The notes under the pieces are model-generated. The model searched no databases, was not told the origin of the DNA, and saw only the letters and a program-made list of their open reading frames with translations. 64,000 nucleotides of DNA from Cytophagaceae bacterium. Its GTDB lineage: Bacteria; Bacteroidota; Bacteroidia; Flavobacteriales; Flavobacteriaceae. A program made the translations under genes and the position numbers. The DNA is taken from positions 1-64,000 of the forward strand of contig PALD01000065.1 of NCBI GenBank assembly GCA_002710685.1. The letters run 5' to 3'. This document shows, piece after piece, positions 1 through 64,000 of this stretch (within the stretch, counting starts at the first letter, position 1; each line of letters starts with the position of its first letter).

Positions 1-246
1 CTTGGTCTGCTCCTGCTCTATCTTTCTCAATATGGCCTCCACGGCATCCATCCGTTTATCAATCAATAGCTTTAGGCTATGGACCGAATCATCAAAGGGT
101 ACGAAGGGGTTGATGGAATACCGCTCAAAAAAGTCCAACATGGCCCCTAGGGTTTCGGTGTAATTGGTGTCATTTGCCATAGCATATTTTTTAAAGCGCT
201 CAACGGTCTCGGTGTGGAACTGTATCCTGGAAAATGGGTTGCTCAT
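1..246 (-). CDS. BfmA/BtgA-family mobilization protein, N-terminal part (runs off left edge)
   Basis: An open frame starts at the ATG at 246-244 and reads to the window edge, giving 82 residues with no stop. The start MSNPFSRIQFHTETVERF, a central segment TLGAMLDFFERYSINPF and a basic/acidic helix DAVEAILRKIEQEQTK fit the BfmA/BtgA-type mobilization accessory proteins of Bacteroidota. These help a relaxase nick DNA during transfer of conjugative or mobilizable elements. The C-terminal part and any relaxase partner lie outside the window. Its presence beside a large catabolic locus suggests an integrated mobile element to the left. Assignment rests on recalled family resemblance; the reading frame itself is clear. 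The overlapping plus-strand frame at 214-450 is not credible. Confidence 0.7.
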   Translation of the reverse strand, partial: MSNPFSRIQFHTETVERFKKYAMANDTNYTETLGAMLDFFERYSINPFVPFDDSVHSLKLLIDKRMDAVEAILRKIEQEQTK

Positions 247-1318
247 GGCTGGATTTTATTGGATTGGGACAATCGGTCCTACCGTTCATGGGGCTTTGCG
301 AGGATTTTTGGGATTTTTGACGCATGTAATTCACTCCAGTTAAAAACAGAACAAACACAATCAACTGTAAAACAACATGTTAAATGCTATAAACATGAAC
401 ATAACATCGCGCAGCGTGTTATCCTCTTGCTTCTCATTTTCCTCCGCTAACGCTCCCAAAAAAGAGAACCTTACAGACCCAATTTACCCATAATTATCCC
501 CATTGATTTTGATGGCAAACCGTATCAGATTTTATGGGGGAAAAAAGACCTATTTGCTTGTTATATCCCGAGCGTCTTCCTTGGATGTTGGTTCTGGAAC
601 GGGATGTCAAACAATGGAACATGCCAACCCAAAAACGAAAATGCAAACGGTCATTTACCATTTACTTCCCATAGTGCCCTCGCGTTTCCTTTTCGCCCGG
701 GGTCATCTAAAATACGTGCGGTATAAGCTTTTATAAAAGGGTGAGGTAAGAGCCCGGTTATGCAAAGCGTTCCAGGACGTATTTTATCCCTTTAGGGAAA
801 AGGAAATGGGTGCCCTGGGAATCACTTGATGAAACCCCTGAGTTTTGAACGGCCCCTGATGAAAACAGGATTTCTGTTCCAGTTGGGATCTGGGCGAACT
901 TAATTCCCTTTTTCAGGGGATTGGGTTCAAGACCTTCCTTTATGAACCGCATTTCCCACAATGAAGCTTTTTTGCGGAATGAAGGGGAATGAGGTGAACT
1001 CCAATTAATTGTTATCAGCTATTCTATTCCCTTTGTGAATTAGAAAATTTATTTCTGGAATATCATCTCAAGTTTTTCCTTGAAACAGTTTTCCTCTTAA
1101 AGGTCTATAAATCAGAAGTCTTAAAGAAGCATTCGTTTCTCCTGAAAACCTTTCTTTTGAATTACACGTTCACCTTCGACAGGAAAGACATTAAGAGTTT
1201 TTCAAAATTGAAAATCAATAGTAAACAGCAAGTCCAAGTCAGAGGAAAAATAGAATAAAACTACTGTCTTTGAGCAGAGTTTAAAATTATTTTAATTTGG
1301 CTTACAGCCAAATTGTAA
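247..1318. other. Intergenic stretch without a convincing gene
   Basis: About 1.07 kb lies between the mobilization gene start and the end of the DUF1501 gene. The short frames here (for example plus 503-736 and minus 758-961) show no recognizable domain, signal peptide or family motif. Base composition of roughly 450-1000 looks more GC-rich than the flanking locus, so it may be decayed foreign DNA. The promoter of the mobilization gene must lie at about 247-400. A hairpin sits at 1294-1314. Confidence 0.6.
1294..1314 (-). terminator. Hairpin downstream of the DUF1501 gene
   Basis: A perfect 9-bp stem (AATTTGGCT / AGCCAAATT) with a 3-base loop lies 4 bases past the stop codon of the 1319-2521 gene. 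In the minus direction it is followed by T-rich sequence. This fits an intrinsic terminator closing the long minus-strand PUL transcript. Confidence 0.6.
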
Positions 1319-2521
1319 CTAATCTATAAAACTGAGTTTACTAAATGATCTATTGAGCACGGTATCATCATCTACATCAAGCCATTTATCCAATAAAGTA
1401 GCATAGATTTCCCTAAAATCAATTGAATAGATAAGGTCGCCATTACCATCAAGGTCAACAAGTTGGGGCGCCTCATTATAAAATCCTGGTTTTTTAATGT
1501 TTTCACCTAAGACAAAAACCTGGTTTGCAGTACCATGATCAGTGCCCAATGATGCATTTTCACTCACCCGCCTTCCAAATTCCGAAAATGTTATGATCAA
1601 GGTATCCTTAAACGTATCATTCTTTTTAAGATCATCTACGAAAGCCTTTATGGAATCCGCATACGTACTAAGGAGTTTTTCCTGCCTGTCCTGTTGATTG
1701 TTGTGAGTATCAAAACCACCCATACTCACATAATATACTGCGGTATCAAGGCCTGAGTTGATAAACTGCGCAGTGGTGTTCAATTGACGGGCAAAGGGAT
1801 TGTTGGGATATTGCTGACTGCTATAATATGTTTTTGAGGTTTCATAAATATATTTTGCCGAAGATTTTGCCTCAACCATGGTCTTATAGAGATAACCCAA
1901 ATTATGTTCACTTAAGTGCTCGTCAGTCTGTTTATCGATAATACGGGAAAAATAGGGCTGCTGTAGGTTGTTATAGAATAATTTGGGGTTTGTAGTGGCA
2001 ATACCATTAATATTTACTCCTTTCATGATGATAGAAAGTGCTTCATCCACCTCAATCCCACTTGCTGGGCTTCCGCCAAATTTCTCAACATAGCGTCCCA
2101 TCCAGCCAGACTTCCAGTATTCATCAGCATTACTGGCCGTTTGCCAGATATTCGTAGAACGGAAGTGAGATCTATTGGGATTGGGATAGCCTACATTATT
2201 AAATATTGTGAGATATCCTTTATCATATAACTCCTTAAGTGGAGCCAGACCTTTATGAAAGGCCAATTCATCGGTTGCCTTGATGGTTTTATCTTTGGCT
2301 ATTGCCAAATTGGGTCGCTCTCGATAATAAATATCATTACGGTAAGGAACAATAGTATTAAGGCCATCATTACCCCCAGAAAGTTGGATCACAACCAGCT
2401 TGCGATGCCCAGAGATTATTGCTGGAAAATGATTGAACGCCCCCAGGAAGCTTGGCATGAGACAGGCACTGCTCACCAAGACACTTTGTTTTACAAAATC
2501 ACGTCTCTTCATAACATTCAA
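1319..2521 (-). CDS. DUF1501 domain protein, Tat-exported
   Basis: A 400-residue protein starting MNVMKRRDFVKQS; initiation at the second Met (residue 4) is equally possible. The KRRDFVKQ twin-arginine motif and following hydrophobic stretch indicate Tat export. The body has the DUF1501 signatures VVIQLSGGNDGLNTIVPY near residue 45, a GGFDTHNNQQ segment and FSEFGRRV followed by DHGTAN. The family belongs to the alkaline phosphatase/sulfatase-like superfamily, but its reaction is not established. The stop of the upstream DUF1800 gene lies one base before this start, so the two are translationally close and are a well-known gene pair in Bacteroidota and Planctomycetes. They sit at the downstream end of the PUL. 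Whether they act on the glycan is unknown. Confidence 0.85.
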   Translation of the reverse strand: MNVMKRRDFVKQSVLVSSACLMPSFLGAFNHFPAIISGHRKLVVIQLSGGNDGLNTIVPYRNDIYYRERPNLAIAKDKTIKATDELAFHKGLAPLKELYDKGYLTIFNNVGYPNPNRSHFRSTNIWQTASNADEYWKSGWMGRYVEKFGGSPASGIEVDEALSIIMKGVNINGIATTNPKLFYNNLQQPYFSRIIDKQTDEHLSEHNLGYLYKTMVEAKSSAKYIYETSKTYYSSQQYPNNPFARQLNTTAQFINSGLDTAVYYVSMGGFDTHNNQQDRQEKLLSTYADSIKAFVDDLKKNDTFKDTLIITFSEFGRRVSENASLGTDHGTANQVFVLGENIKKPGFYNEAPQLVDLDGNGDLIYSIDFREIYATLLDKWLDVDDDTVLNRSFSKLSFID

Positions 2522-2522
2522 T

Positions 2523-3902
2523 TTAACAAAGTTGATATTCTGGCAGGGACATCAATTGTAGACAATATTCCCTGTTTCCCAAGTTCTCAAGGTTATCCAG
2601 ATAGGATTCGGTATCATCATCCACTTTTGGCGCAAGCAAGAATTGTTTTAATTCCTTTCTTTTTAGGCTTCCATATTCATTGTCAAAGGCAATCCAACCG
2701 ACCTTCGTTTTTAATGCTGTTTTCCTACTTTTCTTCTTGTCATAATATTCTTCAAATGAATCTTCAAATTCGCCTTTTTCTGCATAATTGATGACTGCCC
2801 CGTTAAAGAGCGCCGATGGAAGATTTAACCTAAAGACCAATGAGTTTGCGTCTATCCAGCTTTTATCGCCCTTCCACCCTGCAACGTTGGGCGGGTAGAG
2901 CAGAACCTGCCCCATTACTTTTTGGATAAACAGTAACTGTCTAGGTTTTTCAAATTGAACAGGCACTGTTCTATTAATGCCAACCAGCAGCTCAATGGGA
3001 GATTTAATCCTTGACCCTATATTGATCTCATCATAAAACCAATCTGACATAAAAATATGCCTAAGTACTTCGCTTATATCATAGTCCCTGTAAAAAACAT
3101 CGGTAATTTCGGCAAGGTGTACAATATTGGCCGTGGGATTTACAAATTCCCTATATAGCTTGTCACATATAAAATGGGCACATTCCTTTTTCTCCAGGAT
3201 TAGGTCAATAATATCATCTCCCTTAAAATTTCCTGTTTTGCCAAGGAATTTCTTATCACCTTCATCATGTGCCCTGGGTTTTATGTAAAAGGTACCTTTT
3301 CTTTGATAAGCATATCCTGTAAATGCCCTTGCAGACTGCTTGATATCCTCCTCGGTATAATTTCCCACGCCCAGTGTGAAAAGCTCCATAAGTTCCCGGG
3401 CAAAATTTTCATTGGGGCTTTCCTTGACGTTTTGATTAAGGTTAAGGTATTTCATCATTGCTGGCTCGCGGGAGACTGCTTTTGTAAAATCCCTAAAATT
3501 TCCTAGCGCATGTTTTCTCAAGAGGTTGTTGTACCTAAGTGCAAACCACACATTATTCTCCCTGCACACAAAAACATTTGCCCAGAAAAGGGTCATTCTC
3601 TCCCGCAGGTCCTCGCTTGTATTTACCATCCTATCAATCCATAGCGTGTTGAGCTCCCTGGTCTTATCGCGGGCAAGCTTGGCCAACTGTTTCCGCTGGG
3701 GTCCCTTTATGGATTTATAGTCTTTATCAAGCATGGGTTTAAAGACGGAAAGGTCCATTTTCATAGGGCTCGCACCTCTTGAAGTGTCGAATAACCTATC
3801 TATGATTTGTTTTTGCGAAAGCGACGCTAACATCCCTACCTGAGAAGGCAGTGCGCCAAAACCAGCACGGTTATATAAGTGAAGGATGTGGGCTGTTTTC
3901 AT
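2523..3902 (-). CDS. DUF1800 domain protein
   Basis: A 459-residue protein. It starts MKTAHILHLYNRAGFGALPSQ, typical of DUF1800 (HLLxRAGFG-like start), and continues with an ERMTLFWANVF segment near residue 100 and NFARELMELFTLGVGNYTEEDI near 165. The EDI-type acidic and ARAFTGY motifs and a YPPNVAGWKGDKSWI segment near 335 are also family features. No obvious signal peptide is seen. The family function is unknown; members are nearly always encoded next to DUF1501, as here. A 161-bp gap separates it from the upstream glycosidase gene, so the pair may have its own promoter. Confidence 0.85.
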   Translation of the reverse strand: MKTAHILHLYNRAGFGALPSQVGMLASLSQKQIIDRLFDTSRGASPMKMDLSVFKPMLDKDYKSIKGPQRKQLAKLARDKTRELNTLWIDRMVNTSEDLRERMTLFWANVFVCRENNVWFALRYNNLLRKHALGNFRDFTKAVSREPAMMKYLNLNQNVKESPNENFARELMELFTLGVGNYTEEDIKQSARAFTGYAYQRKGTFYIKPRAHDEGDKKFLGKTGNFKGDDIIDLILEKKECAHFICDKLYREFVNPTANIVHLAEITDVFYRDYDISEVLRHIFMSDWFYDEINIGSRIKSPIELLVGINRTVPVQFEKPRQLLFIQKVMGQVLLYPPNVAGWKGDKSWIDANSLVFRLNLPSALFNGAVINYAEKGEFEDSFEEYYDKKKSRKTALKTKVGWIAFDNEYGSLKRKELKQFLLAPKVDDDTESYLDNLENLGNREYCLQLMSLPEYQLC

Positions 3903-4063
3903 CGTGTTGAAAATATTTTATATCACTTAGATATCTTTACAAGTAAAAAGGTTTAATCCAATCTTTTAAATATCAAAACCATCAATTATTGTATTTTGAA
4001 TTTAGGATTATTCTGCAAAATTGAATATAACGAAGCCAATTGAGATATCTTGGATAGATATAT

Positions 4064-5518
4064 TTAAAACTCAACTACCCTGATACTAACAGGAAGAAGT
4101 GTAAGATGAAGATGATCATTTTTTACTACAACATTTTCACACTTCTCAACAACAGGAGAAATATCATTAGGATTATTGGTAGTACTACGGAAAAGCTCTC
4201 CTGAATTTTTTTGATTACCCCTATAGTTATTCAAATCAATGTCGACATCAACAGTTTTTGAATCCTTATTCAATATAAACAGGACAAGTTTTTTTGTTTT
4301 TGGGGTATAATGCGCATAAAACCTAATTTTTCCATATTTGCTTTTACCCTCAAGGACTTTTTCCTGCTTATAAGTATTGAAAAGTTTTAGGATTTCGCCT
4401 TGAGCGAGTGTATTCAATTTTTCGTCAAATGCGTTGGAATTATTTCTATTATGACCATAATCATTCCACGGGGAATGTGTCACCCAAAAATGCATGTATT
4501 TGATCCTATCGTATTTTTTAAAGGCTTCCTGTAAGAGTTCAAATGTGTATAATGATTTAACCAAACTATTGCTTTGATCCACCTTGACTCCAGGTAAATC
4601 CCAAGAACCGTTCCCAGGAATGGTGCTATTGAATTCTGTCACAAGGATTTCCATTTTATCCCTGTATTTTTTGGGCAGTTTCTCAATAGCCTTGTTTGCT
4701 GCATTAATGGATTTTGTGTTCACATCATCAAGGTTTTTGTATTCTTCATAATTGTGGGCACTATGTTGATATTGATGCGGAATAATAAAATCTGCAAATT
4801 CAGCGGTTTTCTCTATGACATCATAATAGTTGAATCCCACGCCTAGACCCGTTTTAATAGTGGGATCAATCTCTTTCATCGCTTTCGCGAAATCATTAAA
4901 AAGATCAACATATTTTTTACGGGTAATATATCCTTTTGTAATGGCAACGCTAAGTTCGTTTCCTATTTCCCAATATTTGATGTTATAATCATGGGTTACA
5001 TTGGCATACCTCACCCATTCCACTGCATTCTTTTTAATCTCCTCATATGTATATTGCGAACCCTTATAAAGATGTCCAAAAGCATTTACCATAATAACAG
5101 GAACGGTATTGGTCTTTTTCACCAGATCCATATATTCTTCAAAATCAAGTGAAGTTTCCTTGAAATTACCCTCGGCATCTATAAAATGGGATAATCTTTT
5201 ATTCTCTTCTATTGAGGAAACCCTGGGGGTTAGTTTTTTCTCCCCATAAGTACCAGGCGTAGTCCACATATAATTATCTGCCAGTGTTCCCATGGGGAAA
5301 CGCAAAGTTCCTACTTTGAGTTCATTAAGGGCTTCGGCATGGCTTCTTGTTCTCTCGGGAAAATATGCATCATCATCCGTGGGGAAACTCAGGCAAATCC
5401 CCAGCGCATTGGGATCTAATGTGGCACTATATTTTTTAACGTCAATTTTAATTTCGGTTTGTGCTTCGGAAAGAAATGAAACAAGGCAAATGATTAAAAG
5501 TGATATATTTTTTAGCAT
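4064..5518 (-). CDS. Clan GH-A glycoside hydrolase (GH51/GH39/GH79-like), secreted
   Basis: A 484-residue protein with a cleavable signal peptide ending SEAQ near residue 20. An N-terminal LRFPMGTLADNYMW segment (residues 72-85) resembles the LR-P-G-x-AD-Y-W entry of retaining alpha-L-arabinofuranosidases. WEIGNE gives a probable acid/base Glu188, and ILVTEFN gives a probable nucleophile Glu295, the usual clan GH-A TIM-barrel arrangement. Residues from about 390 on are beta-rich, fitting a C-terminal sandwich. The family cannot be decided by eye, nor whether it is exo- or endo-acting. It follows the sulfatase gene at 5552 by 33 bp in the same direction, so it is probably part of the PUL operon and would act on the desulfated glycan in the periplasm or outside the cell. 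Confidence 0.65.
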   Translation of the reverse strand: MLKNISLLIICLVSFLSEAQTEIKIDVKKYSATLDPNALGICLSFPTDDDAYFPERTRSHAEALNELKVGTLRFPMGTLADNYMWTTPGTYGEKKLTPRVSSIEENKRLSHFIDAEGNFKETSLDFEEYMDLVKKTNTVPVIMVNAFGHLYKGSQYTYEEIKKNAVEWVRYANVTHDYNIKYWEIGNELSVAITKGYITRKKYVDLFNDFAKAMKEIDPTIKTGLGVGFNYYDVIEKTAEFADFIIPHQYQHSAHNYEEYKNLDDVNTKSINAANKAIEKLPKKYRDKMEILVTEFNSTIPGNGSWDLPGVKVDQSNSLVKSLYTFELLQEAFKKYDRIKYMHFWVTHSPWNDYGHNRNNSNAFDEKLNTLAQGEILKLFNTYKQEKVLEGKSKYGKIRFYAHYTPKTKKLVLFILNKDSKTVDVDIDLNNYRGNQKNSGELFRSTTNNPNDISPVVEKCENVVVKNDHLHLTLLPVSIRVVEF

Positions 5519-5551
5519 GATAAGATTCTAGGTTTTCCGAAGCAAATACTT

Positions 5552-7423
5552 TTATTTCCACAATTCTTCATAAGGCAGGTAACCCGTGTTGATAAGAGCT
5601 CCCCTTATGAAAAATTGGTTAGTTTTTTCTTTGTCTAGAAGTTGGACAAGATCCCTTTCTATGGGTTTTGCTTTTTCACCCAAGCTCTGTAGCACGGCAT
5701 ACGCAATAAATTCATTGGATTTAACCTTATCCAGGATAAATTGTAGAGCCTCTTTGTCATCCTCGCCTTTTACAAGCGTTTCTGCGCTTAAAAGCCTTAC
5801 CTCAATATTCTCATTGGGATCTTTGAAATTCTTATGTATTGCTGAAGGTATTTCTTGAATTTCACCCCTTTCCAAAAGTTGAAGGATACCTATTGTAGAC
5901 CAATACCTTATAGCAGGTTCGTCATTGCTCAACATTTTTTTAAGCTGTTCAACATCTTGAGCTTTTGCCGTACTGGCAAATGCTGCTGCATCAACTACTG
6001 CTTCTACTGGTTGATTTGTTTCCCTAACATAATCATGGAAAGGTTGATTTTCCTCCCTTCTCCTCATGGTGTAGGGATAGAGCCCCAGATCTTTGTTGTC
6101 CTTCATAAAAGAAAGAAGTGTCTTTTTCATATCCTCTATCCTATCAGTATATGTGGGATCATCTATAAGGTTATGTACTTCATAAGGGTCCTTTTGGGTA
6201 TCAAAAAATTGCAATGGGGAAGCTAATTCCCAGAATTTGCTCTGAGTTTCATTAGTATTTCCGTTTCTATATTCCAATTCCCATCCCTGATAGGAGGGCA
6301 TTTGCCACTGATAATCCTGTCGGCTACCATTGGGATATGCCGAGTTAAAGTTCCATATCAACTTATATCGTCCATCGGTCATTGCCCTCGAGGGTATATA
6401 GGTGTTCCCTTGATTTGCCCTGTAGAGAAAAACTTCCTTTTTTGGTGCGGGCATATCATGGCCTAAAAAAGCCTGCCCCATCATGAAATTGGGTTTTTCA
6501 ATACCCGCAAGATTCAATACTGTAGGCGCAAAATCAACAAATCCTACCAATTTGTCATCACGTGATGGGGTTTTGATCCCCAATAGATCCCTATATTTTT
6601 TAGGTGCATTTACAATAAGCGGAACCCTGGTTCCCGTATCATACACATAAGCTTTGCCCCGTGGGAGACAACCACCGTGATCTGAATAGAAAAAGATAAT
6701 GGTATTCTCAAGCTCTCCAGATTTTCTAAGCTCATCAAGTCGCTCTTTTATCCATCCATCCATAATATTTACGGCATCATAATACCAGGCAAGGTCATCC
6801 CGTATTAATGTATTATCTGGTAGATAGGGAGGTAATACAACGCTATCCAGCGCAATTGTTCTTTTCTTTCTCCCATTTACAATTCTGGTGGCAATCCTAT
6901 TTGTATGGGTGCCATAATAATTATATATGGAAAAAAATGGTTGATCTTTATCCTTTCTGTTTAAGTAGCTTGCTCCCTTACTGGAATCATCCCAGATCCC
7001 ATCAGGAACATTGTTCGCGTTATAATCTTCCTTATGATTATTTGTGGTATAGTATCCCGCATCTTTAAGAATTTTTGAAAAATACAGTTCCTGTGGTACG
7101 GCACGTTTTTGCCTGTGCCAATCCGTTGCTAAAAATGGCGCATAAATCCCTGAAATTAGTGTGGAACGTGCTGGGGAGCATTGCGCCCCGTTTGAGAATG
7201 CATTTGTAAAAACCACTCCTTCCCTGGCCAGGGAATCTATGGTGGGAGTTGTGGTGAATTCATTCCCGTAGGATTTTAGGAAAGGACTCATATCCTCTAC
7301 AACCAACCAAAGAATATTTGGTTTTTCAGAAGATTCAGTTGTATTATAATCGCTTACCTTGTTTTTACATCCAGCAAATAAAAGCATTACCAGAAATGCC
7401 ATGGCATAGGTATATATCTTCAT
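5552..7423 (-). CDS. S1 sulfatase, lipoprotein, with C-terminal helical-repeat region
   Basis: A 623-residue member of the formylglycine sulfatases. The lipobox LLFAGC puts the lipidated Cys at 19. The metal-binding entry is NILWLVVEDMSP (Glu43/Asp44) and the modification motif is C-S-P-A-R at Cys82, to be oxidized to formylglycine by a maturase not present in the window. FYSDHGGCLPRGK near residue 250 carries further metal-site residues. After about residue 485 the sequence turns into an alpha-helical repeat (HEAT-like) tail, a layout shared with the sulfatase at 23487-25406. The N-terminal VVED form resembles heparan-N-sulfatase-like (S1_8-type) enzymes more than the N-terminal DDLG type. 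Gene spacing to the neighbouring sulfatase is 26 bp, indicating co-transcription. Confidence 0.85.
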   Translation of the reverse strand: MKIYTYAMAFLVMLLFAGCKNKVSDYNTTESSEKPNILWLVVEDMSPFLKSYGNEFTTTPTIDSLAREGVVFTNAFSNGAQCSPARSTLISGIYAPFLATDWHRQKRAVPQELYFSKILKDAGYYTTNNHKEDYNANNVPDGIWDDSSKGASYLNRKDKDQPFFSIYNYYGTHTNRIATRIVNGRKKRTIALDSVVLPPYLPDNTLIRDDLAWYYDAVNIMDGWIKERLDELRKSGELENTIIFFYSDHGGCLPRGKAYVYDTGTRVPLIVNAPKKYRDLLGIKTPSRDDKLVGFVDFAPTVLNLAGIEKPNFMMGQAFLGHDMPAPKKEVFLYRANQGNTYIPSRAMTDGRYKLIWNFNSAYPNGSRQDYQWQMPSYQGWELEYRNGNTNETQSKFWELASPLQFFDTQKDPYEVHNLIDDPTYTDRIEDMKKTLLSFMKDNKDLGLYPYTMRRREENQPFHDYVRETNQPVEAVVDAAAFASTAKAQDVEQLKKMLSNDEPAIRYWSTIGILQLLERGEIQEIPSAIHKNFKDPNENIEVRLLSAETLVKGEDDKEALQFILDKVKSNEFIAYAVLQSLGEKAKPIERDLVQLLDKEKTNQFFIRGALINTGYLPYEELWK

Positions 7424-7449
7424 CTTGCAAATTTTATTTAATCAAAAAA

Positions 7450-8934
7450 CTATAGCTTTTCCCTCTCTTCTTCTACCCTTCTTTTTTCATACTCGGCATC
7501 ATACTTAGGATTGAGTTTTGTGGGAACTGGTGCATGGGTCTTTTCCCTCCATTTTATGAGCTTGTCGTATAATTTTTTGGTAATATCAGGATACTGTTCT
7601 GCAACATTATGAGCCTCCCCAACATCTTTTGAAAGGTCGTAGAGTTCAAGACCGCCATCCTCAAAATATTCATGCAGCTTCCAGTTTCCAGATCTTATTA
7701 CTGATCCTGGACGTGTTCTATAGAGCGGATCCCTGGCTTGATCTACAAAAGGCGCATAGGCCTGAAGGTAAATAGGAAAGTGCCAGAATAAATCCCGTTC
7801 TGGTATTGACTTTCCCTTAAAAAGCGGGGAAAGATCATCCCCGTCAAGTTTTTCAGCTTTCTTTTCGGCCTTGATAATGGTTTGCAAAGTGGGATATAGA
7901 TCACGCTGGGTCACGGGTACTTGTGACACCTCTCCTCCTTTTATATGTCCTGGCCATTTGATGATAAGGGGAACCCTGATCCCTCCTTCATAATAACTCC
8001 CTTTTCCTGCCCGCAATGGATCTTGAAAACTTACATCCCGTATCCCACCATTGTCCGAAGTAAAGATTACCACTGTGTTTTCTGCCAGCCCTAGATCTTT
8101 TAGGGTATTGAGCAATCTCCCCACGTTTTCATCCATGGTATTGATCATGGCTGCATAGGTAGCGTTGGATTGACCATCGCCAGGTTTCTTTCGCTCATAG
8201 CGTTCTTCAACATCTTCCTTTGCCATCAAGGGTTTATGTACAGCATAAAAAGGTAAGTATAGAAAGAATGGTTTGTCCTTATTGCCCTCTATAATTGAGA
8301 TCGCTTCGGTGGTAAGCCTATCCGTAAGATATTCCCCTTTGGGACCTTCTTCCAGGGGTTCGGCATTATAGGGGCTAAAATATCCCTTGGGCCCAGGTCC
8401 ACCCCTGTGACTTCCCGCAACGTTGATATCAAAACCATGATCCCTGGGATCTTCAGATATATGCCATTTCCCTACACTGGCGGTAACATAGCCATTGTCA
8501 TGGAACATTTCGCCCAAGGTGTAAAGACTGTCTGCGATGGTCTGATTGTTAGGAATGGGAATAAGTTTCCTGGTCTGCTCCTCTCCTCTTTCGGAAGTTC
8601 CCACAGTATAAATACCATGCCTGGGCCCCAAAAGCCCCGTAATCATATTAGCCCTACTGGGCGCACAGTTTGCAGCAGAAGCATACGCCTGCATAAAAAC
8701 CATTCCCTCTTTGCTGAGTCCATCAACATTAGGGGTGTCATAATATTCAGAACCCATATATCCCAGATCCTTCCAGCCCAGATCGTCAACGTTGATGAGT
8801 AAGACATTTGGTTTTCTAGAATCCTTTTGCTTTTCTGCTCCACAGGAAGATAGGAGCAAAAGCATAGAAAATGATATTGTCATTTTTCCCAGGATGTCCC
8901 GAAGTTTTTTTAAGTTCTTTTTTGAAATTTTCAT
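7450..8934 (-). CDS. S1 sulfatase, lipoprotein
   Basis: A 494-residue arylsulfatase-type enzyme. An extended basic N-terminus leads to the lipobox LLSSC (Cys31). The metal motif INVDDLGWKD (Asp50/Asp51) is followed by C-A-P-S-R at Cys90, a canonical formylglycine motif, then GKWH near residue 155 and FTSDNGG near 292. It ends with the usual short C-terminal subdomain (LYDLSKDVGEAHNVA). It would remove sulfate esters from the PUL glycan in the periplasm or on the inner-membrane or cell surface. It lies between the DUF1735 gene and another sulfatase on the same strand. Substrate position cannot be read from the sequence. Confidence 0.88.
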   Translation of the reverse strand: MKISKKNLKKLRDILGKMTISFSMLLLLSSCGAEKQKDSRKPNVLLINVDDLGWKDLGYMGSEYYDTPNVDGLSKEGMVFMQAYASAANCAPSRANMITGLLGPRHGIYTVGTSERGEEQTRKLIPIPNNQTIADSLYTLGEMFHDNGYVTASVGKWHISEDPRDHGFDINVAGSHRGGPGPKGYFSPYNAEPLEEGPKGEYLTDRLTTEAISIIEGNKDKPFFLYLPFYAVHKPLMAKEDVEERYERKKPGDGQSNATYAAMINTMDENVGRLLNTLKDLGLAENTVVIFTSDNGGIRDVSFQDPLRAGKGSYYEGGIRVPLIIKWPGHIKGGEVSQVPVTQRDLYPTLQTIIKAEKKAEKLDGDDLSPLFKGKSIPERDLFWHFPIYLQAYAPFVDQARDPLYRTRPGSVIRSGNWKLHEYFEDGGLELYDLSKDVGEAHNVAEQYPDITKKLYDKLIKWREKTHAPVPTKLNPKYDAEYEKRRVEEEREKL

Positions 8935-8980
8935 ATACCTAACTGAATAGAATTATATTGGAGTTTATAAGAGGATTAAT

Positions 8981-9910
8981 TTACCATTCTTCAAAGGTAA
9001 GGTCTTCTTCCGGTGGACGCCTTTGATACAGAACCTCAGTCACCGAATATTCATTGCCATCTCTCGTAAAAGAATAATCTATGGAGATTGTATTTTCGTC
9101 AGGGTTGTACGTTCCGCTCCCGCTTAACTCCGTAATATCATTGCTATTTGTGGATAGGCTTACGCTATCGTCCGACGAAATCGTAATCAATAGACTGGCA
9201 TCGTCAAAATCGCCTATTCCTGAAGTTTCCACAGTATTGGCATTGATGGTATTGAGTTTCCAAAGATCGTTATCAATAAGATCGGAAGTACTATAGGTCA
9301 CCTCATTAATCTCCCCACTGAATGTTGTTTCCGTCTGGGTACCTGTGTGATAATAGGTGCCATGATATTTGCTTATATATTTTACAACAACTATCGAAAA
9401 ATTTTTGGGAGCTATAATCTGGTTCCCCTCATCATCATATGTACCAGATGCTATAGAATCTAATGAGGTTTCGGTTACCCGTATGGGTAACGCATAGGTA
9501 TTTGTCGTAGCTAGGGTATCCGCCGTAAAACTTTCTCTGTTTAGCATTACTGTTACATCACCTATGTATCTGCCCTCTGGAAAAACCATGGTGTTTTCAT
9601 CACTTAAGGTGTAATAAGAAGGTGGTAATAGGGTAAAATCTTCGGCCCCAGCCAAAACATCATTGTCCAATAATGAGGGGTCTATTGTAAATGTAGCTGT
9701 TTCCTGTACCGTGTTATATCTTTTCCCTCCCATGGCTACTCCCACCTTAAAATCCATTTGATCATAGGACACCACTGTGCGCAAGGGTTTTTGGGTATTA
9801 AAATATGCTATGGTAAAGTCATAGTCTTCTACATAATCCTCATATTTCTCACAAGATATGGTGACGAGTGAAACAAGAATGAGGGCATATATGGTTTTTC
9901 TCATAATCAT
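8981..9910 (-). CDS. DUF1735 (BT_3987-like) surface glycan-binding lipoprotein
   Basis: A 309-residue lipoprotein with lipobox VTISC (Cys20; an alternative start is Met3). Residues about 30-165 match the layout of the DUF1735/BT_3987 N-terminal domain: a FKVGVAMGG strand, YYTLSDENTMVFPEG, then a GDVTVMLNRE strand and TYALPIRVT. The later part has the YHGTYYHTG segment common in C-terminal domains of these SusE/F-position proteins, and ends YQRRPPEEDLTFEEW. It probably sits on the outer surface and helps capture glycan for the SusCD couple encoded 18 bp upstream. It has no catalytic motif. Confidence 0.75.
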   Translation of the reverse strand: MIMRKTIYALILVSLVTISCEKYEDYVEDYDFTIAYFNTQKPLRTVVSYDQMDFKVGVAMGGKRYNTVQETATFTIDPSLLDNDVLAGAEDFTLLPPSYYTLSDENTMVFPEGRYIGDVTVMLNRESFTADTLATTNTYALPIRVTETSLDSIASGTYDDEGNQIIAPKNFSIVVVKYISKYHGTYYHTGTQTETTFSGEINEVTYSTSDLIDNDLWKLNTINANTVETSGIGDFDDASLLITISSDDSVSLSTNSNDITELSGSGTYNPDENTISIDYSFTRDGNEYSVTEVLYQRRPPEEDLTFEEW

Positions 9911-9927
9911 CTTTTTTCCCTATTTAA

Positions 9928-11700
9928 TTACCAGCCTAGGTTATCTACTAGGTTTGGGCTTTTTGCCAGTTGGTCGAAAGGCAATGGTGAATAGTAATAT
10001 TTTAGATTGTTAAATTCTCTTTCTTCTACTACAAATTTTTGATAGCTATAACTGCCATCTTCCTCAAGGTTTATCTTTACTCCAGTGATAGGTTCATTTA
10101 ATGGCATAAACCATCTTCTCATATCAAAATACCTTTGGTTTTCAAAAGCAAGTTCCAGACGTCTTTCCCTTAATATCAATTTCCTAAAAGCTTCCTTACC
10201 TTGTGCTGCAACTTCGTCAACATATGTATTATTAGTAATTCCGGCTTTATTGCGTATTTGCTTGATTACCTGCACGGCAGATTTTGACATGCCTGTACCT
10301 ACAGCAGTGGGGCCAAAGGCTTCGTTGGATGCTTCTGCAAAATTTAGATATACCTCCGTTTTCCTTAAATAAGGATTATAATGCCTATCATTAGCAGGAT
10401 TTTCTACTCCTATAAGGCCAGGTTGTAACGACAACCATTTTCTTACATAATACCCTGTTCTTGTATTTCCTGGATACACACTTTGTGAATCTTCTCCTCC
10501 TTCATAAATCTGTAAGTCATCATCGTTTAATATTTCACCATTATACAGCACATTTAGATAAAGCCTGGGATCCCGGTTTTCATAAGGGTCTTGCGGATCA
10601 TAATTTGACCGGGCATCATCTATGGGAAAGCCATTCTTGCTATAAAATGCATCTATTAAATTTTGGGAAGGGCCTGTACGTGCCTGGCCAAATTCAGGTA
10701 TCGGATAATTTTGGTTTTCTAACAAACGGTTATTGTGGAAACTTCTCCAAATAAACTCTTCAGGAGTATTATTGCTAGTGAAATCCTGCTCAGAGAGTCC
10801 AGGGAAATTCCCTATAAGATCAATTGCCGCCTGAGCATCCTGCGCTGCTTTTATCCACTTTTGCTCAAAGGCTGCCATATCAACCACGGTGAATTGCCCC
10901 ATTCCATCCAGTGTTGTGACAGTGTCAGGTTGATAAGCAGGACTAGCTGCATAAACGCCTACCCTGGCTTTTAACGCGGCCACTATTTGTTGATCTGCCC
11001 TACCCAATTGCAATTCTCCCGTAACGGGATCACTTCCTGTATATTCAAAAGGAAGATATACCATGGCTGTATCCAGATCCTTTCTTATCTGTTCAACACA
11101 TTCAGCATAGGTGTTTCTTACTACACTTTTCGTATCAAGGGCAGATTCTTGATCATTGTTAAAAGAAAGTATTATAGGATACCCCAACGCACTACCGTCA
11201 TTGGTTTTACCCCCATAAACCTGTAATAATTGAAAACTCCACCATGCCCTTAAAAAAAAGGCTTCTCCCTTTAAATTACGTTTTTTCTTCTGGTTGTTTT
11301 CTTCATTTGTTATGTCATAGTTTACTTCCTCATCCAGACCATTTTGAAGAAATATATGCACATTTCTTATCTGGTTATATGCATTGATCCATTGATCCAT
11401 GGGGTTTGCATATCCCGTCAAGCCACCATGAGCCAGTCTATAAATTCCACTTCCATAATCATTTGTAACGGCATTGTCTGTAGCTGCATCCAGAAAATTA
11501 CCCCCATATTGATCTGTGATCATATTAGGAAGGTTAGCATAAGAATTCATCAGGAATCCTTCAGCTTTATTAGGAAGTTTAAATGCAAACTCATCCCCAT
11601 AGGTATTATCAATTTCCGGGTCCAGTGAACACGAAACAGCCAGGATGCAAAGCAATACTGTACTTATCAATTGAATTTTATTTCTCTTTACCATATTCAT
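9928..11700 (-). CDS. RagB/SusD-family outer-membrane glycan-binding lipoprotein
   Basis: A 590-residue SusD-like protein with lipobox LAVSC (Cys24). Features of the family are the helical TPR-like N-terminal half with the GEAFFLRAWWSFQLLQVYGG segment near residue 145 and the ENRDPRLYLN motif. The C-terminal RERRLELAFENQRYFDMRRW segment is the clearest signature. It ends LVDNLGW, near the usual NPGW end. It should form the lid on the SusC transporter whose gene ends 4 bp upstream (11705). It belongs to the second of two adjacent couples in this transcript. Confidence 0.93.
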   Translation of the reverse strand: MNMVKRNKIQLISTVLLCILAVSCSLDPEIDNTYGDEFAFKLPNKAEGFLMNSYANLPNMITDQYGGNFLDAATDNAVTNDYGSGIYRLAHGGLTGYANPMDQWINAYNQIRNVHIFLQNGLDEEVNYDITNEENNQKKKRNLKGEAFFLRAWWSFQLLQVYGGKTNDGSALGYPIILSFNNDQESALDTKSVVRNTYAECVEQIRKDLDTAMVYLPFEYTGSDPVTGELQLGRADQQIVAALKARVGVYAASPAYQPDTVTTLDGMGQFTVVDMAAFEQKWIKAAQDAQAAIDLIGNFPGLSEQDFTSNNTPEEFIWRSFHNNRLLENQNYPIPEFGQARTGPSQNLIDAFYSKNGFPIDDARSNYDPQDPYENRDPRLYLNVLYNGEILNDDDLQIYEGGEDSQSVYPGNTRTGYYVRKWLSLQPGLIGVENPANDRHYNPYLRKTEVYLNFAEASNEAFGPTAVGTGMSKSAVQVIKQIRNKAGITNNTYVDEVAAQGKEAFRKLILRERRLELAFENQRYFDMRRWFMPLNEPITGVKINLEEDGSYSYQKFVVEEREFNNLKYYYSPLPFDQLAKSPNLVDNLGW

Positions 11701-11704
11701 TTTT

Positions 11705-14700
11705 TTAAAATCCTACCGTTAATCCACCCGTAAGCGTCCTAAATAATGGGTAATTGTTCACGCCAGAGTCAGGCACTTCTGGATCTAGGTCTTTAACATT
11801 TGATAAAACAAATAGATTTGTACCCCTTAGGTATAGGCGGATGATTTTTGCTATTCTCGTATCCTTTGAAAACGTATAGCTTATTTCTGCATTTTTTAAC
11901 CTAAAGAAAGAAGCATCCTGAATCCAGAATGTGGATGCTTGATAATCATTAGAAGGATATTTTGTGGTCAAAGCAGGTTGCGAGCCATTCGGGTTGTTCA
12001 CGGGGTGAAAACGGTCTAGGGCAATTACTGAATATTTACCCTCGCCAGAATTTCTATAATAAGTACTGTTCTTAATGTAATCCACGCCCAGTTCGGATGT
12101 ACCCAATACACTAAGACCAAACCCCTTATAGTTTATGTTTAGGCTTACGCCAAAAGATGTTCTAGGGAAATTATTACCTATTACCTTTTGATCCTGTTCT
12201 GTTATGACACCGTCACCATCCAGATCCTCATACTGAATATTTCCTACGCCGTACTCACCCAATGTTTGAAAAGGAGCACTTGAAACCTGGTTTTTATCCT
12301 TAAACAAACCCTTGGATACATACCCAAAAATAACATCTGATGATTTACCCCTTACATCTCTGTATCCTTCAGGATTATGTATGGCGTTGGCTTCAATGAC
12401 CTTATTCTTTACATACAGGAAATTAGTGCCTATGGTATATCTAAAATCTCCTGCACCACCAGAATAGGAAACTTTTCCGTCAACGCCATTGTTTTCGATC
12501 TTACCCAGGTTTTGTGGTATATATTGATTCCCGAAAGTAGGCGAGTATATTGAAAATGGGTTGTCATAAATGATATCATCTCTAATTTCATTAAAATAAT
12601 TAAACTCAAACATAAGGGATTCATTAAAGGCCATACCTTCAATACCCAGGTTCAATTCATGGGATGTCTCCCACCTAAGATCTGGATTACCAAAATTGCT
12701 ATACCCCGTTCTAGGTGCACCCCCTTGATTACGCTCTCCAAACTGTGCCTGACCACTATCAAAATACCGGGTCTCATAGAGATAGAAATTTGTTGCCCTA
12801 TCATATCCTAACATGCCATAACTACCTTTTATTTTGAAGTAATTCAAAACGGTATTATTCTTTAAAAAACGTTCTTCACTTAAAACATATGCGGCACCAA
12901 AGGAACTAAAATATTTATACCTGTTCTTTACTGAAAAGCGATTGCTCCCCATTACAGATTGAGTCCAATCTAGGTACACTTTATCCTTATACCCATATGA
13001 GGTTCTCAGGAATGTGTTTGTATTTTCATCTTTTTGCCTATTGCCTCTTTTATCGTTTATATAATAAAAATGTGAAAGCGTTGCAGAAAGTTGATGGACC
13101 TCATTAAAGGTCCTCTTATAGTCTAGTTTAGAGGTCCACCCCAGGTTTCTCTCAATATTATTCCCACTTTCACTCCTATTTCCCGCAATAACCCTATTGT
13201 TGAGCTTTTTATATGCCAGGGAATCCTGCCCATCAGATCCCAACACAATTTGCCTTGCATATCGTATGGGGTTGTTGAACTGGTTGGCACTATGGTATTG
13301 ATAATTATCAAAAGTAAGATATGAACTGGCCGAGAGACCTTTTATAAAATTATCAAGCTTTAGATCCAACCCAAAATTAGTTTGTCCATAGAAAAATTGA
13401 TATTCCTGATACCCTCCATAGACGAGGTTTCCATATAGACTACCAGGATTTTGAATACTTCCTCCCAGGGGTGGAATTTGTTCTTCTCCCAGAGGAGTTT
13501 CTTCTCCTTGAAAATTAGGATCCATTATGACAAAAGGAAATTCATTGGGTCGCTGCGTCCTTATTGCATTAAATACTTCATCTTGATCTAATTTTCCCCA
13601 ATTCCTACTTTCAATAATTCCATTTGCCCCCACATTTGCAGAAAGAAAAGAGGTAATATCTATCTTAAGGTTTCCCCTTACATTAATACGGTCTTGCTTG
13701 ACAGGTCTTCCTATTTTTTCAATACCTTGGGTTCCTATATAACCTGCAAGTAAAGCATAGTTTATGCCTTCTTCCCCTCCAGAATATTCAATATTTGCTT
13801 TTCTAAAAGGGTTTGTATTATTAATAAAATAATCGTTGTAATCCACATCTGGATAGTACAGGTCATTAGCACCTGTACTTTGTTCATAACCCTGTATATC
13901 AGCATCCGTGTAAAGAGGTGAAAACCCATCATTTATACGGGCTTCATTATAAAGCCTAGCATATTGTGCACTATTTAGATATTCTGCCATTCTAGTATTC
14001 ATGGCCACTCCATATTCTGCAGAAACATTGAACACCTGGGTATTATCCTTTCCTTTTTTTGTTGTGATAAGAATTACTCCGTTTGCAGCCCGGGGGCCAT
14101 ACAGTATTTTTGCATTTGCGTCCTTAAGCACTTCAATACTTTCAATCTCTTGTGCGTATAAAAAATCAATAGGTCTTTCCACACCATCAACCACGGTAAT
14201 GGCTTGATTAGCTCCTTCTCTTGCCAGTCCACGCACATAGAGCAATGCATTATTGTTACCCAGCCCACTCGTGGTCATACGTGCCGTTAAGCCAGAAAGC
14301 CTTCCCTGTAGGACATTAGAGAAAACAATATCAGGTTGGGATTCCAGTTCCTTACCAGATATTTTATCCACAGCACCTACAAATTCCCTTTTGTACGTAG
14401 TAATTGTTGATGGTAGCTCTATCTCATATTGCTTTGACTTAAAATAGGGCATGCGTTCAAGGATAATTTCCTCTGGCGCACCATTCTCTGCAAGGTCAAT
14501 GGTCTTTTCCTTATACCCCAATGCTTTTATAATAAGTATATTATCAGATTTTGCTTCTAAAGCAAATCTTCCTGCCTTATCCGTAAAACTGATAATGTTA
14601 CCGTCACCAAGAACCACTTTAGCATTCCCTATGGGCTCGTTGTTCTCATTTACTATTGATGCGTTAATTATTATTTCAGAGTTCCGTCCTTCCTGACCAA

Positions 14701-14761
14701 AAACCTGAGTTATTAACCCAGTAAGAAAAAAGAAAACCGTAAAAAATCTATGAATCTTCAT
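11705..14761 (-). CDS. SusC/RagA-family TonB-linked outer-membrane transporter
   Basis: A 1018-residue protein with a signal peptide (cleavage near VFGQ, residue 22). A carboxypeptidase-regulatory-like domain (about 28-112) and a plug domain (about 120-240) follow. The plug has the SusC hallmarks IESIEVLKDANAKILYGPRAANGVILITTKKG, with LYGPRAANG rather than the usual VYGxRxANG. The rest is the 22-strand barrel ending LTGGLTVGF. There is no N-terminal secretin/STN domain, so it is not expected to signal to an anti-sigma factor. It would import large oligosaccharides with its SusD partner (9928-11700). The start lies 25 bp after the previous SusD gene, so both couples form one unit. Confidence 0.94.
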   Translation of the reverse strand: MKIHRFFTVFFFLTGLITQVFGQEGRNSEIIINASIVNENNEPIGNAKVVLGDGNIISFTDKAGRFALEAKSDNILIIKALGYKEKTIDLAENGAPEEIILERMPYFKSKQYEIELPSTITTYKREFVGAVDKISGKELESQPDIVFSNVLQGRLSGLTARMTTSGLGNNNALLYVRGLAREGANQAITVVDGVERPIDFLYAQEIESIEVLKDANAKILYGPRAANGVILITTKKGKDNTQVFNVSAEYGVAMNTRMAEYLNSAQYARLYNEARINDGFSPLYTDADIQGYEQSTGANDLYYPDVDYNDYFINNTNPFRKANIEYSGGEEGINYALLAGYIGTQGIEKIGRPVKQDRINVRGNLKIDITSFLSANVGANGIIESRNWGKLDQDEVFNAIRTQRPNEFPFVIMDPNFQGEETPLGEEQIPPLGGSIQNPGSLYGNLVYGGYQEYQFFYGQTNFGLDLKLDNFIKGLSASSYLTFDNYQYHSANQFNNPIRYARQIVLGSDGQDSLAYKKLNNRVIAGNRSESGNNIERNLGWTSKLDYKRTFNEVHQLSATLSHFYYINDKRGNRQKDENTNTFLRTSYGYKDKVYLDWTQSVMGSNRFSVKNRYKYFSSFGAAYVLSEERFLKNNTVLNYFKIKGSYGMLGYDRATNFYLYETRYFDSGQAQFGERNQGGAPRTGYSNFGNPDLRWETSHELNLGIEGMAFNESLMFEFNYFNEIRDDIIYDNPFSIYSPTFGNQYIPQNLGKIENNGVDGKVSYSGGAGDFRYTIGTNFLYVKNKVIEANAIHNPEGYRDVRGKSSDVIFGYVSKGLFKDKNQVSSAPFQTLGEYGVGNIQYEDLDGDGVITEQDQKVIGNNFPRTSFGVSLNINYKGFGLSVLGTSELGVDYIKNSTYYRNSGEGKYSVIALDRFHPVNNPNGSQPALTTKYPSNDYQASTFWIQDASFFRLKNAEISYTFSKDTRIAKIIRLYLRGTNLFVLSNVKDLDPEVPDSGVNNYPLFRTLTGGLTVGF

Positions 14762-14785
14762 TATAATATTAGATTAGATAGTATG

Positions 14786-16624
14786 TTACCACCCTGGGTT
14801 TTGTTTATAGTTTGTAAGGTTCAATGCATCTGGCTGAGCCACTGGATACCAGTAATATCTCAAACCAAAAACACGTTGCTCTGTTGAAAGGTCAATAACT
14901 TCATAGTCAAAATCCAGTGTACTCTTGTCTGCCACCTGTCTATGACCTGCAGGAGGATAAGCCCTAATACCTTGAATAGGTTTATCAAATACCTCCTCTG
15001 CAATCATCCACCGTCTTAAGTCAAACCATCTCTGGTTTTCCCACATTAATTCTACGGCACGTTCTTGTCTTATTTTATTCCTAAATACTTCCTTACTTGC
15101 CGTTTGCTCACTCCTTACATTCGGCATATTCACGCGATTACGAATAACATTTATAGCATCTACTGCCGTAAGGCCATATCCATTAGGATCACTGTTGGGA
15201 CCATATGCTTCGTTCATCGCTTCGGCATAATCAAGATAAATTTGTGAAACCCTTATATAGATGGAGTTAATATTATATTTATTATACTGACTCGTAAAAT
15301 CATTAGCCTCGGGCCAAATAAATTTTTTACACACATAACCAGATAACAAACGGTCTCGTGTATGGTTACTACTCGTTTGTCTTCTATAATCCCTACCATC
15401 TACATACAATTCTTGATATATAGGATTACCAGATTGATTGACCCCCCATCTTTCTCCGGGCACCAAAATATCATTGTAAAATCTAGGATCTCGATTTTCA
15501 TAAGGATTTTGTGGATCATAGCCAGAATTTGGATCGTCAATATTATATGCCTGTCCATTATTGAGTACCTCAAACATATCAACAATATTCTGTGTAGGAT
15601 TTGTATAAGCCGAAGCGTTATTACCCGTTCCTCCAGAAAAATATTGAGGTAAAAAACTTGTTCTTAAATCTCGGGATTGATTTCTTTGATTTCCGTTTAG
15701 TTTATACCAAATTGATTCAGAAGTAACCTGTTTTTCATCGGTATAGAAGATGAATTCATATTCGTCTCCATCCATGAGATGAACATCAGCACCTCCAGCT
15801 CCTTGAGCAATAAATTTGAGAACATCATTTGCATATTCAGCAGCCCTCTCACTCCACTCTTGACCATAGGGAAGGTATTGTATTGTTTCAAGGTTATTTT
15901 GCATCAATGGGCTCGCGGCATATAGGGCAGCCATTTCCTTCACTGCCATTGCTGCAACTTTGTTAGCTCTTCCATATTCTGAATCGTTCCAGGTACCTGG
16001 CAATAATGAGATGGCCATATCCAGGTCATCCATTATCAATTCGGAACTTTCAGAATAGGTCAACCTTGGTAGGTCAAGCTCATCATTAGAACTAAAGGCC
16101 TTATCAAGTGCAGGCATTCCTCCCATGCGCTGTATTACCTGAAAATAATACCATGCCCTAAAAAAATACGCCTGGCCTAAAAGCCCATCATATTGTTCTT
16201 GAGTGATATTGGGTATTTCGTCAATGCGTTGTATAACCTTATTTGCAATTCTTATTGCATATAATGAATTTGTAATAACGGGACCTCTCTCACCAGTTTC
16301 ACCGCTCCATCCCAGTTCTGGAGCTCCAGATCTGTTTGCCCATGATCCTGAATTTAATGTGGTAACGACAGAACCTTGAAACAAGGCTCCAGCCTCATCG
16401 GAGAGTGCATTGAGATTATTGCGCCCAGCCCCTTGTGCAAAAGGATTATGATAATCGAGCAGAACTTCATAACAATTATCCAGATATCCCCTTGCAGACT
16501 CAAATTCTGAGAAGACATCATCCTCTGTTATTCCAAAATCGGGAGAAATATCAAGGTAATCTTCACAAGAAATCATTGTGAGCAAGGCTAGAAGAATGTA
16601 CGATTTAGAAAGAATTCTTTTCAT
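14786..16624 (-). CDS. RagB/SusD-family outer-membrane glycan-binding lipoprotein
   Basis: A 612-residue SusD-like lipoprotein with lipobox TMISC (Cys20) and the common start EDYLDISPDFG. The family segment GQAYFFRAWYYFQVIQRMGG lies near residue 150, NPYENRDPRFYNDIL near 375, and RQERAVELMWENQRWFDLRRW near 520. It ends KQNPGW, the standard C-terminus. It pairs with the SusC at 16635-19835, whose stop is 10 bp upstream, and would be the first couple transcribed. The two SusD proteins differ clearly in sequence, so they may bind different oligosaccharides. Confidence 0.94.
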   Translation of the reverse strand: MKRILSKSYILLALLTMISCEDYLDISPDFGITEDDVFSEFESARGYLDNCYEVLLDYHNPFAQGAGRNNLNALSDEAGALFQGSVVTTLNSGSWANRSGAPELGWSGETGERGPVITNSLYAIRIANKVIQRIDEIPNITQEQYDGLLGQAYFFRAWYYFQVIQRMGGMPALDKAFSSNDELDLPRLTYSESSELIMDDLDMAISLLPGTWNDSEYGRANKVAAMAVKEMAALYAASPLMQNNLETIQYLPYGQEWSERAAEYANDVLKFIAQGAGGADVHLMDGDEYEFIFYTDEKQVTSESIWYKLNGNQRNQSRDLRTSFLPQYFSGGTGNNASAYTNPTQNIVDMFEVLNNGQAYNIDDPNSGYDPQNPYENRDPRFYNDILVPGERWGVNQSGNPIYQELYVDGRDYRRQTSSNHTRDRLLSGYVCKKFIWPEANDFTSQYNKYNINSIYIRVSQIYLDYAEAMNEAYGPNSDPNGYGLTAVDAINVIRNRVNMPNVRSEQTASKEVFRNKIRQERAVELMWENQRWFDLRRWMIAEEVFDKPIQGIRAYPPAGHRQVADKSTLDFDYEVIDLSTEQRVFGLRYYWYPVAQPDALNLTNYKQNPGW

Positions 16625-16634
16625 TATTTTTTAT

Positions 16635-19600
16635 TTAAAAAGTAGCACGCAAGCCTACATTATATCTTTTTACAATAGGATAATTCCCTGAGCCGTTGGT
16701 CTCTGGATCTACACTATCTCCTAATTTTGACCAAGTAATTATATTATTACCATTTGCATAAAGCTGAAGGGTATTTAAACCGACCACTTTCAAGAAATCA
16801 TTTGTAAATAAATAATTGATCTCTACATTCTTCAACCTTAAGTATGACCCATCCTTATACAACAAGGTACTATTTGTGGTATTATGATTGTCAGATAGAT
16901 GCAGGGCAGGTTTTTGTGCAGTACTTGCAGTCTGTGGAGTCCATCGGGTTAAGACATCAGGTTGTGCCTGAACAAAACCTCCCTGAAAATCAAAATAGAA
17001 TATACCTGGATAGTTATATGCAACATCAGTCACACCATACAATAAAGCATTAAAACCCAGATTTTTCCACGTGAATCCCAAATTCAAGTTATAAGTACGC
17101 TGAGGATAAGTGAGATCTTTCATAGGTACCTGATCATTCGCATCGGCCACTCCATCGCCATTATAATCCACAAACAAAATATCCCCGGGGACAAGATTAC
17201 TTAAACCAGCTCCGTTGTTTTGATTAGGACCATTGAATATATCATCAATTGATTGATAAAGCTGCCCTGCTATTCTCCTGGAATTCCATCCTATTGGCTT
17301 TCCTGCCTGTTTCAGGTATTTGTCAAGCCCTGCTGGGTCATCACGATACACAATCCTATTTTCTGTAAAAGAGGTACCAAAGTTTATGAAATAATTAAAG
17401 TCTGTACCCAAATTATCATTCCAGCCCACTTTTAACTCATATCCATGGCTTTTTGTCCTACCTATATTCGCATCGGGGAGATCTGGAAAACCTACAAACG
17501 AAGGAACTGTTCTACGTTCCATAAGGATGTCTTTTCTCTCGGACTTATAGAGGTCAATTTCAAAATTTATTTTTTCGATAAGATCAGCACTTATCTTTAG
17601 GTTTTGTTGTGTACTGGTTTCCCAAGTTGCATTTGCATTTGCAATAGTACCTTCAGAATATTGTGGTCCATAATTTGTAAGGTTGTCATAACCAAAGGGA
17701 ATACTCCCAGTCCTACCATAGGTTTGGGTATATTGAAAACGGGCTACCTTGTCATTTCCCACTATACCGTATGAATAGTTAACCTTAAAAAAATCCAACC
17801 AACTTTTAGTGAGTTTTTTAATAAAGGGCTCATCAGATATTACCCAAGCAGCACCTACCGATGGAAAGAAACCAAAACGTAGCCCTGGGGCAAATTTTTC
17901 TGATCCTGAATAGTTTCCAGAAGCCTCTATTAAATACCGTTTCTTAAAATTGTAACTTAACCTTCCTATCCACTCTTCCCTTCTTTGTGCAAAACCATTT
18001 CGCCCTACCAAATTCTGCCTTAACATGATAGCTGTCGCATCAACATTATGATCATCAAATTTGCGCTTATATTTCATCTGAAAGCGATAATTTAACTGCC
18101 TGTTATACCCATAAAGACTAGGTAGATTTGCATTTACTGGTCCCTCTTGTGCATCTACTGTGGGCCATCGTATCTCATCTGTAAGGGGGTAGGTCAAATT
18201 ACCATTTTCATCCACCATGGGTTTAGAATAATCGTAGGCTCTGTAAAACCGTATAATATTAAGTCCGGTAAAATTTCCCTGAACCCCATTTCTTAAAATA
18301 TCCTTGGCATAATTTGATGCAGATGAATAATTGATTGCCCCATTAAAAGAAAGTCCTTTTGTAAAAAAATCAAGTTTTTGTTCCAACTGTGCATCATAAA
18401 ATCCTTGATAATATTGATATTTTCGCTGCCCCCCACCATTAAGAAATACTAGAAGATTACTTTCTCCATCCGAAGATTCTCCTGGAAAACCATCAGAATA
18501 ATACAATGGAAAAAGATTTTGTGGAGCCCTATAAATCCTATCAAAGAATTGAGGTTGACCAAAACCATCCTCAAAATCTGCATCACCGTCATCGGTAATC
18601 CTATATCCAGGCTGGCTACGCACCCTATAATTTCCTGAGAAGTTCACGGTAAACTTTGTTGTGGGCGTGATATTAAAATCTAGATTGGTTCTCCAGTTAT
18701 ATCTTTTTTGCCCAAAGGAAGGATCATATTCAGGTTGTTCTTCGGATTGAAAAATATCTCCATCATTGCGATATCCCAGTGAAGCAAAATATTTTATGGT
18801 TTCTCCACCACCCCTGGCATTTAGGTTATACGTTTGCTCATAACCTGTACCGATGATTTTATCATACCAGTCAACTTCAGGAAAATATGGATTATATGAT
18901 CCCCTTTCATCATAATGAGCCGTCCATTCATCAATCTTGGATTGAGGGATTAACTGGTCATAATTACGGTCATTAAATGCAGCTTCATTAAAGGCTTGCA
19001 TTGCGGTAAGATAATCTGCTTTTTCTGGGCTTGCCGTAGGTTGCTTGATTCCTAGGTTGGCCGAAAAATTGAACGAAGGTTCTCCCAGTTTTCCTCTTTT
19101 GGTGGTGATAAGGATAACACCATTTGCACCTCTTACTCCATAAACTGCGGTAGAAGCGGCGTCTTTTAAAATTGATATTGTTTCAATTTCGTTAGGGTCA
19201 ATATTATTAAGATCGCGTTCTATGCCGTCCACAAGAACCAAAGGGCTTGAATTTCTCCAGGTAGAACGTCCCCTAATAAAAAGACCCGCGGCATCAGCTC
19301 CAGGTTTTCCATTTGTATTTATTACCGTAAGTCCAGGAGCTTGACCCTGTAATGCTTCTGAGATTGAATTTACTGAACCCACCTTTAAAAGTTTATCCCC
19401 TTCAACGGTCTCTACCGCTCCTACTAGAGTTTGCTTTGTTTGTTCACCATAGCCTATGATAACCACCTCTTCTAGGTTTGTGGCATCAGACTGGAGCGTT
19501 ATGTTAAGTGGATTAATTTCTTCCGTAACATTTTCAAATCTTTGTGATAGATACCCTACATAACTCACTACAATGGTGGACCCTTCAACAACCTCTAAGG

Positions 19601-19835
19601 TGAAATTCCCATCAAAATCTGTTGCGGTTCCTCTAGAAGTATTTTCTTGAATCACCGTCACCCCTATCATGGGTACATTATTTTCATCTATTATCTTACC
19701 GCTTATTTTAACGGTAGATTGAATGGCAGCTGCATAAACCGCTGGTGCAAATATCAAATTCAAAAAGCATAAGCAAATCAAGAACCTCTTAAGTCCAAAA
19801 TCCATAAAATAGAGCCTAGTAATATTTTTATTCAT
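16635..19835 (-). CDS. SusC/RagA-family TonB-linked outer-membrane transporter
   Basis: A 1066-residue protein. A hydrophobic signal region (about 16-38, ending VYAAA) is followed by a carboxypeptidase-like regulatory domain with GKIIDENNVPMIGVTVIQENTS and TDFDGNFTL. The plug carries EEVVIIGYGEQTKQTLVGAVE, and later ISILKDAASTAVYGVRGANG. The barrel ends KRYNVGLRATF. This is the promoter-proximal SusC of the main PUL, preceded by a 355-bp intergenic region, and likely the gene most directly controlled by the HTCS. Partner SusD is at 14786-16624. Confidence 0.95.
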   Translation of the reverse strand: MNKNITRLYFMDFGLKRFLICLCFLNLIFAPAVYAAAIQSTVKISGKIIDENNVPMIGVTVIQENTSRGTATDFDGNFTLEVVEGSTIVVSYVGYLSQRFENVTEEINPLNITLQSDATNLEEVVIIGYGEQTKQTLVGAVETVEGDKLLKVGSVNSISEALQGQAPGLTVINTNGKPGADAAGLFIRGRSTWRNSSPLVLVDGIERDLNNIDPNEIETISILKDAASTAVYGVRGANGVILITTKRGKLGEPSFNFSANLGIKQPTASPEKADYLTAMQAFNEAAFNDRNYDQLIPQSKIDEWTAHYDERGSYNPYFPEVDWYDKIIGTGYEQTYNLNARGGGETIKYFASLGYRNDGDIFQSEEQPEYDPSFGQKRYNWRTNLDFNITPTTKFTVNFSGNYRVRSQPGYRITDDGDADFEDGFGQPQFFDRIYRAPQNLFPLYYSDGFPGESSDGESNLLVFLNGGGQRKYQYYQGFYDAQLEQKLDFFTKGLSFNGAINYSSASNYAKDILRNGVQGNFTGLNIIRFYRAYDYSKPMVDENGNLTYPLTDEIRWPTVDAQEGPVNANLPSLYGYNRQLNYRFQMKYKRKFDDHNVDATAIMLRQNLVGRNGFAQRREEWIGRLSYNFKKRYLIEASGNYSGSEKFAPGLRFGFFPSVGAAWVISDEPFIKKLTKSWLDFFKVNYSYGIVGNDKVARFQYTQTYGRTGSIPFGYDNLTNYGPQYSEGTIANANATWETSTQQNLKISADLIEKINFEIDLYKSERKDILMERRTVPSFVGFPDLPDANIGRTKSHGYELKVGWNDNLGTDFNYFINFGTSFTENRIVYRDDPAGLDKYLKQAGKPIGWNSRRIAGQLYQSIDDIFNGPNQNNGAGLSNLVPGDILFVDYNGDGVADANDQVPMKDLTYPQRTYNLNLGFTWKNLGFNALLYGVTDVAYNYPGIFYFDFQGGFVQAQPDVLTRWTPQTASTAQKPALHLSDNHNTTNSTLLYKDGSYLRLKNVEINYLFTNDFLKVVGLNTLQLYANGNNIITWSKLGDSVDPETNGSGNYPIVKRYNVGLRATF

Positions 19836-20190
19836 TATTCAATTGATTGAAAATTCTTAATGCCTTTTTATAATCAGTATTTTTTAATGAAAAATCCTGG
19901 TATTCTGTCTCACAATCGACTTCTTAAATAAATGTGAATAGTCTAAAATTGAGTAATCACCTAAAAAAGTTTAAAAAATGAATATTTCGTAAAAAATCAA
20001 CATTCATTTTAAACATTTTATTAATTTAAAGGATGATATTATTGATTTATGAAAAATTCTTATCCCAAATGTAAAAGAGTTATTCTCTCAAAAACCTTAA
20101 AAATTCATCAAATGCTATGAAAATATGTTCATATTCATTGATGAATGCATATTTATAATTAGGATAATAAGTTGATAATGAAAATTTAAC
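19836..20190 (-). promoter_or_regulatory. Upstream region of the first susC; inverted repeat and possible -7 box
   Basis: A 355-bp AT-rich gap between GH2 and SusC genes, both on the minus strand. It contains an imperfect inverted repeat (left arm 19969-19983, right arm 20002-20014; arms match GTTTAAAA..TGAAT with two extra A in one). It also has a minus-strand TACATTTG at 20066-20073 that fits the Bacteroidota -7 consensus TAnnTTTG. A TTG at 20089-20091 would be a -33 box at rather short spacing. No gene is seen. It probably carries the inducible promoter and a long leader for the susCD transcript. Confidence 0.45.
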
Positions 20191-22641
20191 CTAAGACTTG
20201 TGGTGAAGTTTAATATGTGTGGTTTTTAAACCTTGTCCGGTTATCTCCACATCTATATCTGAGTTTTTCTTACCCGCTTGAATTATTGCCAATAATTTTC
20301 CGTGAAATGTTTTTCTATGATGAGCCTTGCTAGAAGTAAGATCTAGTATATCGCCATTTTCTAGACCTATAAGTTTTCCTCCACCTGTAACCGTGAAGTT
20401 CAATTCCATGTTTGCCATTGGCACCTCAATACCATTTTCATCAACGATATTTATTTCGATATGGGCAACTTCACCATCTTGTAATTCTTTTGAATCAATT
20501 GATGCATCTATTGCAACTGGTTTTCCCGCGGTTCTATAAACCTGGGAAACCTCTTTCCCTGAAGAATCATGGGCAATGACCTTTAATTCTCCTAGTTCAT
20601 AAGGAACTTGCCATACCAATTGTAGCTCATCACCAGTCAGTTTCTTTTTACCCAAAGACTTTTCATTGAGAAAAAGTTCTGCGGAAGCTGTATTCGTATA
20701 AACAACTACAGGAATTGTTTGTCCTTCTTTTCCTGGATGTGTCCAGTGTGGGAGCATATGAACCATGGGCTTATCACTCCAAATACTTTGATATAGATAG
20801 TAATTATCCGTAGGAAAGCCAGCTAGATCAAGTATCCCAAAAGGTGCTGTTCTTGCGGGCCAGCCAAAGGATTCTCCCAGATAATCAAAGGCTGTCCAGC
20901 GAAAGGCACCAAGAAAATAGGGTTTGTCCTTAGTAACGCGCCAATAATCACGAATACCCATCCTAACGATAGAATTGTCGTAGGACGATTGATAGGGAAG
21001 CTCAAATTCTGGAAAGACTTCCTTTGCCGATAGATCTGGGATTAAATATATTTTGTTTTTCATGGGCGCAAAAGATTGTCCTTTTTCCCATGGAGCTGGA
21101 AAATCACGCCTTCTATAACTGGTATGTGTTCTGTAAACGCCGCGGGTTTGATAGGTATGGGTGATTTCAGTACCAATGATAGGTTTTTCAGGATGTTTGT
21201 TATGAAAATCTTCAATAGCATCCTTGAATTCACCGTGCCCGTTCATCCCTGCTATTTCAATAGCTGTTCCCTTGCTTCCTTCTCCCTGGGTAATGGGTCT
21301 TGAATCATCTATTCTTTTTATAAAGTCAACCAGTTCATGTTGTCTCGCATCAGTAAATCCACGCACTTCATTACCTATACTCCAAAAAACAACACTGGGA
21401 TGGTTCATATCACGCTCAATAAACTCTTGCAAATCTTTTTGCCACCACTCTTCAAAATAATTCCCATAATCGAATTTGGCCTTTGCCACTTCCCAACCGT
21501 CAAAAGCTTCATCCATGACATAAAATCCCATCTCATCGCACATTTCATAAAATGCTGGCGCGAAGGGATTGTGTGTCGTACGGATGGCATTACATCCCAT
21601 TTCCTTGAGTAATTTTAACCGCCTACGCAAGACTTCCTCTGGCACGGCAGTCCCCACGGGACCTGCATCATGGTGCATGCACATCCCTTTTATGATGGTC
21701 TTTTTTCCATTTACAAAAAGACCTTTCTCTACCGAAACTTCAATAGTTCTAAAACCTATACTTGTAGTATAATTATCCAGAAGAGAACCGCTATCATCAG
21801 TTATTTGGGCCTCAAGGACGTATCTATTTTCTGGGGTTTCAGCGGACCATAAATCAATATCTTCAAGTTGAAGGGTATCCTCAATATTTTCGGTACAATT
21901 ACTTTTTAAAGTAAATTTTTCTCCTTCCAGTTTCTTGACAACCTCTCCATTTTTATCCTTTATGCTGTAATTGAATTTTATTTCCTTTGGCGAAAGCCCA
22001 TCATTTATTATTGAGGATTTTACTGCGATTGTCCCATCGTTACCATTTATGACTTTTGGCGTTGCCAAAACACCGTGACGGGTAAAATGCTCTTGGGAAG
22101 TAATCAATAATCTTACATGACGATAAATGCCCGAGCCTGTGTACCATCTACCACTTGGGGCCTTAGAATGATCGACTTTAACTGCGATTACATTTTTTCC
22201 CTCCACGAGATAATCAGTCAAATCATATTGAAAACCGATATATCCATACGGGTGGGTTCCCAGTTTTTCCCCATTGATATAAACCGTGGAGTTCATGTAA
22301 ACCCCATCAAAGAGGATACTTACCCTTTTATTTTTCCAATCATCCTGATATTCCAGCTCCTTTCTATACCAGCCAATCCCCGTGGGTAAAAAAGCTCCCG
22401 CAATACCTGCGGGATTATCTTGGGAATACTCCCCTTCTATACTCCAATCATGGGGAAGGTCAAGTTGTCGCCAATCGCTATCATCAAAGTCCTTTTTTGC
22501 AGCAATTGACACATTACCCAGGTGAAAGACCCAATCCTTATCCCAGTTAAGCTCCTCCCTTCCCTGCTCCATATTACTGGAACAGGACACAAGGAGCCAC
22601 GGAAAAACTAAAATCTTTAAAATGATCTGAAAAATCCTCAT
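20191..22641 (-). CDS. GH2 beta-galactosidase-like glycoside hydrolase, lipoprotein
   Basis: An 816-residue GH2 enzyme with lipobox LLVSC (Cys20). It has the sugar-binding (jelly roll) domain about 30-180 with LPHDWSIEGEY and GIGWYRKE, an immunoglobulin-like domain to about 300, then the TIM barrel with KGMCMHHDAG and RTTHNPF. SIGNE gives acid/base Glu425 and IIGTE gives nucleophile Glu492. After about 590 there are further beta domains, including a DUF4982-like segment (VVYTNTASAELFLNEKSLG) and an invasin/Ig-like end. GH2 members of this layout are beta-galactosidases or beta-glucuronidases; beta-galactosidase is the better guess. It ends an esterase-sulfatase-GH2 transcript, 3 bp after the esterase gene. 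Confidence 0.85.
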   Translation of the reverse strand: MRIFQIILKILVFPWLLVSCSSNMEQGREELNWDKDWVFHLGNVSIAAKKDFDDSDWRQLDLPHDWSIEGEYSQDNPAGIAGAFLPTGIGWYRKELEYQDDWKNKRVSILFDGVYMNSTVYINGEKLGTHPYGYIGFQYDLTDYLVEGKNVIAVKVDHSKAPSGRWYTGSGIYRHVRLLITSQEHFTRHGVLATPKVINGNDGTIAVKSSIINDGLSPKEIKFNYSIKDKNGEVVKKLEGEKFTLKSNCTENIEDTLQLEDIDLWSAETPENRYVLEAQITDDSGSLLDNYTTSIGFRTIEVSVEKGLFVNGKKTIIKGMCMHHDAGPVGTAVPEEVLRRRLKLLKEMGCNAIRTTHNPFAPAFYEMCDEMGFYVMDEAFDGWEVAKAKFDYGNYFEEWWQKDLQEFIERDMNHPSVVFWSIGNEVRGFTDARQHELVDFIKRIDDSRPITQGEGSKGTAIEIAGMNGHGEFKDAIEDFHNKHPEKPIIGTEITHTYQTRGVYRTHTSYRRRDFPAPWEKGQSFAPMKNKIYLIPDLSAKEVFPEFELPYQSSYDNSIVRMGIRDYWRVTKDKPYFLGAFRWTAFDYLGESFGWPARTAPFGILDLAGFPTDNYYLYQSIWSDKPMVHMLPHWTHPGKEGQTIPVVVYTNTASAELFLNEKSLGKKKLTGDELQLVWQVPYELGELKVIAHDSSGKEVSQVYRTAGKPVAIDASIDSKELQDGEVAHIEINIVDENGIEVPMANMELNFTVTGGGKLIGLENGDILDLTSSKAHHRKTFHGKLLAIIQAGKKNSDIDVEITGQGLKTTHIKLHHKS

Positions 22642-22644
22642 ATA

Positions 22645-23481
22645 TTATTCTTCACAGATAAAATTTCGGGCCCTGAGAAATTTTTCCATTTCATCCCTTG
22701 TCTCAATGTAATAATGCCCATCACCCTTTCCCTTATTGAAAAAACCATGGGTCGCATCCTTATAGAAAATCACTTCACAATTACTCCCAGCATCTTTTGC
22801 ATCCTTACAAAAATCCTTCATGGTCTGCACGGGTATATGTTTGTCATTTGTTCCTACCATAATAAGAACATCGGCCATTTTGCTTTTGTCCTGATGAAAC
22901 GGGGAAAATTGTTTGTATGCCTCACCTACCCGCTCATAACCGTAACCGTTAGGGCCATTATCAATAACAGGATTGAACAAGACCAGTCCAGAAACCTTGG
23001 TATTTATATCGAGATCATCATTAGGATCATTATATCCTTCCACGAGATCAACTGCCGCCGCTAGGTGACCCCCAGCCGAACCTCCTACAGCCACTATCCT
23101 ATTTGGGTCAATCCTGTATCTATCACTGTTTTTCTTTAAATACCTCATCGCTGACTTTGCGTCCATCAATGCGGTAAAAGGATCGGTATGATCCACTTTT
23201 GCCACCCTATACTCCACTAAGGCGCAAACCATCCCCTTGCCCGCAAAATATGCTGCCTGGGAAGAAAACTGTTTAATATCCCCTCCTGCCCAGCCACCGC
23301 CATGATAAAAGACTATCATGGGCCATCGAGTACGTTCTTTCCAGTTATCAGGAAAGACAAAGGAGATGTTGAGATCACGTGTTTCCGTTTTTTTATACAC
23401 ATCCACTTGATCATATTTTACATTTTGCGCAAGTAGACTACTTCCGATTAAAAATGTTACTATCACTATAATTTTTTTCAT
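22645..23481 (-). CDS. Alpha/beta-hydrolase, BD-FAE/acetyl-esterase-like, secreted
   Basis: A 278-residue hydrolase with a cleavable signal peptide (ending LLAQ near 19). The oxyanion segment FYHGGGWAGG (59-67) and nucleophile elbow GGSAGGH (Ser135) are clear. Asp213 (GTNDKHIP) and His245 (THGF) complete the triad. This layout is shared by the hormone-sensitive-lipase/BD-FAE group, which includes carbohydrate acetyl and feruloyl esterases. In this context it probably removes acyl groups from the glycan so that the adjacent GH2 enzymes can act. It lies 5 bp after the sulfatase gene and 3 bp before the GH2 gene. The acyl group is not known. Confidence 0.8.
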   Translation of the reverse strand: MKKIIVIVTFLIGSSLLAQNVKYDQVDVYKKTETRDLNISFVFPDNWKERTRWPMIVFYHGGGWAGGDIKQFSSQAAYFAGKGMVCALVEYRVAKVDHTDPFTALMDAKSAMRYLKKNSDRYRIDPNRIVAVGGSAGGHLAAAVDLVEGYNDPNDDLDINTKVSGLVLFNPVIDNGPNGYGYERVGEAYKQFSPFHQDKSKMADVLIMVGTNDKHIPVQTMKDFCKDAKDAGSNCEVIFYKDATHGFFNKGKGDGHYYIETRDEMEKFLRARNFICEE

Positions 23482-23486
23482 TTGTT

Positions 23487-28564
<5,078 letters not shown>

Positions 28565-28702
28565 CTATGGTAAAAAATGCATATAAAGTCATGCATAATA
28601 TCACCAAAAATAGAGATGTCCCCTTCTGAAAGTCCTGAAAAAACATTCAAATTATATTGAAAAATCTTCAAAATTTAGAATACAGGCCAATAATTTGAAT
28701 AT

Positions 28703-31700
28703 CTAAGAAGAAATTGAATCTTTCTCATTTTCAAAAAGATTCTTCTGAAAAGTACTGGGGGAAAAACCATACTGTTTTTTAAAACAGACCCCAAAGTAGC
28801 TCAGGTCATTAAAACCTACCATATATGCAACCTCGCTAATATGTATGCTTTTATCTTCAAGCAATTGAGCCGCCCTTCTTAAACGTATATTTTTTATAAA
28901 TTCATTAGGGGTAAGATCCAGAATGCCCTTAATCTTTCTGTAGAACATAGAATTGCTCATCCCCATATCGCTACAAAGGATTTTTACAGAGAAATCTGGT
29001 TCTGAAATATGATTTTCAACACATTCCTTTGCTTTGGACAAAAATTCTTCATCTATATTTGTTGAAACAATTTTCTCTGGTTCGAGAAAATCACCCTTGT
29101 TAAATTTTCTATGAATACTCTCTCTTTTCTTTAAAAGTGATTCTATTCTATACACTAGAACATCAAGGCTAATAGGTTTTGTAAAATATGTGTCAACACC
29201 AATTTCATAACCTTTTTTTCTTTCATCATCATCATCATGAGCGGTGACAATTACAACCGGTATATGGCTTGTACTAACGTTGTTTTTTATTGATTCGCAA
29301 AGCTTATGGCCATTCATGCCTGGTAATTGAAGGTCAGAAACTATAAGGTCAATATCTTCACTATTTGCCAGTTTTAAAGCGTTTTCAGCATCAAGGGATG
29401 CAAAGACTTTATAATAATCCTGTAAATATTCCTTGACAAGATTGAGATAATCTTCATTATCCTCTACTATCAGGACTGCCTTACCAGAATATTCAACATC
29501 ATCAAGAACATTAATTTCATCTTCTTTTTCAAGGGCTGAAATATTTTCTGCATTGATTAGGCCCGAATTGTTCTGAACGCCTTCCAGATTTAATACATAC
29601 CTTCCCACAGGCAGTTCTAACTCAAATTGTGTACCCACTCCTTCTTCACTTTCAACCCTGATAATCCCTTGTTGAATCTCTACAAGATGTTTAGTCAATG
29701 CTAATCCTATACCAAGACCGTCAGCATACCCTTTTACTGATTTAGGACGATAATATCTATTAAAAATTCTCTGAAGATCGTGGTCTGATATACCTTTGCC
29801 TGTATCATTTACCTTGATTATAAGACGTTTTCCGCCATTATGGCCTATAATATTTGCAATTAAATTAACTATACCCTCCCTAGGGGTATATTTGAATGCA
29901 TTAGATAAAATATTATTGATACAGATTTCTAGTTTTTCTACATCCACGTATCCTTTGAGGTTTTCGGCCATAACTACCCTAAAATCAATGTCTTTTTCTT
30001 GAGCAAGAATGGAGTAATCTTTACTGATTTCTTGGATTATTTCTGAAATGTTTTTCCAAGAAGGTGCATAATCCATATTTCCTGACTCTGCTTTCCTAAA
30101 ATTTAGCATCTGCTTTATTCGATCATTAAGTACTTTTATATTACGTCTAAGGATTTTCTGCTCTTCAAAACCATCATCATTATTATTATTTATTTTTTTA
30201 TCTGAAAGAATTGCTAGAACAGAAAGTGGAGTTAATAATTCATGAGATAAGTTTGTGAAAAACTGTAGCTTGAATTGATTAAGTTTTTCAGACTTTAACC
30301 TCTCGATATTCTCAATATTTAAAGCCTGTTTTATTATAATCTTTCGCCTATACAAGATAAAAATAGAAGATATAATACCCAGAATAATTAGTACATAAAT
30401 TGTGAAGGCCCACCAAGTAAAATATGGTGCTGTTTCAACAAAGATTGGAAGTGTTAAGCCATCCTTTGACCATTGACCATTGGCATTTGTCGCTTTGACC
30501 TGAAAATCATATTCTCCAGGTCTCAAGTTCACATAAGTAGCCGTCCTATTGTTTGCGCTAACAAATTTCCAATCTTCATCTAGTCCCTCTAATTTGAATG
30601 CATAGTTTAGGTTATCAGCATCCCTAAAATCCATTGAGGCAAAAGAAAGAGTTATTATATTATCATCATAATTAATCACCAGAGGATTGTTTTTAGAGTA
30701 TCCCTTATACCCGAACAAGTTTTTCTTATTAGTATGGAGATTTGTAAATGTCAATGAGGGTTTGACGTAATCATCTTTGATCTTAATTGGATCAATAATA
30801 TTGAATCCGTGGTGTCCCCCAGCGTAAACCTTACCTGTATTATCCTTAAACAACGAACCTTTTATAAAATAGTTGGCTTGAAGACCATTGCGAGTTGTGT
30901 AAAAATTGGGTACTGGTTTACCAGAAAGGTTATCTATATAAATCAAGCCCTTATTCGAGGTTGCGATCATATTACCTTTTTCATCTTCCTCAAAAGAATG
31001 AACCGAAAGGTTTTTTATGCCTGGCAAAAGGTCAGGGTTTACTAGAATACTATCTTCACCATAATTTTCCAGGCCAGTGTTTGTCCCTACCCACAGTCTA
31101 TCCCTTGAATCGACAAATAGTGTGTTGACGGAAACATTTCCCTCTACGGGACGATCAATCCTTTTAAAGGATTGTTCTTCAAGCGGAATAGAATATACAC
31201 TTGCACTTGACTTGAATATGTCACCTTTATTAGTTGAAAGATAAAGGTATCCACTTTTGCTAATTGTAAAGTCAGAATATGAGGTTTTGGTCCCATCCTT
31301 TTTGTTCAAGGGATTGATATTACGAAGTCGATTATCATCGAACTTCTCGCCTTGTTCCACCCTAAATAATCCTTTATTTGACATTGCCCAGACATTATTG
31401 TCCAGGTCAACCTGGACTTTAAATACCTCTTTGAATACTTGGTTTTTCTTTATCCTTCCAGAAACCGATACGAATTTTTTCCTTTTTACATCATATTTAA
31501 TAAGTCCTTTAAACCTTCCTCCAATCCATAGGTTTCCGTTTTTGTCCCATGTGAAATTCTTGATGGTATTTAGACCTAAATCGAACAATGACTCGTAATC
31601 TTCAACCTTTTCATAAGGCATAAATGTTCTTTTATTGAGATCATAAATCCCAAACCCCATACTTTGAACCCCCATCAGCAATCTTCCCATAGGATCTTTT

Positions 31701-32863
31701 GTGAAACTATGAATGGATTGGCTTTTTCTAGGGTCTTGTGCCGTAATATTGTAAAGCGGAAAATTATTGCGTCTCAAATCGAACTTATTAACTCCTCCTC
31801 CAAAGATTGCAAGCCACATAAGCCCAGACCTATCTCTGATTATCCCCCTTATTTCATTGCTTACCAGCTGATCATTCCTTTTTTTACAGTCATAATTCAC
31901 AAATTCAAAAGCCTTATTATCCTTATGCCTAATTATGCTTAGGCCAAATGGAGTCCCAATCCAGATATCTCCATTTATATCGCTATTTAAATCATATATA
32001 ATATTGCTTGGCAGACATGTCGATTTGTCGTCACCCTGACCAAACCACTTAATGATCTGAGGAACTTTTGGGTTAGAAATATCAAGAACGTAGAGACCTT
32101 CATCCCAGGTTCCAACCCAGAGGAGCCCGTTCTCATCCTCAAAGAGCGAATTCAGCACATTATGTTTGTCAGTTAATGGACCCCTATCAAAATCATTAAA
32201 AACTTCAAAGGTATTATTGTCAGGAATGTAGCGGCCCAGTCCCTTTCCCCATGTTGCCAACCATACATCCCCGGAAGAACTGATCATGATATCCCTAAGA
32301 CCTCTGGTATTTTCTTCCTTTATGATAGAATTATGGTGAAGCGAAATACCCGATTCAATATTATAGATGAATATACCTTTATTTCCTCCAAACCAGATTT
32401 TTCCACTAGGATCATATTCTATAGCAATACTTGATCCCGAATAGGTATCATCAAATATTTCACTTCCTTTTTTTATTAATTCAACGGAAGTACTTAGCTT
32501 ATCATAGCTAAATATACCAGCGGAACAGGAAATCCATAAATGATCATTTTTATCTTGGACTAAACCAAAATATCTGGCTTTTCCAATAATTTCCTTACTA
32601 TTGGGAACAAGTGTTTCAAAATTCAAGATTTCATATCCGTCATATCTAAATAGTCCACCATTTGTACCAATCCATAAGAAACCGTCATTATCCTGATATA
32701 CAAAATTACTCTCATCGCTATCCAATCCATTTTCTGAAGTAATGCCGGAGTATATCAAATTCTTCTCATCAATACTTTGAAAACTACATAGCGAAATCGT
32801 TATATGTAGTAATAAGTAATATTTGAATAATGGTCTTAGCATGAAGGTTTTTCTGAAATTCAA
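28703..32863 (-). CDS. Hybrid two-component system sensor/regulator (HTCS)
   Basis: A 1386-residue single-protein sensor and regulator. A signal/anchor segment is followed by a periplasmic two-component beta-propeller with many repeats of the FLWIGTNGGLFRYD type (about 35-720). A Y_Y_Y domain (about 735-800, YAFKLEGLDEDWKF) precedes a membrane helix at about 817-838. The cytoplasmic part has the HisKA box SHELLTPL (His874), an HATPase with NNILSNAFKYTP and GLGIGLAL, a receiver with VSDLQLPG (Asp1177), and a C-terminal AraC-type DNA-binding domain ending in SYFGVCFKKQYGFSPS. It should sense an oligosaccharide in the periplasm and activate the PUL. It lies in the middle of the locus, which marks the flanking genes as its regulon. 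Confidence 0.95.
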   Translation of the reverse strand: MNFRKTFMLRPLFKYYLLLHITISLCSFQSIDEKNLIYSGITSENGLDSDESNFVYQDNDGFLWIGTNGGLFRYDGYEILNFETLVPNSKEIIGKARYFGLVQDKNDHLWISCSAGIFSYDKLSTSVELIKKGSEIFDDTYSGSSIAIEYDPSGKIWFGGNKGIFIYNIESGISLHHNSIIKEENTRGLRDIMISSSGDVWLATWGKGLGRYIPDNNTFEVFNDFDRGPLTDKHNVLNSLFEDENGLLWVGTWDEGLYVLDISNPKVPQIIKWFGQGDDKSTCLPSNIIYDLNSDINGDIWIGTPFGLSIIRHKDNKAFEFVNYDCKKRNDQLVSNEIRGIIRDRSGLMWLAIFGGGVNKFDLRRNNFPLYNITAQDPRKSQSIHSFTKDPMGRLLMGVQSMGFGIYDLNKRTFMPYEKVEDYESLFDLGLNTIKNFTWDKNGNLWIGGRFKGLIKYDVKRKKFVSVSGRIKKNQVFKEVFKVQVDLDNNVWAMSNKGLFRVEQGEKFDDNRLRNINPLNKKDGTKTSYSDFTISKSGYLYLSTNKGDIFKSSASVYSIPLEEQSFKRIDRPVEGNVSVNTLFVDSRDRLWVGTNTGLENYGEDSILVNPDLLPGIKNLSVHSFEEDEKGNMIATSNKGLIYIDNLSGKPVPNFYTTRNGLQANYFIKGSLFKDNTGKVYAGGHHGFNIIDPIKIKDDYVKPSLTFTNLHTNKKNLFGYKGYSKNNPLVINYDDNIITLSFASMDFRDADNLNYAFKLEGLDEDWKFVSANNRTATYVNLRPGEYDFQVKATNANGQWSKDGLTLPIFVETAPYFTWWAFTIYVLIILGIISSIFILYRRKIIIKQALNIENIERLKSEKLNQFKLQFFTNLSHELLTPLSVLAILSDKKINNNNDDGFEEQKILRRNIKVLNDRIKQMLNFRKAESGNMDYAPSWKNISEIIQEISKDYSILAQEKDIDFRVVMAENLKGYVDVEKLEICINNILSNAFKYTPREGIVNLIANIIGHNGGKRLIIKVNDTGKGISDHDLQRIFNRYYRPKSVKGYADGLGIGLALTKHLVEIQQGIIRVESEEGVGTQFELELPVGRYVLNLEGVQNNSGLINAENISALEKEDEINVLDDVEYSGKAVLIVEDNEDYLNLVKEYLQDYYKVFASLDAENALKLANSEDIDLIVSDLQLPGMNGHKLCESIKNNVSTSHIPVVIVTAHDDDDERKKGYEIGVDTYFTKPISLDVLVYRIESLLKKRESIHRKFNKGDFLEPEKIVSTNIDEEFLSKAKECVENHISEPDFSVKILCSDMGMSNSMFYRKIKGILDLTPNEFIKNIRLRRAAQLLEDKSIHISEVAYMVGFNDLSYFGVCFKKQYGFSPSTFQKNLFENEKDSISS

Positions 32864-32980
32864 AAATTTTTACAGCGGTAAGTTAGTTTGCTCAGTCGAC
32901 TAATAATATCTTTTCAATTTAATAAATCATTAACATTAAATCATCTTTAATGGTCGTTAAATTTATTCTCTTGTATCATT

Positions 32981-35095
32981 TTAAATATGAAAGAAAGCTT
33001 GTGGGGAAACTTCAACGGAAGAACTTTTAGTGTTCCATTTAAGTTTCAAATTTTTTAAATCAATTGCTCTTTCACCTTGAATGTAGAGTTTTATAGGATG
33101 AAATCCTTTGGCAAGGTTTACAGGATAATTTCTTTGCTTATTCCCAAAGTCTCCGTCTATCGCCGTTATGTCGTGAACCCTCATAAAAGTTTTGTTATCC
33201 GAATCTATAGAGAAAGTATATAATCCATTTTCTGGAACATCAATATAACCCTCGAACACTACAAGATTTCCTTTAAAATTTTTACCATTAATTGTTTTGA
33301 CATCTTCCTTATTGAGTGGATTATCATCTATCGAAGAAATCCACGGTAATACATTATTGTAGGATTTTACAAGGAGTCCAATTTTAAGATTATCCTTTTT
33401 TACATCAGGTACAATAGCATTATCATAAGTCCTTGGTGCTGAAGTATCGGTGTGACGCATCTGCAAAACCTTTTCCTTCATTTTTTTCTGAAGGTCAGCA
33501 TTTTCAGAAGCTATATTATTTCTTTGACCTGGGTCTTTGAGAACATTATAGATCTTAAAATCATCACTTTCTGATTGAATGTTATATCTCACTCCTACCA
33601 TATCCTTCATTCTGATCATCTGCATTTGCTTACGCTTGGTATCCTGATGGTTATCACCAAATTCTGGATATTCTGGTGTTGAGCCTGAATGGAAATATTC
33701 AACATATATCTTGCTGTCCTTTTCATTCTTTTTTCCTGTAAGTGAAGATAAAATAGAAACCCCATCAGACTTTATGGGCGCTGCAATCCCTGCCGCTTCA
33801 GCAAACGTGGGCATCCAGTCGTAAGAAATACTTGGACTTTTCACAACACTCCCTGCGGGTATTGTTCCTGGCCACATTGCAAGAGTAGCCATTCTCACGC
33901 CTCCTTCATAGCAATCCCTCTTGATTCCATCAAAATGTGCGTAGTTGTTAAAGAATTCGGGGGTATAATTTTCATATTCCTTTGGAAGGTAGGATTCCCT
34001 GGAGGGGCCGTTATCAGAAGTAAAGATTACCAATGTATTTTTATCAATATTCAAATCCTTCAACAATTGGATGATATCCCCAACTTGATTATCAATACGC
34101 TTATTTACTGTTGCGAAACGTTTATATGTATCTGGCCAAGGAACCTCATCGGTTGATGAATCACTGTCATCGTCATAGGTCTGATCTTTATAGGCGGGAT
34201 CCATATATGAATCTACTTCTCCTGAAGCTGTGTTGATCATCTCTCCAGGTGTACCTAACCATTGCAGGCCACCATTTAAACCAGAACCTTTGGGATATTC
34301 CTGTGTGGGCAATTCAAGCACCGCATGTGGTGTATCATAAGCTAGGTACATAAAGAAAGGCCTATCCTTTTCATTTTTTTGATGATCGATAATATATTTT
34401 TTAGCCCTGGCCGTAAAAAGGTCACCCGTATAGCATTTATCAAGATCATTTGTAACTTCCTTATAGTCCTCATAAACTTCCTTTGCGCCTCTATAAACAC
34501 CTTCCTTAGGATAATGTTCGTGACCGTCCACATGTCTTATATAACCATAGTAGGAATCAAATCCACGCTTTAATGGATGAGCGGGCCAGTTGGGTGCCTC
34601 AGCCTTTCCTTGAAGTCCCCATTTACCAATAGCGACTGTTGAATATCCAGCCTCGTGCATAACTGTCCCTAATGTGTAATTATCTTCAAGAGCCTTATCA
34701 AATTGATTATCCCTTACGTTAGATTGTCCTTGGCTGACCCCTAAAAGTAATGATGCCCTTGAGGGCGCACATACGGGGGCCGCGGAATAATGCTGGGGCA
34801 ACCGTGCCCCCTCACTTGCCATTTTATCAAGATTAGGGGTAAGAAGCCAGGGTTCACTTCTATCTCCCATTTCTTTTCTTTCATTTTGAAACAAAACACC
34901 TAAATCTCCGTAACCAAAATCATCCGTTAGTATAAAAATGATATTCGGCTTTGGGGAATTCTTGTCCTGTATGGCATTCTCTTCTGATTTTTGAGAATTA
35001 CATGAAAGTGATAAAAATATAGATATTATCAAAAGGGGTTTAATTGTTTTTCTTATAGAGAAAAAAAATCGAGGAATGGAACAATATTGAAACAT
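32981..35095 (-). CDS. S1 sulfatase with C-terminal PA14-like domain, lipoprotein
   Basis: A 704-residue sulfatase. The lipobox LSLSC places the lipidated Cys at 32. ILTDDFGYGD (Asp58/Asp59) and C-A-P-S-R at Cys109 are canonical, with GKWGLQG instead of the usual GKWH near residue 160 and FTSDNGP later. A ring-like extra segment (about 65-85, NERKEMGDRSEPW) precedes TPNLDKMA. From about 560 it carries an extra beta domain (FEGYIDVPENGLYTFSIDSD, FHPIKLYIQG) that resembles PA14/carbohydrate-binding modules. The domain suggests attachment to a sugar chain. It is longer than most sulfatases because of this module. Its gene lies upstream of the HTCS gene on the same strand. Confidence 0.87.
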   Translation of the reverse strand: MFQYCSIPRFFFSIRKTIKPLLIISIFLSLSCNSQKSEENAIQDKNSPKPNIIFILTDDFGYGDLGVLFQNERKEMGDRSEPWLLTPNLDKMASEGARLPQHYSAAPVCAPSRASLLLGVSQGQSNVRDNQFDKALEDNYTLGTVMHEAGYSTVAIGKWGLQGKAEAPNWPAHPLKRGFDSYYGYIRHVDGHEHYPKEGVYRGAKEVYEDYKEVTNDLDKCYTGDLFTARAKKYIIDHQKNEKDRPFFMYLAYDTPHAVLELPTQEYPKGSGLNGGLQWLGTPGEMINTASGEVDSYMDPAYKDQTYDDDSDSSTDEVPWPDTYKRFATVNKRIDNQVGDIIQLLKDLNIDKNTLVIFTSDNGPSRESYLPKEYENYTPEFFNNYAHFDGIKRDCYEGGVRMATLAMWPGTIPAGSVVKSPSISYDWMPTFAEAAGIAAPIKSDGVSILSSLTGKKNEKDSKIYVEYFHSGSTPEYPEFGDNHQDTKRKQMQMIRMKDMVGVRYNIQSESDDFKIYNVLKDPGQRNNIASENADLQKKMKEKVLQMRHTDTSAPRTYDNAIVPDVKKDNLKIGLLVKSYNNVLPWISSIDDNPLNKEDVKTINGKNFKGNLVVFEGYIDVPENGLYTFSIDSDNKTFMRVHDITAIDGDFGNKQRNYPVNLAKGFHPIKLYIQGERAIDLKNLKLKWNTKSSSVEVSPQAFFHI

Positions 35096-35256
35096 GCTCT
35101 GTAGAATAGTAAATTATTAAATAAAGGCAATTCTCACGAAATCGTTTAAGAAACGTTTAGCAATATTGTAAAAATCCTATACTACTCTTATAATTTTCTA
35201 ATCAAATATTCTGAATAATTGTGCGGCACACTTATGTCCAATAGTTATTTATTTTC

Positions 35257-36441
35257 TTAGATAGATATTACAAAGTTGGTCGTCAGGGTGTTTTCTGGGG
35301 ATATAAGGATATTATCAACATTCATGGACAAATCAATTTTATCTGGATAATCCCAAATAGGTCCAATCAATATCGACAATTTACCCTGAGACTTTAAATG
35401 ATCCATTTGTAGGGGAAGATTCTGAATTACATAACCAGAAGAAAATTTCAAATCAAATGTGGCATCCGTTTTATTTGTAATCTGGACCTCCAGCATAGGA
35501 GAACCTTTATAAATGACTTTTTTTGAATTAAGGGAAACTGCATTCTTAAAAAAAGGCTCTGCTTCCCTAATCCTACCTATAAGTAAATTATTATAATAAA
35601 GCATTGTCCGTCCATCCCGTATTGCCTCTTCTACCGCATCAGCTGATTTTGATTTTGCAAAAACAAGCGTCATGGGACGATGTGAATCCTTGTACCCAGA
35701 AGCTATATCATGGTGCGCATCTGAATTTGCAAACATGGTCAAGTTATACTTCTCAGCAATTCTATGCGCCATTGAATTATATCGTGTAGAGTTTACAACC
35801 TCAACCCCTCCCAAGATTCCCATATCCAACAATTCTTCATGAAATGGGGTAAATAAGTCCTTACTTCCTGCTTTATCCCAATCATAGTTAGGCATATGTG
35901 TAGGGTGATTATATATAACAAAACCACCCTGTTTCTTGACTTCAAGAAACGGAGCCATAAGATCTCTTTTCTTGATATCATCCTTCATGATAAATTTATG
36001 ATGGGTATCCTTCATATAACCATAGGGAAGATTATTCAAATCCTCTAGAAAGAGCGCATTGTTATGAAAAGGTGGTACACGAGGCGAGATTTCAGCCCCT
36101 TTTATTAAAAGTACGTCATATTTCTGTGCTTCTTCCTGAGCAATCTCAAAGGCTCGTTCCCTATCATTTTTTATTTCATCAGGATATCCCTCATAATCGA
36201 TATGATCGGTAATTGCAATGACATCTAAACCATCATGTTGAGCTTCCCTAACCCTGAATGTGGGCCAGACATGACCATCAGAGAATACTGTGTGCATATG
36301 AAAATCACATTTCAAGGTTTTATAACCTGGAATTGATGATAGTGCAATCTTATTATTTAGTTTTCTTTCTTGCCCCGTCATAAGGGAATAGAAAAATATT
36401 AAGTAAACCAATAGCCTATATTTTTTCATTGGGCTTTTCAT
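35257..36441 (-). CDS. PHP-domain phosphodiesterase-like protein (Sb-PDE type), copy 1
   Basis: A 394-residue secreted protein with a signal peptide (about 1-23, ending MTGQ; Met5 is an alternative start). Metal-binding PHP motifs are all visible: DFHMH (His48, His50), AITDH (Asp79, His80), IKGAEISP, YNHPTHM and NSDAHHD. Proteins with this layout in Bacteroidota are annotated as Sb-PDE-type phosphodiesterases; PHP proteins hydrolyse phosphoesters using two or three metals. A beta-rich C-terminal segment of about 110 residues follows. It overlaps the paralogous gene upstream by four bases (ATGA), so both are made together. Role in the PUL is unknown; removal of a phosphoester from the substrate is a reasonable guess. 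Confidence 0.75.
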   Translation of the reverse strand: MKSPMKKYRLLVYLIFFYSLMTGQERKLNNKIALSSIPGYKTLKCDFHMHTVFSDGHVWPTFRVREAQHDGLDVIAITDHIDYEGYPDEIKNDRERAFEIAQEEAQKYDVLLIKGAEISPRVPPFHNNALFLEDLNNLPYGYMKDTHHKFIMKDDIKKRDLMAPFLEVKKQGGFVIYNHPTHMPNYDWDKAGSKDLFTPFHEELLDMGILGGVEVVNSTRYNSMAHRIAEKYNLTMFANSDAHHDIASGYKDSHRPMTLVFAKSKSADAVEEAIRDGRTMLYYNNLLIGRIREAEPFFKNAVSLNSKKVIYKGSPMLEVQITNKTDATFDLKFSSGYVIQNLPLQMDHLKSQGKLSILIGPIWDYPDKIDLSMNVDNILISPENTLTTNFVISI

Positions 36442-37631
36442 TTTGTAGGTACGGGAATTTTAAATTCCGTTTTTAAAGAATTATCAGGTGATACAAGAAT
36501 ACTCTGAATTTCAATTTCAAGGTTTATTTCTTTGGGTTTGTCCCAAAGAGGTCCTATCATGATCTCCGTATTATCATGGGGTATTAATGTAGTTCGCTGC
36601 ATTGGTAGGTTTTGAACTATATAATCTGAATGAAAGGTAATCTTATAGGGAACATCTGTTTTATTTAAAATTTTGACCTTGAGTATAGGCATGTTTTTAT
36701 ATTTATCCATTTTCGCTTCAAGCTTTATAGCACTCTTGAAAAAAGGCTCTGCCTCCCTTATCCTGCCTATCAGGAAATCTTTATGATAGATCATTGTCCT
36801 TCCGTTCAAAATAGCATCTTTGACTGCTTCTTCCGTCTTCGATTTTGCAAAGACAAGTGTCATGGGCCTATGCGAATCCTTAAAACCAATATCATGATGT
36901 GCATCAGAATCAGCAAACATTGTGAGTCTATATTTTTCAGCTATTCTGTGCGCCATTGAGTTATAGCGACCACCATTTACCACCTCAACTCCTCCTAAAA
37001 TTCCCATTTCTAAAAGTTCTTTATGAAAATCTGTAAAGACATCCTTATTCTCCGCCTTTTCCCAATTATAGAATTGCCTTAGATGCATGGGGTGATTATA
37101 GAAAACAAAACCACCTTGTCTTTTTACTTCAAGAAATGGAGCCATGAGTTCTTCCCTGGTCGCGTTCTTCTTCATAACATATTTATCCCCCATCTCTAGG
37201 TAATCGATGGGGATATCATCAGCTTTTTGTATGAAAATGGCATTATTATGAAATGGTGGTACTCCAGGTGAAATTTCGGCACCCTTAATAATTAAAACTT
37301 GATTTTTAGGTTGGGTTTTGGCTATATCATAACTAATATCCTTTTTAATAACATCATGATCAACATCATAATCATGACTAACCCTAGAGTTGCCCGTATG
37401 TTCTGTAAGAGCAATTATATCAAGTCCATCATTTTCAGCTTCACGCACTCTAAAGGTGGGCCATACATGGCCATCAGAAAAAACGGTGTGCATATGGAAA
37501 TCGCCCTTGAGTGTTATATATCCAGGTATATCAGCAAGTATTATTTTATCATTTCTCTCAAGTTCCTGGGCTTCCGCCAAAAGTGAAAACATTAAAAAAT
37601 AATAGAAGTATTTATAATATTTTGGAACCAT
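36438..37631 (-). CDS. PHP-domain phosphodiesterase-like protein (Sb-PDE type), copy 2
   Basis: A 397-residue paralogue of the next gene, colinear along its whole length with long identical blocks (for example the TVFSDGHVWPTFRVREA region). A signal peptide ends LLAEAQ near 22. PHP motifs are DFHMH, IKGAEISP, YNHPMHL and DSDAHHD. The second motif reads ALTEH (Glu77) where copy 1 has AITDH, a substitution at a metal-site position. It also has a short insertion (NSRVSHDYDVDHD) after that motif. The pair looks like a tandem duplication with divergence. The gene is the first of the minus-strand series and is divergent from the PhoD-like gene across a 254-bp region. Confidence 0.75.
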   Translation of the reverse strand: MVPKYYKYFYYFLMFSLLAEAQELERNDKIILADIPGYITLKGDFHMHTVFSDGHVWPTFRVREAENDGLDIIALTEHTGNSRVSHDYDVDHDVIKKDISYDIAKTQPKNQVLIIKGAEISPGVPPFHNNAIFIQKADDIPIDYLEMGDKYVMKKNATREELMAPFLEVKRQGGFVFYNHPMHLRQFYNWEKAENKDVFTDFHKELLEMGILGGVEVVNGGRYNSMAHRIAEKYRLTMFADSDAHHDIGFKDSHRPMTLVFAKSKTEEAVKDAILNGRTMIYHKDFLIGRIREAEPFFKSAIKLEAKMDKYKNMPILKVKILNKTDVPYKITFHSDYIVQNLPMQRTTLIPHDNTEIMIGPLWDKPKEINLEIEIQSILVSPDNSLKTEFKIPVPTK

Positions 37632-37885
37632 TCTATGATACGTTAAACCTTTCTATCAATATTAACCATATCAATTTGCGAAGGGTATAATATTTTCAGC
37701 AAAAACTATGATTAATTCTGCATCTATATTAGAACTGCTCGTTTTTGGAGAATCCGAAAAGATTAATATTTAATAATTTCTGAACATAATTTACCAGTCG
37801 CAAAACAATTTTTTAAACATATTTGACTGAAGGAATCTTTCTTCACATACTCTTTATAAGACAATCGCTTCAGAAAAATAATACC
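37632..37885. promoter_or_regulatory. Divergent intergenic region between PHP and PhoD-like genes
   Basis: An AT-rich region of about 250 bp lies between the minus-strand phosphodiesterase pair and the plus-strand PhoD-like gene, so it must carry promoters for both. I see no strong palindrome or an exact TAnnTTTG box on the plus strand. The plus frame is open from 37823, but the residues before 37886 do not look like a secretion signal. Confidence 0.5.
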
Positions 37886-39484
37886 ATGAAAAAAGATGCA
37901 GGTAAGAAATTCAAGGATTCAATCAACCGAAGGGATTTTATAGAAATTTCCACTAAAGGTATTGGATTGTTAACTGGGGCAACCCTCCTGGGTAACTTAG
38001 CTTTTGCCAGTGAACCCTATGATCAAATATCCAGGGAAGATGATTTGATGCTTCTAGATGATTATCCATTCAAACTAGGTGTTGCTTCTGGCGATCCTAA
38101 TGAGAACAGTGTTGTTTTATGGACCCGTCTTGTTACCAATCCACTGATGGTTGATGGCAACATGCCTTTCAGATCGCAAAAGGTCAAATGGGAAATCTCA
38201 AAAAATAAATCCTTTGATGATATTTTGCATAAGGGCAAAGTGAAGACAGATCCTGAATGGGCGCATTCTGTACATATTGAAGCTGAAGGTCTGGAACCTG
38301 ATTCAATATATTATTATCGTTTTAGAACTGGAACATATGTGAGCCCAATCGGTAAAACTAAGACCACTCCAAAACGAGATGATAATTTAAACGAATTAAA
38401 ATTTGCCTTTCTCTCCTGCCAAAGCTATCCTGGAGGTTATTATAATGCTTATGATCATCTAATCGATGAAGACCTCGATGTTATATTTTTTCTTGGGGAT
38501 TATATATATGAAGGCCAGGGCGGCGAAGGACCTAGAGGCTTAAAACATTCACCATGGAAGGAGTTGGAAAATCTGGAAGATTACAGGATGCGCTATGCCC
38601 AATACAAAAGCGATCCAGCCCTTCAAAAAGTGCATGCAGCATTCCCATGGTTTGTAACTTTTGATGATCATGAAGTTAAAAATAATTGGGGAGGGGAAGA
38701 TGATCCTGCCTTTCTGAAGAGGCGGGCAGCCGCATTTAAGGCTTATTATGAACATATGCCTCTTAGAAGATCATCAGTTCCACAAAATGAACATATTCAG
38801 ATATATAGAAAATGTTCTTATGGAAATCTTGTTGACTTCAATATTCTAGATACTCGTCAATTTCGTTCAAAACCGGCCTGCGGCGGCGGAAGACAAACTT
38901 TGAATTGTCCAGACCTCATTGATCCATCGCGCACAATTTATGGGGAGGAACAAGAGAGATGGTTGTTCAACAATCTAAAGACATCCACTAAGAAATGGAA
39001 TATACTTGCCAACCAAGTCATAATGGCTTTCAAGGATGATATCAATGGTGAGGGAATAGGAGTTGGAATTGATAGATGGGATGGATACATGGCTAGTCGA
39101 AGAAGGCTCTTTGACACAATCAAAACTAATGAAATTAATAATGTTATTGTAATAACAGGAGATTCCCATAAAAATTGGGTCAATAATCTTCACGATGACT
39201 TCCTTGATCTAAACTCACAGATTCTCGCTACAGAATTTGGTGGAACGAGTATTACTTCCGGCGGTAATGGGACCGCAAAATTTGGAGAGAACATCCAGAA
39301 GGAAAATCCCCATATCAAATATGTTGGAAATCAAAGAGGTTATGTAAGGTGTAAACTAACTCCAGAAGAAATTAAAATGGATTATCGGGTTGTTCCTTAT
39401 ATAGATAAAAAGGGATCACCCATTACCACCACTAAGTCCTTTCATGTTATGAATGGAATTCCTGGGGCAGTTGAGAACCAATAG
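37886..39484 (+). CDS. PhoD-like alkaline phosphatase/phosphodiesterase, Tat-exported
   Basis: The frame is open from 37823. I place the start at the ATG at 37886, because it directly gives MKKDAGKK followed by the twin-arginine motif NRRDFIEIS and a hydrophobic Tat core; this yields 532 residues. PhoD-family features are an N-terminal Ig-like domain (PFKLGVASGDP, VVLWTRL) and the metal-site segments FLGDYIYEG, TFDDHEVKNNWGG, LDTRQFRS and ITGDSHKNW. Known members are Fe/Ca phosphodiesterases or phosphatases working in the periplasm. The next gene, a sulfatase, starts 12 bp later, so phosphate and sulfate removal are co-transcribed. The substrate is not known. Confidence 0.88.
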   Translation: MKKDAGKKFKDSINRRDFIEISTKGIGLLTGATLLGNLAFASEPYDQISREDDLMLLDDYPFKLGVASGDPNENSVVLWTRLVTNPLMVDGNMPFRSQKVKWEISKNKSFDDILHKGKVKTDPEWAHSVHIEAEGLEPDSIYYYRFRTGTYVSPIGKTKTTPKRDDNLNELKFAFLSCQSYPGGYYNAYDHLIDEDLDVIFFLGDYIYEGQGGEGPRGLKHSPWKELENLEDYRMRYAQYKSDPALQKVHAAFPWFVTFDDHEVKNNWGGEDDPAFLKRRAAAFKAYYEHMPLRRSSVPQNEHIQIYRKCSYGNLVDFNILDTRQFRSKPACGGGRQTLNCPDLIDPSRTIYGEEQERWLFNNLKTSTKKWNILANQVIMAFKDDINGEGIGVGIDRWDGYMASRRRLFDTIKTNEINNVIVITGDSHKNWVNNLHDDFLDLNSQILATEFGGTSITSGGNGTAKFGENIQKENPHIKYVGNQRGYVRCKLTPEEIKMDYRVVPYIDKKGSPITTTKSFHVMNGIPGAVENQ

Positions 39485-39496
39485 AATAAAAAAACA

Positions 39497-40936
39497 ATGA
39501 AAAAAGTATTTTATCTACTACTAATAGTACTCTTCACACTCTCATGCAAAGAGTCTAAGATTATTAATAATATTTCAAATTCTCATAAGAACAATGTACT
39601 TTTCATTTTAGTGGATGATCTTGGTTATAAGGATCTTGGCTGTTATGGCAGTGAATTTTATGAAACGCCCAATCTTGACAGGCTCGCTTCAGAGGGTGTA
39701 ATGTTCACAAACGCATATACTCCTAATCCTGTATGTTCTCCCACGAGGGCTTCCATAATGACAGGTAAATATCCATCACGTGTGAGAATTACTGATTGGA
39801 TAAAAGGTTATAAAGCCAAGGATCCCAAATTAAAAACCCCAGACATCAACTATAATTTGCCCTTGGGGGAAGTTACACTGGGAGAAATGTTTAAGGAAAA
39901 TGGATATAAGACCTTCTTCGCTGGTAAATGGCATCTTGGAGATGAGGGATATTATCCCGAAAATCAAGGTTTTGATATAAATTTAGGAGGTGCCCAATAT
40001 GGATCCCCCCCAGGTGGTTATTATTCCCCGTATAAAAATACGAAACTTGTAGATGGCCCCGATGGTGAATATTTACCAGATCGGCTGGCATCAGAGACTA
40101 TAAAGTTTTTTTCAGAAAATAAAGAAAAACCCTTTTTGGCATACTTATCTTTCTATTCAGTACACAGACCTATTGAAGCTGATAAGAAATCTATCGAAAA
40201 GTTCAAGAAAAAGAAAAATGCTTTAACTGACTCTGACCCACATATTGTGAAAGAACATCAATCCTATACCAGAACCGTTCAATCTGATGATGAATATGCT
40301 TCAATGGTTTATGCGATGGATAGAAACGTGGGAAGAGTATTGAAAGCTCTTGATAGTCTAAACCTGACAGATAATACTACAATTATTTTTACATCTGACA
40401 ATGGAGGGCTTTCGACCAGCAGGGGAACAAATCCTGCACCTACATCTGTCTATCCCTATCGAGCTGGAAAAGGATGGGTTTACGAAGGTGGTCTAAAAGT
40501 ACCTATGATAATCAAAAGTCCTTCGAACAAGAACTCGAGAAAAATTGACGAACCCGTAATCAGCATGGATTTGTTCACGACTCTTATAGATCTTAATAAT
40601 CTAAAATATCCTGATAGACCTAAAGTGGACGGGCATAGTCTAAAGCCTATTTTAATAGGAAATGATAGTGATTTTAATAAGCATGAAACATTATTATACC
40701 ATTATCCACATTATCATGGAAGCGGTTGGAAACCAGGTACAGCCCTCAGGTATAAAGATTGGAAAATAATTCACTTTTATGAAGATGATACGTTTGAACT
40801 CTACAATATAAAAGATGATATACAGGAAGAAAACGATCTCTCTAAGTCGAATCCCCAACAACTTGAAAAATTAAAGGAAATACTTGCAAAGACACTACAG
40901 GAAACAGACTCTCCTATCCCTGAAAGAATCAAATAA
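39497..40936 (+). CDS. S1 sulfatase, lipoprotein
   Basis: A 479-residue sulfatase with lipobox FTLSC (Cys17). ILVDDLGYKD (Asp40/Asp41) is followed by C-S-P-T-R at Cys80, GKWHLGDEG near 150 and FTSDNGG near 300. It resembles the sulfatase at 7450 in its DLG-Y/W-KDLG-YGSE-Y start and in its GGYYSPY / PDRLA segments, suggesting the same S1 subfamily. It is the last gene of the short plus-strand operon with the PhoD-like enzyme and is followed by a strong hairpin. Confidence 0.88.
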   Translation: MKKVFYLLLIVLFTLSCKESKIINNISNSHKNNVLFILVDDLGYKDLGCYGSEFYETPNLDRLASEGVMFTNAYTPNPVCSPTRASIMTGKYPSRVRITDWIKGYKAKDPKLKTPDINYNLPLGEVTLGEMFKENGYKTFFAGKWHLGDEGYYPENQGFDINLGGAQYGSPPGGYYSPYKNTKLVDGPDGEYLPDRLASETIKFFSENKEKPFLAYLSFYSVHRPIEADKKSIEKFKKKKNALTDSDPHIVKEHQSYTRTVQSDDEYASMVYAMDRNVGRVLKALDSLNLTDNTTIIFTSDNGGLSTSRGTNPAPTSVYPYRAGKGWVYEGGLKVPMIIKSPSNKNSRKIDEPVISMDLFTTLIDLNNLKYPDRPKVDGHSLKPILIGNDSDFNKHETLLYHYPHYHGSGWKPGTALRYKDWKIIHFYEDDTFELYNIKDDIQEENDLSKSNPQQLEKLKEILAKTLQETDSPIPERIK

Positions 40937-40937
40937 A

Positions 40938-40980
40938 AAATCCTCTTGAACTTATTTTAAATTTTGATTCAAGAGGATTT
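40938..40980. terminator. Bidirectional terminator between convergent sulfatase genes
   Basis: A perfect 13-bp stem (40938-40950 with 40968-40980, AAATCCTCTTGAA / TTCAAGAGGATTT) with a 17-base AT-rich loop begins one base after the TAA stop of the plus-strand sulfatase. A-rich bases precede it and T-rich bases follow, so it can stop transcription from both convergent genes. Confidence 0.75.
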
Positions 40981-41003
40981 AATTCCTTATTGTCCCATCA
41001 ATA

Positions 41004-42599
41004 CTACTTCAGTTCTAAGGGCTTCACATCTTTGCTGTATTCCCCTACAATGGATTGATATTCATTGTAAAGTTTTTTCAGTTTGTCCAGTTCCGCGTCA
41101 GCTAGGTTGTCTTTTTGCCCAGGATCATTCTTGATATTGTACAACTGAAAATCATCACTGTTTCCTGATTCTATATTAACTTGATCAAAAACTTGAGGAC
41201 CTTTATAAGGAGGTATCATGATATAATCTCCCATTCGCAGAGCAGTTCTTCCACTTGCCTCAACGATCAGCTTATCCCTGCCAGCATTACTTTTACCCAT
41301 AAATGAATCAAGAATATCCTTGCTGTCAGTTTTTTGTAAATCGGTATTTGCTTCGATTAAATTCTTAAGGGAGCTTAAAATATCCATTTGAGATACCAGG
41401 GCATCGCTGACTTTTGGCTTGATTTTACCTTCCCAATACACTGCAAAAGGAACTTTGGTTCCAGCCTCAAACAAACTGTATTTTCCGCCCCTAAGATCTC
41501 CCCATGGCGTGTGATCTCCTAGTTTCTCTACCGCATTATCATAATAACCATCATTGAGAACGGGACCATTATCACTTGAAAATATTATCAAGGTATTTTC
41601 GAGCAAACCTTCCTCTCTAAGGGTTTTCATAAGTTCACCCACGCACCAGTCCGCCTCAAGAAGAACATCTCCCCTAGCCCCCATTCCAGACTTCCCTTCA
41701 AATTGTGGTGATGGAGTCCTGGGAACATGCGGTTGTTGAAGAGCGTAATAAAGGAAAAAGGGCTCGTTCTTATTTTCACTAACGTAGTCTTTGGCATGAT
41801 TCAGAAAATTTTCTGCCATTTCCTCATCCTTCCATTTTGCTGTTTCACCACCTTTCATAAAACCAATCCTGGGAATACCATTCACAATTGAGTTATTATG
41901 CCCGTGATGCCATTTCAGCTTTAAGAGTTCAGGATTATCTTTTCCCGTGGGTTCACCTTCAAAATTCTTTTTATAATTGACCTCAATCGGATCATCTGGG
42001 TCAAGATTGGCGACTCTCCCATTGTCAATATATACGGTGGGAACCCTATCCTGCGTTGCAGCCATGATATAACTGTAATCAAAACCCACTTCATTAGGTC
42101 CTGGTCTTATCCTATCATTCCAATTTACATTTCCATTCCCTAACCCTAGGTGCCATTTACCTACAATTCCAGTCTTATATCCTTCCTTTCTGAGCATTTT
42201 CGGGATTGTCACTTGGGCAGTATCGATTAGTAACGGAGCGGTACCGGGAAGGATTTTTGCATCTTCGTTTCTCCATGGATAAGTTCCTGTCAACAATGCA
42301 AACCTACTGGGAGTGCAGGTCGCGGAAGTCGCATAACCATTTGTGAACTTCACACCACCGTTAACTAGGCTGTCAATACTTGGTGTACTGATTTCGGTTG
42401 CTCCGTATGAACTTAGATCACCGTAACCCAGATCGTCAGCATAGATTATAATTATATTAGGCTTCTTTTCTTTTTCTTCGGAAGTGTCCTTCCTTCTATC
42501 CATGCATCCGACAAATGACATAAAAATGATTAAAAGAATACAGGAGCGAAACATTGAAGTATATATTATATTGATTTTCATTGTTTTTAAAATTATCAT
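41004..42599 (-). CDS. S1 sulfatase, lipoprotein
   Basis: A 531-residue sulfatase. The lipobox SFVGC puts the lipidated Cys at 32 of the longest frame; the Met at residue 7 (42581) is the likelier start, since it gives the usual MKINII signal. Metal motif IYADDLGYGD (Asp55/Asp56), C-T-P-S-R at Cys95, GKWHLGLG near 147 and FSSDNGP near 345 are canonical. The DDLGYGDLSSYGA start and the long insert with EVGFDYSYIMAATQDRVP resemble S1_15-type enzymes, but I hold that lightly. It is transcribed alone towards the plus-strand operon, with its own upstream region carrying a repeated 9-mer (42618-42700). Confidence 0.88.
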   Translation of the reverse strand: MIILKTMKINIIYTSMFRSCILLIIFMSFVGCMDRRKDTSEEKEKKPNIIIIYADDLGYGDLSSYGATEISTPSIDSLVNGGVKFTNGYATSATCTPSRFALLTGTYPWRNEDAKILPGTAPLLIDTAQVTIPKMLRKEGYKTGIVGKWHLGLGNGNVNWNDRIRPGPNEVGFDYSYIMAATQDRVPTVYIDNGRVANLDPDDPIEVNYKKNFEGEPTGKDNPELLKLKWHHGHNNSIVNGIPRIGFMKGGETAKWKDEEMAENFLNHAKDYVSENKNEPFFLYYALQQPHVPRTPSPQFEGKSGMGARGDVLLEADWCVGELMKTLREEGLLENTLIIFSSDNGPVLNDGYYDNAVEKLGDHTPWGDLRGGKYSLFEAGTKVPFAVYWEGKIKPKVSDALVSQMDILSSLKNLIEANTDLQKTDSKDILDSFMGKSNAGRDKLIVEASGRTALRMGDYIMIPPYKGPQVFDQVNIESGNSDDFQLYNIKNDPGQKDNLADAELDKLKKLYNEYQSIVGEYSKDVKPLELK

Positions 42600-42828
42600 C
42601 TAGTATTGTCCTTAAAATTATACGTATCGTAACAAAAGAAATATGACTTTCACGTCAAAAAATATTGATTAAAAATCATTTATCGAAACGATACGTTTTA
42701 AAAGGGTTAGCTGGCTTGTATCAATACTATCCGATCTTACGACATTAATATCGTATAGTGTGATATTGAAAAAACTCAATAATAGAGATTATTAAGTTTC
42801 AATAAAGTTTAATCCTTATTCTCTCAAA
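42600..42828 (-). promoter_or_regulatory. Upstream region of the sulfatase gene with a repeated ACGATACGT motif
   Basis: Two copies of a 15-base motif sit in opposite orientation upstream of the sulfatase: TTACGATACGTATAA on the minus strand at 42618-42632 and AAACGATACGTTTTA on the plus strand at 42686-42700. They share ACGATACGT exactly and are about 68 bp apart, centre to centre. The second also forms AAACG-ATA-CGTTT, a short inverted repeat. They may be operator sites for a regulator encoded elsewhere. Confidence 0.4.
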
Positions 42829-42966
42829 CTAGTTATAAGAATGCCTGAACTGCACCGGTGAAAGATTTGTCTTTTTCTTAAACATAGGGATAAATGATTG
42901 CACATTCTAAAAACTAAGGCTTAGTATCCCTTTGAAAACAGTTGAAGCACGAATGAGAGTTGCATT
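42829..42966 (-). pseudogene. Decayed C-terminal tail of an AraC-type regulator
   Basis: Read on the minus strand, 42906-42829 gives NVQSFIPMFKKKTNLSPVQF and then RHSYN-stop. This matches the second recognition-helix end of AraC/HTCS DNA-binding domains (F-E-N-x-QSF-x-x-xFKKxTxxSPxQFR). The codon where Glu would be expected just before NVQ is TAG (42907-42909), and the frame upstream degenerates within about 20 codons. The rest of the gene is absent. It suggests that a regulator gene was deleted here, probably when the mobile segment to the right inserted. Confidence 0.5.
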
Positions 42967-43244
42967 TCAAAAATCGGAGAGGGCTTTAAAAAAATTCATT
43001 TATACTTTTTTGGCTATTTGGAAACCACTAAAAAAATATCTCAAAAAAAACTGCAATTCATAAACTTTTGTCAAAAAGGGGTGAATTCGGTGGAGATAAA
43101 ATCTAATGCAGCCTTAAAGCCCTTAATAATCGAATAAATTCAATTATTAGATAGTTCCTCTTTCTCCGCGAAAAGCCCCGTTATCGCAATGATGACGGGG
43201 CTTTGTTTTTTAAGTTGACAATATAGTTGACAGTTCTTTGCGTT
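42967..43244. other. Intergenic, no gene seen; border zone of the mobile segment
   Basis: AT-rich sequence with no credible frame. It contains a terminator hairpin at 43172-43204. Just right of it are two near-identical words, AGTTGACAATAT and AGTTGACAGTTC (43213-43235), of the kind found at ends of recombination sites. No recombinase gene is nearby. Confidence 0.4.
43172..43204. terminator. Strong GC-rich terminator hairpin
   Basis: A 9-bp perfect stem AAAGCCCCG (43172-43180) with CGGGGCTTT (43196-43204), a 15-base loop, and GTTTTTT after it on the plus strand. It also faces the end of the minus-strand gene at 43245, 40 bp away. It could serve that gene or a lost plus-strand gene. Confidence 0.65.
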
Positions 43245-44267
43245 TTAGTCCGCTGAAATTGCCACCAAGGAGTTTTTTTTCTTTCTGTAGATATTTGGAA
43301 AAATTGGAAATACTTCTTTCTCAAATGAACCATTTACATATCTTTTACCAATAAAAGGTTTAACTGTTGTTCTTTCTTCATCAAAATCAACTGAATAAAC
43401 CATGACATCCTCATCATCATTTTCAATTTCAACAGTTGAGGCTATTTGAAATAATTTATTATTGTTCTCATATTCCAACTCATCGCTATTGATTACAACA
43501 GTAGTACCCTCTGGAATTTCTTGAAGATTAACAACTAAATCACTTGCTTTTATACTTTTCATCTTTTTATTTGATTTCACTAATTCCAAGTTTAGTATTT
43601 TATGATAAAGCTTTGAAATATTTTCGACAATCTCTTTTAAAAACTCGACATTGTCGAACTCAATCAAAAATGTTTCAGGGCTAACTCTTTTAATTTGAAA
43701 TCGTCCTTCCGAGAATTTATCTAACTGTGCCAAACTATTATCCTGTTTTTTGACTATGCAATTATGATGGACTATATTATTTCTAACTTTCCTTACATTA
43801 TCTAAAAAACTCCATTCTGGGTTAAGTTCATTTATTTCAATTCGCATCGACTTTTTAATGAACACCTTTATTTTGTCTAAATCATTTTGTCCTTTTAAAT
43901 CATTAACAAAATATTTTTGTTGATGTCCTCTTGCATATGAATTACATCCTACTTTCAATTTTTGCTCTAAAAATGAATAGAGCATAATAATTTGAGAACG
44001 CCTTAGATTTTGCCGAAAGTCATCATCAAATTTTTTAAACTCATCAATGTGGTTGTCCCTTATATGTTCTAAAAATTCTTCATCATATCTGGAAGAGTTT
44101 GTTCCAAAAGACTTCTCCAATTCATCAAATCTTTCATTTAAAATATTTGTTTCCCTATCTATGTTATTCTCATTAAAATTTATATAATCCCGATAAGAAT
44201 CTAATTCTAAACCAAAGAATATACCATCAGCATTATCAAATTTTGAAGTCCAGCGGCTTAATCCCAT
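43245..44267 (-). CDS. Unknown protein with a HEPN-type R-x4-H motif
   Basis: A 340-residue cytoplasmic protein with no signal peptide. Residues 85-175 are helical, and the segment VRKVRNNIVHHN contains R162-N-N-I-V-H167, the R-x4-6-H signature of HEPN ribonucleases, preceded by an SFLEQKLKVGC helix. This helical bundle plus motif is common in abortive-infection and toxin proteins. The last third (about 250-340) is beta-rich and acidic, with no recognized family. Directly upstream, 44271-44321, a short frame ends two codons before this start. It lies beside a restriction-modification gene, which supports a defence role, but the function is not shown. I cannot name a family. Confidence 0.6.
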   Translation of the reverse strand: MGLSRWTSKFDNADGIFFGLELDSYRDYINFNENNIDRETNILNERFDELEKSFGTNSSRYDEEFLEHIRDNHIDEFKKFDDDFRQNLRRSQIIMLYSFLEQKLKVGCNSYARGHQQKYFVNDLKGQNDLDKIKVFIKKSMRIEINELNPEWSFLDNVRKVRNNIVHHNCIVKKQDNSLAQLDKFSEGRFQIKRVSPETFLIEFDNVEFLKEIVENISKLYHKILNLELVKSNKKMKSIKASDLVVNLQEIPEGTTVVINSDELEYENNNKLFQIASTVEIENDDEDVMVYSVDFDEERTTVKPFIGKRYVNGSFEKEVFPIFPNIYRKKKNSLVAISAD

Positions 44268-44270
44268 ATT

Positions 44271-44321
44271 TTACAAACTCTTTAATTTTAAATCAAACTC
44301 ATCTTTCTTTTTACCAATCAT
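44271..44321 (-). other. Short upstream frame (16 codons) before the HEPN-motif gene
   Basis: ATG at 44321-44319 is preceded by AGGAGG on the minus strand, unusual for Bacteroidota, where Shine-Dalgarno use is weak. It encodes MIGKKKDEFDLKLKSL and stops with TAA in the same frame as the HEPN gene, whose ATG follows 3 bases later. It could be a leader peptide, or the original start of the larger gene cut off by a nonsense change. Confidence 0.25.
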
Positions 44322-44355
44322 TGCCTCCTCCTTATAGAATAGTATCGTTGCAACT

Positions 44356-44859
44356 TTAAAGCTCTAAATCATCATATCTATAATCCTCGATATAATCAAT
44401 ATCATCTTTAAACTCACTAATATCAATAGGGTATAACTTAATATTTCGAGCTACGCGTTTTAACTTGACAACAAGATCAATATTTTCGTGCCTTAATACT
44501 GACTCAACGAAGCTAAATTTGTCACATTCCTCCATATCCAAATAGTGAATAAAGTCGAAAATGAACTGAACCATTACTTCATAAGAATCGACATGTGTTC
44601 TAATGCTATCACTATTAATTATTAGATAATCAAATGAAGAATATTCTTGTACATTGTACAAAGAGCTTACGTTAGCTGGAGGAGCAATACCTTCCTCTAT
44701 AAATGAAATATAAAAATCCTTTAAAATATCTTTTTCAATTTTGAAAGTGTAATCCAAGTCACTTACCTCTATCAATCCTGCAAATTGATAAGAAAGTATG
44801 TTATTTAGGTATTCTCCTATCGTAATAAGACTGTAATTTGATTTATAGTAGTTTGGCAT
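44356..44859 (-). CDS. Hypothetical acidic protein
   Basis: A 167-residue protein, strongly acidic at the C-terminus (DDIDYIEDYRYDDLEL), with no signal peptide or membrane helix. No family is recognized. It lies between the HEPN-motif gene and the restriction-modification gene on the same strand, with short gaps (40 bp upstream, 88 bp downstream), so it may belong to the same transcript. An antitoxin- or immunity-like role for the HEPN protein is conceivable from its acidity and position, but nothing in the sequence proves it. Confidence 0.5.
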   Translation of the reverse strand: MPNYYKSNYSLITIGEYLNNILSYQFAGLIEVSDLDYTFKIEKDILKDFYISFIEEGIAPPANVSSLYNVQEYSSFDYLIINSDSIRTHVDSYEVMVQFIFDFIHYLDMEECDKFSFVESVLRHENIDLVVKLKRVARNIKLYPIDISEFKDDIDYIEDYRYDDLEL

Positions 44860-44899
44860 TTATCAATTTTATCAATGAGCTTTTATACGCTTTAACTTA

Positions 44900-46378
44900 T
44901 TATACCAGTTTTACTCCAATCTCAATTTTATCAATCTCTTTCATTAACCTATCTGTCTCTGAAAGTGCCACTATGATTTTTTGATAATGAAAAACATCTT
45001 CAAAAGTTAACTCTCGGTCTTTACGATCTTTTAACCACTTTTGAGCCGGTTGATAGCCTCCTATATAGAACTCCCAAGCCACTAGAGGTACATTATTGAA
45101 ATATTGAGTATCGTTTATCCAGACTTTACCTAAAGTATCTGAAATAGGCTCATAACCAATATTTGTTTTAGTTAGCTTGCGAGTGATAACATTATCACCC
45201 TCTCCTAGATACTGAGTAATATAATTTTCTACTTCTGGCCTTTCTAATAAATGAATTTCTCTAACTTCTTTACCTAGATTTACTAATTGCCAAAAAGTAG
45301 CTTGGTCTTTTGGGTAAGGCACTCTAGGGAAATCTATTTTTAAAAACTCTTTGTATTTTTCTCTATAGGTAGGGCTATGTAAAACTGCATAGATATAGTC
45401 TAAAATATCTATGGGCGCAAAGGTGTCTGGGGTTTGCTCTTTTTCGTCAGTAAACGTTAATAGAAGCTCTTTAGCTATTTTATCTACTATCTTTTTGTTG
45501 AGGTTTGGAGTTCTTTCTGGTTTTTCTTCTGTGGTTTGTTGATTGGTTTCTTTTGTATAGGTGTATAAAGGGAAAACCTGACACCCTTCTTTAGTTTTGT
45601 TTGAAATAAAACATTGATCTGAAATAATATCTGTAATGAAAATATGATAGAATTGATCTGAAGCTAGTTGTCTAGTTGAAATTAACGCAACACTTTTATT
45701 GTTTACATTACTTAGAACTTTAGTATTTAGTCTTGCTACAAAATTAGAATCATAATAAACAAATCTTTTGTCAAAACATCTATAATTTTGCTTAATGAGT
45801 CTATCATGAATTATGCCTTTTTCTTTTAGAATTTCTCTCGATTTGGCTAAATCCCACTTGTCATTATCTTTTATTTTTAATTTATATTTTATAGAAAGTT
45901 CTTCATTTGTTAAACTTTCATTTAAAAAATCAGACAACCTCTTTTCTACTTCGTCCATATCAAAATCAGTAATAAACCTATCTTTTTTTGTAAGAAGTCC
46001 AAGCGAGTTAATTTTATACATTTCATTTAATGCAAAACCTAATTTGTATGTGTCTTGTGATTCAAAATCTTTTTGAACCATAAAATATTCAGGAGCTTTA
46101 TTAGGTAGTTCTATAAACTCAATGTTATTTATTGAATTATCATTTAAAAAATTGTACTTAAAATTTCTTTTACCATATAAGTCATAATGAAATACCTTGC
46201 CAAGTTGATTTGTTTTTTTCTTACCTGTTTTTACAAAAATGTTAATTGAAACTCCCTGCATAATATCAAATACATTTACATCTGGGCTACCATCTGGAGC
46301 AGTTTCATTCTTTTTGCTATTTCCGTGTAAGTCAATTGTATAAATTTTATCATAGGTTTTTAGCAAGTTCCATCGCAT
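44900..46378 (-). pseudogene. Type ISP restriction-modification enzyme, C-terminal half (frameshifted gene)
   Basis: 492 residues from the first Met, but the frame is open and homologous up to about 46485 and reads YVKFLRYGQHFIEKNGTGVL, then AFINPHGFLDNPTFRGMRWN. That is the direct continuation of the methylase domain after NPPY. It holds the rest of the methyltransferase fold and the target-recognition and coupler region typical of Type ISP enzymes (for example FPRVPYPKD, VPLVAWEFYIGGYQPAQKWLKDRK). On its own it lacks the nuclease and SAM-binding parts, so it cannot be an active enzyme. The separation from the N-terminal half is a single missing base near 46486-46488. Confidence 0.8.
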
Positions 46379-46479
46379 CCCTCTAAATGTTGGGTTGTCT
46401 AAAAATCCATGTGGGTTAATAAAGGCTAAAACTCCTGTTCCATTTTTTTCTATAAAATGTTGTCCATATCGTAAAAACT

Positions 46480-48129
46480 TTACATAACGTCATTTATAAA
46501 CTTAGAGTTTTGCTCTTTTAATTTTTGTTTACCTCCAGGCTCTTTTTTATAATCTTCCATTAAGTTCATAATCCAGTCGCCTTTATTGGCACTTTCGCCA
46601 CTATAAGGCGGGTTTCCTATAATACACATTACAGGGGTGTCTCTCTTAATATGGTTTGCCTCGTTTGCCTCACTACTTAGCCAATTGGCAAATAACGTTC
46701 CTGTATCGGGGTGATATTCTTCTAAGCTATTGGTTAAGTAAATTTTTGTGCGTTGGTTTGTTTTGGCTTTAAATCCTGTTTCTCTTAACAATAAATCAAT
46801 CTGTAAATGCGCCATTGCATAAGACGCCATTAATAACTCAAAGCCATTTAAACGGGGTAAGAGGTCTTTTTCTGCATAACTACTCCAAATACCTTCTTGC
46901 CCTTTAAACTTTTTGTGTACGTGCTTAATAACCTCAGCTAAAAACGTTCCTGTACCGGTTGCAGGGTCTAAAATTTGTACTTTGTGTACTTCTCTATCTA
47001 CTTCCTTATAACCGCTCTTAAAAGTTTTGTTCGCAATATCTGTTTTAACCTTTACGGTAGTTATAGAAGTATCTGCCAAGCCTTGTGGTAATTCAAAATC
47101 ACTTTTTAAAATATCATCAACGGCTCTTACTATAAAATTAACTACAGGAGCTGGTGTATACCAAACCCCTCTGGCTTTTCTTAATTTAGGGTCGTATTCA
47201 GCCAAAAAGGTTTCATAAAAATGAATAATAGGGTCTTCCATCTTAGTAGATTTCCCGTAATTCTTTAAAATGTCCTCTACATTACACGCTAAGAATATTT
47301 CGGCTAAATTATCTACAATCCATTTAATACGGTCGTCTATATCTGCACCGGCTATATAACCAAACAACTTTCTTAAAAACGGGTTTGACTTTGGTATAAG
47401 TTCTGCGGCTTCTTGCCTACTAAATGTATTTAAGGTAGGGTCGTGCAACCTTGCAGCAAATAAACCATATGCTATGGTTTGAGCGTACACATCTGCAAAA
47501 CCTTTTGGAGTAATATCATGAATTAAGATGTCTTTAAAAGCCATCATTTGCTCTTGTAATGTGGTGTTTTCTTGGTTGACCTCATCACTTAAAAGAGACT
47601 TTTCTATAACATCTGAAAGTAAACGAGCTTTACCCGCCATCATTTCTGCCAAACGCTTAGAGCTTTTAATGGTTTGCCCTATATGTATGGCAAAATCTTT
47701 AATTAAGTTGGTAAAGCTTGCAAAGTTATCTGGTAAGGGTTTTATTTGATGATCTACAACCTCAGCAATCGCTATTTTAGTAACAAACTCACCATCCTGA
47801 TATATATGAAAATCAATATAATCTGTAAAAATAAGATTGCTTAAAGAGGCTTTGTATCTATCAAATTGCTCTTTGTTTCCTGTTTTCTTTTTACCCTCTA
47901 AATCTTTGTTGCCAATGTCTTTGGCTTCAATAAAACCAATTGGTATATCTTTTTTAGTAAGTATATAATCTGGTGCGCCACATTTCTGTCTTTTAGGTTC
48001 GTTGGTCGCTCTTACTTCCGGTAATAGAGTTTCTAATAATTGCTGTAAATCACCTCTGAAAGTGTGTTCTGTTGCATTCCCTAATTTATAACGTTGGTTG
48101 AGATTATTTAAGTAGCTTTCTATTGTCAT
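46480..48129 (-). pseudogene. Type ISP restriction-modification enzyme, N-terminal half (frameshifted gene)
   Basis: 549 residues that start MTIESYLNNLNQRYKLGNATE, a typical Type ISP start. The nuclease site GAPDYIL...IGFIEAK gives Pro53-Asp54, Glu68 and Lys70, a PD-(D/E)xK layout. A helical region (about 150-300) is followed by the methylase with ILDPATGTGTFL (SAM site, about 385) and GNPPY (catalytic NPPY at 506). The frame stops 40 residues after NPPY with KFINDVM, where normal enzymes continue DDYVKFLRYG; losing one base of an expected GAT codon explains it. Full-length enzymes of about 1080 residues methylate and cleave DNA. Unless this is a sequencing error, the gene is inactive. Confidence 0.82.
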
Positions 48130-48178
48130 TCTATCGTTTATCTTATTTCTTAAAAATAGAAATCTTTATACAATGAAG

Positions 48179-49090
48179 CTAAACTAATGTAGTATTAATA
48201 TTATTTTCTAAAATAGCTTTTAGACTTGGAGGTAATATATAACCGCTTAATGTTTCGCCAGTTAATACATGTTGCCAATCTGTAAGCTCTGGGTTATACT
48301 CCCATTCATCATAATTAAGTAAAAGCTGAGGTTTAATCTGTTTGTGGGTTGTTTGCTGAGGTGAGTCAAATCCAAATCGGTCAAATATACGTTTGCCCTT
48401 CATAGCCGTTAATATGGTATCTAAGGCTTTTAAATATATATAAACGGTTTTCTTTACTCTCGCTTTTTCTTTTAAGTCTGCTTCTGTAAAAATTTTACTG
48501 CCATATTTAATAATCTCAATTAACCCATTCTCTAAATCTCGTACAGGTTGTATGTTTTGAGCTGGTCTTTTGGCAAATTTGGGTGTCCATAATTTCAGCC
48601 ATTCCCTCAGCAGAATTTCAGCAGTTTTTCTATCTTTTGTAATTATATGAAAATGTGGATTGTACGTTTTATACTTAGGGTTAAAATTACATTCTAAAGA
48701 GCGTACACCTACTAACTTAATACCATTGCCACGTTGATAACGCTTTCTATGTTTGGCGATTATACGAGTAATACCTTGTATAAATTTTGCTATGTATTTA
48801 CTGAGGTTTCTAGCACTACACGATTTAACGGTTAAGGTTAAGAAATAAGGTTCTTTCCATTTTTCCATCACCGGCTTATATCTATTTATCATATCTGCCT
48901 TGCGAATACTACAACACAAAGAGCAAAAGCGATTTTTACAATACTTACCATAAAACCGCCCATTAACTGAAACTAGGTTTTGTTGACAGTAGTACGTATT
49001 CCAGTACGATTTTTCTAATTCCGGCTCTCCATTATCCTGAGCTATTTTGATAAGGTTAAGCATCATTATTTGCGTTCTTGTTTTACGCAT
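48179..49090 (-). CDS. Rolling-circle replication initiator (Rep_1-like), 5' end probably lost
   Basis: 303 residues from the first Met. A Cys cluster C51-KNRF-C56-SL-C59-C60 is followed by FLTLTV, the HUH metal site NPHFH (His146, His148), and a probable catalytic Tyr196 in EIIKYGSKI. This matches Rep_1-type initiators of small plasmids. Upstream of the ATG, the same frame stays open for about 52 codons to 49249 with protein-like sequence (DTIKFILDTLVENETNKA). There is no Met before a TAG at 49249-49251, so the true N-terminus seems cut off at an element border, or a non-ATG start is used. It indicates that a replicon or replicative mobile element integrated here. Confidence 0.7.
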   Translation of the reverse strand: MRKTRTQIMMLNLIKIAQDNGEPELEKSYWNTYYCQQNLVSVNGRFYGKYCKNRFCSLCCSIRKADMINRYKPVMEKWKEPYFLTLTVKSCSARNLSKYIAKFIQGITRIIAKHRKRYQRGNGIKLVGVRSLECNFNPKYKTYNPHFHIITKDRKTAEILLREWLKLWTPKFAKRPAQNIQPVRDLENGLIEIIKYGSKIFTEADLKEKARVKKTVYIYLKALDTILTAMKGKRIFDRFGFDSPQQTTHKQIKPQLLLNYDEWEYNPELTDWQHVLTGETLSGYILPPSLKAILENNINTTLV

Positions 49091-49277
49091 TGCCCGTCCT
49101 TTTAATGCTTCAATATTAAATAAATCTGAGCCTTCCCCGTTGACAATAACATTGCTTTGTCTCGCTTTGTTTGTCTCGTTTTCTACTAATGTATCAAGAA
49201 TGAATTTAATGGTATCGTTAACATAATGCAGTACATTACCGTCTTGATTCTACGTACGTACCATTCTAATTTAATTT

Positions 49278-49673
49278 ATGGATTTCAGTTTATCGATTCA
49301 ACACAATGAAGGCTTGTTCCTCAACAAGATGATCACCTTTGAAAAAAGGAAAATCTTACAACATTATTTTGAAAACAAACTGACAATCAATGACCAGGAG
49401 AAGCTCATCCTAGAACGTTGCCCTGCCTCTGAAATTGAGACAATATCATTGATAGGCATTTTACTTTCCCACAGGACCCCCATAAACACCTTTAGATTGA
49501 GGATAGGTTCTGTATTTAAAAGTGATGAAGTGTTGGCCCAGGCTTGTCAAAAAATGGTCTCCCCAAAAGATATAACAATGGCGGAAGAAATCTTGTTTGA
49601 CTGGCAGTATGAATATGATGAAGACATTGAAATCCCCATTGTTGACCAGTATATTTCGCTTTTTAAAAAATAA
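49278..49673 (+). CDS. Hypothetical protein
   Basis: A 131-residue cytoplasmic-type protein, predominantly helical, with no recognized family. Met18 (MITFEKRK) is an alternative start. Sequence such as ITMAEEILFDWQYEYDEDIEIP is acidic near the C-terminus. It stands alone just right of the mobile segment and left of a peptidase remnant. Codon use looks like that of the host genes rather than of the AT-rich island. No function is proposed. Confidence 0.45.
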   Translation: MDFSLSIQHNEGLFLNKMITFEKRKILQHYFENKLTINDQEKLILERCPASEIETISLIGILLSHRTPINTFRLRIGSVFKSDEVLAQACQKMVSPKDITMAEEILFDWQYEYDEDIEIPIVDQYISLFKK

Positions 49674-49775
49674 TTATAAATGTTTGAAAAAAGGATCTCG
49701 TTTTATATGATCATTTAGTCAGTTATCAGCACGTATCCGGAATTTGAGAATTAAATTTGGGTAAAATACATCCTC

Positions 49776-50096
49776 ATGAATTTTGTCAAATATTACTTGT
49801 CACTTTTTCTGCTCGCACTTACGAACACCATCAATGCCCAGGACACGCCGTCAAAGCTTCTTACCATTGATAGGATCTATAATTCAAATGAATTTAGCGG
49901 AGAGTACCAGCGGTCCATATTCTGAATCAATGATGGCGATGCCTTTATCACCATTGAGGGCAACGGCAACAATGAGGACCAATTGATGCGTTATGAGAGC
50001 AAGAATAACAAGCAGACCGTTTTTTCTCCATGTGGAGGCCCTAAAGCCACAGGCCAGGCAGTCTTGCCAAGAGACGGTTTTTATTTTTTGGCTTAA
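49776..50096 (+). pseudogene. N-terminal remnant of a DPP-IV-like (S9) peptidase
   Basis: From ATG 49776 the frame gives a signal peptide (MNFVKYYLSLFLLALTN..NAQ), then LLTIDRIYNSNEFSGEYQRS, IF-stop and INDGDAFITIEGNGNNEDQL, MRYESKNNKQTVFS. This is the usual start of flavobacterial dipeptidyl/prolyl tripeptidyl peptidase IV (IDRIY..EF.GEY, W-I-D-GDAF, RYESK). The expected Trp codon is TGA at 49923-49925. The homology then breaks off near 50066, after about 95 codons out of some 700. It is a truncated, nonsense-mutated gene. A palindromic hairpin follows at 50084-50105. Confidence 0.65.
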
Positions 50097-50105
50097 GCCA
50101 AAAAA
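50084..50105. terminator. Perfect 22-base palindrome, terminator-like
   Basis: TTTTTTGGCTT/AAGCCAAAAAA is fully self-complementary over 22 bases, starting with a T run and ending with an A run, so it could act on either strand. The core GGCTT..AGCC resembles the hairpin at 1294-1314. It separates the peptidase remnant from the LacI-family gene. Confidence 0.55.
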
Positions 50106-50210
50106 CAGTTTAACCGAAATCCTGGCCCTTTTATCCCGGTGAAAAATGGTATGGTCATAAAGATTTAGTTATATTTAGCCGTAAAATACCTAACCCATAG
50201 CCATATTAAA

Positions 50211-51239
50211 ATGAAGAAAAAAAAAAGAGTATCCTTAAAGGATATAGCCAAGGCTCTTAATGTATCTGCAACTACAATATCCTTTGTACTTAACGGAAAG
50301 GGTAAGGAAAAGAAAATATCAGACGAGGTAATCAAAAAGGTCGAAGACTACGTCAAATCAATTAACTACAAGCCAAATTTTGTAGCACAAAGCCTAAGGA
50401 CGGGCAAGACAAAGATCATTGTATTGATGATGGAGGATATAAGCAATATCTTTTTTGCCAATATTGCCCGTATCATTGAGGATATAGCTTATGACAAGGA
50501 CTATAAGGTCCTTTTTTGCAGTCATGAGAACAAGGATGACAAAGCCCGGGAATTCATAAATATTTTTTCGGGACGGCAGGTTGATGGGTTTATTATCGCC
50601 CCTCCTGCTGGTATAAAGGATGAAATAGACCAACTGCAAAAAAACAATACCCCCGTCGTACTCTTTGACAGGAGCCTGGAAGGTTTGTCCTCACACTGTG
50701 TGATGATCAATAACCAGAAGGCTTCTTATGAAGGGACAAAGCATCTTATTGAAAATTCTTTCAAGAATATCGCATTCATAACCACGGCTGTTCAACAGGC
50801 GCAAATGCTAAATCGATTAACAGGCTATACCGAGGCCATTGATGAAGCAGGTCTTAAAAGTTATGTACTGCAAATACCTTTTAATGATGTTAATTCAGAA
50901 AAAGGGAGGAGCATGATTCATTCATTTCTCTCACTCAACAAGGAGATAGATGCGGTTTTCTTTGCGACAAACTACCTAACCCAGAGCGGTATTTTAATGA
51001 TTAAGGAGACTAATCCCAACCTCATCAATGAGCTAGGTGTTATAACATTTGATGACAATGATCTTTTTCAAATCTATACCCCCACGATTTCTGCAATAGC
51101 ACAACCTCTTGAGAGCATAGGTCAAGAAGTAATGCGTATTATGTTAATGTTATTAGAAAATAACACTCCATCTATAGAATATAAAAATGTGCTCATCGAT
51201 GCAGAATTAATAGCACGCGAATCATCAAAACCCAAATAA
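50211..51239 (+). CDS. LacI-family transcriptional regulator
   Basis: A 342-residue LacI/GalR-type repressor. The N-terminal helix-turn-helix VSLKDIAKALNVSATTISFVLNGKG (residues 7-32) and the hinge helix NYKPNFVAQSLRTGKT are clear. A periplasmic-binding-protein-like sensor domain follows (IIVLMMEDISNIFFANIARIIED, VDGFIIAPPAG, ITFDDNDLFQIYTPTISAIAQP). LacI proteins bind a sugar in this domain and release or bind a palindromic operator. A matching palindrome lies 95 bp after its stop, in front of the susC gene (51334-51347). It therefore probably controls the susC-susD-peptidase-lipoprotein operon that follows. Its start is set by the MKKKKRVSLKDIA sequence. Confidence 0.93.
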   Translation: MKKKKRVSLKDIAKALNVSATTISFVLNGKGKEKKISDEVIKKVEDYVKSINYKPNFVAQSLRTGKTKIIVLMMEDISNIFFANIARIIEDIAYDKDYKVLFCSHENKDDKAREFINIFSGRQVDGFIIAPPAGIKDEIDQLQKNNTPVVLFDRSLEGLSSHCVMINNQKASYEGTKHLIENSFKNIAFITTAVQQAQMLNRLTGYTEAIDEAGLKSYVLQIPFNDVNSEKGRSMIHSFLSLNKEIDAVFFATNYLTQSGILMIKETNPNLINELGVITFDDNDLFQIYTPTISAIAQPLESIGQEVMRIMLMLLENNTPSIEYKNVLIDAELIARESSKPK

Positions 51240-51333
51240 AAGGTGGTTATTTTTTAATATTATCTAGGCAAAAAGCATATTTTTTTATTTTTTTCACAAA
51301 AATGAGCTTTTTATAAAGAATATTTTTTCTTTG

Positions 51334-51347
51334 CTAAAACGTTTTAG
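51334..51347. promoter_or_regulatory. LacI-type operator palindrome upstream of susC
   Basis: CTAAAACGTTTTAG is a perfect 14-base palindrome with the central CG step typical of LacI/GalR operators. It lies 25 bp before the susC start and next to TATGTTTA (51348-51355), a 7-of-8 match to the Bacteroidota -7 box TAnnTTTG. Binding of the adjacent LacI-family protein here could block or shift transcription of the operon. Confidence 0.7.
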
Positions 51348-51371
51348 TATGTTTATCATATTATTAAATGT

Positions 51372-54300
51372 ATGTTAAACAACAAACACCTAGCATTGAT
51401 GGAAAAACAATTTACTAGAGAGCGTATTGGGAAACCACCAGCCGTATTTAAAACATCGAGGAACCCCCTCAAACGTTATAGTACGGTTTTATTGGTTATA
51501 TTTAGTATCGCTTTTCAAAATTTTGCAATAGCGCAAGAACAACAGGGAATAACCATAACCGGTGTTGTCTTAGACCCCCAGGGACTCCCCCTACCAGCGG
51601 TTAACGTTTCTGAGAAAAACACGAACAATGGTTTACAGACTGATTTTGATGGAAATTTTTCAATTACCGTAGATTCAAAAAAATCAATTCTTGTATTCTC
51701 TTATGTAGGTATGCGCACTACGGAGGTCACCGTGGGAGAAAGAACAACAATAGATATCCAGATGGATGATGACCCCCAGTCCCTAGATGAAGTAGTTATC
51801 GTGGGATATGGTAAACAAAAGAAGATTAGTGTGGTGGGGGCACAATCCACAATTGAGGCTGAAGAGCTGGAACTACCTGTAGCAAATATAGGCACCATGC
51901 TCGCAGGGCGTATCTCTGGCCTAACAGGCGTACAACGTGATGGTATCCCTGGCTTTGATGGAGCTGACCTATGGATACGGGGTATATCAAGTTTTGGCAA
52001 CTCAGGTCCTTTGATTTTAGTAGATGGTGTTGAGCGTAGCCTAGACAATATTGACCCTCGGGATATCTCATCTTTTACAATTTTAAAAGATGCCTCTGCC
52101 ACAGCGGTTTATGGTATACGTGGAGCTAATGGGGTGATTCTCATTGAAACCAAACGAGGTAAACTAGGAAAGCCGAAAGTCACCTTGGATTATTATGAAG
52201 GTATAACTTATTTTACCAAAATACCTGAGCTTGCAGATGGAATAACCTATATGAACCTGGCCAACGAGGCTTTGACCACTAGAGGTCTACAACCAAAATA
52301 TCAACAGGATTATATTGACAATACGGCTTCAGGTATCGACCCCTTACTCTATCCTAACGTGGATTGGATTGATGAGGTATTTAAGGATTATGGACGTAAT
52401 CGAAGAGCCTCATTGAACGTTTCGGGAGGAGCTCAAGACGCTCAATATTACCTCTCCCTGGGATATTATGACGAGACTGGCCTCTTTGTAACTGATGGCC
52501 TTGAAGATTATAATTCAAACACAAGGTTCAAAAGGTATAACTTCACATCTAACCTGACCCTTGACATAACAAAGACCACAAATATAAATGTGGGAATTCA
52601 AGGCTATTTATCTGAAGGTACATATCCCGGCCGTAGTCCCGGTGATATTTTTAATGCTGCCATGGAAGCACCACCTGTTGAGTATCCCGTGATTTACCCT
52701 GGTGGGTTTGTACCGGGCAAGAGTGCAAATGGAGGCTTGCGAAACCCATATGCTGAAGTAGCAAAAAGAGGATATAGGGATTTAACAAGAAATCAGGTTT
52801 ACACAAACCTTAATATCAATCAAGAACTGACCTTTATTACAGAAGGACTTTCTGCTGCAGCACTGTTTGCATTTGACACTTACAATGAACAGGATGTAAA
52901 CAGGACCAAGCGTCAAAGCACATATTTTGTTGACCAAAACTTTCCATATACTGATGATGGAGAGTTATTGCTGAACGAAACCCTGACCAGTGATAATCCA
53001 TTCTTGGGATATGACAGGTCCAATAGGGGGAACAGAAGGTTTTATCTACAGGCTTCCCTAAATTATAACAGAAGTTTTGGCGACCACTCTGTAAGTGCGC
53101 TTTTATTAGGTAATAGAACGGACTATACTGATGCGTTTGCCGGGAACTTTACAGATGCAATCCCCTTTAGAAATCAGGGCTTGGCGGGAAGAGCTACCTA
53201 TTCTTATGATGACAGGTACTTTTTTGAGGTAAATGCTGGATACAATGGATCTGAAAATTTTGCTCCAGATAACCGATATGGTTTTTTCCCCTCTGTAGCC
53301 GTGGGATGGGTAGCATCTAATGAAAAATTCTTTGAACCCCTAAAAGGAACAGTTGATTATTTAAAATTTCGTTACTCTGATGGTCTTGTGGGGTCTGATT
53401 CAGGTGCTGGTCGTTTTTCATATCTATCTAGAGTGGAGCAGCAAAATGGAGGATCGGGTTTTGATTTTGGCGAAAGCCGTCAATTTACTGATGGTATTAT
53501 TGAGACATTTATAGGTGTTGATGTAAAATGGGCCGAGGCTAGAAAACAGGATATAGGTGTTGAAGCAAACTTTTTTAACAATAACCTTCAACTTATATTT
53601 GATTTATTTAAAGAACGCACAGAAGGCGCTTTCTTAGAACGTGGGGATATTCCCAACTATATAGGGCTCAATTCTGATCCCTATGGAAATCTAGGTATCG
53701 TTGAGAATAAGGGTTTTGATGGTACGGTTACCTATAGGGCTAATTTAAATGAGCTAAAACTGGATTTTAGGGGAACCTTTAGCTACAACAAAAACAAGAT
53801 TATTGAAAACGGGCAACCGCTTCAACCCTTTGATTATTTAAATAGGCAAGGAACGGGATTGCTAGCAAATTTTGGCCTTGTGGCCGAAAGGCTTTTCACT
53901 CTTGAAGATGATATTAATGGTGATGGAAAAATCACTGCGGATGATGGATTCCCCTTTCAAACTTTTAGTGAAATACAACCAGGAGATATTAAATATTCAG
54001 ATTTGAATAATGATGGTGTAATTGATTCTTTTGACCGTAAGAACATAGGTGACGGTGATGTTCCTGCACTAACGTATGGTTTTGGTATTACAGCCCAATA
54101 TAAGGGCTTTGACCTCAGCTTATTCTTTCAGGGACAAAGCTATTCTGACCGTTTTATAGGTGGTTCGGGTATCCAACCATTTGTAGGAGGTGGTGGAGAA
54201 GGCAACCTCTATACCATTGCAATTGACAGGTGGACACCTGAAAACAATAATCCATATGCGACATATCCTAGACTTTCATATGGTGCTTCGGCCATAGGTC

Positions 54301-54560
54301 AAGAAAACAATACACAGCAAAGTACCTGGTGGATAAGGGATATTGATTTTTTCCGTCTTAAAACGGCAGAAGTGGGCTATACGCTTCCTTCAACATTGAC
54401 AGATAAAATAGGATTCTTGAATACCCGTTTTTACCTAAGGGCAACAAACTTATTCACCATAAGCAAATTTGACCTTTGGGATCCTGAACTCAATACAGCC
54501 AATGGAAATTCTTACCCCAATATTTCAGTAGTATCAACTGGAGTATCAATAGACTTTTAA
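51372..54560 (+). CDS. SusC/RagA-family TonB-linked outer-membrane transporter
   Basis: A 1062-residue transporter. Met10 (MEKQFTRE, 51399) is an alternative start. The signal anchor ends near AIAQEQQ (about 55). The regulatory domain has GVVLDPQGLPLPAVNVSEKNT and TDFDGNFSI. The plug has DEVVIVGYGKQKKISVVGAQ and later FTILKDASATAVYGIRGANGV. The barrel ends ISVVSTGVSIDF. No STN domain is present. It lies directly behind the palindrome at 51334 and 15 bp before its susD partner. It belongs to a second PUL that is regulated differently from the HTCS-controlled one. Confidence 0.95.
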   Translation: MLNNKHLALMEKQFTRERIGKPPAVFKTSRNPLKRYSTVLLVIFSIAFQNFAIAQEQQGITITGVVLDPQGLPLPAVNVSEKNTNNGLQTDFDGNFSITVDSKKSILVFSYVGMRTTEVTVGERTTIDIQMDDDPQSLDEVVIVGYGKQKKISVVGAQSTIEAEELELPVANIGTMLAGRISGLTGVQRDGIPGFDGADLWIRGISSFGNSGPLILVDGVERSLDNIDPRDISSFTILKDASATAVYGIRGANGVILIETKRGKLGKPKVTLDYYEGITYFTKIPELADGITYMNLANEALTTRGLQPKYQQDYIDNTASGIDPLLYPNVDWIDEVFKDYGRNRRASLNVSGGAQDAQYYLSLGYYDETGLFVTDGLEDYNSNTRFKRYNFTSNLTLDITKTTNINVGIQGYLSEGTYPGRSPGDIFNAAMEAPPVEYPVIYPGGFVPGKSANGGLRNPYAEVAKRGYRDLTRNQVYTNLNINQELTFITEGLSAAALFAFDTYNEQDVNRTKRQSTYFVDQNFPYTDDGELLLNETLTSDNPFLGYDRSNRGNRRFYLQASLNYNRSFGDHSVSALLLGNRTDYTDAFAGNFTDAIPFRNQGLAGRATYSYDDRYFFEVNAGYNGSENFAPDNRYGFFPSVAVGWVASNEKFFEPLKGTVDYLKFRYSDGLVGSDSGAGRFSYLSRVEQQNGGSGFDFGESRQFTDGIIETFIGVDVKWAEARKQDIGVEANFFNNNLQLIFDLFKERTEGAFLERGDIPNYIGLNSDPYGNLGIVENKGFDGTVTYRANLNELKLDFRGTFSYNKNKIIENGQPLQPFDYLNRQGTGLLANFGLVAERLFTLEDDINGDGKITADDGFPFQTFSEIQPGDIKYSDLNNDGVIDSFDRKNIGDGDVPALTYGFGITAQYKGFDLSLFFQGQSYSDRFIGGSGIQPFVGGGGEGNLYTIAIDRWTPENNNPYATYPRLSYGASAIGQENNTQQSTWWIRDIDFFRLKTAEVGYTLPSTLTDKIGFLNTRFYLRATNLFTISKFDLWDPELNTANGNSYPNISVVSTGVSIDF

Positions 54561-54574
54561 AAAATAAAAAAGAA

Positions 54575-56383
54575 ATGAAAAATATTAGAAGAATATTAAT
54601 CTTAATGGCAATGCCCCTCTTTTTTGGGTGCAATGACGATTATCTGGATCAAGTTCCTGATGACCGCTTGACCTTTGAGGGAACCTTTGCCCAAAGGAAA
54701 ACTGCCGAAAGGTACCTAGCAAATGTTTATAGCCAGATGCCAAGTGAAATGGCACAACGGTATACAACATCAAATAATTCTGGCCCCTGGACCGGCGGCT
54801 CTGATGAAGCAGAGTACGTATGGTCATTTCATATGGGGAATTTTTTGAACCAAGCTAACTGGAATGCCACTACACAAGAGGTAAGTAATCTCTGGTCCAA
54901 TTTTTATCGGGGAATACGTTCTGCTTCTACCTTTATTGCAAATATTGATAAGTGCAAGGATTGTACACCGGCCATCAAGGAGCAATATACTGCAGAGGCA
55001 AGGGTACTAAGGGCATATTACTATTATAATATCATGCGCAGCTGGGGCCCTACCATCCTTATGGGAGAAACCCCTATACCTCCTGATGCCAATCTCAAAG
55101 AAATAGGATTGAAGAGGAATAATATTGACGAAGTAGCGCAGTACATTGTAAGTGAACTTGACATTGCTGCAGAAAAATTGAAAGGTATCAACTTTCAAGG
55201 AAGCAATGCAGGAAGGATGAGCAGGCCATTTGCAATGGTCATCAAGGAAAAAACCTTGCTATTTGCAGCAAGTCCCCTTTATAATGGCAATAAAGATCTT
55301 TCAGCTCTAGTGGGACAGGAAGGGGAAAACCTCATCCCTCAAAATTATGATGCTAACAAGTGGACATTAGCTGCAAATGCGGCTAAAGCCATCATAGATG
55401 ATTATGTACCTAATACTTTTTCATTATACAAAGAATATAATAATGATGGAAGTTATAATCCTTATCTATCCACCCGCAATGTAATGACCGTTGATTATAA
55501 TGATGAAATAATCTATGCGCTTCCGCAAGGAGATAATGCATATCATTATGATGTAACGCCCTATCACCTAGGTGAAGCTAATGAAATAAGGGCAGCAGGG
55601 GGACTTAGTGTAACCCAGGAGATGGTCGATGCCTATTTCACTGCAAACGGCCGTTCAATTGATGATCCCCAATCTGGTTATCAAGAAAGCGGATTTTCAA
55701 ATTTTCAGGCACCTTATGACTTTACAGCGAGAAGGACCTATAATCAGTGGATAAACAGGGAACCTCGATTCTATGTAGGTGTCACCTATAATGAAAGTTT
55801 GTGGTTCAATAGAAATTATGGAGATGTGATCACCACGACCTGGTATGGTGGTAATTCAGGCAGACAGGCAGGTACAAACGATTATCCCCCTACTGGATAT
55901 ATAGTGAGAAAGAACCTACCTATCGTACCGTGGTATAACAATGACCGCAGCATACCTGTTTTCAGGCTTGCAGAAGTTTATCTAGATTATGTAGAGGCAC
56001 TCAATGAAAGTAGTCCTGGAAATGCAGATATTCTCAAATACCTCAACCTGATTAGGGAAAGAGCAGGTATACCCGAATACGGTTCGCCAGAACTTGCTGT
56101 CCCCGCGGGACAGGATGCCATGCGCGATGCCATCCATAAAGAACGCAGGGTAGAACTAGCCTTTGAAAGCGTACGCTATTTTGATGCACGCCGCTGGAAA
56201 ATTGCTGACCAGGCTTTTGATGGTCCTTTTCATGGTCTGGATATCAATGCCAGGCAAGAGGAGAATTTCTACAATGTCATAGTATTTGAAGAAAGGGTCT
56301 TCAGGCCACAGGATTATCTCTGGCCAGTTCCTCAAGATGAGCTTAATGCAAACCCATCATTGATTCAAAATCCAGGATGGTAA
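54575..56383 (+). CDS. RagB/SusD-family outer-membrane glycan-binding lipoprotein
   Basis: A 602-residue SusD-like lipoprotein with lipobox PLFFGC (Cys19) and DYLDQVPDDRLTFEGTF. Family segments are EARVLRAYYYYNIMRSWG near 145, NREPRFYVGVTYN near 395, and the KERRVELAFESVRYFDARRW segment near 525. It ends LIQNPGW, the usual C-terminus. It partners the SusC encoded 15 bp upstream. The peptidase gene start follows within about 12 bp of its stop, which implies one transcript. Confidence 0.95.
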   Translation: MKNIRRILILMAMPLFFGCNDDYLDQVPDDRLTFEGTFAQRKTAERYLANVYSQMPSEMAQRYTTSNNSGPWTGGSDEAEYVWSFHMGNFLNQANWNATTQEVSNLWSNFYRGIRSASTFIANIDKCKDCTPAIKEQYTAEARVLRAYYYYNIMRSWGPTILMGETPIPPDANLKEIGLKRNNIDEVAQYIVSELDIAAEKLKGINFQGSNAGRMSRPFAMVIKEKTLLFAASPLYNGNKDLSALVGQEGENLIPQNYDANKWTLAANAAKAIIDDYVPNTFSLYKEYNNDGSYNPYLSTRNVMTVDYNDEIIYALPQGDNAYHYDVTPYHLGEANEIRAAGGLSVTQEMVDAYFTANGRSIDDPQSGYQESGFSNFQAPYDFTARRTYNQWINREPRFYVGVTYNESLWFNRNYGDVITTTWYGGNSGRQAGTNDYPPTGYIVRKNLPIVPWYNNDRSIPVFRLAEVYLDYVEALNESSPGNADILKYLNLIRERAGIPEYGSPELAVPAGQDAMRDAIHKERRVELAFESVRYFDARRWKIADQAFDGPFHGLDINARQEENFYNVIVFEERVFRPQDYLWPVPQDELNANPSLIQNPGW

Positions 56384-56394
56384 ACCTTGTACCC

Positions 56395-57045
56395 ATGAAA
56401 AAAACAATCTTTTTCATTATAGCTATAAGTGGGATGTATTTTGGCTACAGCCAAAAAAATAAAATCGACCTGACTTATATTGACAATGCATCTGGCCTAG
56501 GCCCTGATATTCAAAAAGGATTTGCTAAAATAGTTCATACGGTATACCCTGAACTACTGAAGGATTTCAATCCTGATGCCAGAAAGGATATCACCATCTT
56601 TATTGATACAGATTATGATGGCGTGGCCTATGCTAACGATGGCAGGGTTACGGTAAGCTCTAAGTGGCTTACCTCCCACCCTGAAGACCTTGACCTTATG
56701 ACGCATGAAATCATGCACATCATTCAAGCTTACCCGCCCCATAGCGGGCCAGGATGGCTTACAGAGGGTATAGCAGATTATGTACGTTATAAGTATGGCT
56801 TGGATAATGACATGGCAGGATGGTCACTGACCCCCTTTAATCCAAAACAGCATTATACCAACAGCTATAGGATAACAGCTAGGTTCTTAGCATGGATTAC
56901 ACAAAATTATGATAAGGACCTTGTAAAAAAGATGGATGCTAGGTTACGTGAAAAACAGTATTCTGAAAATTTATGGAAAGAATATACAGGCAAGACGCTA
57001 GATCAACTGTGGGAAGAATATAGTAAAAACCCCGTGTTGTCCTAG
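56395..57045 (+). CDS. Secreted metallopeptidase of the basic secretory protein family
   Basis: The frame is open from 56377. I choose the Met at 56395, as it gives a normal signal peptide (MKKTIFFIIAISGMYFGYSQ); this makes 216 residues and avoids overlap with susD. The zinc motif THEIMH gives His104, Glu105 and His108, and WLTEGIADYVRYKYG supplies the third ligand Glu124. These match the basic secretory protein (PF04450-like) gluzincin peptidases. Positioned after susD and before a carbohydrate-binding lipoprotein, it may cut protein parts of a glycoprotein or release bound glycan. Its substrate is unknown. Confidence 0.85.
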   Translation: MKKTIFFIIAISGMYFGYSQKNKIDLTYIDNASGLGPDIQKGFAKIVHTVYPELLKDFNPDARKDITIFIDTDYDGVAYANDGRVTVSSKWLTSHPEDLDLMTHEIMHIIQAYPPHSGPGWLTEGIADYVRYKYGLDNDMAGWSLTPFNPKQHYTNSYRITARFLAWITQNYDKDLVKKMDARLREKQYSENLWKEYTGKTLDQLWEEYSKNPVLS

Positions 57046-57088
57046 AATCAGGATAAATTCTGTAAAAACATATTTTAAAAATTAAATC

Positions 57089-58906
57089 ATGAAAGATTTT
57101 ACAATAAAAATGATAATAGTAGGGCTATGCACAGGTTGTTTGCTGTCTTGCTCTGATGATGATTCATCATTAGTCGACGGCCTTCCAGATGCCGTGGTCA
57201 ACAATGATCCTCCCGGCTCCCCCCCAAGGGGGCTTACAGAAACCTGGGGAGACCATACTGAAAGTGTCTCGAGGCAGTCATTTGATGCATCTGCAACGGT
57301 GTTCTATGACCCAGAAGTAGATAGGGAAATTTTATGGCCCATAAACTTTTCTAGTTCTTTCTGGAACCAGGTAATTAATAGTTATGGGGTTTTTGGAGGA
57401 GACAGCCGCCTCTATTTTATAGGTCATGGAGAAGAAAGTGACGCTTTCATAAAGAACTCTTTTGATGAAAGTACAAACAACCGTACCATTCTAGACGCAT
57501 CTGTTCTCAATGCTGAACTGAGTGCTGAAAAAATGGACGCATTGGTAAAATTACTTTCTGAACTTGTGGAGACCTCGGTAAAGAAAGTCAATGGATCCCC
57601 TGCATCAGCGGTATGGCAAGATAAATGGTCAGAGATTTTTACTTATGACTTATATACCAAGGTCGAGCTGGATGCAGATGCCGCTAGGGTAAAATCCTTA
57701 TTTACCGAAAGTAGTGTTGACTATCCCTCTCCTGATAGTTTTTGGTTTAGGGATTGGTTTTTGCCCCTTTATGAAAACTACAATGGCAGTGGTATCTTCA
57801 ATAATTTTTTCAATATCCTTTCTACCAATTATCCCATTGATGGTACTGATTATGCTAAGGAAATGAACATTGGAGAATTTGTACATTTTTTCAGTGGTGC
57901 TTCCGGTGATGATTTACAGCCTATGTTTGAAACAGCATTTGGGTGGAATGATGACTGGGCACAAGAGCTACTCATTGCCCAGGCTCAATTTCCTAATCTT
58001 AATTATCCTTTTGATCCTGCTTCTACAATCATTGACCTTACATCAGAAGCTACGATTACCGTAAGTCGTGATAATGATAATGGCCCTAATGCGGGAGAAG
58101 GATCTCTTAAATTAATCGACAATGACCTAAGCACAAAATTCCTGGCTCCTGGATTTCCCCAGGAATTCTGGATGCAACAAAATTTTGCACAGAGCACGGT
58201 TGCAAATAAATACACAATAACATCAGGTAATGATGCACCAGATAGGGACCTGAAGTCATGGAAACTCCTTGGGTCAAATGATGAAGTAAACTGGGACACC
58301 CTTGATCAACGTACGGATCAAGTCTTTACTGATAGGAATTTTACCCGAGAATTTGATTTTGACAACAATCAAGGTTATAGATATTACCGCATTGAAGTAT
58401 TGGCAAATAACGGCAGTACACTGATTCAGGCAAGTGAGTGGAGAATGCTACGTCTTGAACTCCTGGATTTTGGCCCTACTGACTTTACACTTAATGCAAC
58501 CATTGAGGTAAGCCGCGAAAATAGCGGTGGTGCTGACGGTGCAGAAGGTTCTAAAAAAGCTATTGACAATGATGTGAATACTAAATTCCTCGTAGGTGGT
58601 TTTCCTGACACTATGTATATGCAGCAAAACTTTGAAGCTGCGGTAACTGTTAATGAATACAGGATAACTTCTGCAAATGATGCACATGAACGTGACCCCT
58701 TGAGCTGGACACTTTCTGGCTCAAATGATGGTAGTACCTGGGTGGAGCTTGACTCTAGGTCTAATGAAGATTTTCCTGATTTCTTTCAAGAAAGAACATT
58801 CTTAGTAGATAATGACCAGGCCTATCTTCATTACAGATTAGATATAACAGAGAATAACGGAAGTGATGCCATGCAATTGGCAGAATGGAGATTGTACGGT
58901 AATTAA
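57089..58906 (+). CDS. Surface lipoprotein with two F5/8-type-C (discoidin) domains
   Basis: A 605-residue lipoprotein with lipobox LLSC (Cys21). Residues about 48-315 form a domain I cannot name, with ILWPINFSSSFWNQVINSYGVFG and IGEFVHFFSGASGDDLQPMFETAFGW. Two repeats follow, about 318-462 and 468-605. Both start with TI-VSR-N, share KLIDND/KAIDNDV, TKFL-GGFP, MQQNF and YRYYRI/YLHYRLD, and end with EWRM/EWRLYG. That is the pattern of F5/8-type-C (CBM32-like) carbohydrate-binding modules. The first domain may be a peptidase-like or binding module; no catalytic site is evident. The gene closes the operon before the hairpin at 58942. Confidence 0.75.
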   Translation: MKDFTIKMIIVGLCTGCLLSCSDDDSSLVDGLPDAVVNNDPPGSPPRGLTETWGDHTESVSRQSFDASATVFYDPEVDREILWPINFSSSFWNQVINSYGVFGGDSRLYFIGHGEESDAFIKNSFDESTNNRTILDASVLNAELSAEKMDALVKLLSELVETSVKKVNGSPASAVWQDKWSEIFTYDLYTKVELDADAARVKSLFTESSVDYPSPDSFWFRDWFLPLYENYNGSGIFNNFFNILSTNYPIDGTDYAKEMNIGEFVHFFSGASGDDLQPMFETAFGWNDDWAQELLIAQAQFPNLNYPFDPASTIIDLTSEATITVSRDNDNGPNAGEGSLKLIDNDLSTKFLAPGFPQEFWMQQNFAQSTVANKYTITSGNDAPDRDLKSWKLLGSNDEVNWDTLDQRTDQVFTDRNFTREFDFDNNQGYRYYRIEVLANNGSTLIQASEWRMLRLELLDFGPTDFTLNATIEVSRENSGGADGAEGSKKAIDNDVNTKFLVGGFPDTMYMQQNFEAAVTVNEYRITSANDAHERDPLSWTLSGSNDGSTWVELDSRSNEDFPDFFQERTFLVDNDQAYLHYRLDITENNGSDAMQLAEWRLYGN

Positions 58907-58941
58907 AATAAGTATTTAGTTTTAGTTTTTCAAATTTTGCT

Positions 58942-58979
58942 AAAGCCCCAAGATATGTTTAAAACATACTTGGGGCTTT
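58942..58979 (+). terminator. Terminator of the LacI-PUL operon
   Basis: A long hairpin: AAAGCCCCAAG (58942-58952) pairs with CTTGGGGCTTT (58969-58979), and the inner TATGTTT/AAACATA extends the stem. It ends with TTTT, 36 bp after the stop of the lipoprotein gene. This is a typical intrinsic terminator. Confidence 0.8.
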
Positions 58980-58997
58980 TTATTTAACACACTTTAA

Positions 58998-59016
58998 AAA
59001 CGTAAATCATACGTTT
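58998..59016. repeat. Inverted repeat 7-5-7 (possible operator)
   Basis: AAACGTA-AATCA-TACGTTT, perfect over 7-base arms, in the region upstream of the susC at 59269. The half-site ACGTTT partly resembles the LacI-type palindrome at 51334, but with a 5-base spacer. Confidence 0.45.
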
Positions 59017-59044
59017 CTAGAAGAATTTTCATGGTTTAGTACCA

Positions 59045-59067
59045 TTTGTTGATATGAAATCAACAAA
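59045..59067. repeat. Inverted repeat 9-5-9 (possible operator)
   Basis: TTTGTTGAT-ATGAA-ATCAACAAA, perfect over 9-base arms, lies 22 bp before TATTTTTG (59089-59096), an exact match to the -7 box TAnnTTTG. This arrangement suggests an activator or repressor site for the downstream susCD genes. No good -33 box was found. Confidence 0.55.
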
Positions 59068-59268
59068 TAATATCGCAATTCAATACTTTATTTTTGACAA
59101 AAACTTAATGAAAATTCAATATATCGCCAAAATCATCAATTTATTAACTGTATTTTTTACGTTTAATTTTAATTTTCGCAATTCTTAAAAGGATACTTTT
59201 TCTAAGTAAATCGATTGACTAAGTTTAATAATACATTAACGGAGTGTTAACTTTTCAATTTTAATTAG

Positions 59269-62200
59269 ATGGAAAAACTAATTCAACTAAAACTGAAAAG
59301 GCAAAGTAGGGCTATTCATTTTATCCTTAAACGAAATCGTTGTCGGCATGCGATAATGCTTTTGATTATGGGTATCATGTGCTATAGCAATCATACCTAT
59401 GCCTTTCAAGATCAAACAAATGACAAGGTTACGGTTACCGGTACAATAATGGGTCCAGATGGGATGCCATTACCCACCGTAACGGTTATTGAAAAAGGTA
59501 CTAACAATGGTACTCAAAGTGACTTTGACGGTAACTATTCAATCGATGTAGCTGCAAATGCCACTTTGGTATTCAGTTATGTGGGCTTTAAAACCCTTGA
59601 AGTACCTGTAAATGGTCAAACTGACATTGATCCCAGCATGGAAGAAGATGTTGCTGGGCTTGACGAAATCGTTATCACGGGATACACCGCCCAGGATAAG
59701 AAATCAATCACAGGTGCAATATCAACCGTGACCAGTGAAGACCTGGAAAAGGTTCATGGAGGTTCTACCGTAAGCTCTGGATTAGCCGGTAAGCTACCCG
59801 GGGTAAGTTTCAGGATGCCAGATGGGCGCCCCGGCGCAAGTGCATCGATACAGATACGTAATATGGGGACTCCCCTATATGTAATTGACGGAATACAACA
59901 GGATGAGGGGCAATTCAATAACCTTTCTCCTAATGATATTGCTAGTATTACCATCCTGAAAGATGCTTCAGCAGCTATCTACGGTGTTAGGGCAGCAAAT
60001 GGTGTCGTGGTCGTAACTACTAAACGGGGCAAGAAAGGCACCAGGAATACCGTGAACGTGAATGCGTATACCGGTTGGCAAAACTGGACACGTTTTCCTG
60101 AGACCGTAAACGATTCCTATCAGTATGTTTTGGCTCAAGCCGAAGCCGAAATCAATTCCTTTGGATCAACAAACATCACACAAGATGAGCTCGAAAAATA
60201 CCGCACAGGTACTGACCGCGGTTATCAATCTTTTAACTGGAGGGATTTTATAGTCAAGAAAAATGCCCCATTGACCAATATCAATGTCAGCGCATCAGGT
60301 GGCTCTGAAAACATTAACTACTACTTATCATATACCAGTCTAGATCAAGAATCGGTACTAGGTGATGAATTTAAGTTTAACCGTAGCAATATTCAAAGTA
60401 ATGTGGATGCTAATATCTCTAAGCGTCTCAAAGTAGGAGTACAAATAAACGGAAGGATTGAAAAAAGGGAAAATCCTGGAATCCCGGGAGCTGATGACTA
60501 CTGGCTACCACGTTTTGCGATTTTGCGAAACCGTCCATATGAACGTCCCTATGCAAATGACAATCCAGAATATCTCAATGACATAGGCCATAATGAGACA
60601 AACTGGGCACTGCATAATTATAAAATAGGTGGCTATCAACGTGACACATGGAGGGTATTACAAACTAATTTTACTGCTGAATATGACATCCCGTGGGTTG
60701 ATGGCCTTTCGGCGAAAGGCATGTATTCATACTACATTGCAGACCGTGTCCTTAATGGACATGAATATACATACGAGGCTTACACCTATGACCCTAACGA
60801 TGATACCTATACCGTGACCGGTGGTAGTACTAATCCATGGCGTGAGCGTAGAACCCGCAAAAACATCAGGAACATCTATCAAGGTCAATTACAGTACAAG
60901 CAAAAATTTGATGAACACAGTATAGATGCGGTATTTATCGCAGAACGTCAAGAAGCATTATATCTTGAGCAGTGGGTGCACTCAGTACCGGGCACAAATG
61001 AACTGCCCTTGATATATTTCTCAGACATGGATACCTATGATGATTACCAGGATGAGGATGCGCGTATAGGGTACATTGCCCGTTTGAGCTACAACTATGC
61101 AGACAAGTACTACCTGGAAGTATCAGGAAGACGTGATGCCTCATGGAAATTTGCCCCGTCCAAACGCGTGGGATACTTTCCGTCAGCTTCAGCTGGCTGG
61201 AGAATCACAGAAGAAAAATTTTTTAAGGACCTAATAGGAGAAAACAGCGTGCTGGACAATCTAAAAATCAGGGGATCCTATGGTGTCCTGGGGGATGACA
61301 ATATCAACCTGGGGATCAACCCAGGTGACCCCAGGTATATAGGGCCTTATGATTACCTCACCGGTTATGAATATAATGTAGGGACGGCCATATTCAATAA
61401 CGAAGCTGTAATCGCTGCAAGAGACAAGGGCCAACCCGTCAATAACATTTCTTGGTTTGAGAGCAAGATTACGGATATAGGTGCTGACTTCTATCTTTTT
61501 GATAGTAAACTCTCTGGGACCGTAGATTACTTTTACCGTAAAAGAACAGGATTAAGAGGGCAAAAATTTGATGTGCTCACACCTGATGAACTTGGTTATA
61601 AACCACCAGAAGAAAATACTGAAAGTGATGCTGTATACGGCTTTGAAGGATCTCTTAGCTATGCAGATAACATAGGTGATTTCAACTATAGTGTAACCGC
61701 AAATGGCTCCATCGCCCGAAGTAAGTTCTTGTCATCTTATAAACCAAGGTTCAAAAATTCTTATGACCAGTGGGATAATTCAAACAATTCTGACGGTGCT
61801 TCAAGAGCCCAGGATAGATACAATACTATCTTCTGGGGCTACACGGCAGTGGGACAGTTTCAATCCCAGGAGGAAATCGATAATTATCCTGTGGATATAG
61901 ATGGACGTGGAAACAGCACTTTACTTCCCGGGGACATTATCTATAAAGATGAGAATGGGGATAAAAGGATTGACGGCTATGATATTACACCAATTGGGTA
62001 CAATAGCTACAACCCCTTGATAAACTTTGGCATGAGCATTAACCTATCCTACAAAGGGTTTGATTTTACTGCTGATTTTTCAGGTGCGTCTGGATTTTCC
62101 TGGAATCAAAACTGGGAACAACGTTGGGCCTTTCAAAATACAGGAGCCCTCAACAAGATCTTTCTGGACCGTTGGCACAGGGCAGACCCATTTGACGTAA

Positions 62201-62520
62201 ATAGTGAATGGATCCCAGGTAAATATCCCGCCCTTAGATATAATGAAGGTGGACACAGTAACTATAACAAGAACTCTACTTTTTGGTTACATAATGTCAC
62301 ATACCTAAAAGCAAGGACAATTGAGTTGGGCTATAACCTGCCCAAATCACTTTTGGACAAGATCAGTGTTCAAAAATGTAGGCTTTATATCAACGGGTAT
62401 AACCTTTTCTCCATTGATAATTTGTCAGAATATGGTGTCGATCCTGAGGTTGTTGATGAAAATGGCCTACAATATCCACAGAACAGGTTTGTTAACGTGG
62501 GAGTAAACATCTCTCTTTAA
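59269..62520 (+). CDS. SusC/RagA-family TonB-linked outer-membrane transporter
   Basis: A 1083-residue transporter with an N-terminal basic stretch and a hydrophobic signal (about 28-46, ending TYAFQ). The regulatory domain has GTIMGPDGMPLPTVTVIEKGT and SDFDGNYSIDV. The plug has DEIVITGYTAQDKKSITGAI, with a shorter loop before SITILKDASAAIYGVRAANGV. The barrel ends NRFVNVGVNISL. No STN domain is seen. It has its own promoter region after the strong terminator, so it starts a further transport unit with the susD that follows 12 bp later. Confidence 0.95.
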   Translation: MEKLIQLKLKRQSRAIHFILKRNRCRHAIMLLIMGIMCYSNHTYAFQDQTNDKVTVTGTIMGPDGMPLPTVTVIEKGTNNGTQSDFDGNYSIDVAANATLVFSYVGFKTLEVPVNGQTDIDPSMEEDVAGLDEIVITGYTAQDKKSITGAISTVTSEDLEKVHGGSTVSSGLAGKLPGVSFRMPDGRPGASASIQIRNMGTPLYVIDGIQQDEGQFNNLSPNDIASITILKDASAAIYGVRAANGVVVVTTKRGKKGTRNTVNVNAYTGWQNWTRFPETVNDSYQYVLAQAEAEINSFGSTNITQDELEKYRTGTDRGYQSFNWRDFIVKKNAPLTNINVSASGGSENINYYLSYTSLDQESVLGDEFKFNRSNIQSNVDANISKRLKVGVQINGRIEKRENPGIPGADDYWLPRFAILRNRPYERPYANDNPEYLNDIGHNETNWALHNYKIGGYQRDTWRVLQTNFTAEYDIPWVDGLSAKGMYSYYIADRVLNGHEYTYEAYTYDPNDDTYTVTGGSTNPWRERRTRKNIRNIYQGQLQYKQKFDEHSIDAVFIAERQEALYLEQWVHSVPGTNELPLIYFSDMDTYDDYQDEDARIGYIARLSYNYADKYYLEVSGRRDASWKFAPSKRVGYFPSASAGWRITEEKFFKDLIGENSVLDNLKIRGSYGVLGDDNINLGINPGDPRYIGPYDYLTGYEYNVGTAIFNNEAVIAARDKGQPVNNISWFESKITDIGADFYLFDSKLSGTVDYFYRKRTGLRGQKFDVLTPDELGYKPPEENTESDAVYGFEGSLSYADNIGDFNYSVTANGSIARSKFLSSYKPRFKNSYDQWDNSNNSDGASRAQDRYNTIFWGYTAVGQFQSQEEIDNYPVDIDGRGNSTLLPGDIIYKDENGDKRIDGYDITPIGYNSYNPLINFGMSINLSYKGFDFTADFSGASGFSWNQNWEQRWAFQNTGALNKIFLDRWHRADPFDVNSEWIPGKYPALRYNEGGHSNYNKNSTFWLHNVTYLKARTIELGYNLPKSLLDKISVQKCRLYINGYNLFSIDNLSEYGVDPEVVDENGLQYPQNRFVNVGVNISL

Positions 62521-62532
62521 AATTGTTATGAA

Positions 62533-64000
62533 ATGAAAAAATATATAATATTATTTATCATACCTCTTCTTTTCGCTAATTGCGAATCAGACGAAGAGTT
62601 TCTAGATAGGGAACCCACGGATATTTTATCTGAGGAACAAATCTATAATAACCCAGACCTTGTTGTTTCGGTATTAGCTGATTTATACAATAGATATTAT
62701 GACTTTGGTACGGTAGAAGACTGGCCATCATTAGCCGGGTTCAACGTTGCCTTTTGGTCCGAAGCTGGTCGTTACGGTATATTTCAAAATAACGGATGGG
62801 GATATGGTGAATGGGGAACATGGGATTATACCTATATTAGGGAAATGAACCTTTTTCTTGAAAGGCTGGACCAATCTACAGAGCTAAGTGAAGCAGAATT
62901 GGCACGTTTTAAGGCAGAAGGAAGGTTCCTTAGGGCATCTTACTACTTTACGCTGGTCAAGCGCATGGGTGGAGTACCCTTGATATTAGAGTCGCAGAAC
63001 TATGACTTTAGTGGTGACCCCACTTACTTACAATTTCCCAGGGAAACAGAAGCAGGTATCTATGACTTTGTAATAAGTGAAATGGATGCCATAGTTGATG
63101 ACTTACCTGCAGATGCCAACATAAAAGGGCGTGCCACGCAAGGGGCTGTGGTTGCTACTAAGGCCAGGGCAGCACTATATGCAGCTTCAATTGCTAAATA
63201 TGGTCAAAGCACCCCCTCAGTTTCATTACCGGGAGGTGAAGTAGGTATCCCAGCTTCTCGTGCAGATGAATACTATACCACGGCACTTACGGCCGCACAG
63301 AGAATAATTAACGGCGAGGTTGGAAACTATGGCCTATATAATTCTAAACCGGACCTTTCTGAAAATTTTGCTTCCATTTTCTATGAAAAAAATCAAAATA
63401 ATGAAGCCATATTTGTTGAGGATTTTAAGCTGCAAACCGATAAAAAGCATGGTTTCACCATCTCTAATCAACCCCGTTACGGAGCTGAAGAAGAAGAGGG
63501 TGGCCGTATCAATCCAGCGTTAAGCCTAGTTCAATCATTTGAAACCCTTGATGGCCAGTATAAACCATTGCCTATTAAGGATGGAGCTGGCAACCCTATA
63601 TATTATGAAGACCCTGAAGATCTTTTTGCAGGAAGAGATGCACGCCTTGAAGGTACAGTCATAGTACCTGGATCTACCTTTAAGAGCAAAGAAGTAGATA
63701 TTTGGGCCGGTGTTCAACTAAGTGATGGTACGGTAATCAGTGGAGACCAGCGAGGACAGCGCAAGGAATTCCCTGGGTCCAACGGTCAAGAACAGGTTGT
63801 GGGTTTTGATGGCCCCATTGATGGTCAGGAATTCACAGCGCAAACAGGATTTTATATCCGTAAATATCAAGACCCTAAACCAGGGTCTGGTCAAAGGGGA
63901 ACTCAAAGTGATGTCTGGTTCATTCGTTATCGCTATGCCGAGGTGCTTCTCAATGCCGCTGAAGCCGCATTTGAACTGGGGCAAAATGACGTTGCGGCAG
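62533..64000 (+). CDS. RagB/SusD-family lipoprotein, cut by the right edge
   Basis: The frame from ATG 62533 is open to the end of the window, giving 489 codons without stop. The signal MKKYIILFIIPLLFANC puts the lipidated Cys at 17, then ESDEEFLDREPTDILSEEQI as in many SusD proteins. The helical segment AEGRFLRASYYFTLVKRMGG near 135 and TKARAALYAASIAKYG near 220 are family features. Near the end, FIRYRYAEVLLNAAEAAFELG is the TPR-like part of the C-terminal half. About 100 residues, including the usual RRW and NPGW parts, lie outside. It pairs with the SusC just upstream. Confidence 0.93.
   Translation, partial: MKKYIILFIIPLLFANCESDEEFLDREPTDILSEEQIYNNPDLVVSVLADLYNRYYDFGTVEDWPSLAGFNVAFWSEAGRYGIFQNNGWGYGEWGTWDYTYIREMNLFLERLDQSTELSEAELARFKAEGRFLRASYYFTLVKRMGGVPLILESQNYDFSGDPTYLQFPRETEAGIYDFVISEMDAIVDDLPADANIKGRATQGAVVATKARAALYAASIAKYGQSTPSVSLPGGEVGIPASRADEYYTTALTAAQRIINGEVGNYGLYNSKPDLSENFASIFYEKNQNNEAIFVEDFKLQTDKKHGFTISNQPRYGAEEEEGGRINPALSLVQSFETLDGQYKPLPIKDGAGNPIYYEDPEDLFAGRDARLEGTVIVPGSTFKSKEVDIWAGVQLSDGTVISGDQRGQRKEFPGSNGQEQVVGFDGPIDGQEFTAQTGFYIRKYQDPKPGSGQRGTQSDVWFIRYRYAEVLLNAAEAAFELGQNDVAA

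Follow-up and report, generated by a model that had tools for sequence, protein, structure and literature searches.

Why should three phosphoesterase genes lie in the middle of a sulfatase-rich PUL? The question is raised by a 64,000-nucleotide stretch of contig PALD01000065.1 from a Cytophagaceae bacterium (hereafter the window), in which two tandem PHP genes on the minus strand (PHP1 and PHP2) and a divergent PhoD gene on the plus strand are flanked by S1 sulfatases in an HTCS/SusCD/GH2 locus (Table 1). The original prediction described this arrangement, including the placement of PhoD 12 bp from a sulfatase gene, and interpreted it as a set of phosphoesterases built into the PUL. The arrangement was confirmed; the interpretation held only in part.

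Organisation and distribution of the locus

The reading frames of PHP1 and PHP2 overlap by 4 bp, and sulfE starts 12 bp past the PhoD stop codon. On the other flank 161 bp separate PHP1 from sulfD, and the HTCS gene lies two genes away from PHP1. PHP2 and PhoD are divided by a divergent intergenic region (37632–37822). The SusC genes nearest to the trio in the window are about 15 kb away on the PHP1 side and about 12 kb away on the PhoD side. A Rep/R-M stretch adjoins the region.

Table 1. Features of the sulfatase-rich locus, in window coordinates
Feature	Position	Strand	Evidence
sulfA, S1 sulfatase, S1_8-type	5552..7423	-	PDB match
sulfB, S1 sulfatase, S1_16-type	7450..8934	-	PDB match
SusD-type lipoprotein 1	9928..11700	-	profile match
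SusC-type receptor 1	11705..14761	-	profile match
SusD-type lipoprotein 2	14786..16624	-	profile match
SusC-type receptor 2	16635..19835	-	profile match
GH2, GalA/GalB-like, below family cut-off	20191..22641	-	profile match
Alpha/beta-hydrolase esterase	22645..23481	-	Pfam
sulfC, S1 sulfatase, S1_8-type	23487..25406	-	Pfam, PDB match
GH2, LacZ-type beta-galactosidase	25403..28564	-	Pfam and curated family profile
HTCS, hybrid two-component sensor/regulator	28703..32863	-	Pfam
sulfD, S1 sulfatase with PA14 domain, top PDB match 9s8a	32981..35095	-	Pfam, PDB match
PHP1, tandem paralogue of PHP2	35257..36441	-	gene calls, Pfam, pairwise identity, tree
PHP2, PHP phosphoesterase with C-terminal DUF5001 Ig-like domain, clade A	36438..37631	-	Pfam, PDB 3e38, model, tree
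PhoD, probable Tat-exported PhoD-family phosphodiesterase, Cys subfamily	37886..39484 (ORF opens TTG 37823)	+	Pfam, ligand positions
sulfE, S1 sulfatase, top PDB matches 6ust and 9fo1 (S1_16)	39497..40936	+	Pfam, PDB match
sulfF, S1 sulfatase, top PDB match 7ozc, S1_15 entries close behind	41004..42599	-	Pfam, PDB match

Two SusCD pairs, two GH2 enzymes and six sulfatases provide the SusC/SusD and glycan-acting components of a PUL, with the HTCS as dedicated regulator. Sulfatase-rich PULs of Bacteroidota combine SusCD pairs, an HTCS, S1 sulfatases and GH2 enzymes; the window shares all of these and adds the three phosphoesterases. We do not claim the pairing as unpublished. Within the open-licence literature of PubMed Central, no paper was found on DUF5001, on the PHP domain together with sulfatases and PULs, on PhoD and phosphoesterases in connection with phosphorylated material and PULs, on teichoic acid and PULs, on PhoD with SusD and organophosphate, or on alkaline phosphatase and phosphodiesterase together with sulfatases, SusD and PULs. 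PhoD, SusD and sulfatase were found together there in one genome paper, the available text of which has the terms in separate sections (PMC7477175), and papers combining phosphodiester glycosidase with SusC look unrelated.

PHP searches covered, with the own genome included, 13 genomes of the genus (1e-10), 196 of the order (1e-20) and 395 of the phylum (1e-80), and PhoD searches covered 299 genomes of the family (1e-80) and 395 of the phylum (1e-100). PHP was present in one of the 13 genus genomes and PhoD (E ≤ 1e-80) in two of the 299 family genomes, and among the genomes searched the exact gene set was seen in that of the window only. The idea that the complete locus recurs in another genome was rejected: other PHP or PhoD matches were few, and the set is absent from loci L006–L008 and L099–L102 (L009 lay outside the comparison).

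The PHP proteins and their relatives

PHP1 and PHP2 are 59% identical. PHP1 exceeds the Pfam cut-offs for PHP, PHP_C and DUF5001; PHP2 exceeds those for PHP_C and DUF5001, its PHP score being slightly too low (23.6 vs 26.4 bits). The predicted structure of PHP2 has a model pLDDT of 84.8, and its N-terminus, hydrophobic as judged by eye, is probably a signal peptide. The original prediction called both Sb-PDE-like; the better-supported description is of PHP phosphoesterases of the PDB 3e38 type, in which PHP fold, metal ligands and DUF5001 are all present, and the nine positions that we take to be the metal ligands are invariant across 18 aligned PHPs (five clade B rows of the alignment end early near their C-termini owing to the coordinates chosen). 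BVU_3505 (PDB 3e38) has the same fold and two-domain PHP-DUF5001 architecture, but clade A, to which the window proteins belong, carries an extra stretch (approximately residues 141–155 of PHP2) and has GxEIS in place of the GxEIT found in 3e38 and in five aligned clade B rows. We know of no function for BVU_3505 or for the clade A PHPs. Among PHP folds with a named function, the nearest have entry titles that point to action on RNA or to AMP binding; against the CehA/McbA metallohydrolases (NF038032) the two proteins score 71.5 and 63.6 bits, under the curated cut-off of 80 bits.

Clade A (15 rows, tree support 100/100) is tied to SusCD and not to sulfatases. Of the 13 clade A relatives listed, 12 have SusC no more than 5 kb away, and SusD was found in 11 by profile, plus L017 by Pfam, counts in which clade A is favoured because the profiles were trained partly on its loci. 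When SusC was counted with window sequences alone in the best 80 loci, which made up the PHP sample, the figures were still 11/12 for clade A and 7/68 for clade B. L008 is in the tree but omitted from the context count, and L007 was entered as its longer version, L102. A further phosphodiester-type enzyme accompanies seven of the 13 clade A relatives listed: the phosphodiester glycosidase NAGPA at L010, L011, L013 and L014 (in L011 and L013 by custom profile alone), EEP at L016 and L021, and PLD, calcineurin-type and GDPD enzymes at L017. A search of the window's own genome for NAGPA found none.

Conservation beside sulfatases was the touchstone that the original prediction set for itself, and the PHP genes do not show it. 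A sulfatase lies within 5 kb at 1/13 clade A and 5/69 clade B loci among those listed, compared with 4.7% of the bases in the window's genome, and the idea that PHP genes regularly adjoin sulfatases was rejected for these loci. None of the 82 PHP loci listed has a canonical PhoD match within 10 kb, and among the genomes searched the trio was seen as a unit in that of the window only.

PhoD and a sister subfamily

With a Pfam score of 362 bits, a PhoD domain, the Fe/Ca ligands and the Cys iron ligand, the window PhoD belongs to the Cys subfamily of the PhoD family. All nine positions checked are retained (C180, D207, Y210, D265, D266, N271, N272, D436 and H438); seven of the nine are named and mutated in the available part of a published study (PMC4223295). 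Y210 and H438 are probably ligand positions. The protein is homologous to Bacillus subtilis PhoD (PDB 2yeq) over residues 79–541 (508 bits), with the ligand positions retained. Like that enzyme it is probably exported by Tat, and the stretch INRRDFIE, which we take to be of the twin-arginine type, comes after the likely start, an in-frame ATG at 37886 in the open frame 37823–39484. Unlike B. subtilis PhoD, it sits in a PUL beside a sulfatase.

No sulfatase was found within 300 bp of any of 11 canonical PhoD relatives, and ten have no SusCD linkage. The closest relative found, at L099 (51% identical), lies in the order ECF-FecR-SusC-SusD-PhoD-GDPD. Adjacency counts around PhoD and PhoD870 (below) disregard matches under 100 bits, a floor that excluded a decayed sulfatase at L174, and contig ends cut L134, L138, L160 and L180. 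At L138 a TonB receptor (so identified by Pfam; 65 bits with the custom profile, and hence outside the count) lies 219 bp from the canonical PhoD on the opposite strand.

It is a sister subfamily of about 870 residues (840–910), here called PhoD870, that is paired with S1 sulfatases: 13 of 27 loci have a sulfatase within 300 bp on the same strand (6/11 and 7/16 in two samples, the first comprising 11 of the 12 non-own matches with open frames of 840–910 aa, the twelfth having been moved to the second). The binomial tails for this adjacency, 6e-19 at a background of 1.1% and 1e-10 at 5%, are indicative only because the loci are not independent (G133 gave three, and G215, G319 and G641 two each), and the background rate was taken from the window's genome alone. 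At L143, L146 and L148 the genes ECF-FecR-SusC-SusD-PhoD870-sulfatase are consecutive, the sulfatase being 66–67% identical to sulfF; sulfD is 46–55% identical to sulfatases near PhoD870 in L152, L175 and L178, and sulfE 40–42% to some sulfatases of PhoD870 loci. PhoD870 has His or Gln at position N271, the four members scanned all lacked an NCBIfam match, and profiles for PHP, NAGPA, EEP, GDPD and canonical PhoD detected no further phosphodiesterase of those families in the 27 loci. All six window sulfatases retain the C-x-P/S-x-R motif. As a marker of a phosphoesterase branch sulfE was discarded, none of the 20 loci of its homologues (best 20 of 72 matches, own included) having a PHP or PhoD match.

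Possible roles of the phosphoesterases

Our tentative preference is to see the three enzymes as a branch that cleaves phosphodiesters within a PUL for a sulfated glycan, with predicted activities on a substrate predicted to carry phosphate. SusCD would bind and import a sulfated, probably galactose-containing glycan, perhaps with a galactan backbone, that also bears phosphodiester (or phosphomonoester) groups. In the periplasm, the presumed location, PhoD, of the Fe/Ca type, and both PHP-DUF5001 proteins would cleave phosphodiester links or remove phosphate groups, the S1 sulfatases would take off sulfates and the GH2 enzymes would then cleave the sugars; the HTCS would detect a breakdown product, and the genes may be co-regulated. 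Consistent with this, SusCD loci that hold PHP clade A genes or the L099 PhoD also encode further phosphodiesterases in a number of cases, PhoD870 recurrently stands beside S1 sulfatases, some of them similar to those of the window, and in the window itself an HTCS gene lies close to PHP1 and PhoD close to sulfE; against it, only one of the genomes searched has the trio, sulfatases are rare near PHPs and were not found within 300 bp of the canonical PhoD relatives, the sulfatase pairing belongs to a sister subfamily with N271 changed, and the genome lacks NAGPA and comes from an assembly with an estimated contamination of 8.8%.

To our knowledge, phosphate esters on sulfated polysaccharides have been little studied and phosphodiesterases seldom appear in PUL models. 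If a glycan branch of this kind exists, a single locus would unite the release of carbon, sulfur and phosphorus from one glycan, and part of the PhoD and PHP genes commonly assigned to phosphate starvation would encode glycan enzymes; the compact ECF-FecR-SusC-SusD-PhoD870-sulfatase loci L143, L146 and L148 open this idea to direct test. A wider proposal, which we consider rather doubtful, is that PhoD-fold metalloenzymes, most clearly the 840–910 aa subfamily, regularly partner S1 sulfatases across many Bacteroidota, in a small SusCD-PhoD-sulfatase system for molecules with both a sulfate and a PhoD-cleavable ester, and that the large PUL of the window took up one canonical PhoD and the PHP pair for the same task. 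The targets of such a system might be glycans or glycolipids that are sulfated and contain phosphodiesters, or the PhoD-cleavable ester might even be a sulfate ester, cleaved without the use of formylglycine.

An accidental neighbourhood, in which horizontally gathered genes share no common pathway, seems improbable. The finding of the trio in one genome among those searched would fit such an origin, as would the low GC content (0.35–0.37 across 28–44 kb vs 0.44 for the remainder of the contig stretch fetched) and the adjoining Rep/R-M genes, but the overlap and the 12-bp gap are operon-like, and sulfatases of the sulfF, sulfD and sulfE types adjoin PhoD-family genes in other Bacteroidota. Slightly less probable again, in our view, is that PhoD and PhoD870 act on sulfate esters or unusual sulfated/phosphorylated links, as formylglycine-independent sulfoesterases with a phosphoesterase fold. 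We know of no precedent for a PhoD-fold sulfoesterase. The sulfatase pairing of PhoD870, its altered N271, the missing NCBIfam matches and the negative result with the five family profiles would suit this proposal; the window PhoD, however, retains the positions that bind the metals in an established phosphodiesterase, and at L099 PhoD is next to GDPD.

Phosphorus scavenging is nearly as likely as the glycan branch. The trio would then be a phosphate acquisition set, acting on nucleic acids, lipid head groups or other organic phosphates and lodged by chance among sulfatases, akin to the phosphate utilisation systems (PUS) of Flavobacterium. In the available text describing these, PUS loci (PusCD), which phosphate depletion induces, pair SusCD-like proteins with phosphodiesterases, and the gene table for PUSI, PUSII and PUSIII includes ECF sigma and FecR genes (PMC8115612). 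ECF/FecR genes therefore do not discriminate PUL regulation from scavenging. The PHP clade A loci and L099 much resemble PUS loci and may be of that kind; the RNA- and AMP-directed PHP folds and the ten canonical PhoD kin outside SusCD loci also favour scavenging. The window differs in its HTCS, the nearby regulator, its six sulfatases and its GH2 enzymes, and the words PHP, sulfatase and HTCS are absent from the available text of the PUS paper (PMC8115612). The close coupling of PhoD to sulfE and the PhoD870-sulfatase pairing elsewhere likewise argue against scavenging, as does, weakly, the failure of two Pho-box-like patterns to match in the PHP2-PhoD intergenic region, the Bacteroidota box not being established. 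Across the window TGTCA-type repeats are no commoner than chance (43, against a shuffle mean of 55.7), and TTACA-type repeats are commoner than chance, numbering 13 against 7.3, a count reached in 1 of 100 shuffles.

Results

The three putative phosphoesterase genes lie where the original prediction placed them (see the table). PHP2 and PHP1 read leftwards with a 4-bp overlap, and the sulfatase gene sulfD comes 161 bp on. The claimed 12-bp gap between the rightward-reading PhoD gene and a sulfatase was borne out, the sulfatase being sulfE, downstream of PhoD. The trio is surrounded by an HTCS regulator, two GH2 genes, one esterase, two SusCD pairs and six S1 sulfatases (sulfA–sulfF), all six with the C-x-P/S-x-R motif; the whole genome has 35 sulfatase matches. 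By PDB matches, sulfA and sulfC are S1_8-type, sulfB and sulfE S1_16-type (the top match of sulfE, 6ust, is titled N-acetylgalactosamine 6-sulfate sulfatase), sulfD is 9s8a-like and sulfF (top match 7ozc) is near S1_15. These sulfatase types, together with the two GH2 enzymes, one of them a LacZ-type beta-galactosidase scoring above the family cut-off, lead us to infer a sulfated galactose-containing glycan as the target of the PUL. Among the loci examined this exact gene combination was seen once, here only; since assembly contamination is also estimated at ~8.8% and G+C drops in the trio's region of the contig, a lateral gathering of these genes is possible.

Positions of the features discussed
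Feature	Position	Content
PHP1	35257-36441(-)	PHP+DUF5001
PHP2	36438-37631(-)	PHP+DUF5001
PhoD	37823-39484(+)	ORF; likely start ATG at 37886
PUL end	1319-3902	DUF1501 + DUF1800 gene pair
Stretch of ~32% G+C	44900-49090	Type ISP-like specificity ORF, N6 methylase ORF, Rep_1 rolling-circle replication gene
Second SusCD locus	50211-62520(+)	LacI-led; BSP peptidase, F5/8-type C protein
Own PhoD870	G000:C68:155616-158225 (L103:8617-11229)	directly after SusC-SusD, ahead of two GH43-like genes
Own PhoD-LamG	G000:C64:84193-86256 (L093:2193-4256)	PhoD-family protein, C-terminal LamG-like domain
Clade B PHP locus	L102:6346-12146	PHP gene amid three sulfatase genes
Decayed sulfatase	L174:7684-8462	sulfF-like, directly downstream of intact PhoD870

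A single scan of the genome collection yielded at least 80 PHP loci. In the PHP tree (85 rows), both window PHPs and 13 others form one clade, clade A, on a long branch with 100/100 support. Among the matches listed, 12 of the 13 clade A loci have SusC within 5 kb (the exception, L015, is a 6-kb contig), 11 have SusD, or 12 counting L017, and 9 have ECF and FecR genes beside SusC. Another phosphodiester-type enzyme occurs in 7/13 of these listed loci: L010, L011, L013 and L014 carry an NAGPA phosphodiester glycosidase, L016 and L021 carry EEP, and L017 has PLD, calcineurin-type and GDPD enzymes. The expectation of PHP genes beside sulfatases and PhoD failed: among the matches listed, one clade A locus (L100) has a sulfatase within 5 kb (two do within 10 kb), as do 5 of the 69 other loci (clade B); SusC is within 5 kb in 7 of those 69, and a canonical PhoD match is within 10 kb in 0/82. 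The closest PHP kin therefore belong to SusCD loci that contain phosphodiesterases and for the most part lack sulfatases. Sulfatase-tight exceptions outside clade A are L027, with a sulfatase 1 bp after PHP, and L102, from a same-family genome, where a SusCD match is absent across 20 kb.

The four loci combining PHP with NAGPA are ECF-FecR-SusCD loci with sulfatases not nearby, possibly a phosphodiester-glycan system or one resembling the phosphate utilisation systems (PUS) of Flavobacterium, without adjacent sulfatases.

Canonical PhoD is uncommon in the genomes searched: the window's PhoD protein as query matched 2/299 family genomes at E≤1e-80 and 2/395 phylum genomes at 1e-100, and a strong Pfam PhoD match (E<1e-98) occurs in 11/199 family genomes, our own included each time. 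The nearest relative (L099, 51% identity) stands in the row ECF-FecR-SusC-SusD-PhoD-GDPD. Within 5 kb, none of the loci from the ten other strong-PhoD genomes has a SusC or SusD match of at least 100 bits; in L138 a TonB receptor adjoins PhoD. Only L101 of these ten loci has a sulfatase within the same distance, and at 300 bp the count is 0/11, L099 included.

Two weaker PhoD-family genes of the window's own genome both lie within SusCD loci; the PhoD-LamG locus reads ECF-FecR-SusC-SusD-GH38-GH3 and shares the window's contig. The other gene belongs to a subfamily of 840-910 aa, sister to canonical PhoD, which we call PhoD870 and for which four of four members scanned had no NCBIfam match. A same-strand sulfatase lies within 300 bp in 6 of 11 family loci picked by length alone (SusC or SusD within 5 kb in 7) and in 7 of a second 16, 15 from the phylum sample and shorter relatives included (SusCD in 2), against 1.1% of bases within 300 bp of a sulfatase in our own genome. 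L174, whose sulfatase is decayed and which also has a SusD remnant, was scored as a miss. The sulfatases adjoining PhoD870 resemble sulfF (66-67% identity; L143, L146, L148), sulfD (46-55%; L152, one gene away, L175, L178), sulfE (40-42%; L179, L180, L181), sulfB (49%; L149) and sulfC (48%; L152); those of L153 and L182 and the same-strand one of L184 reach just 24-30% to any window sulfatase, and L184 has a further sulfE-type gene (52%) on the opposite strand. In L143, L146 and L148, ECF, FecR, SusC, SusD, PhoD870 and sulfatase form an unbroken row, followed in L143 and L148, ~280 bp further, by same-strand MatE transporter and Cys/Met-type PLP enzyme genes. GH20, GH95 and an agarase-CBM/GH42-like enzyme are among the neighbours of PhoD870 in other places; a PHP gene was found in 0/27 PhoD870 loci.

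The predicted metal motifs proved intact at the positions checked. In alignment, both PHPs keep what we take to be the PHP ligand set. The PHP2 model (pLDDT 84.8) best matches PDB 3e38, followed by TM0559, RNase AM, a Bifidobacterium protein and an AMP-bound amidohydrolase; neither PHP reaches the CehA/McbA model cut-off. PhoD residues 79-541 align to the homologous Bacillus subtilis PhoD (508 bits), with 9/9 ligand positions kept; these come from PMC4223295, except Y210 and H438, which we deduced.

Discussion

Similar sulfatases adjoin two different PhoD subfamilies, and the PHP clade occupies SusCD loci with phosphodiesterases; judged from gene context, both patterns would be explained by a substrate that bears sulfate as well as phosphodiester groups. 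PUS-type phosphate scavenging is the main rival. PUS loci, as described in PMC8115612, are induced when phosphate is low and, like the PHP and L099 loci, contain SusCD, phosphodiesterases and ECF/FecR genes. The HTCS regulator and sulfatase coupling in the window, and the PhoD870-sulfatase pairing, favour a glycan over scavenging; these three points make up the whole case for it and are not decisive.

The low-G+C stretch that separates the sulfatase PUL from the second SusCD locus may be a mobile element that integrated there and has a split R-M gene.
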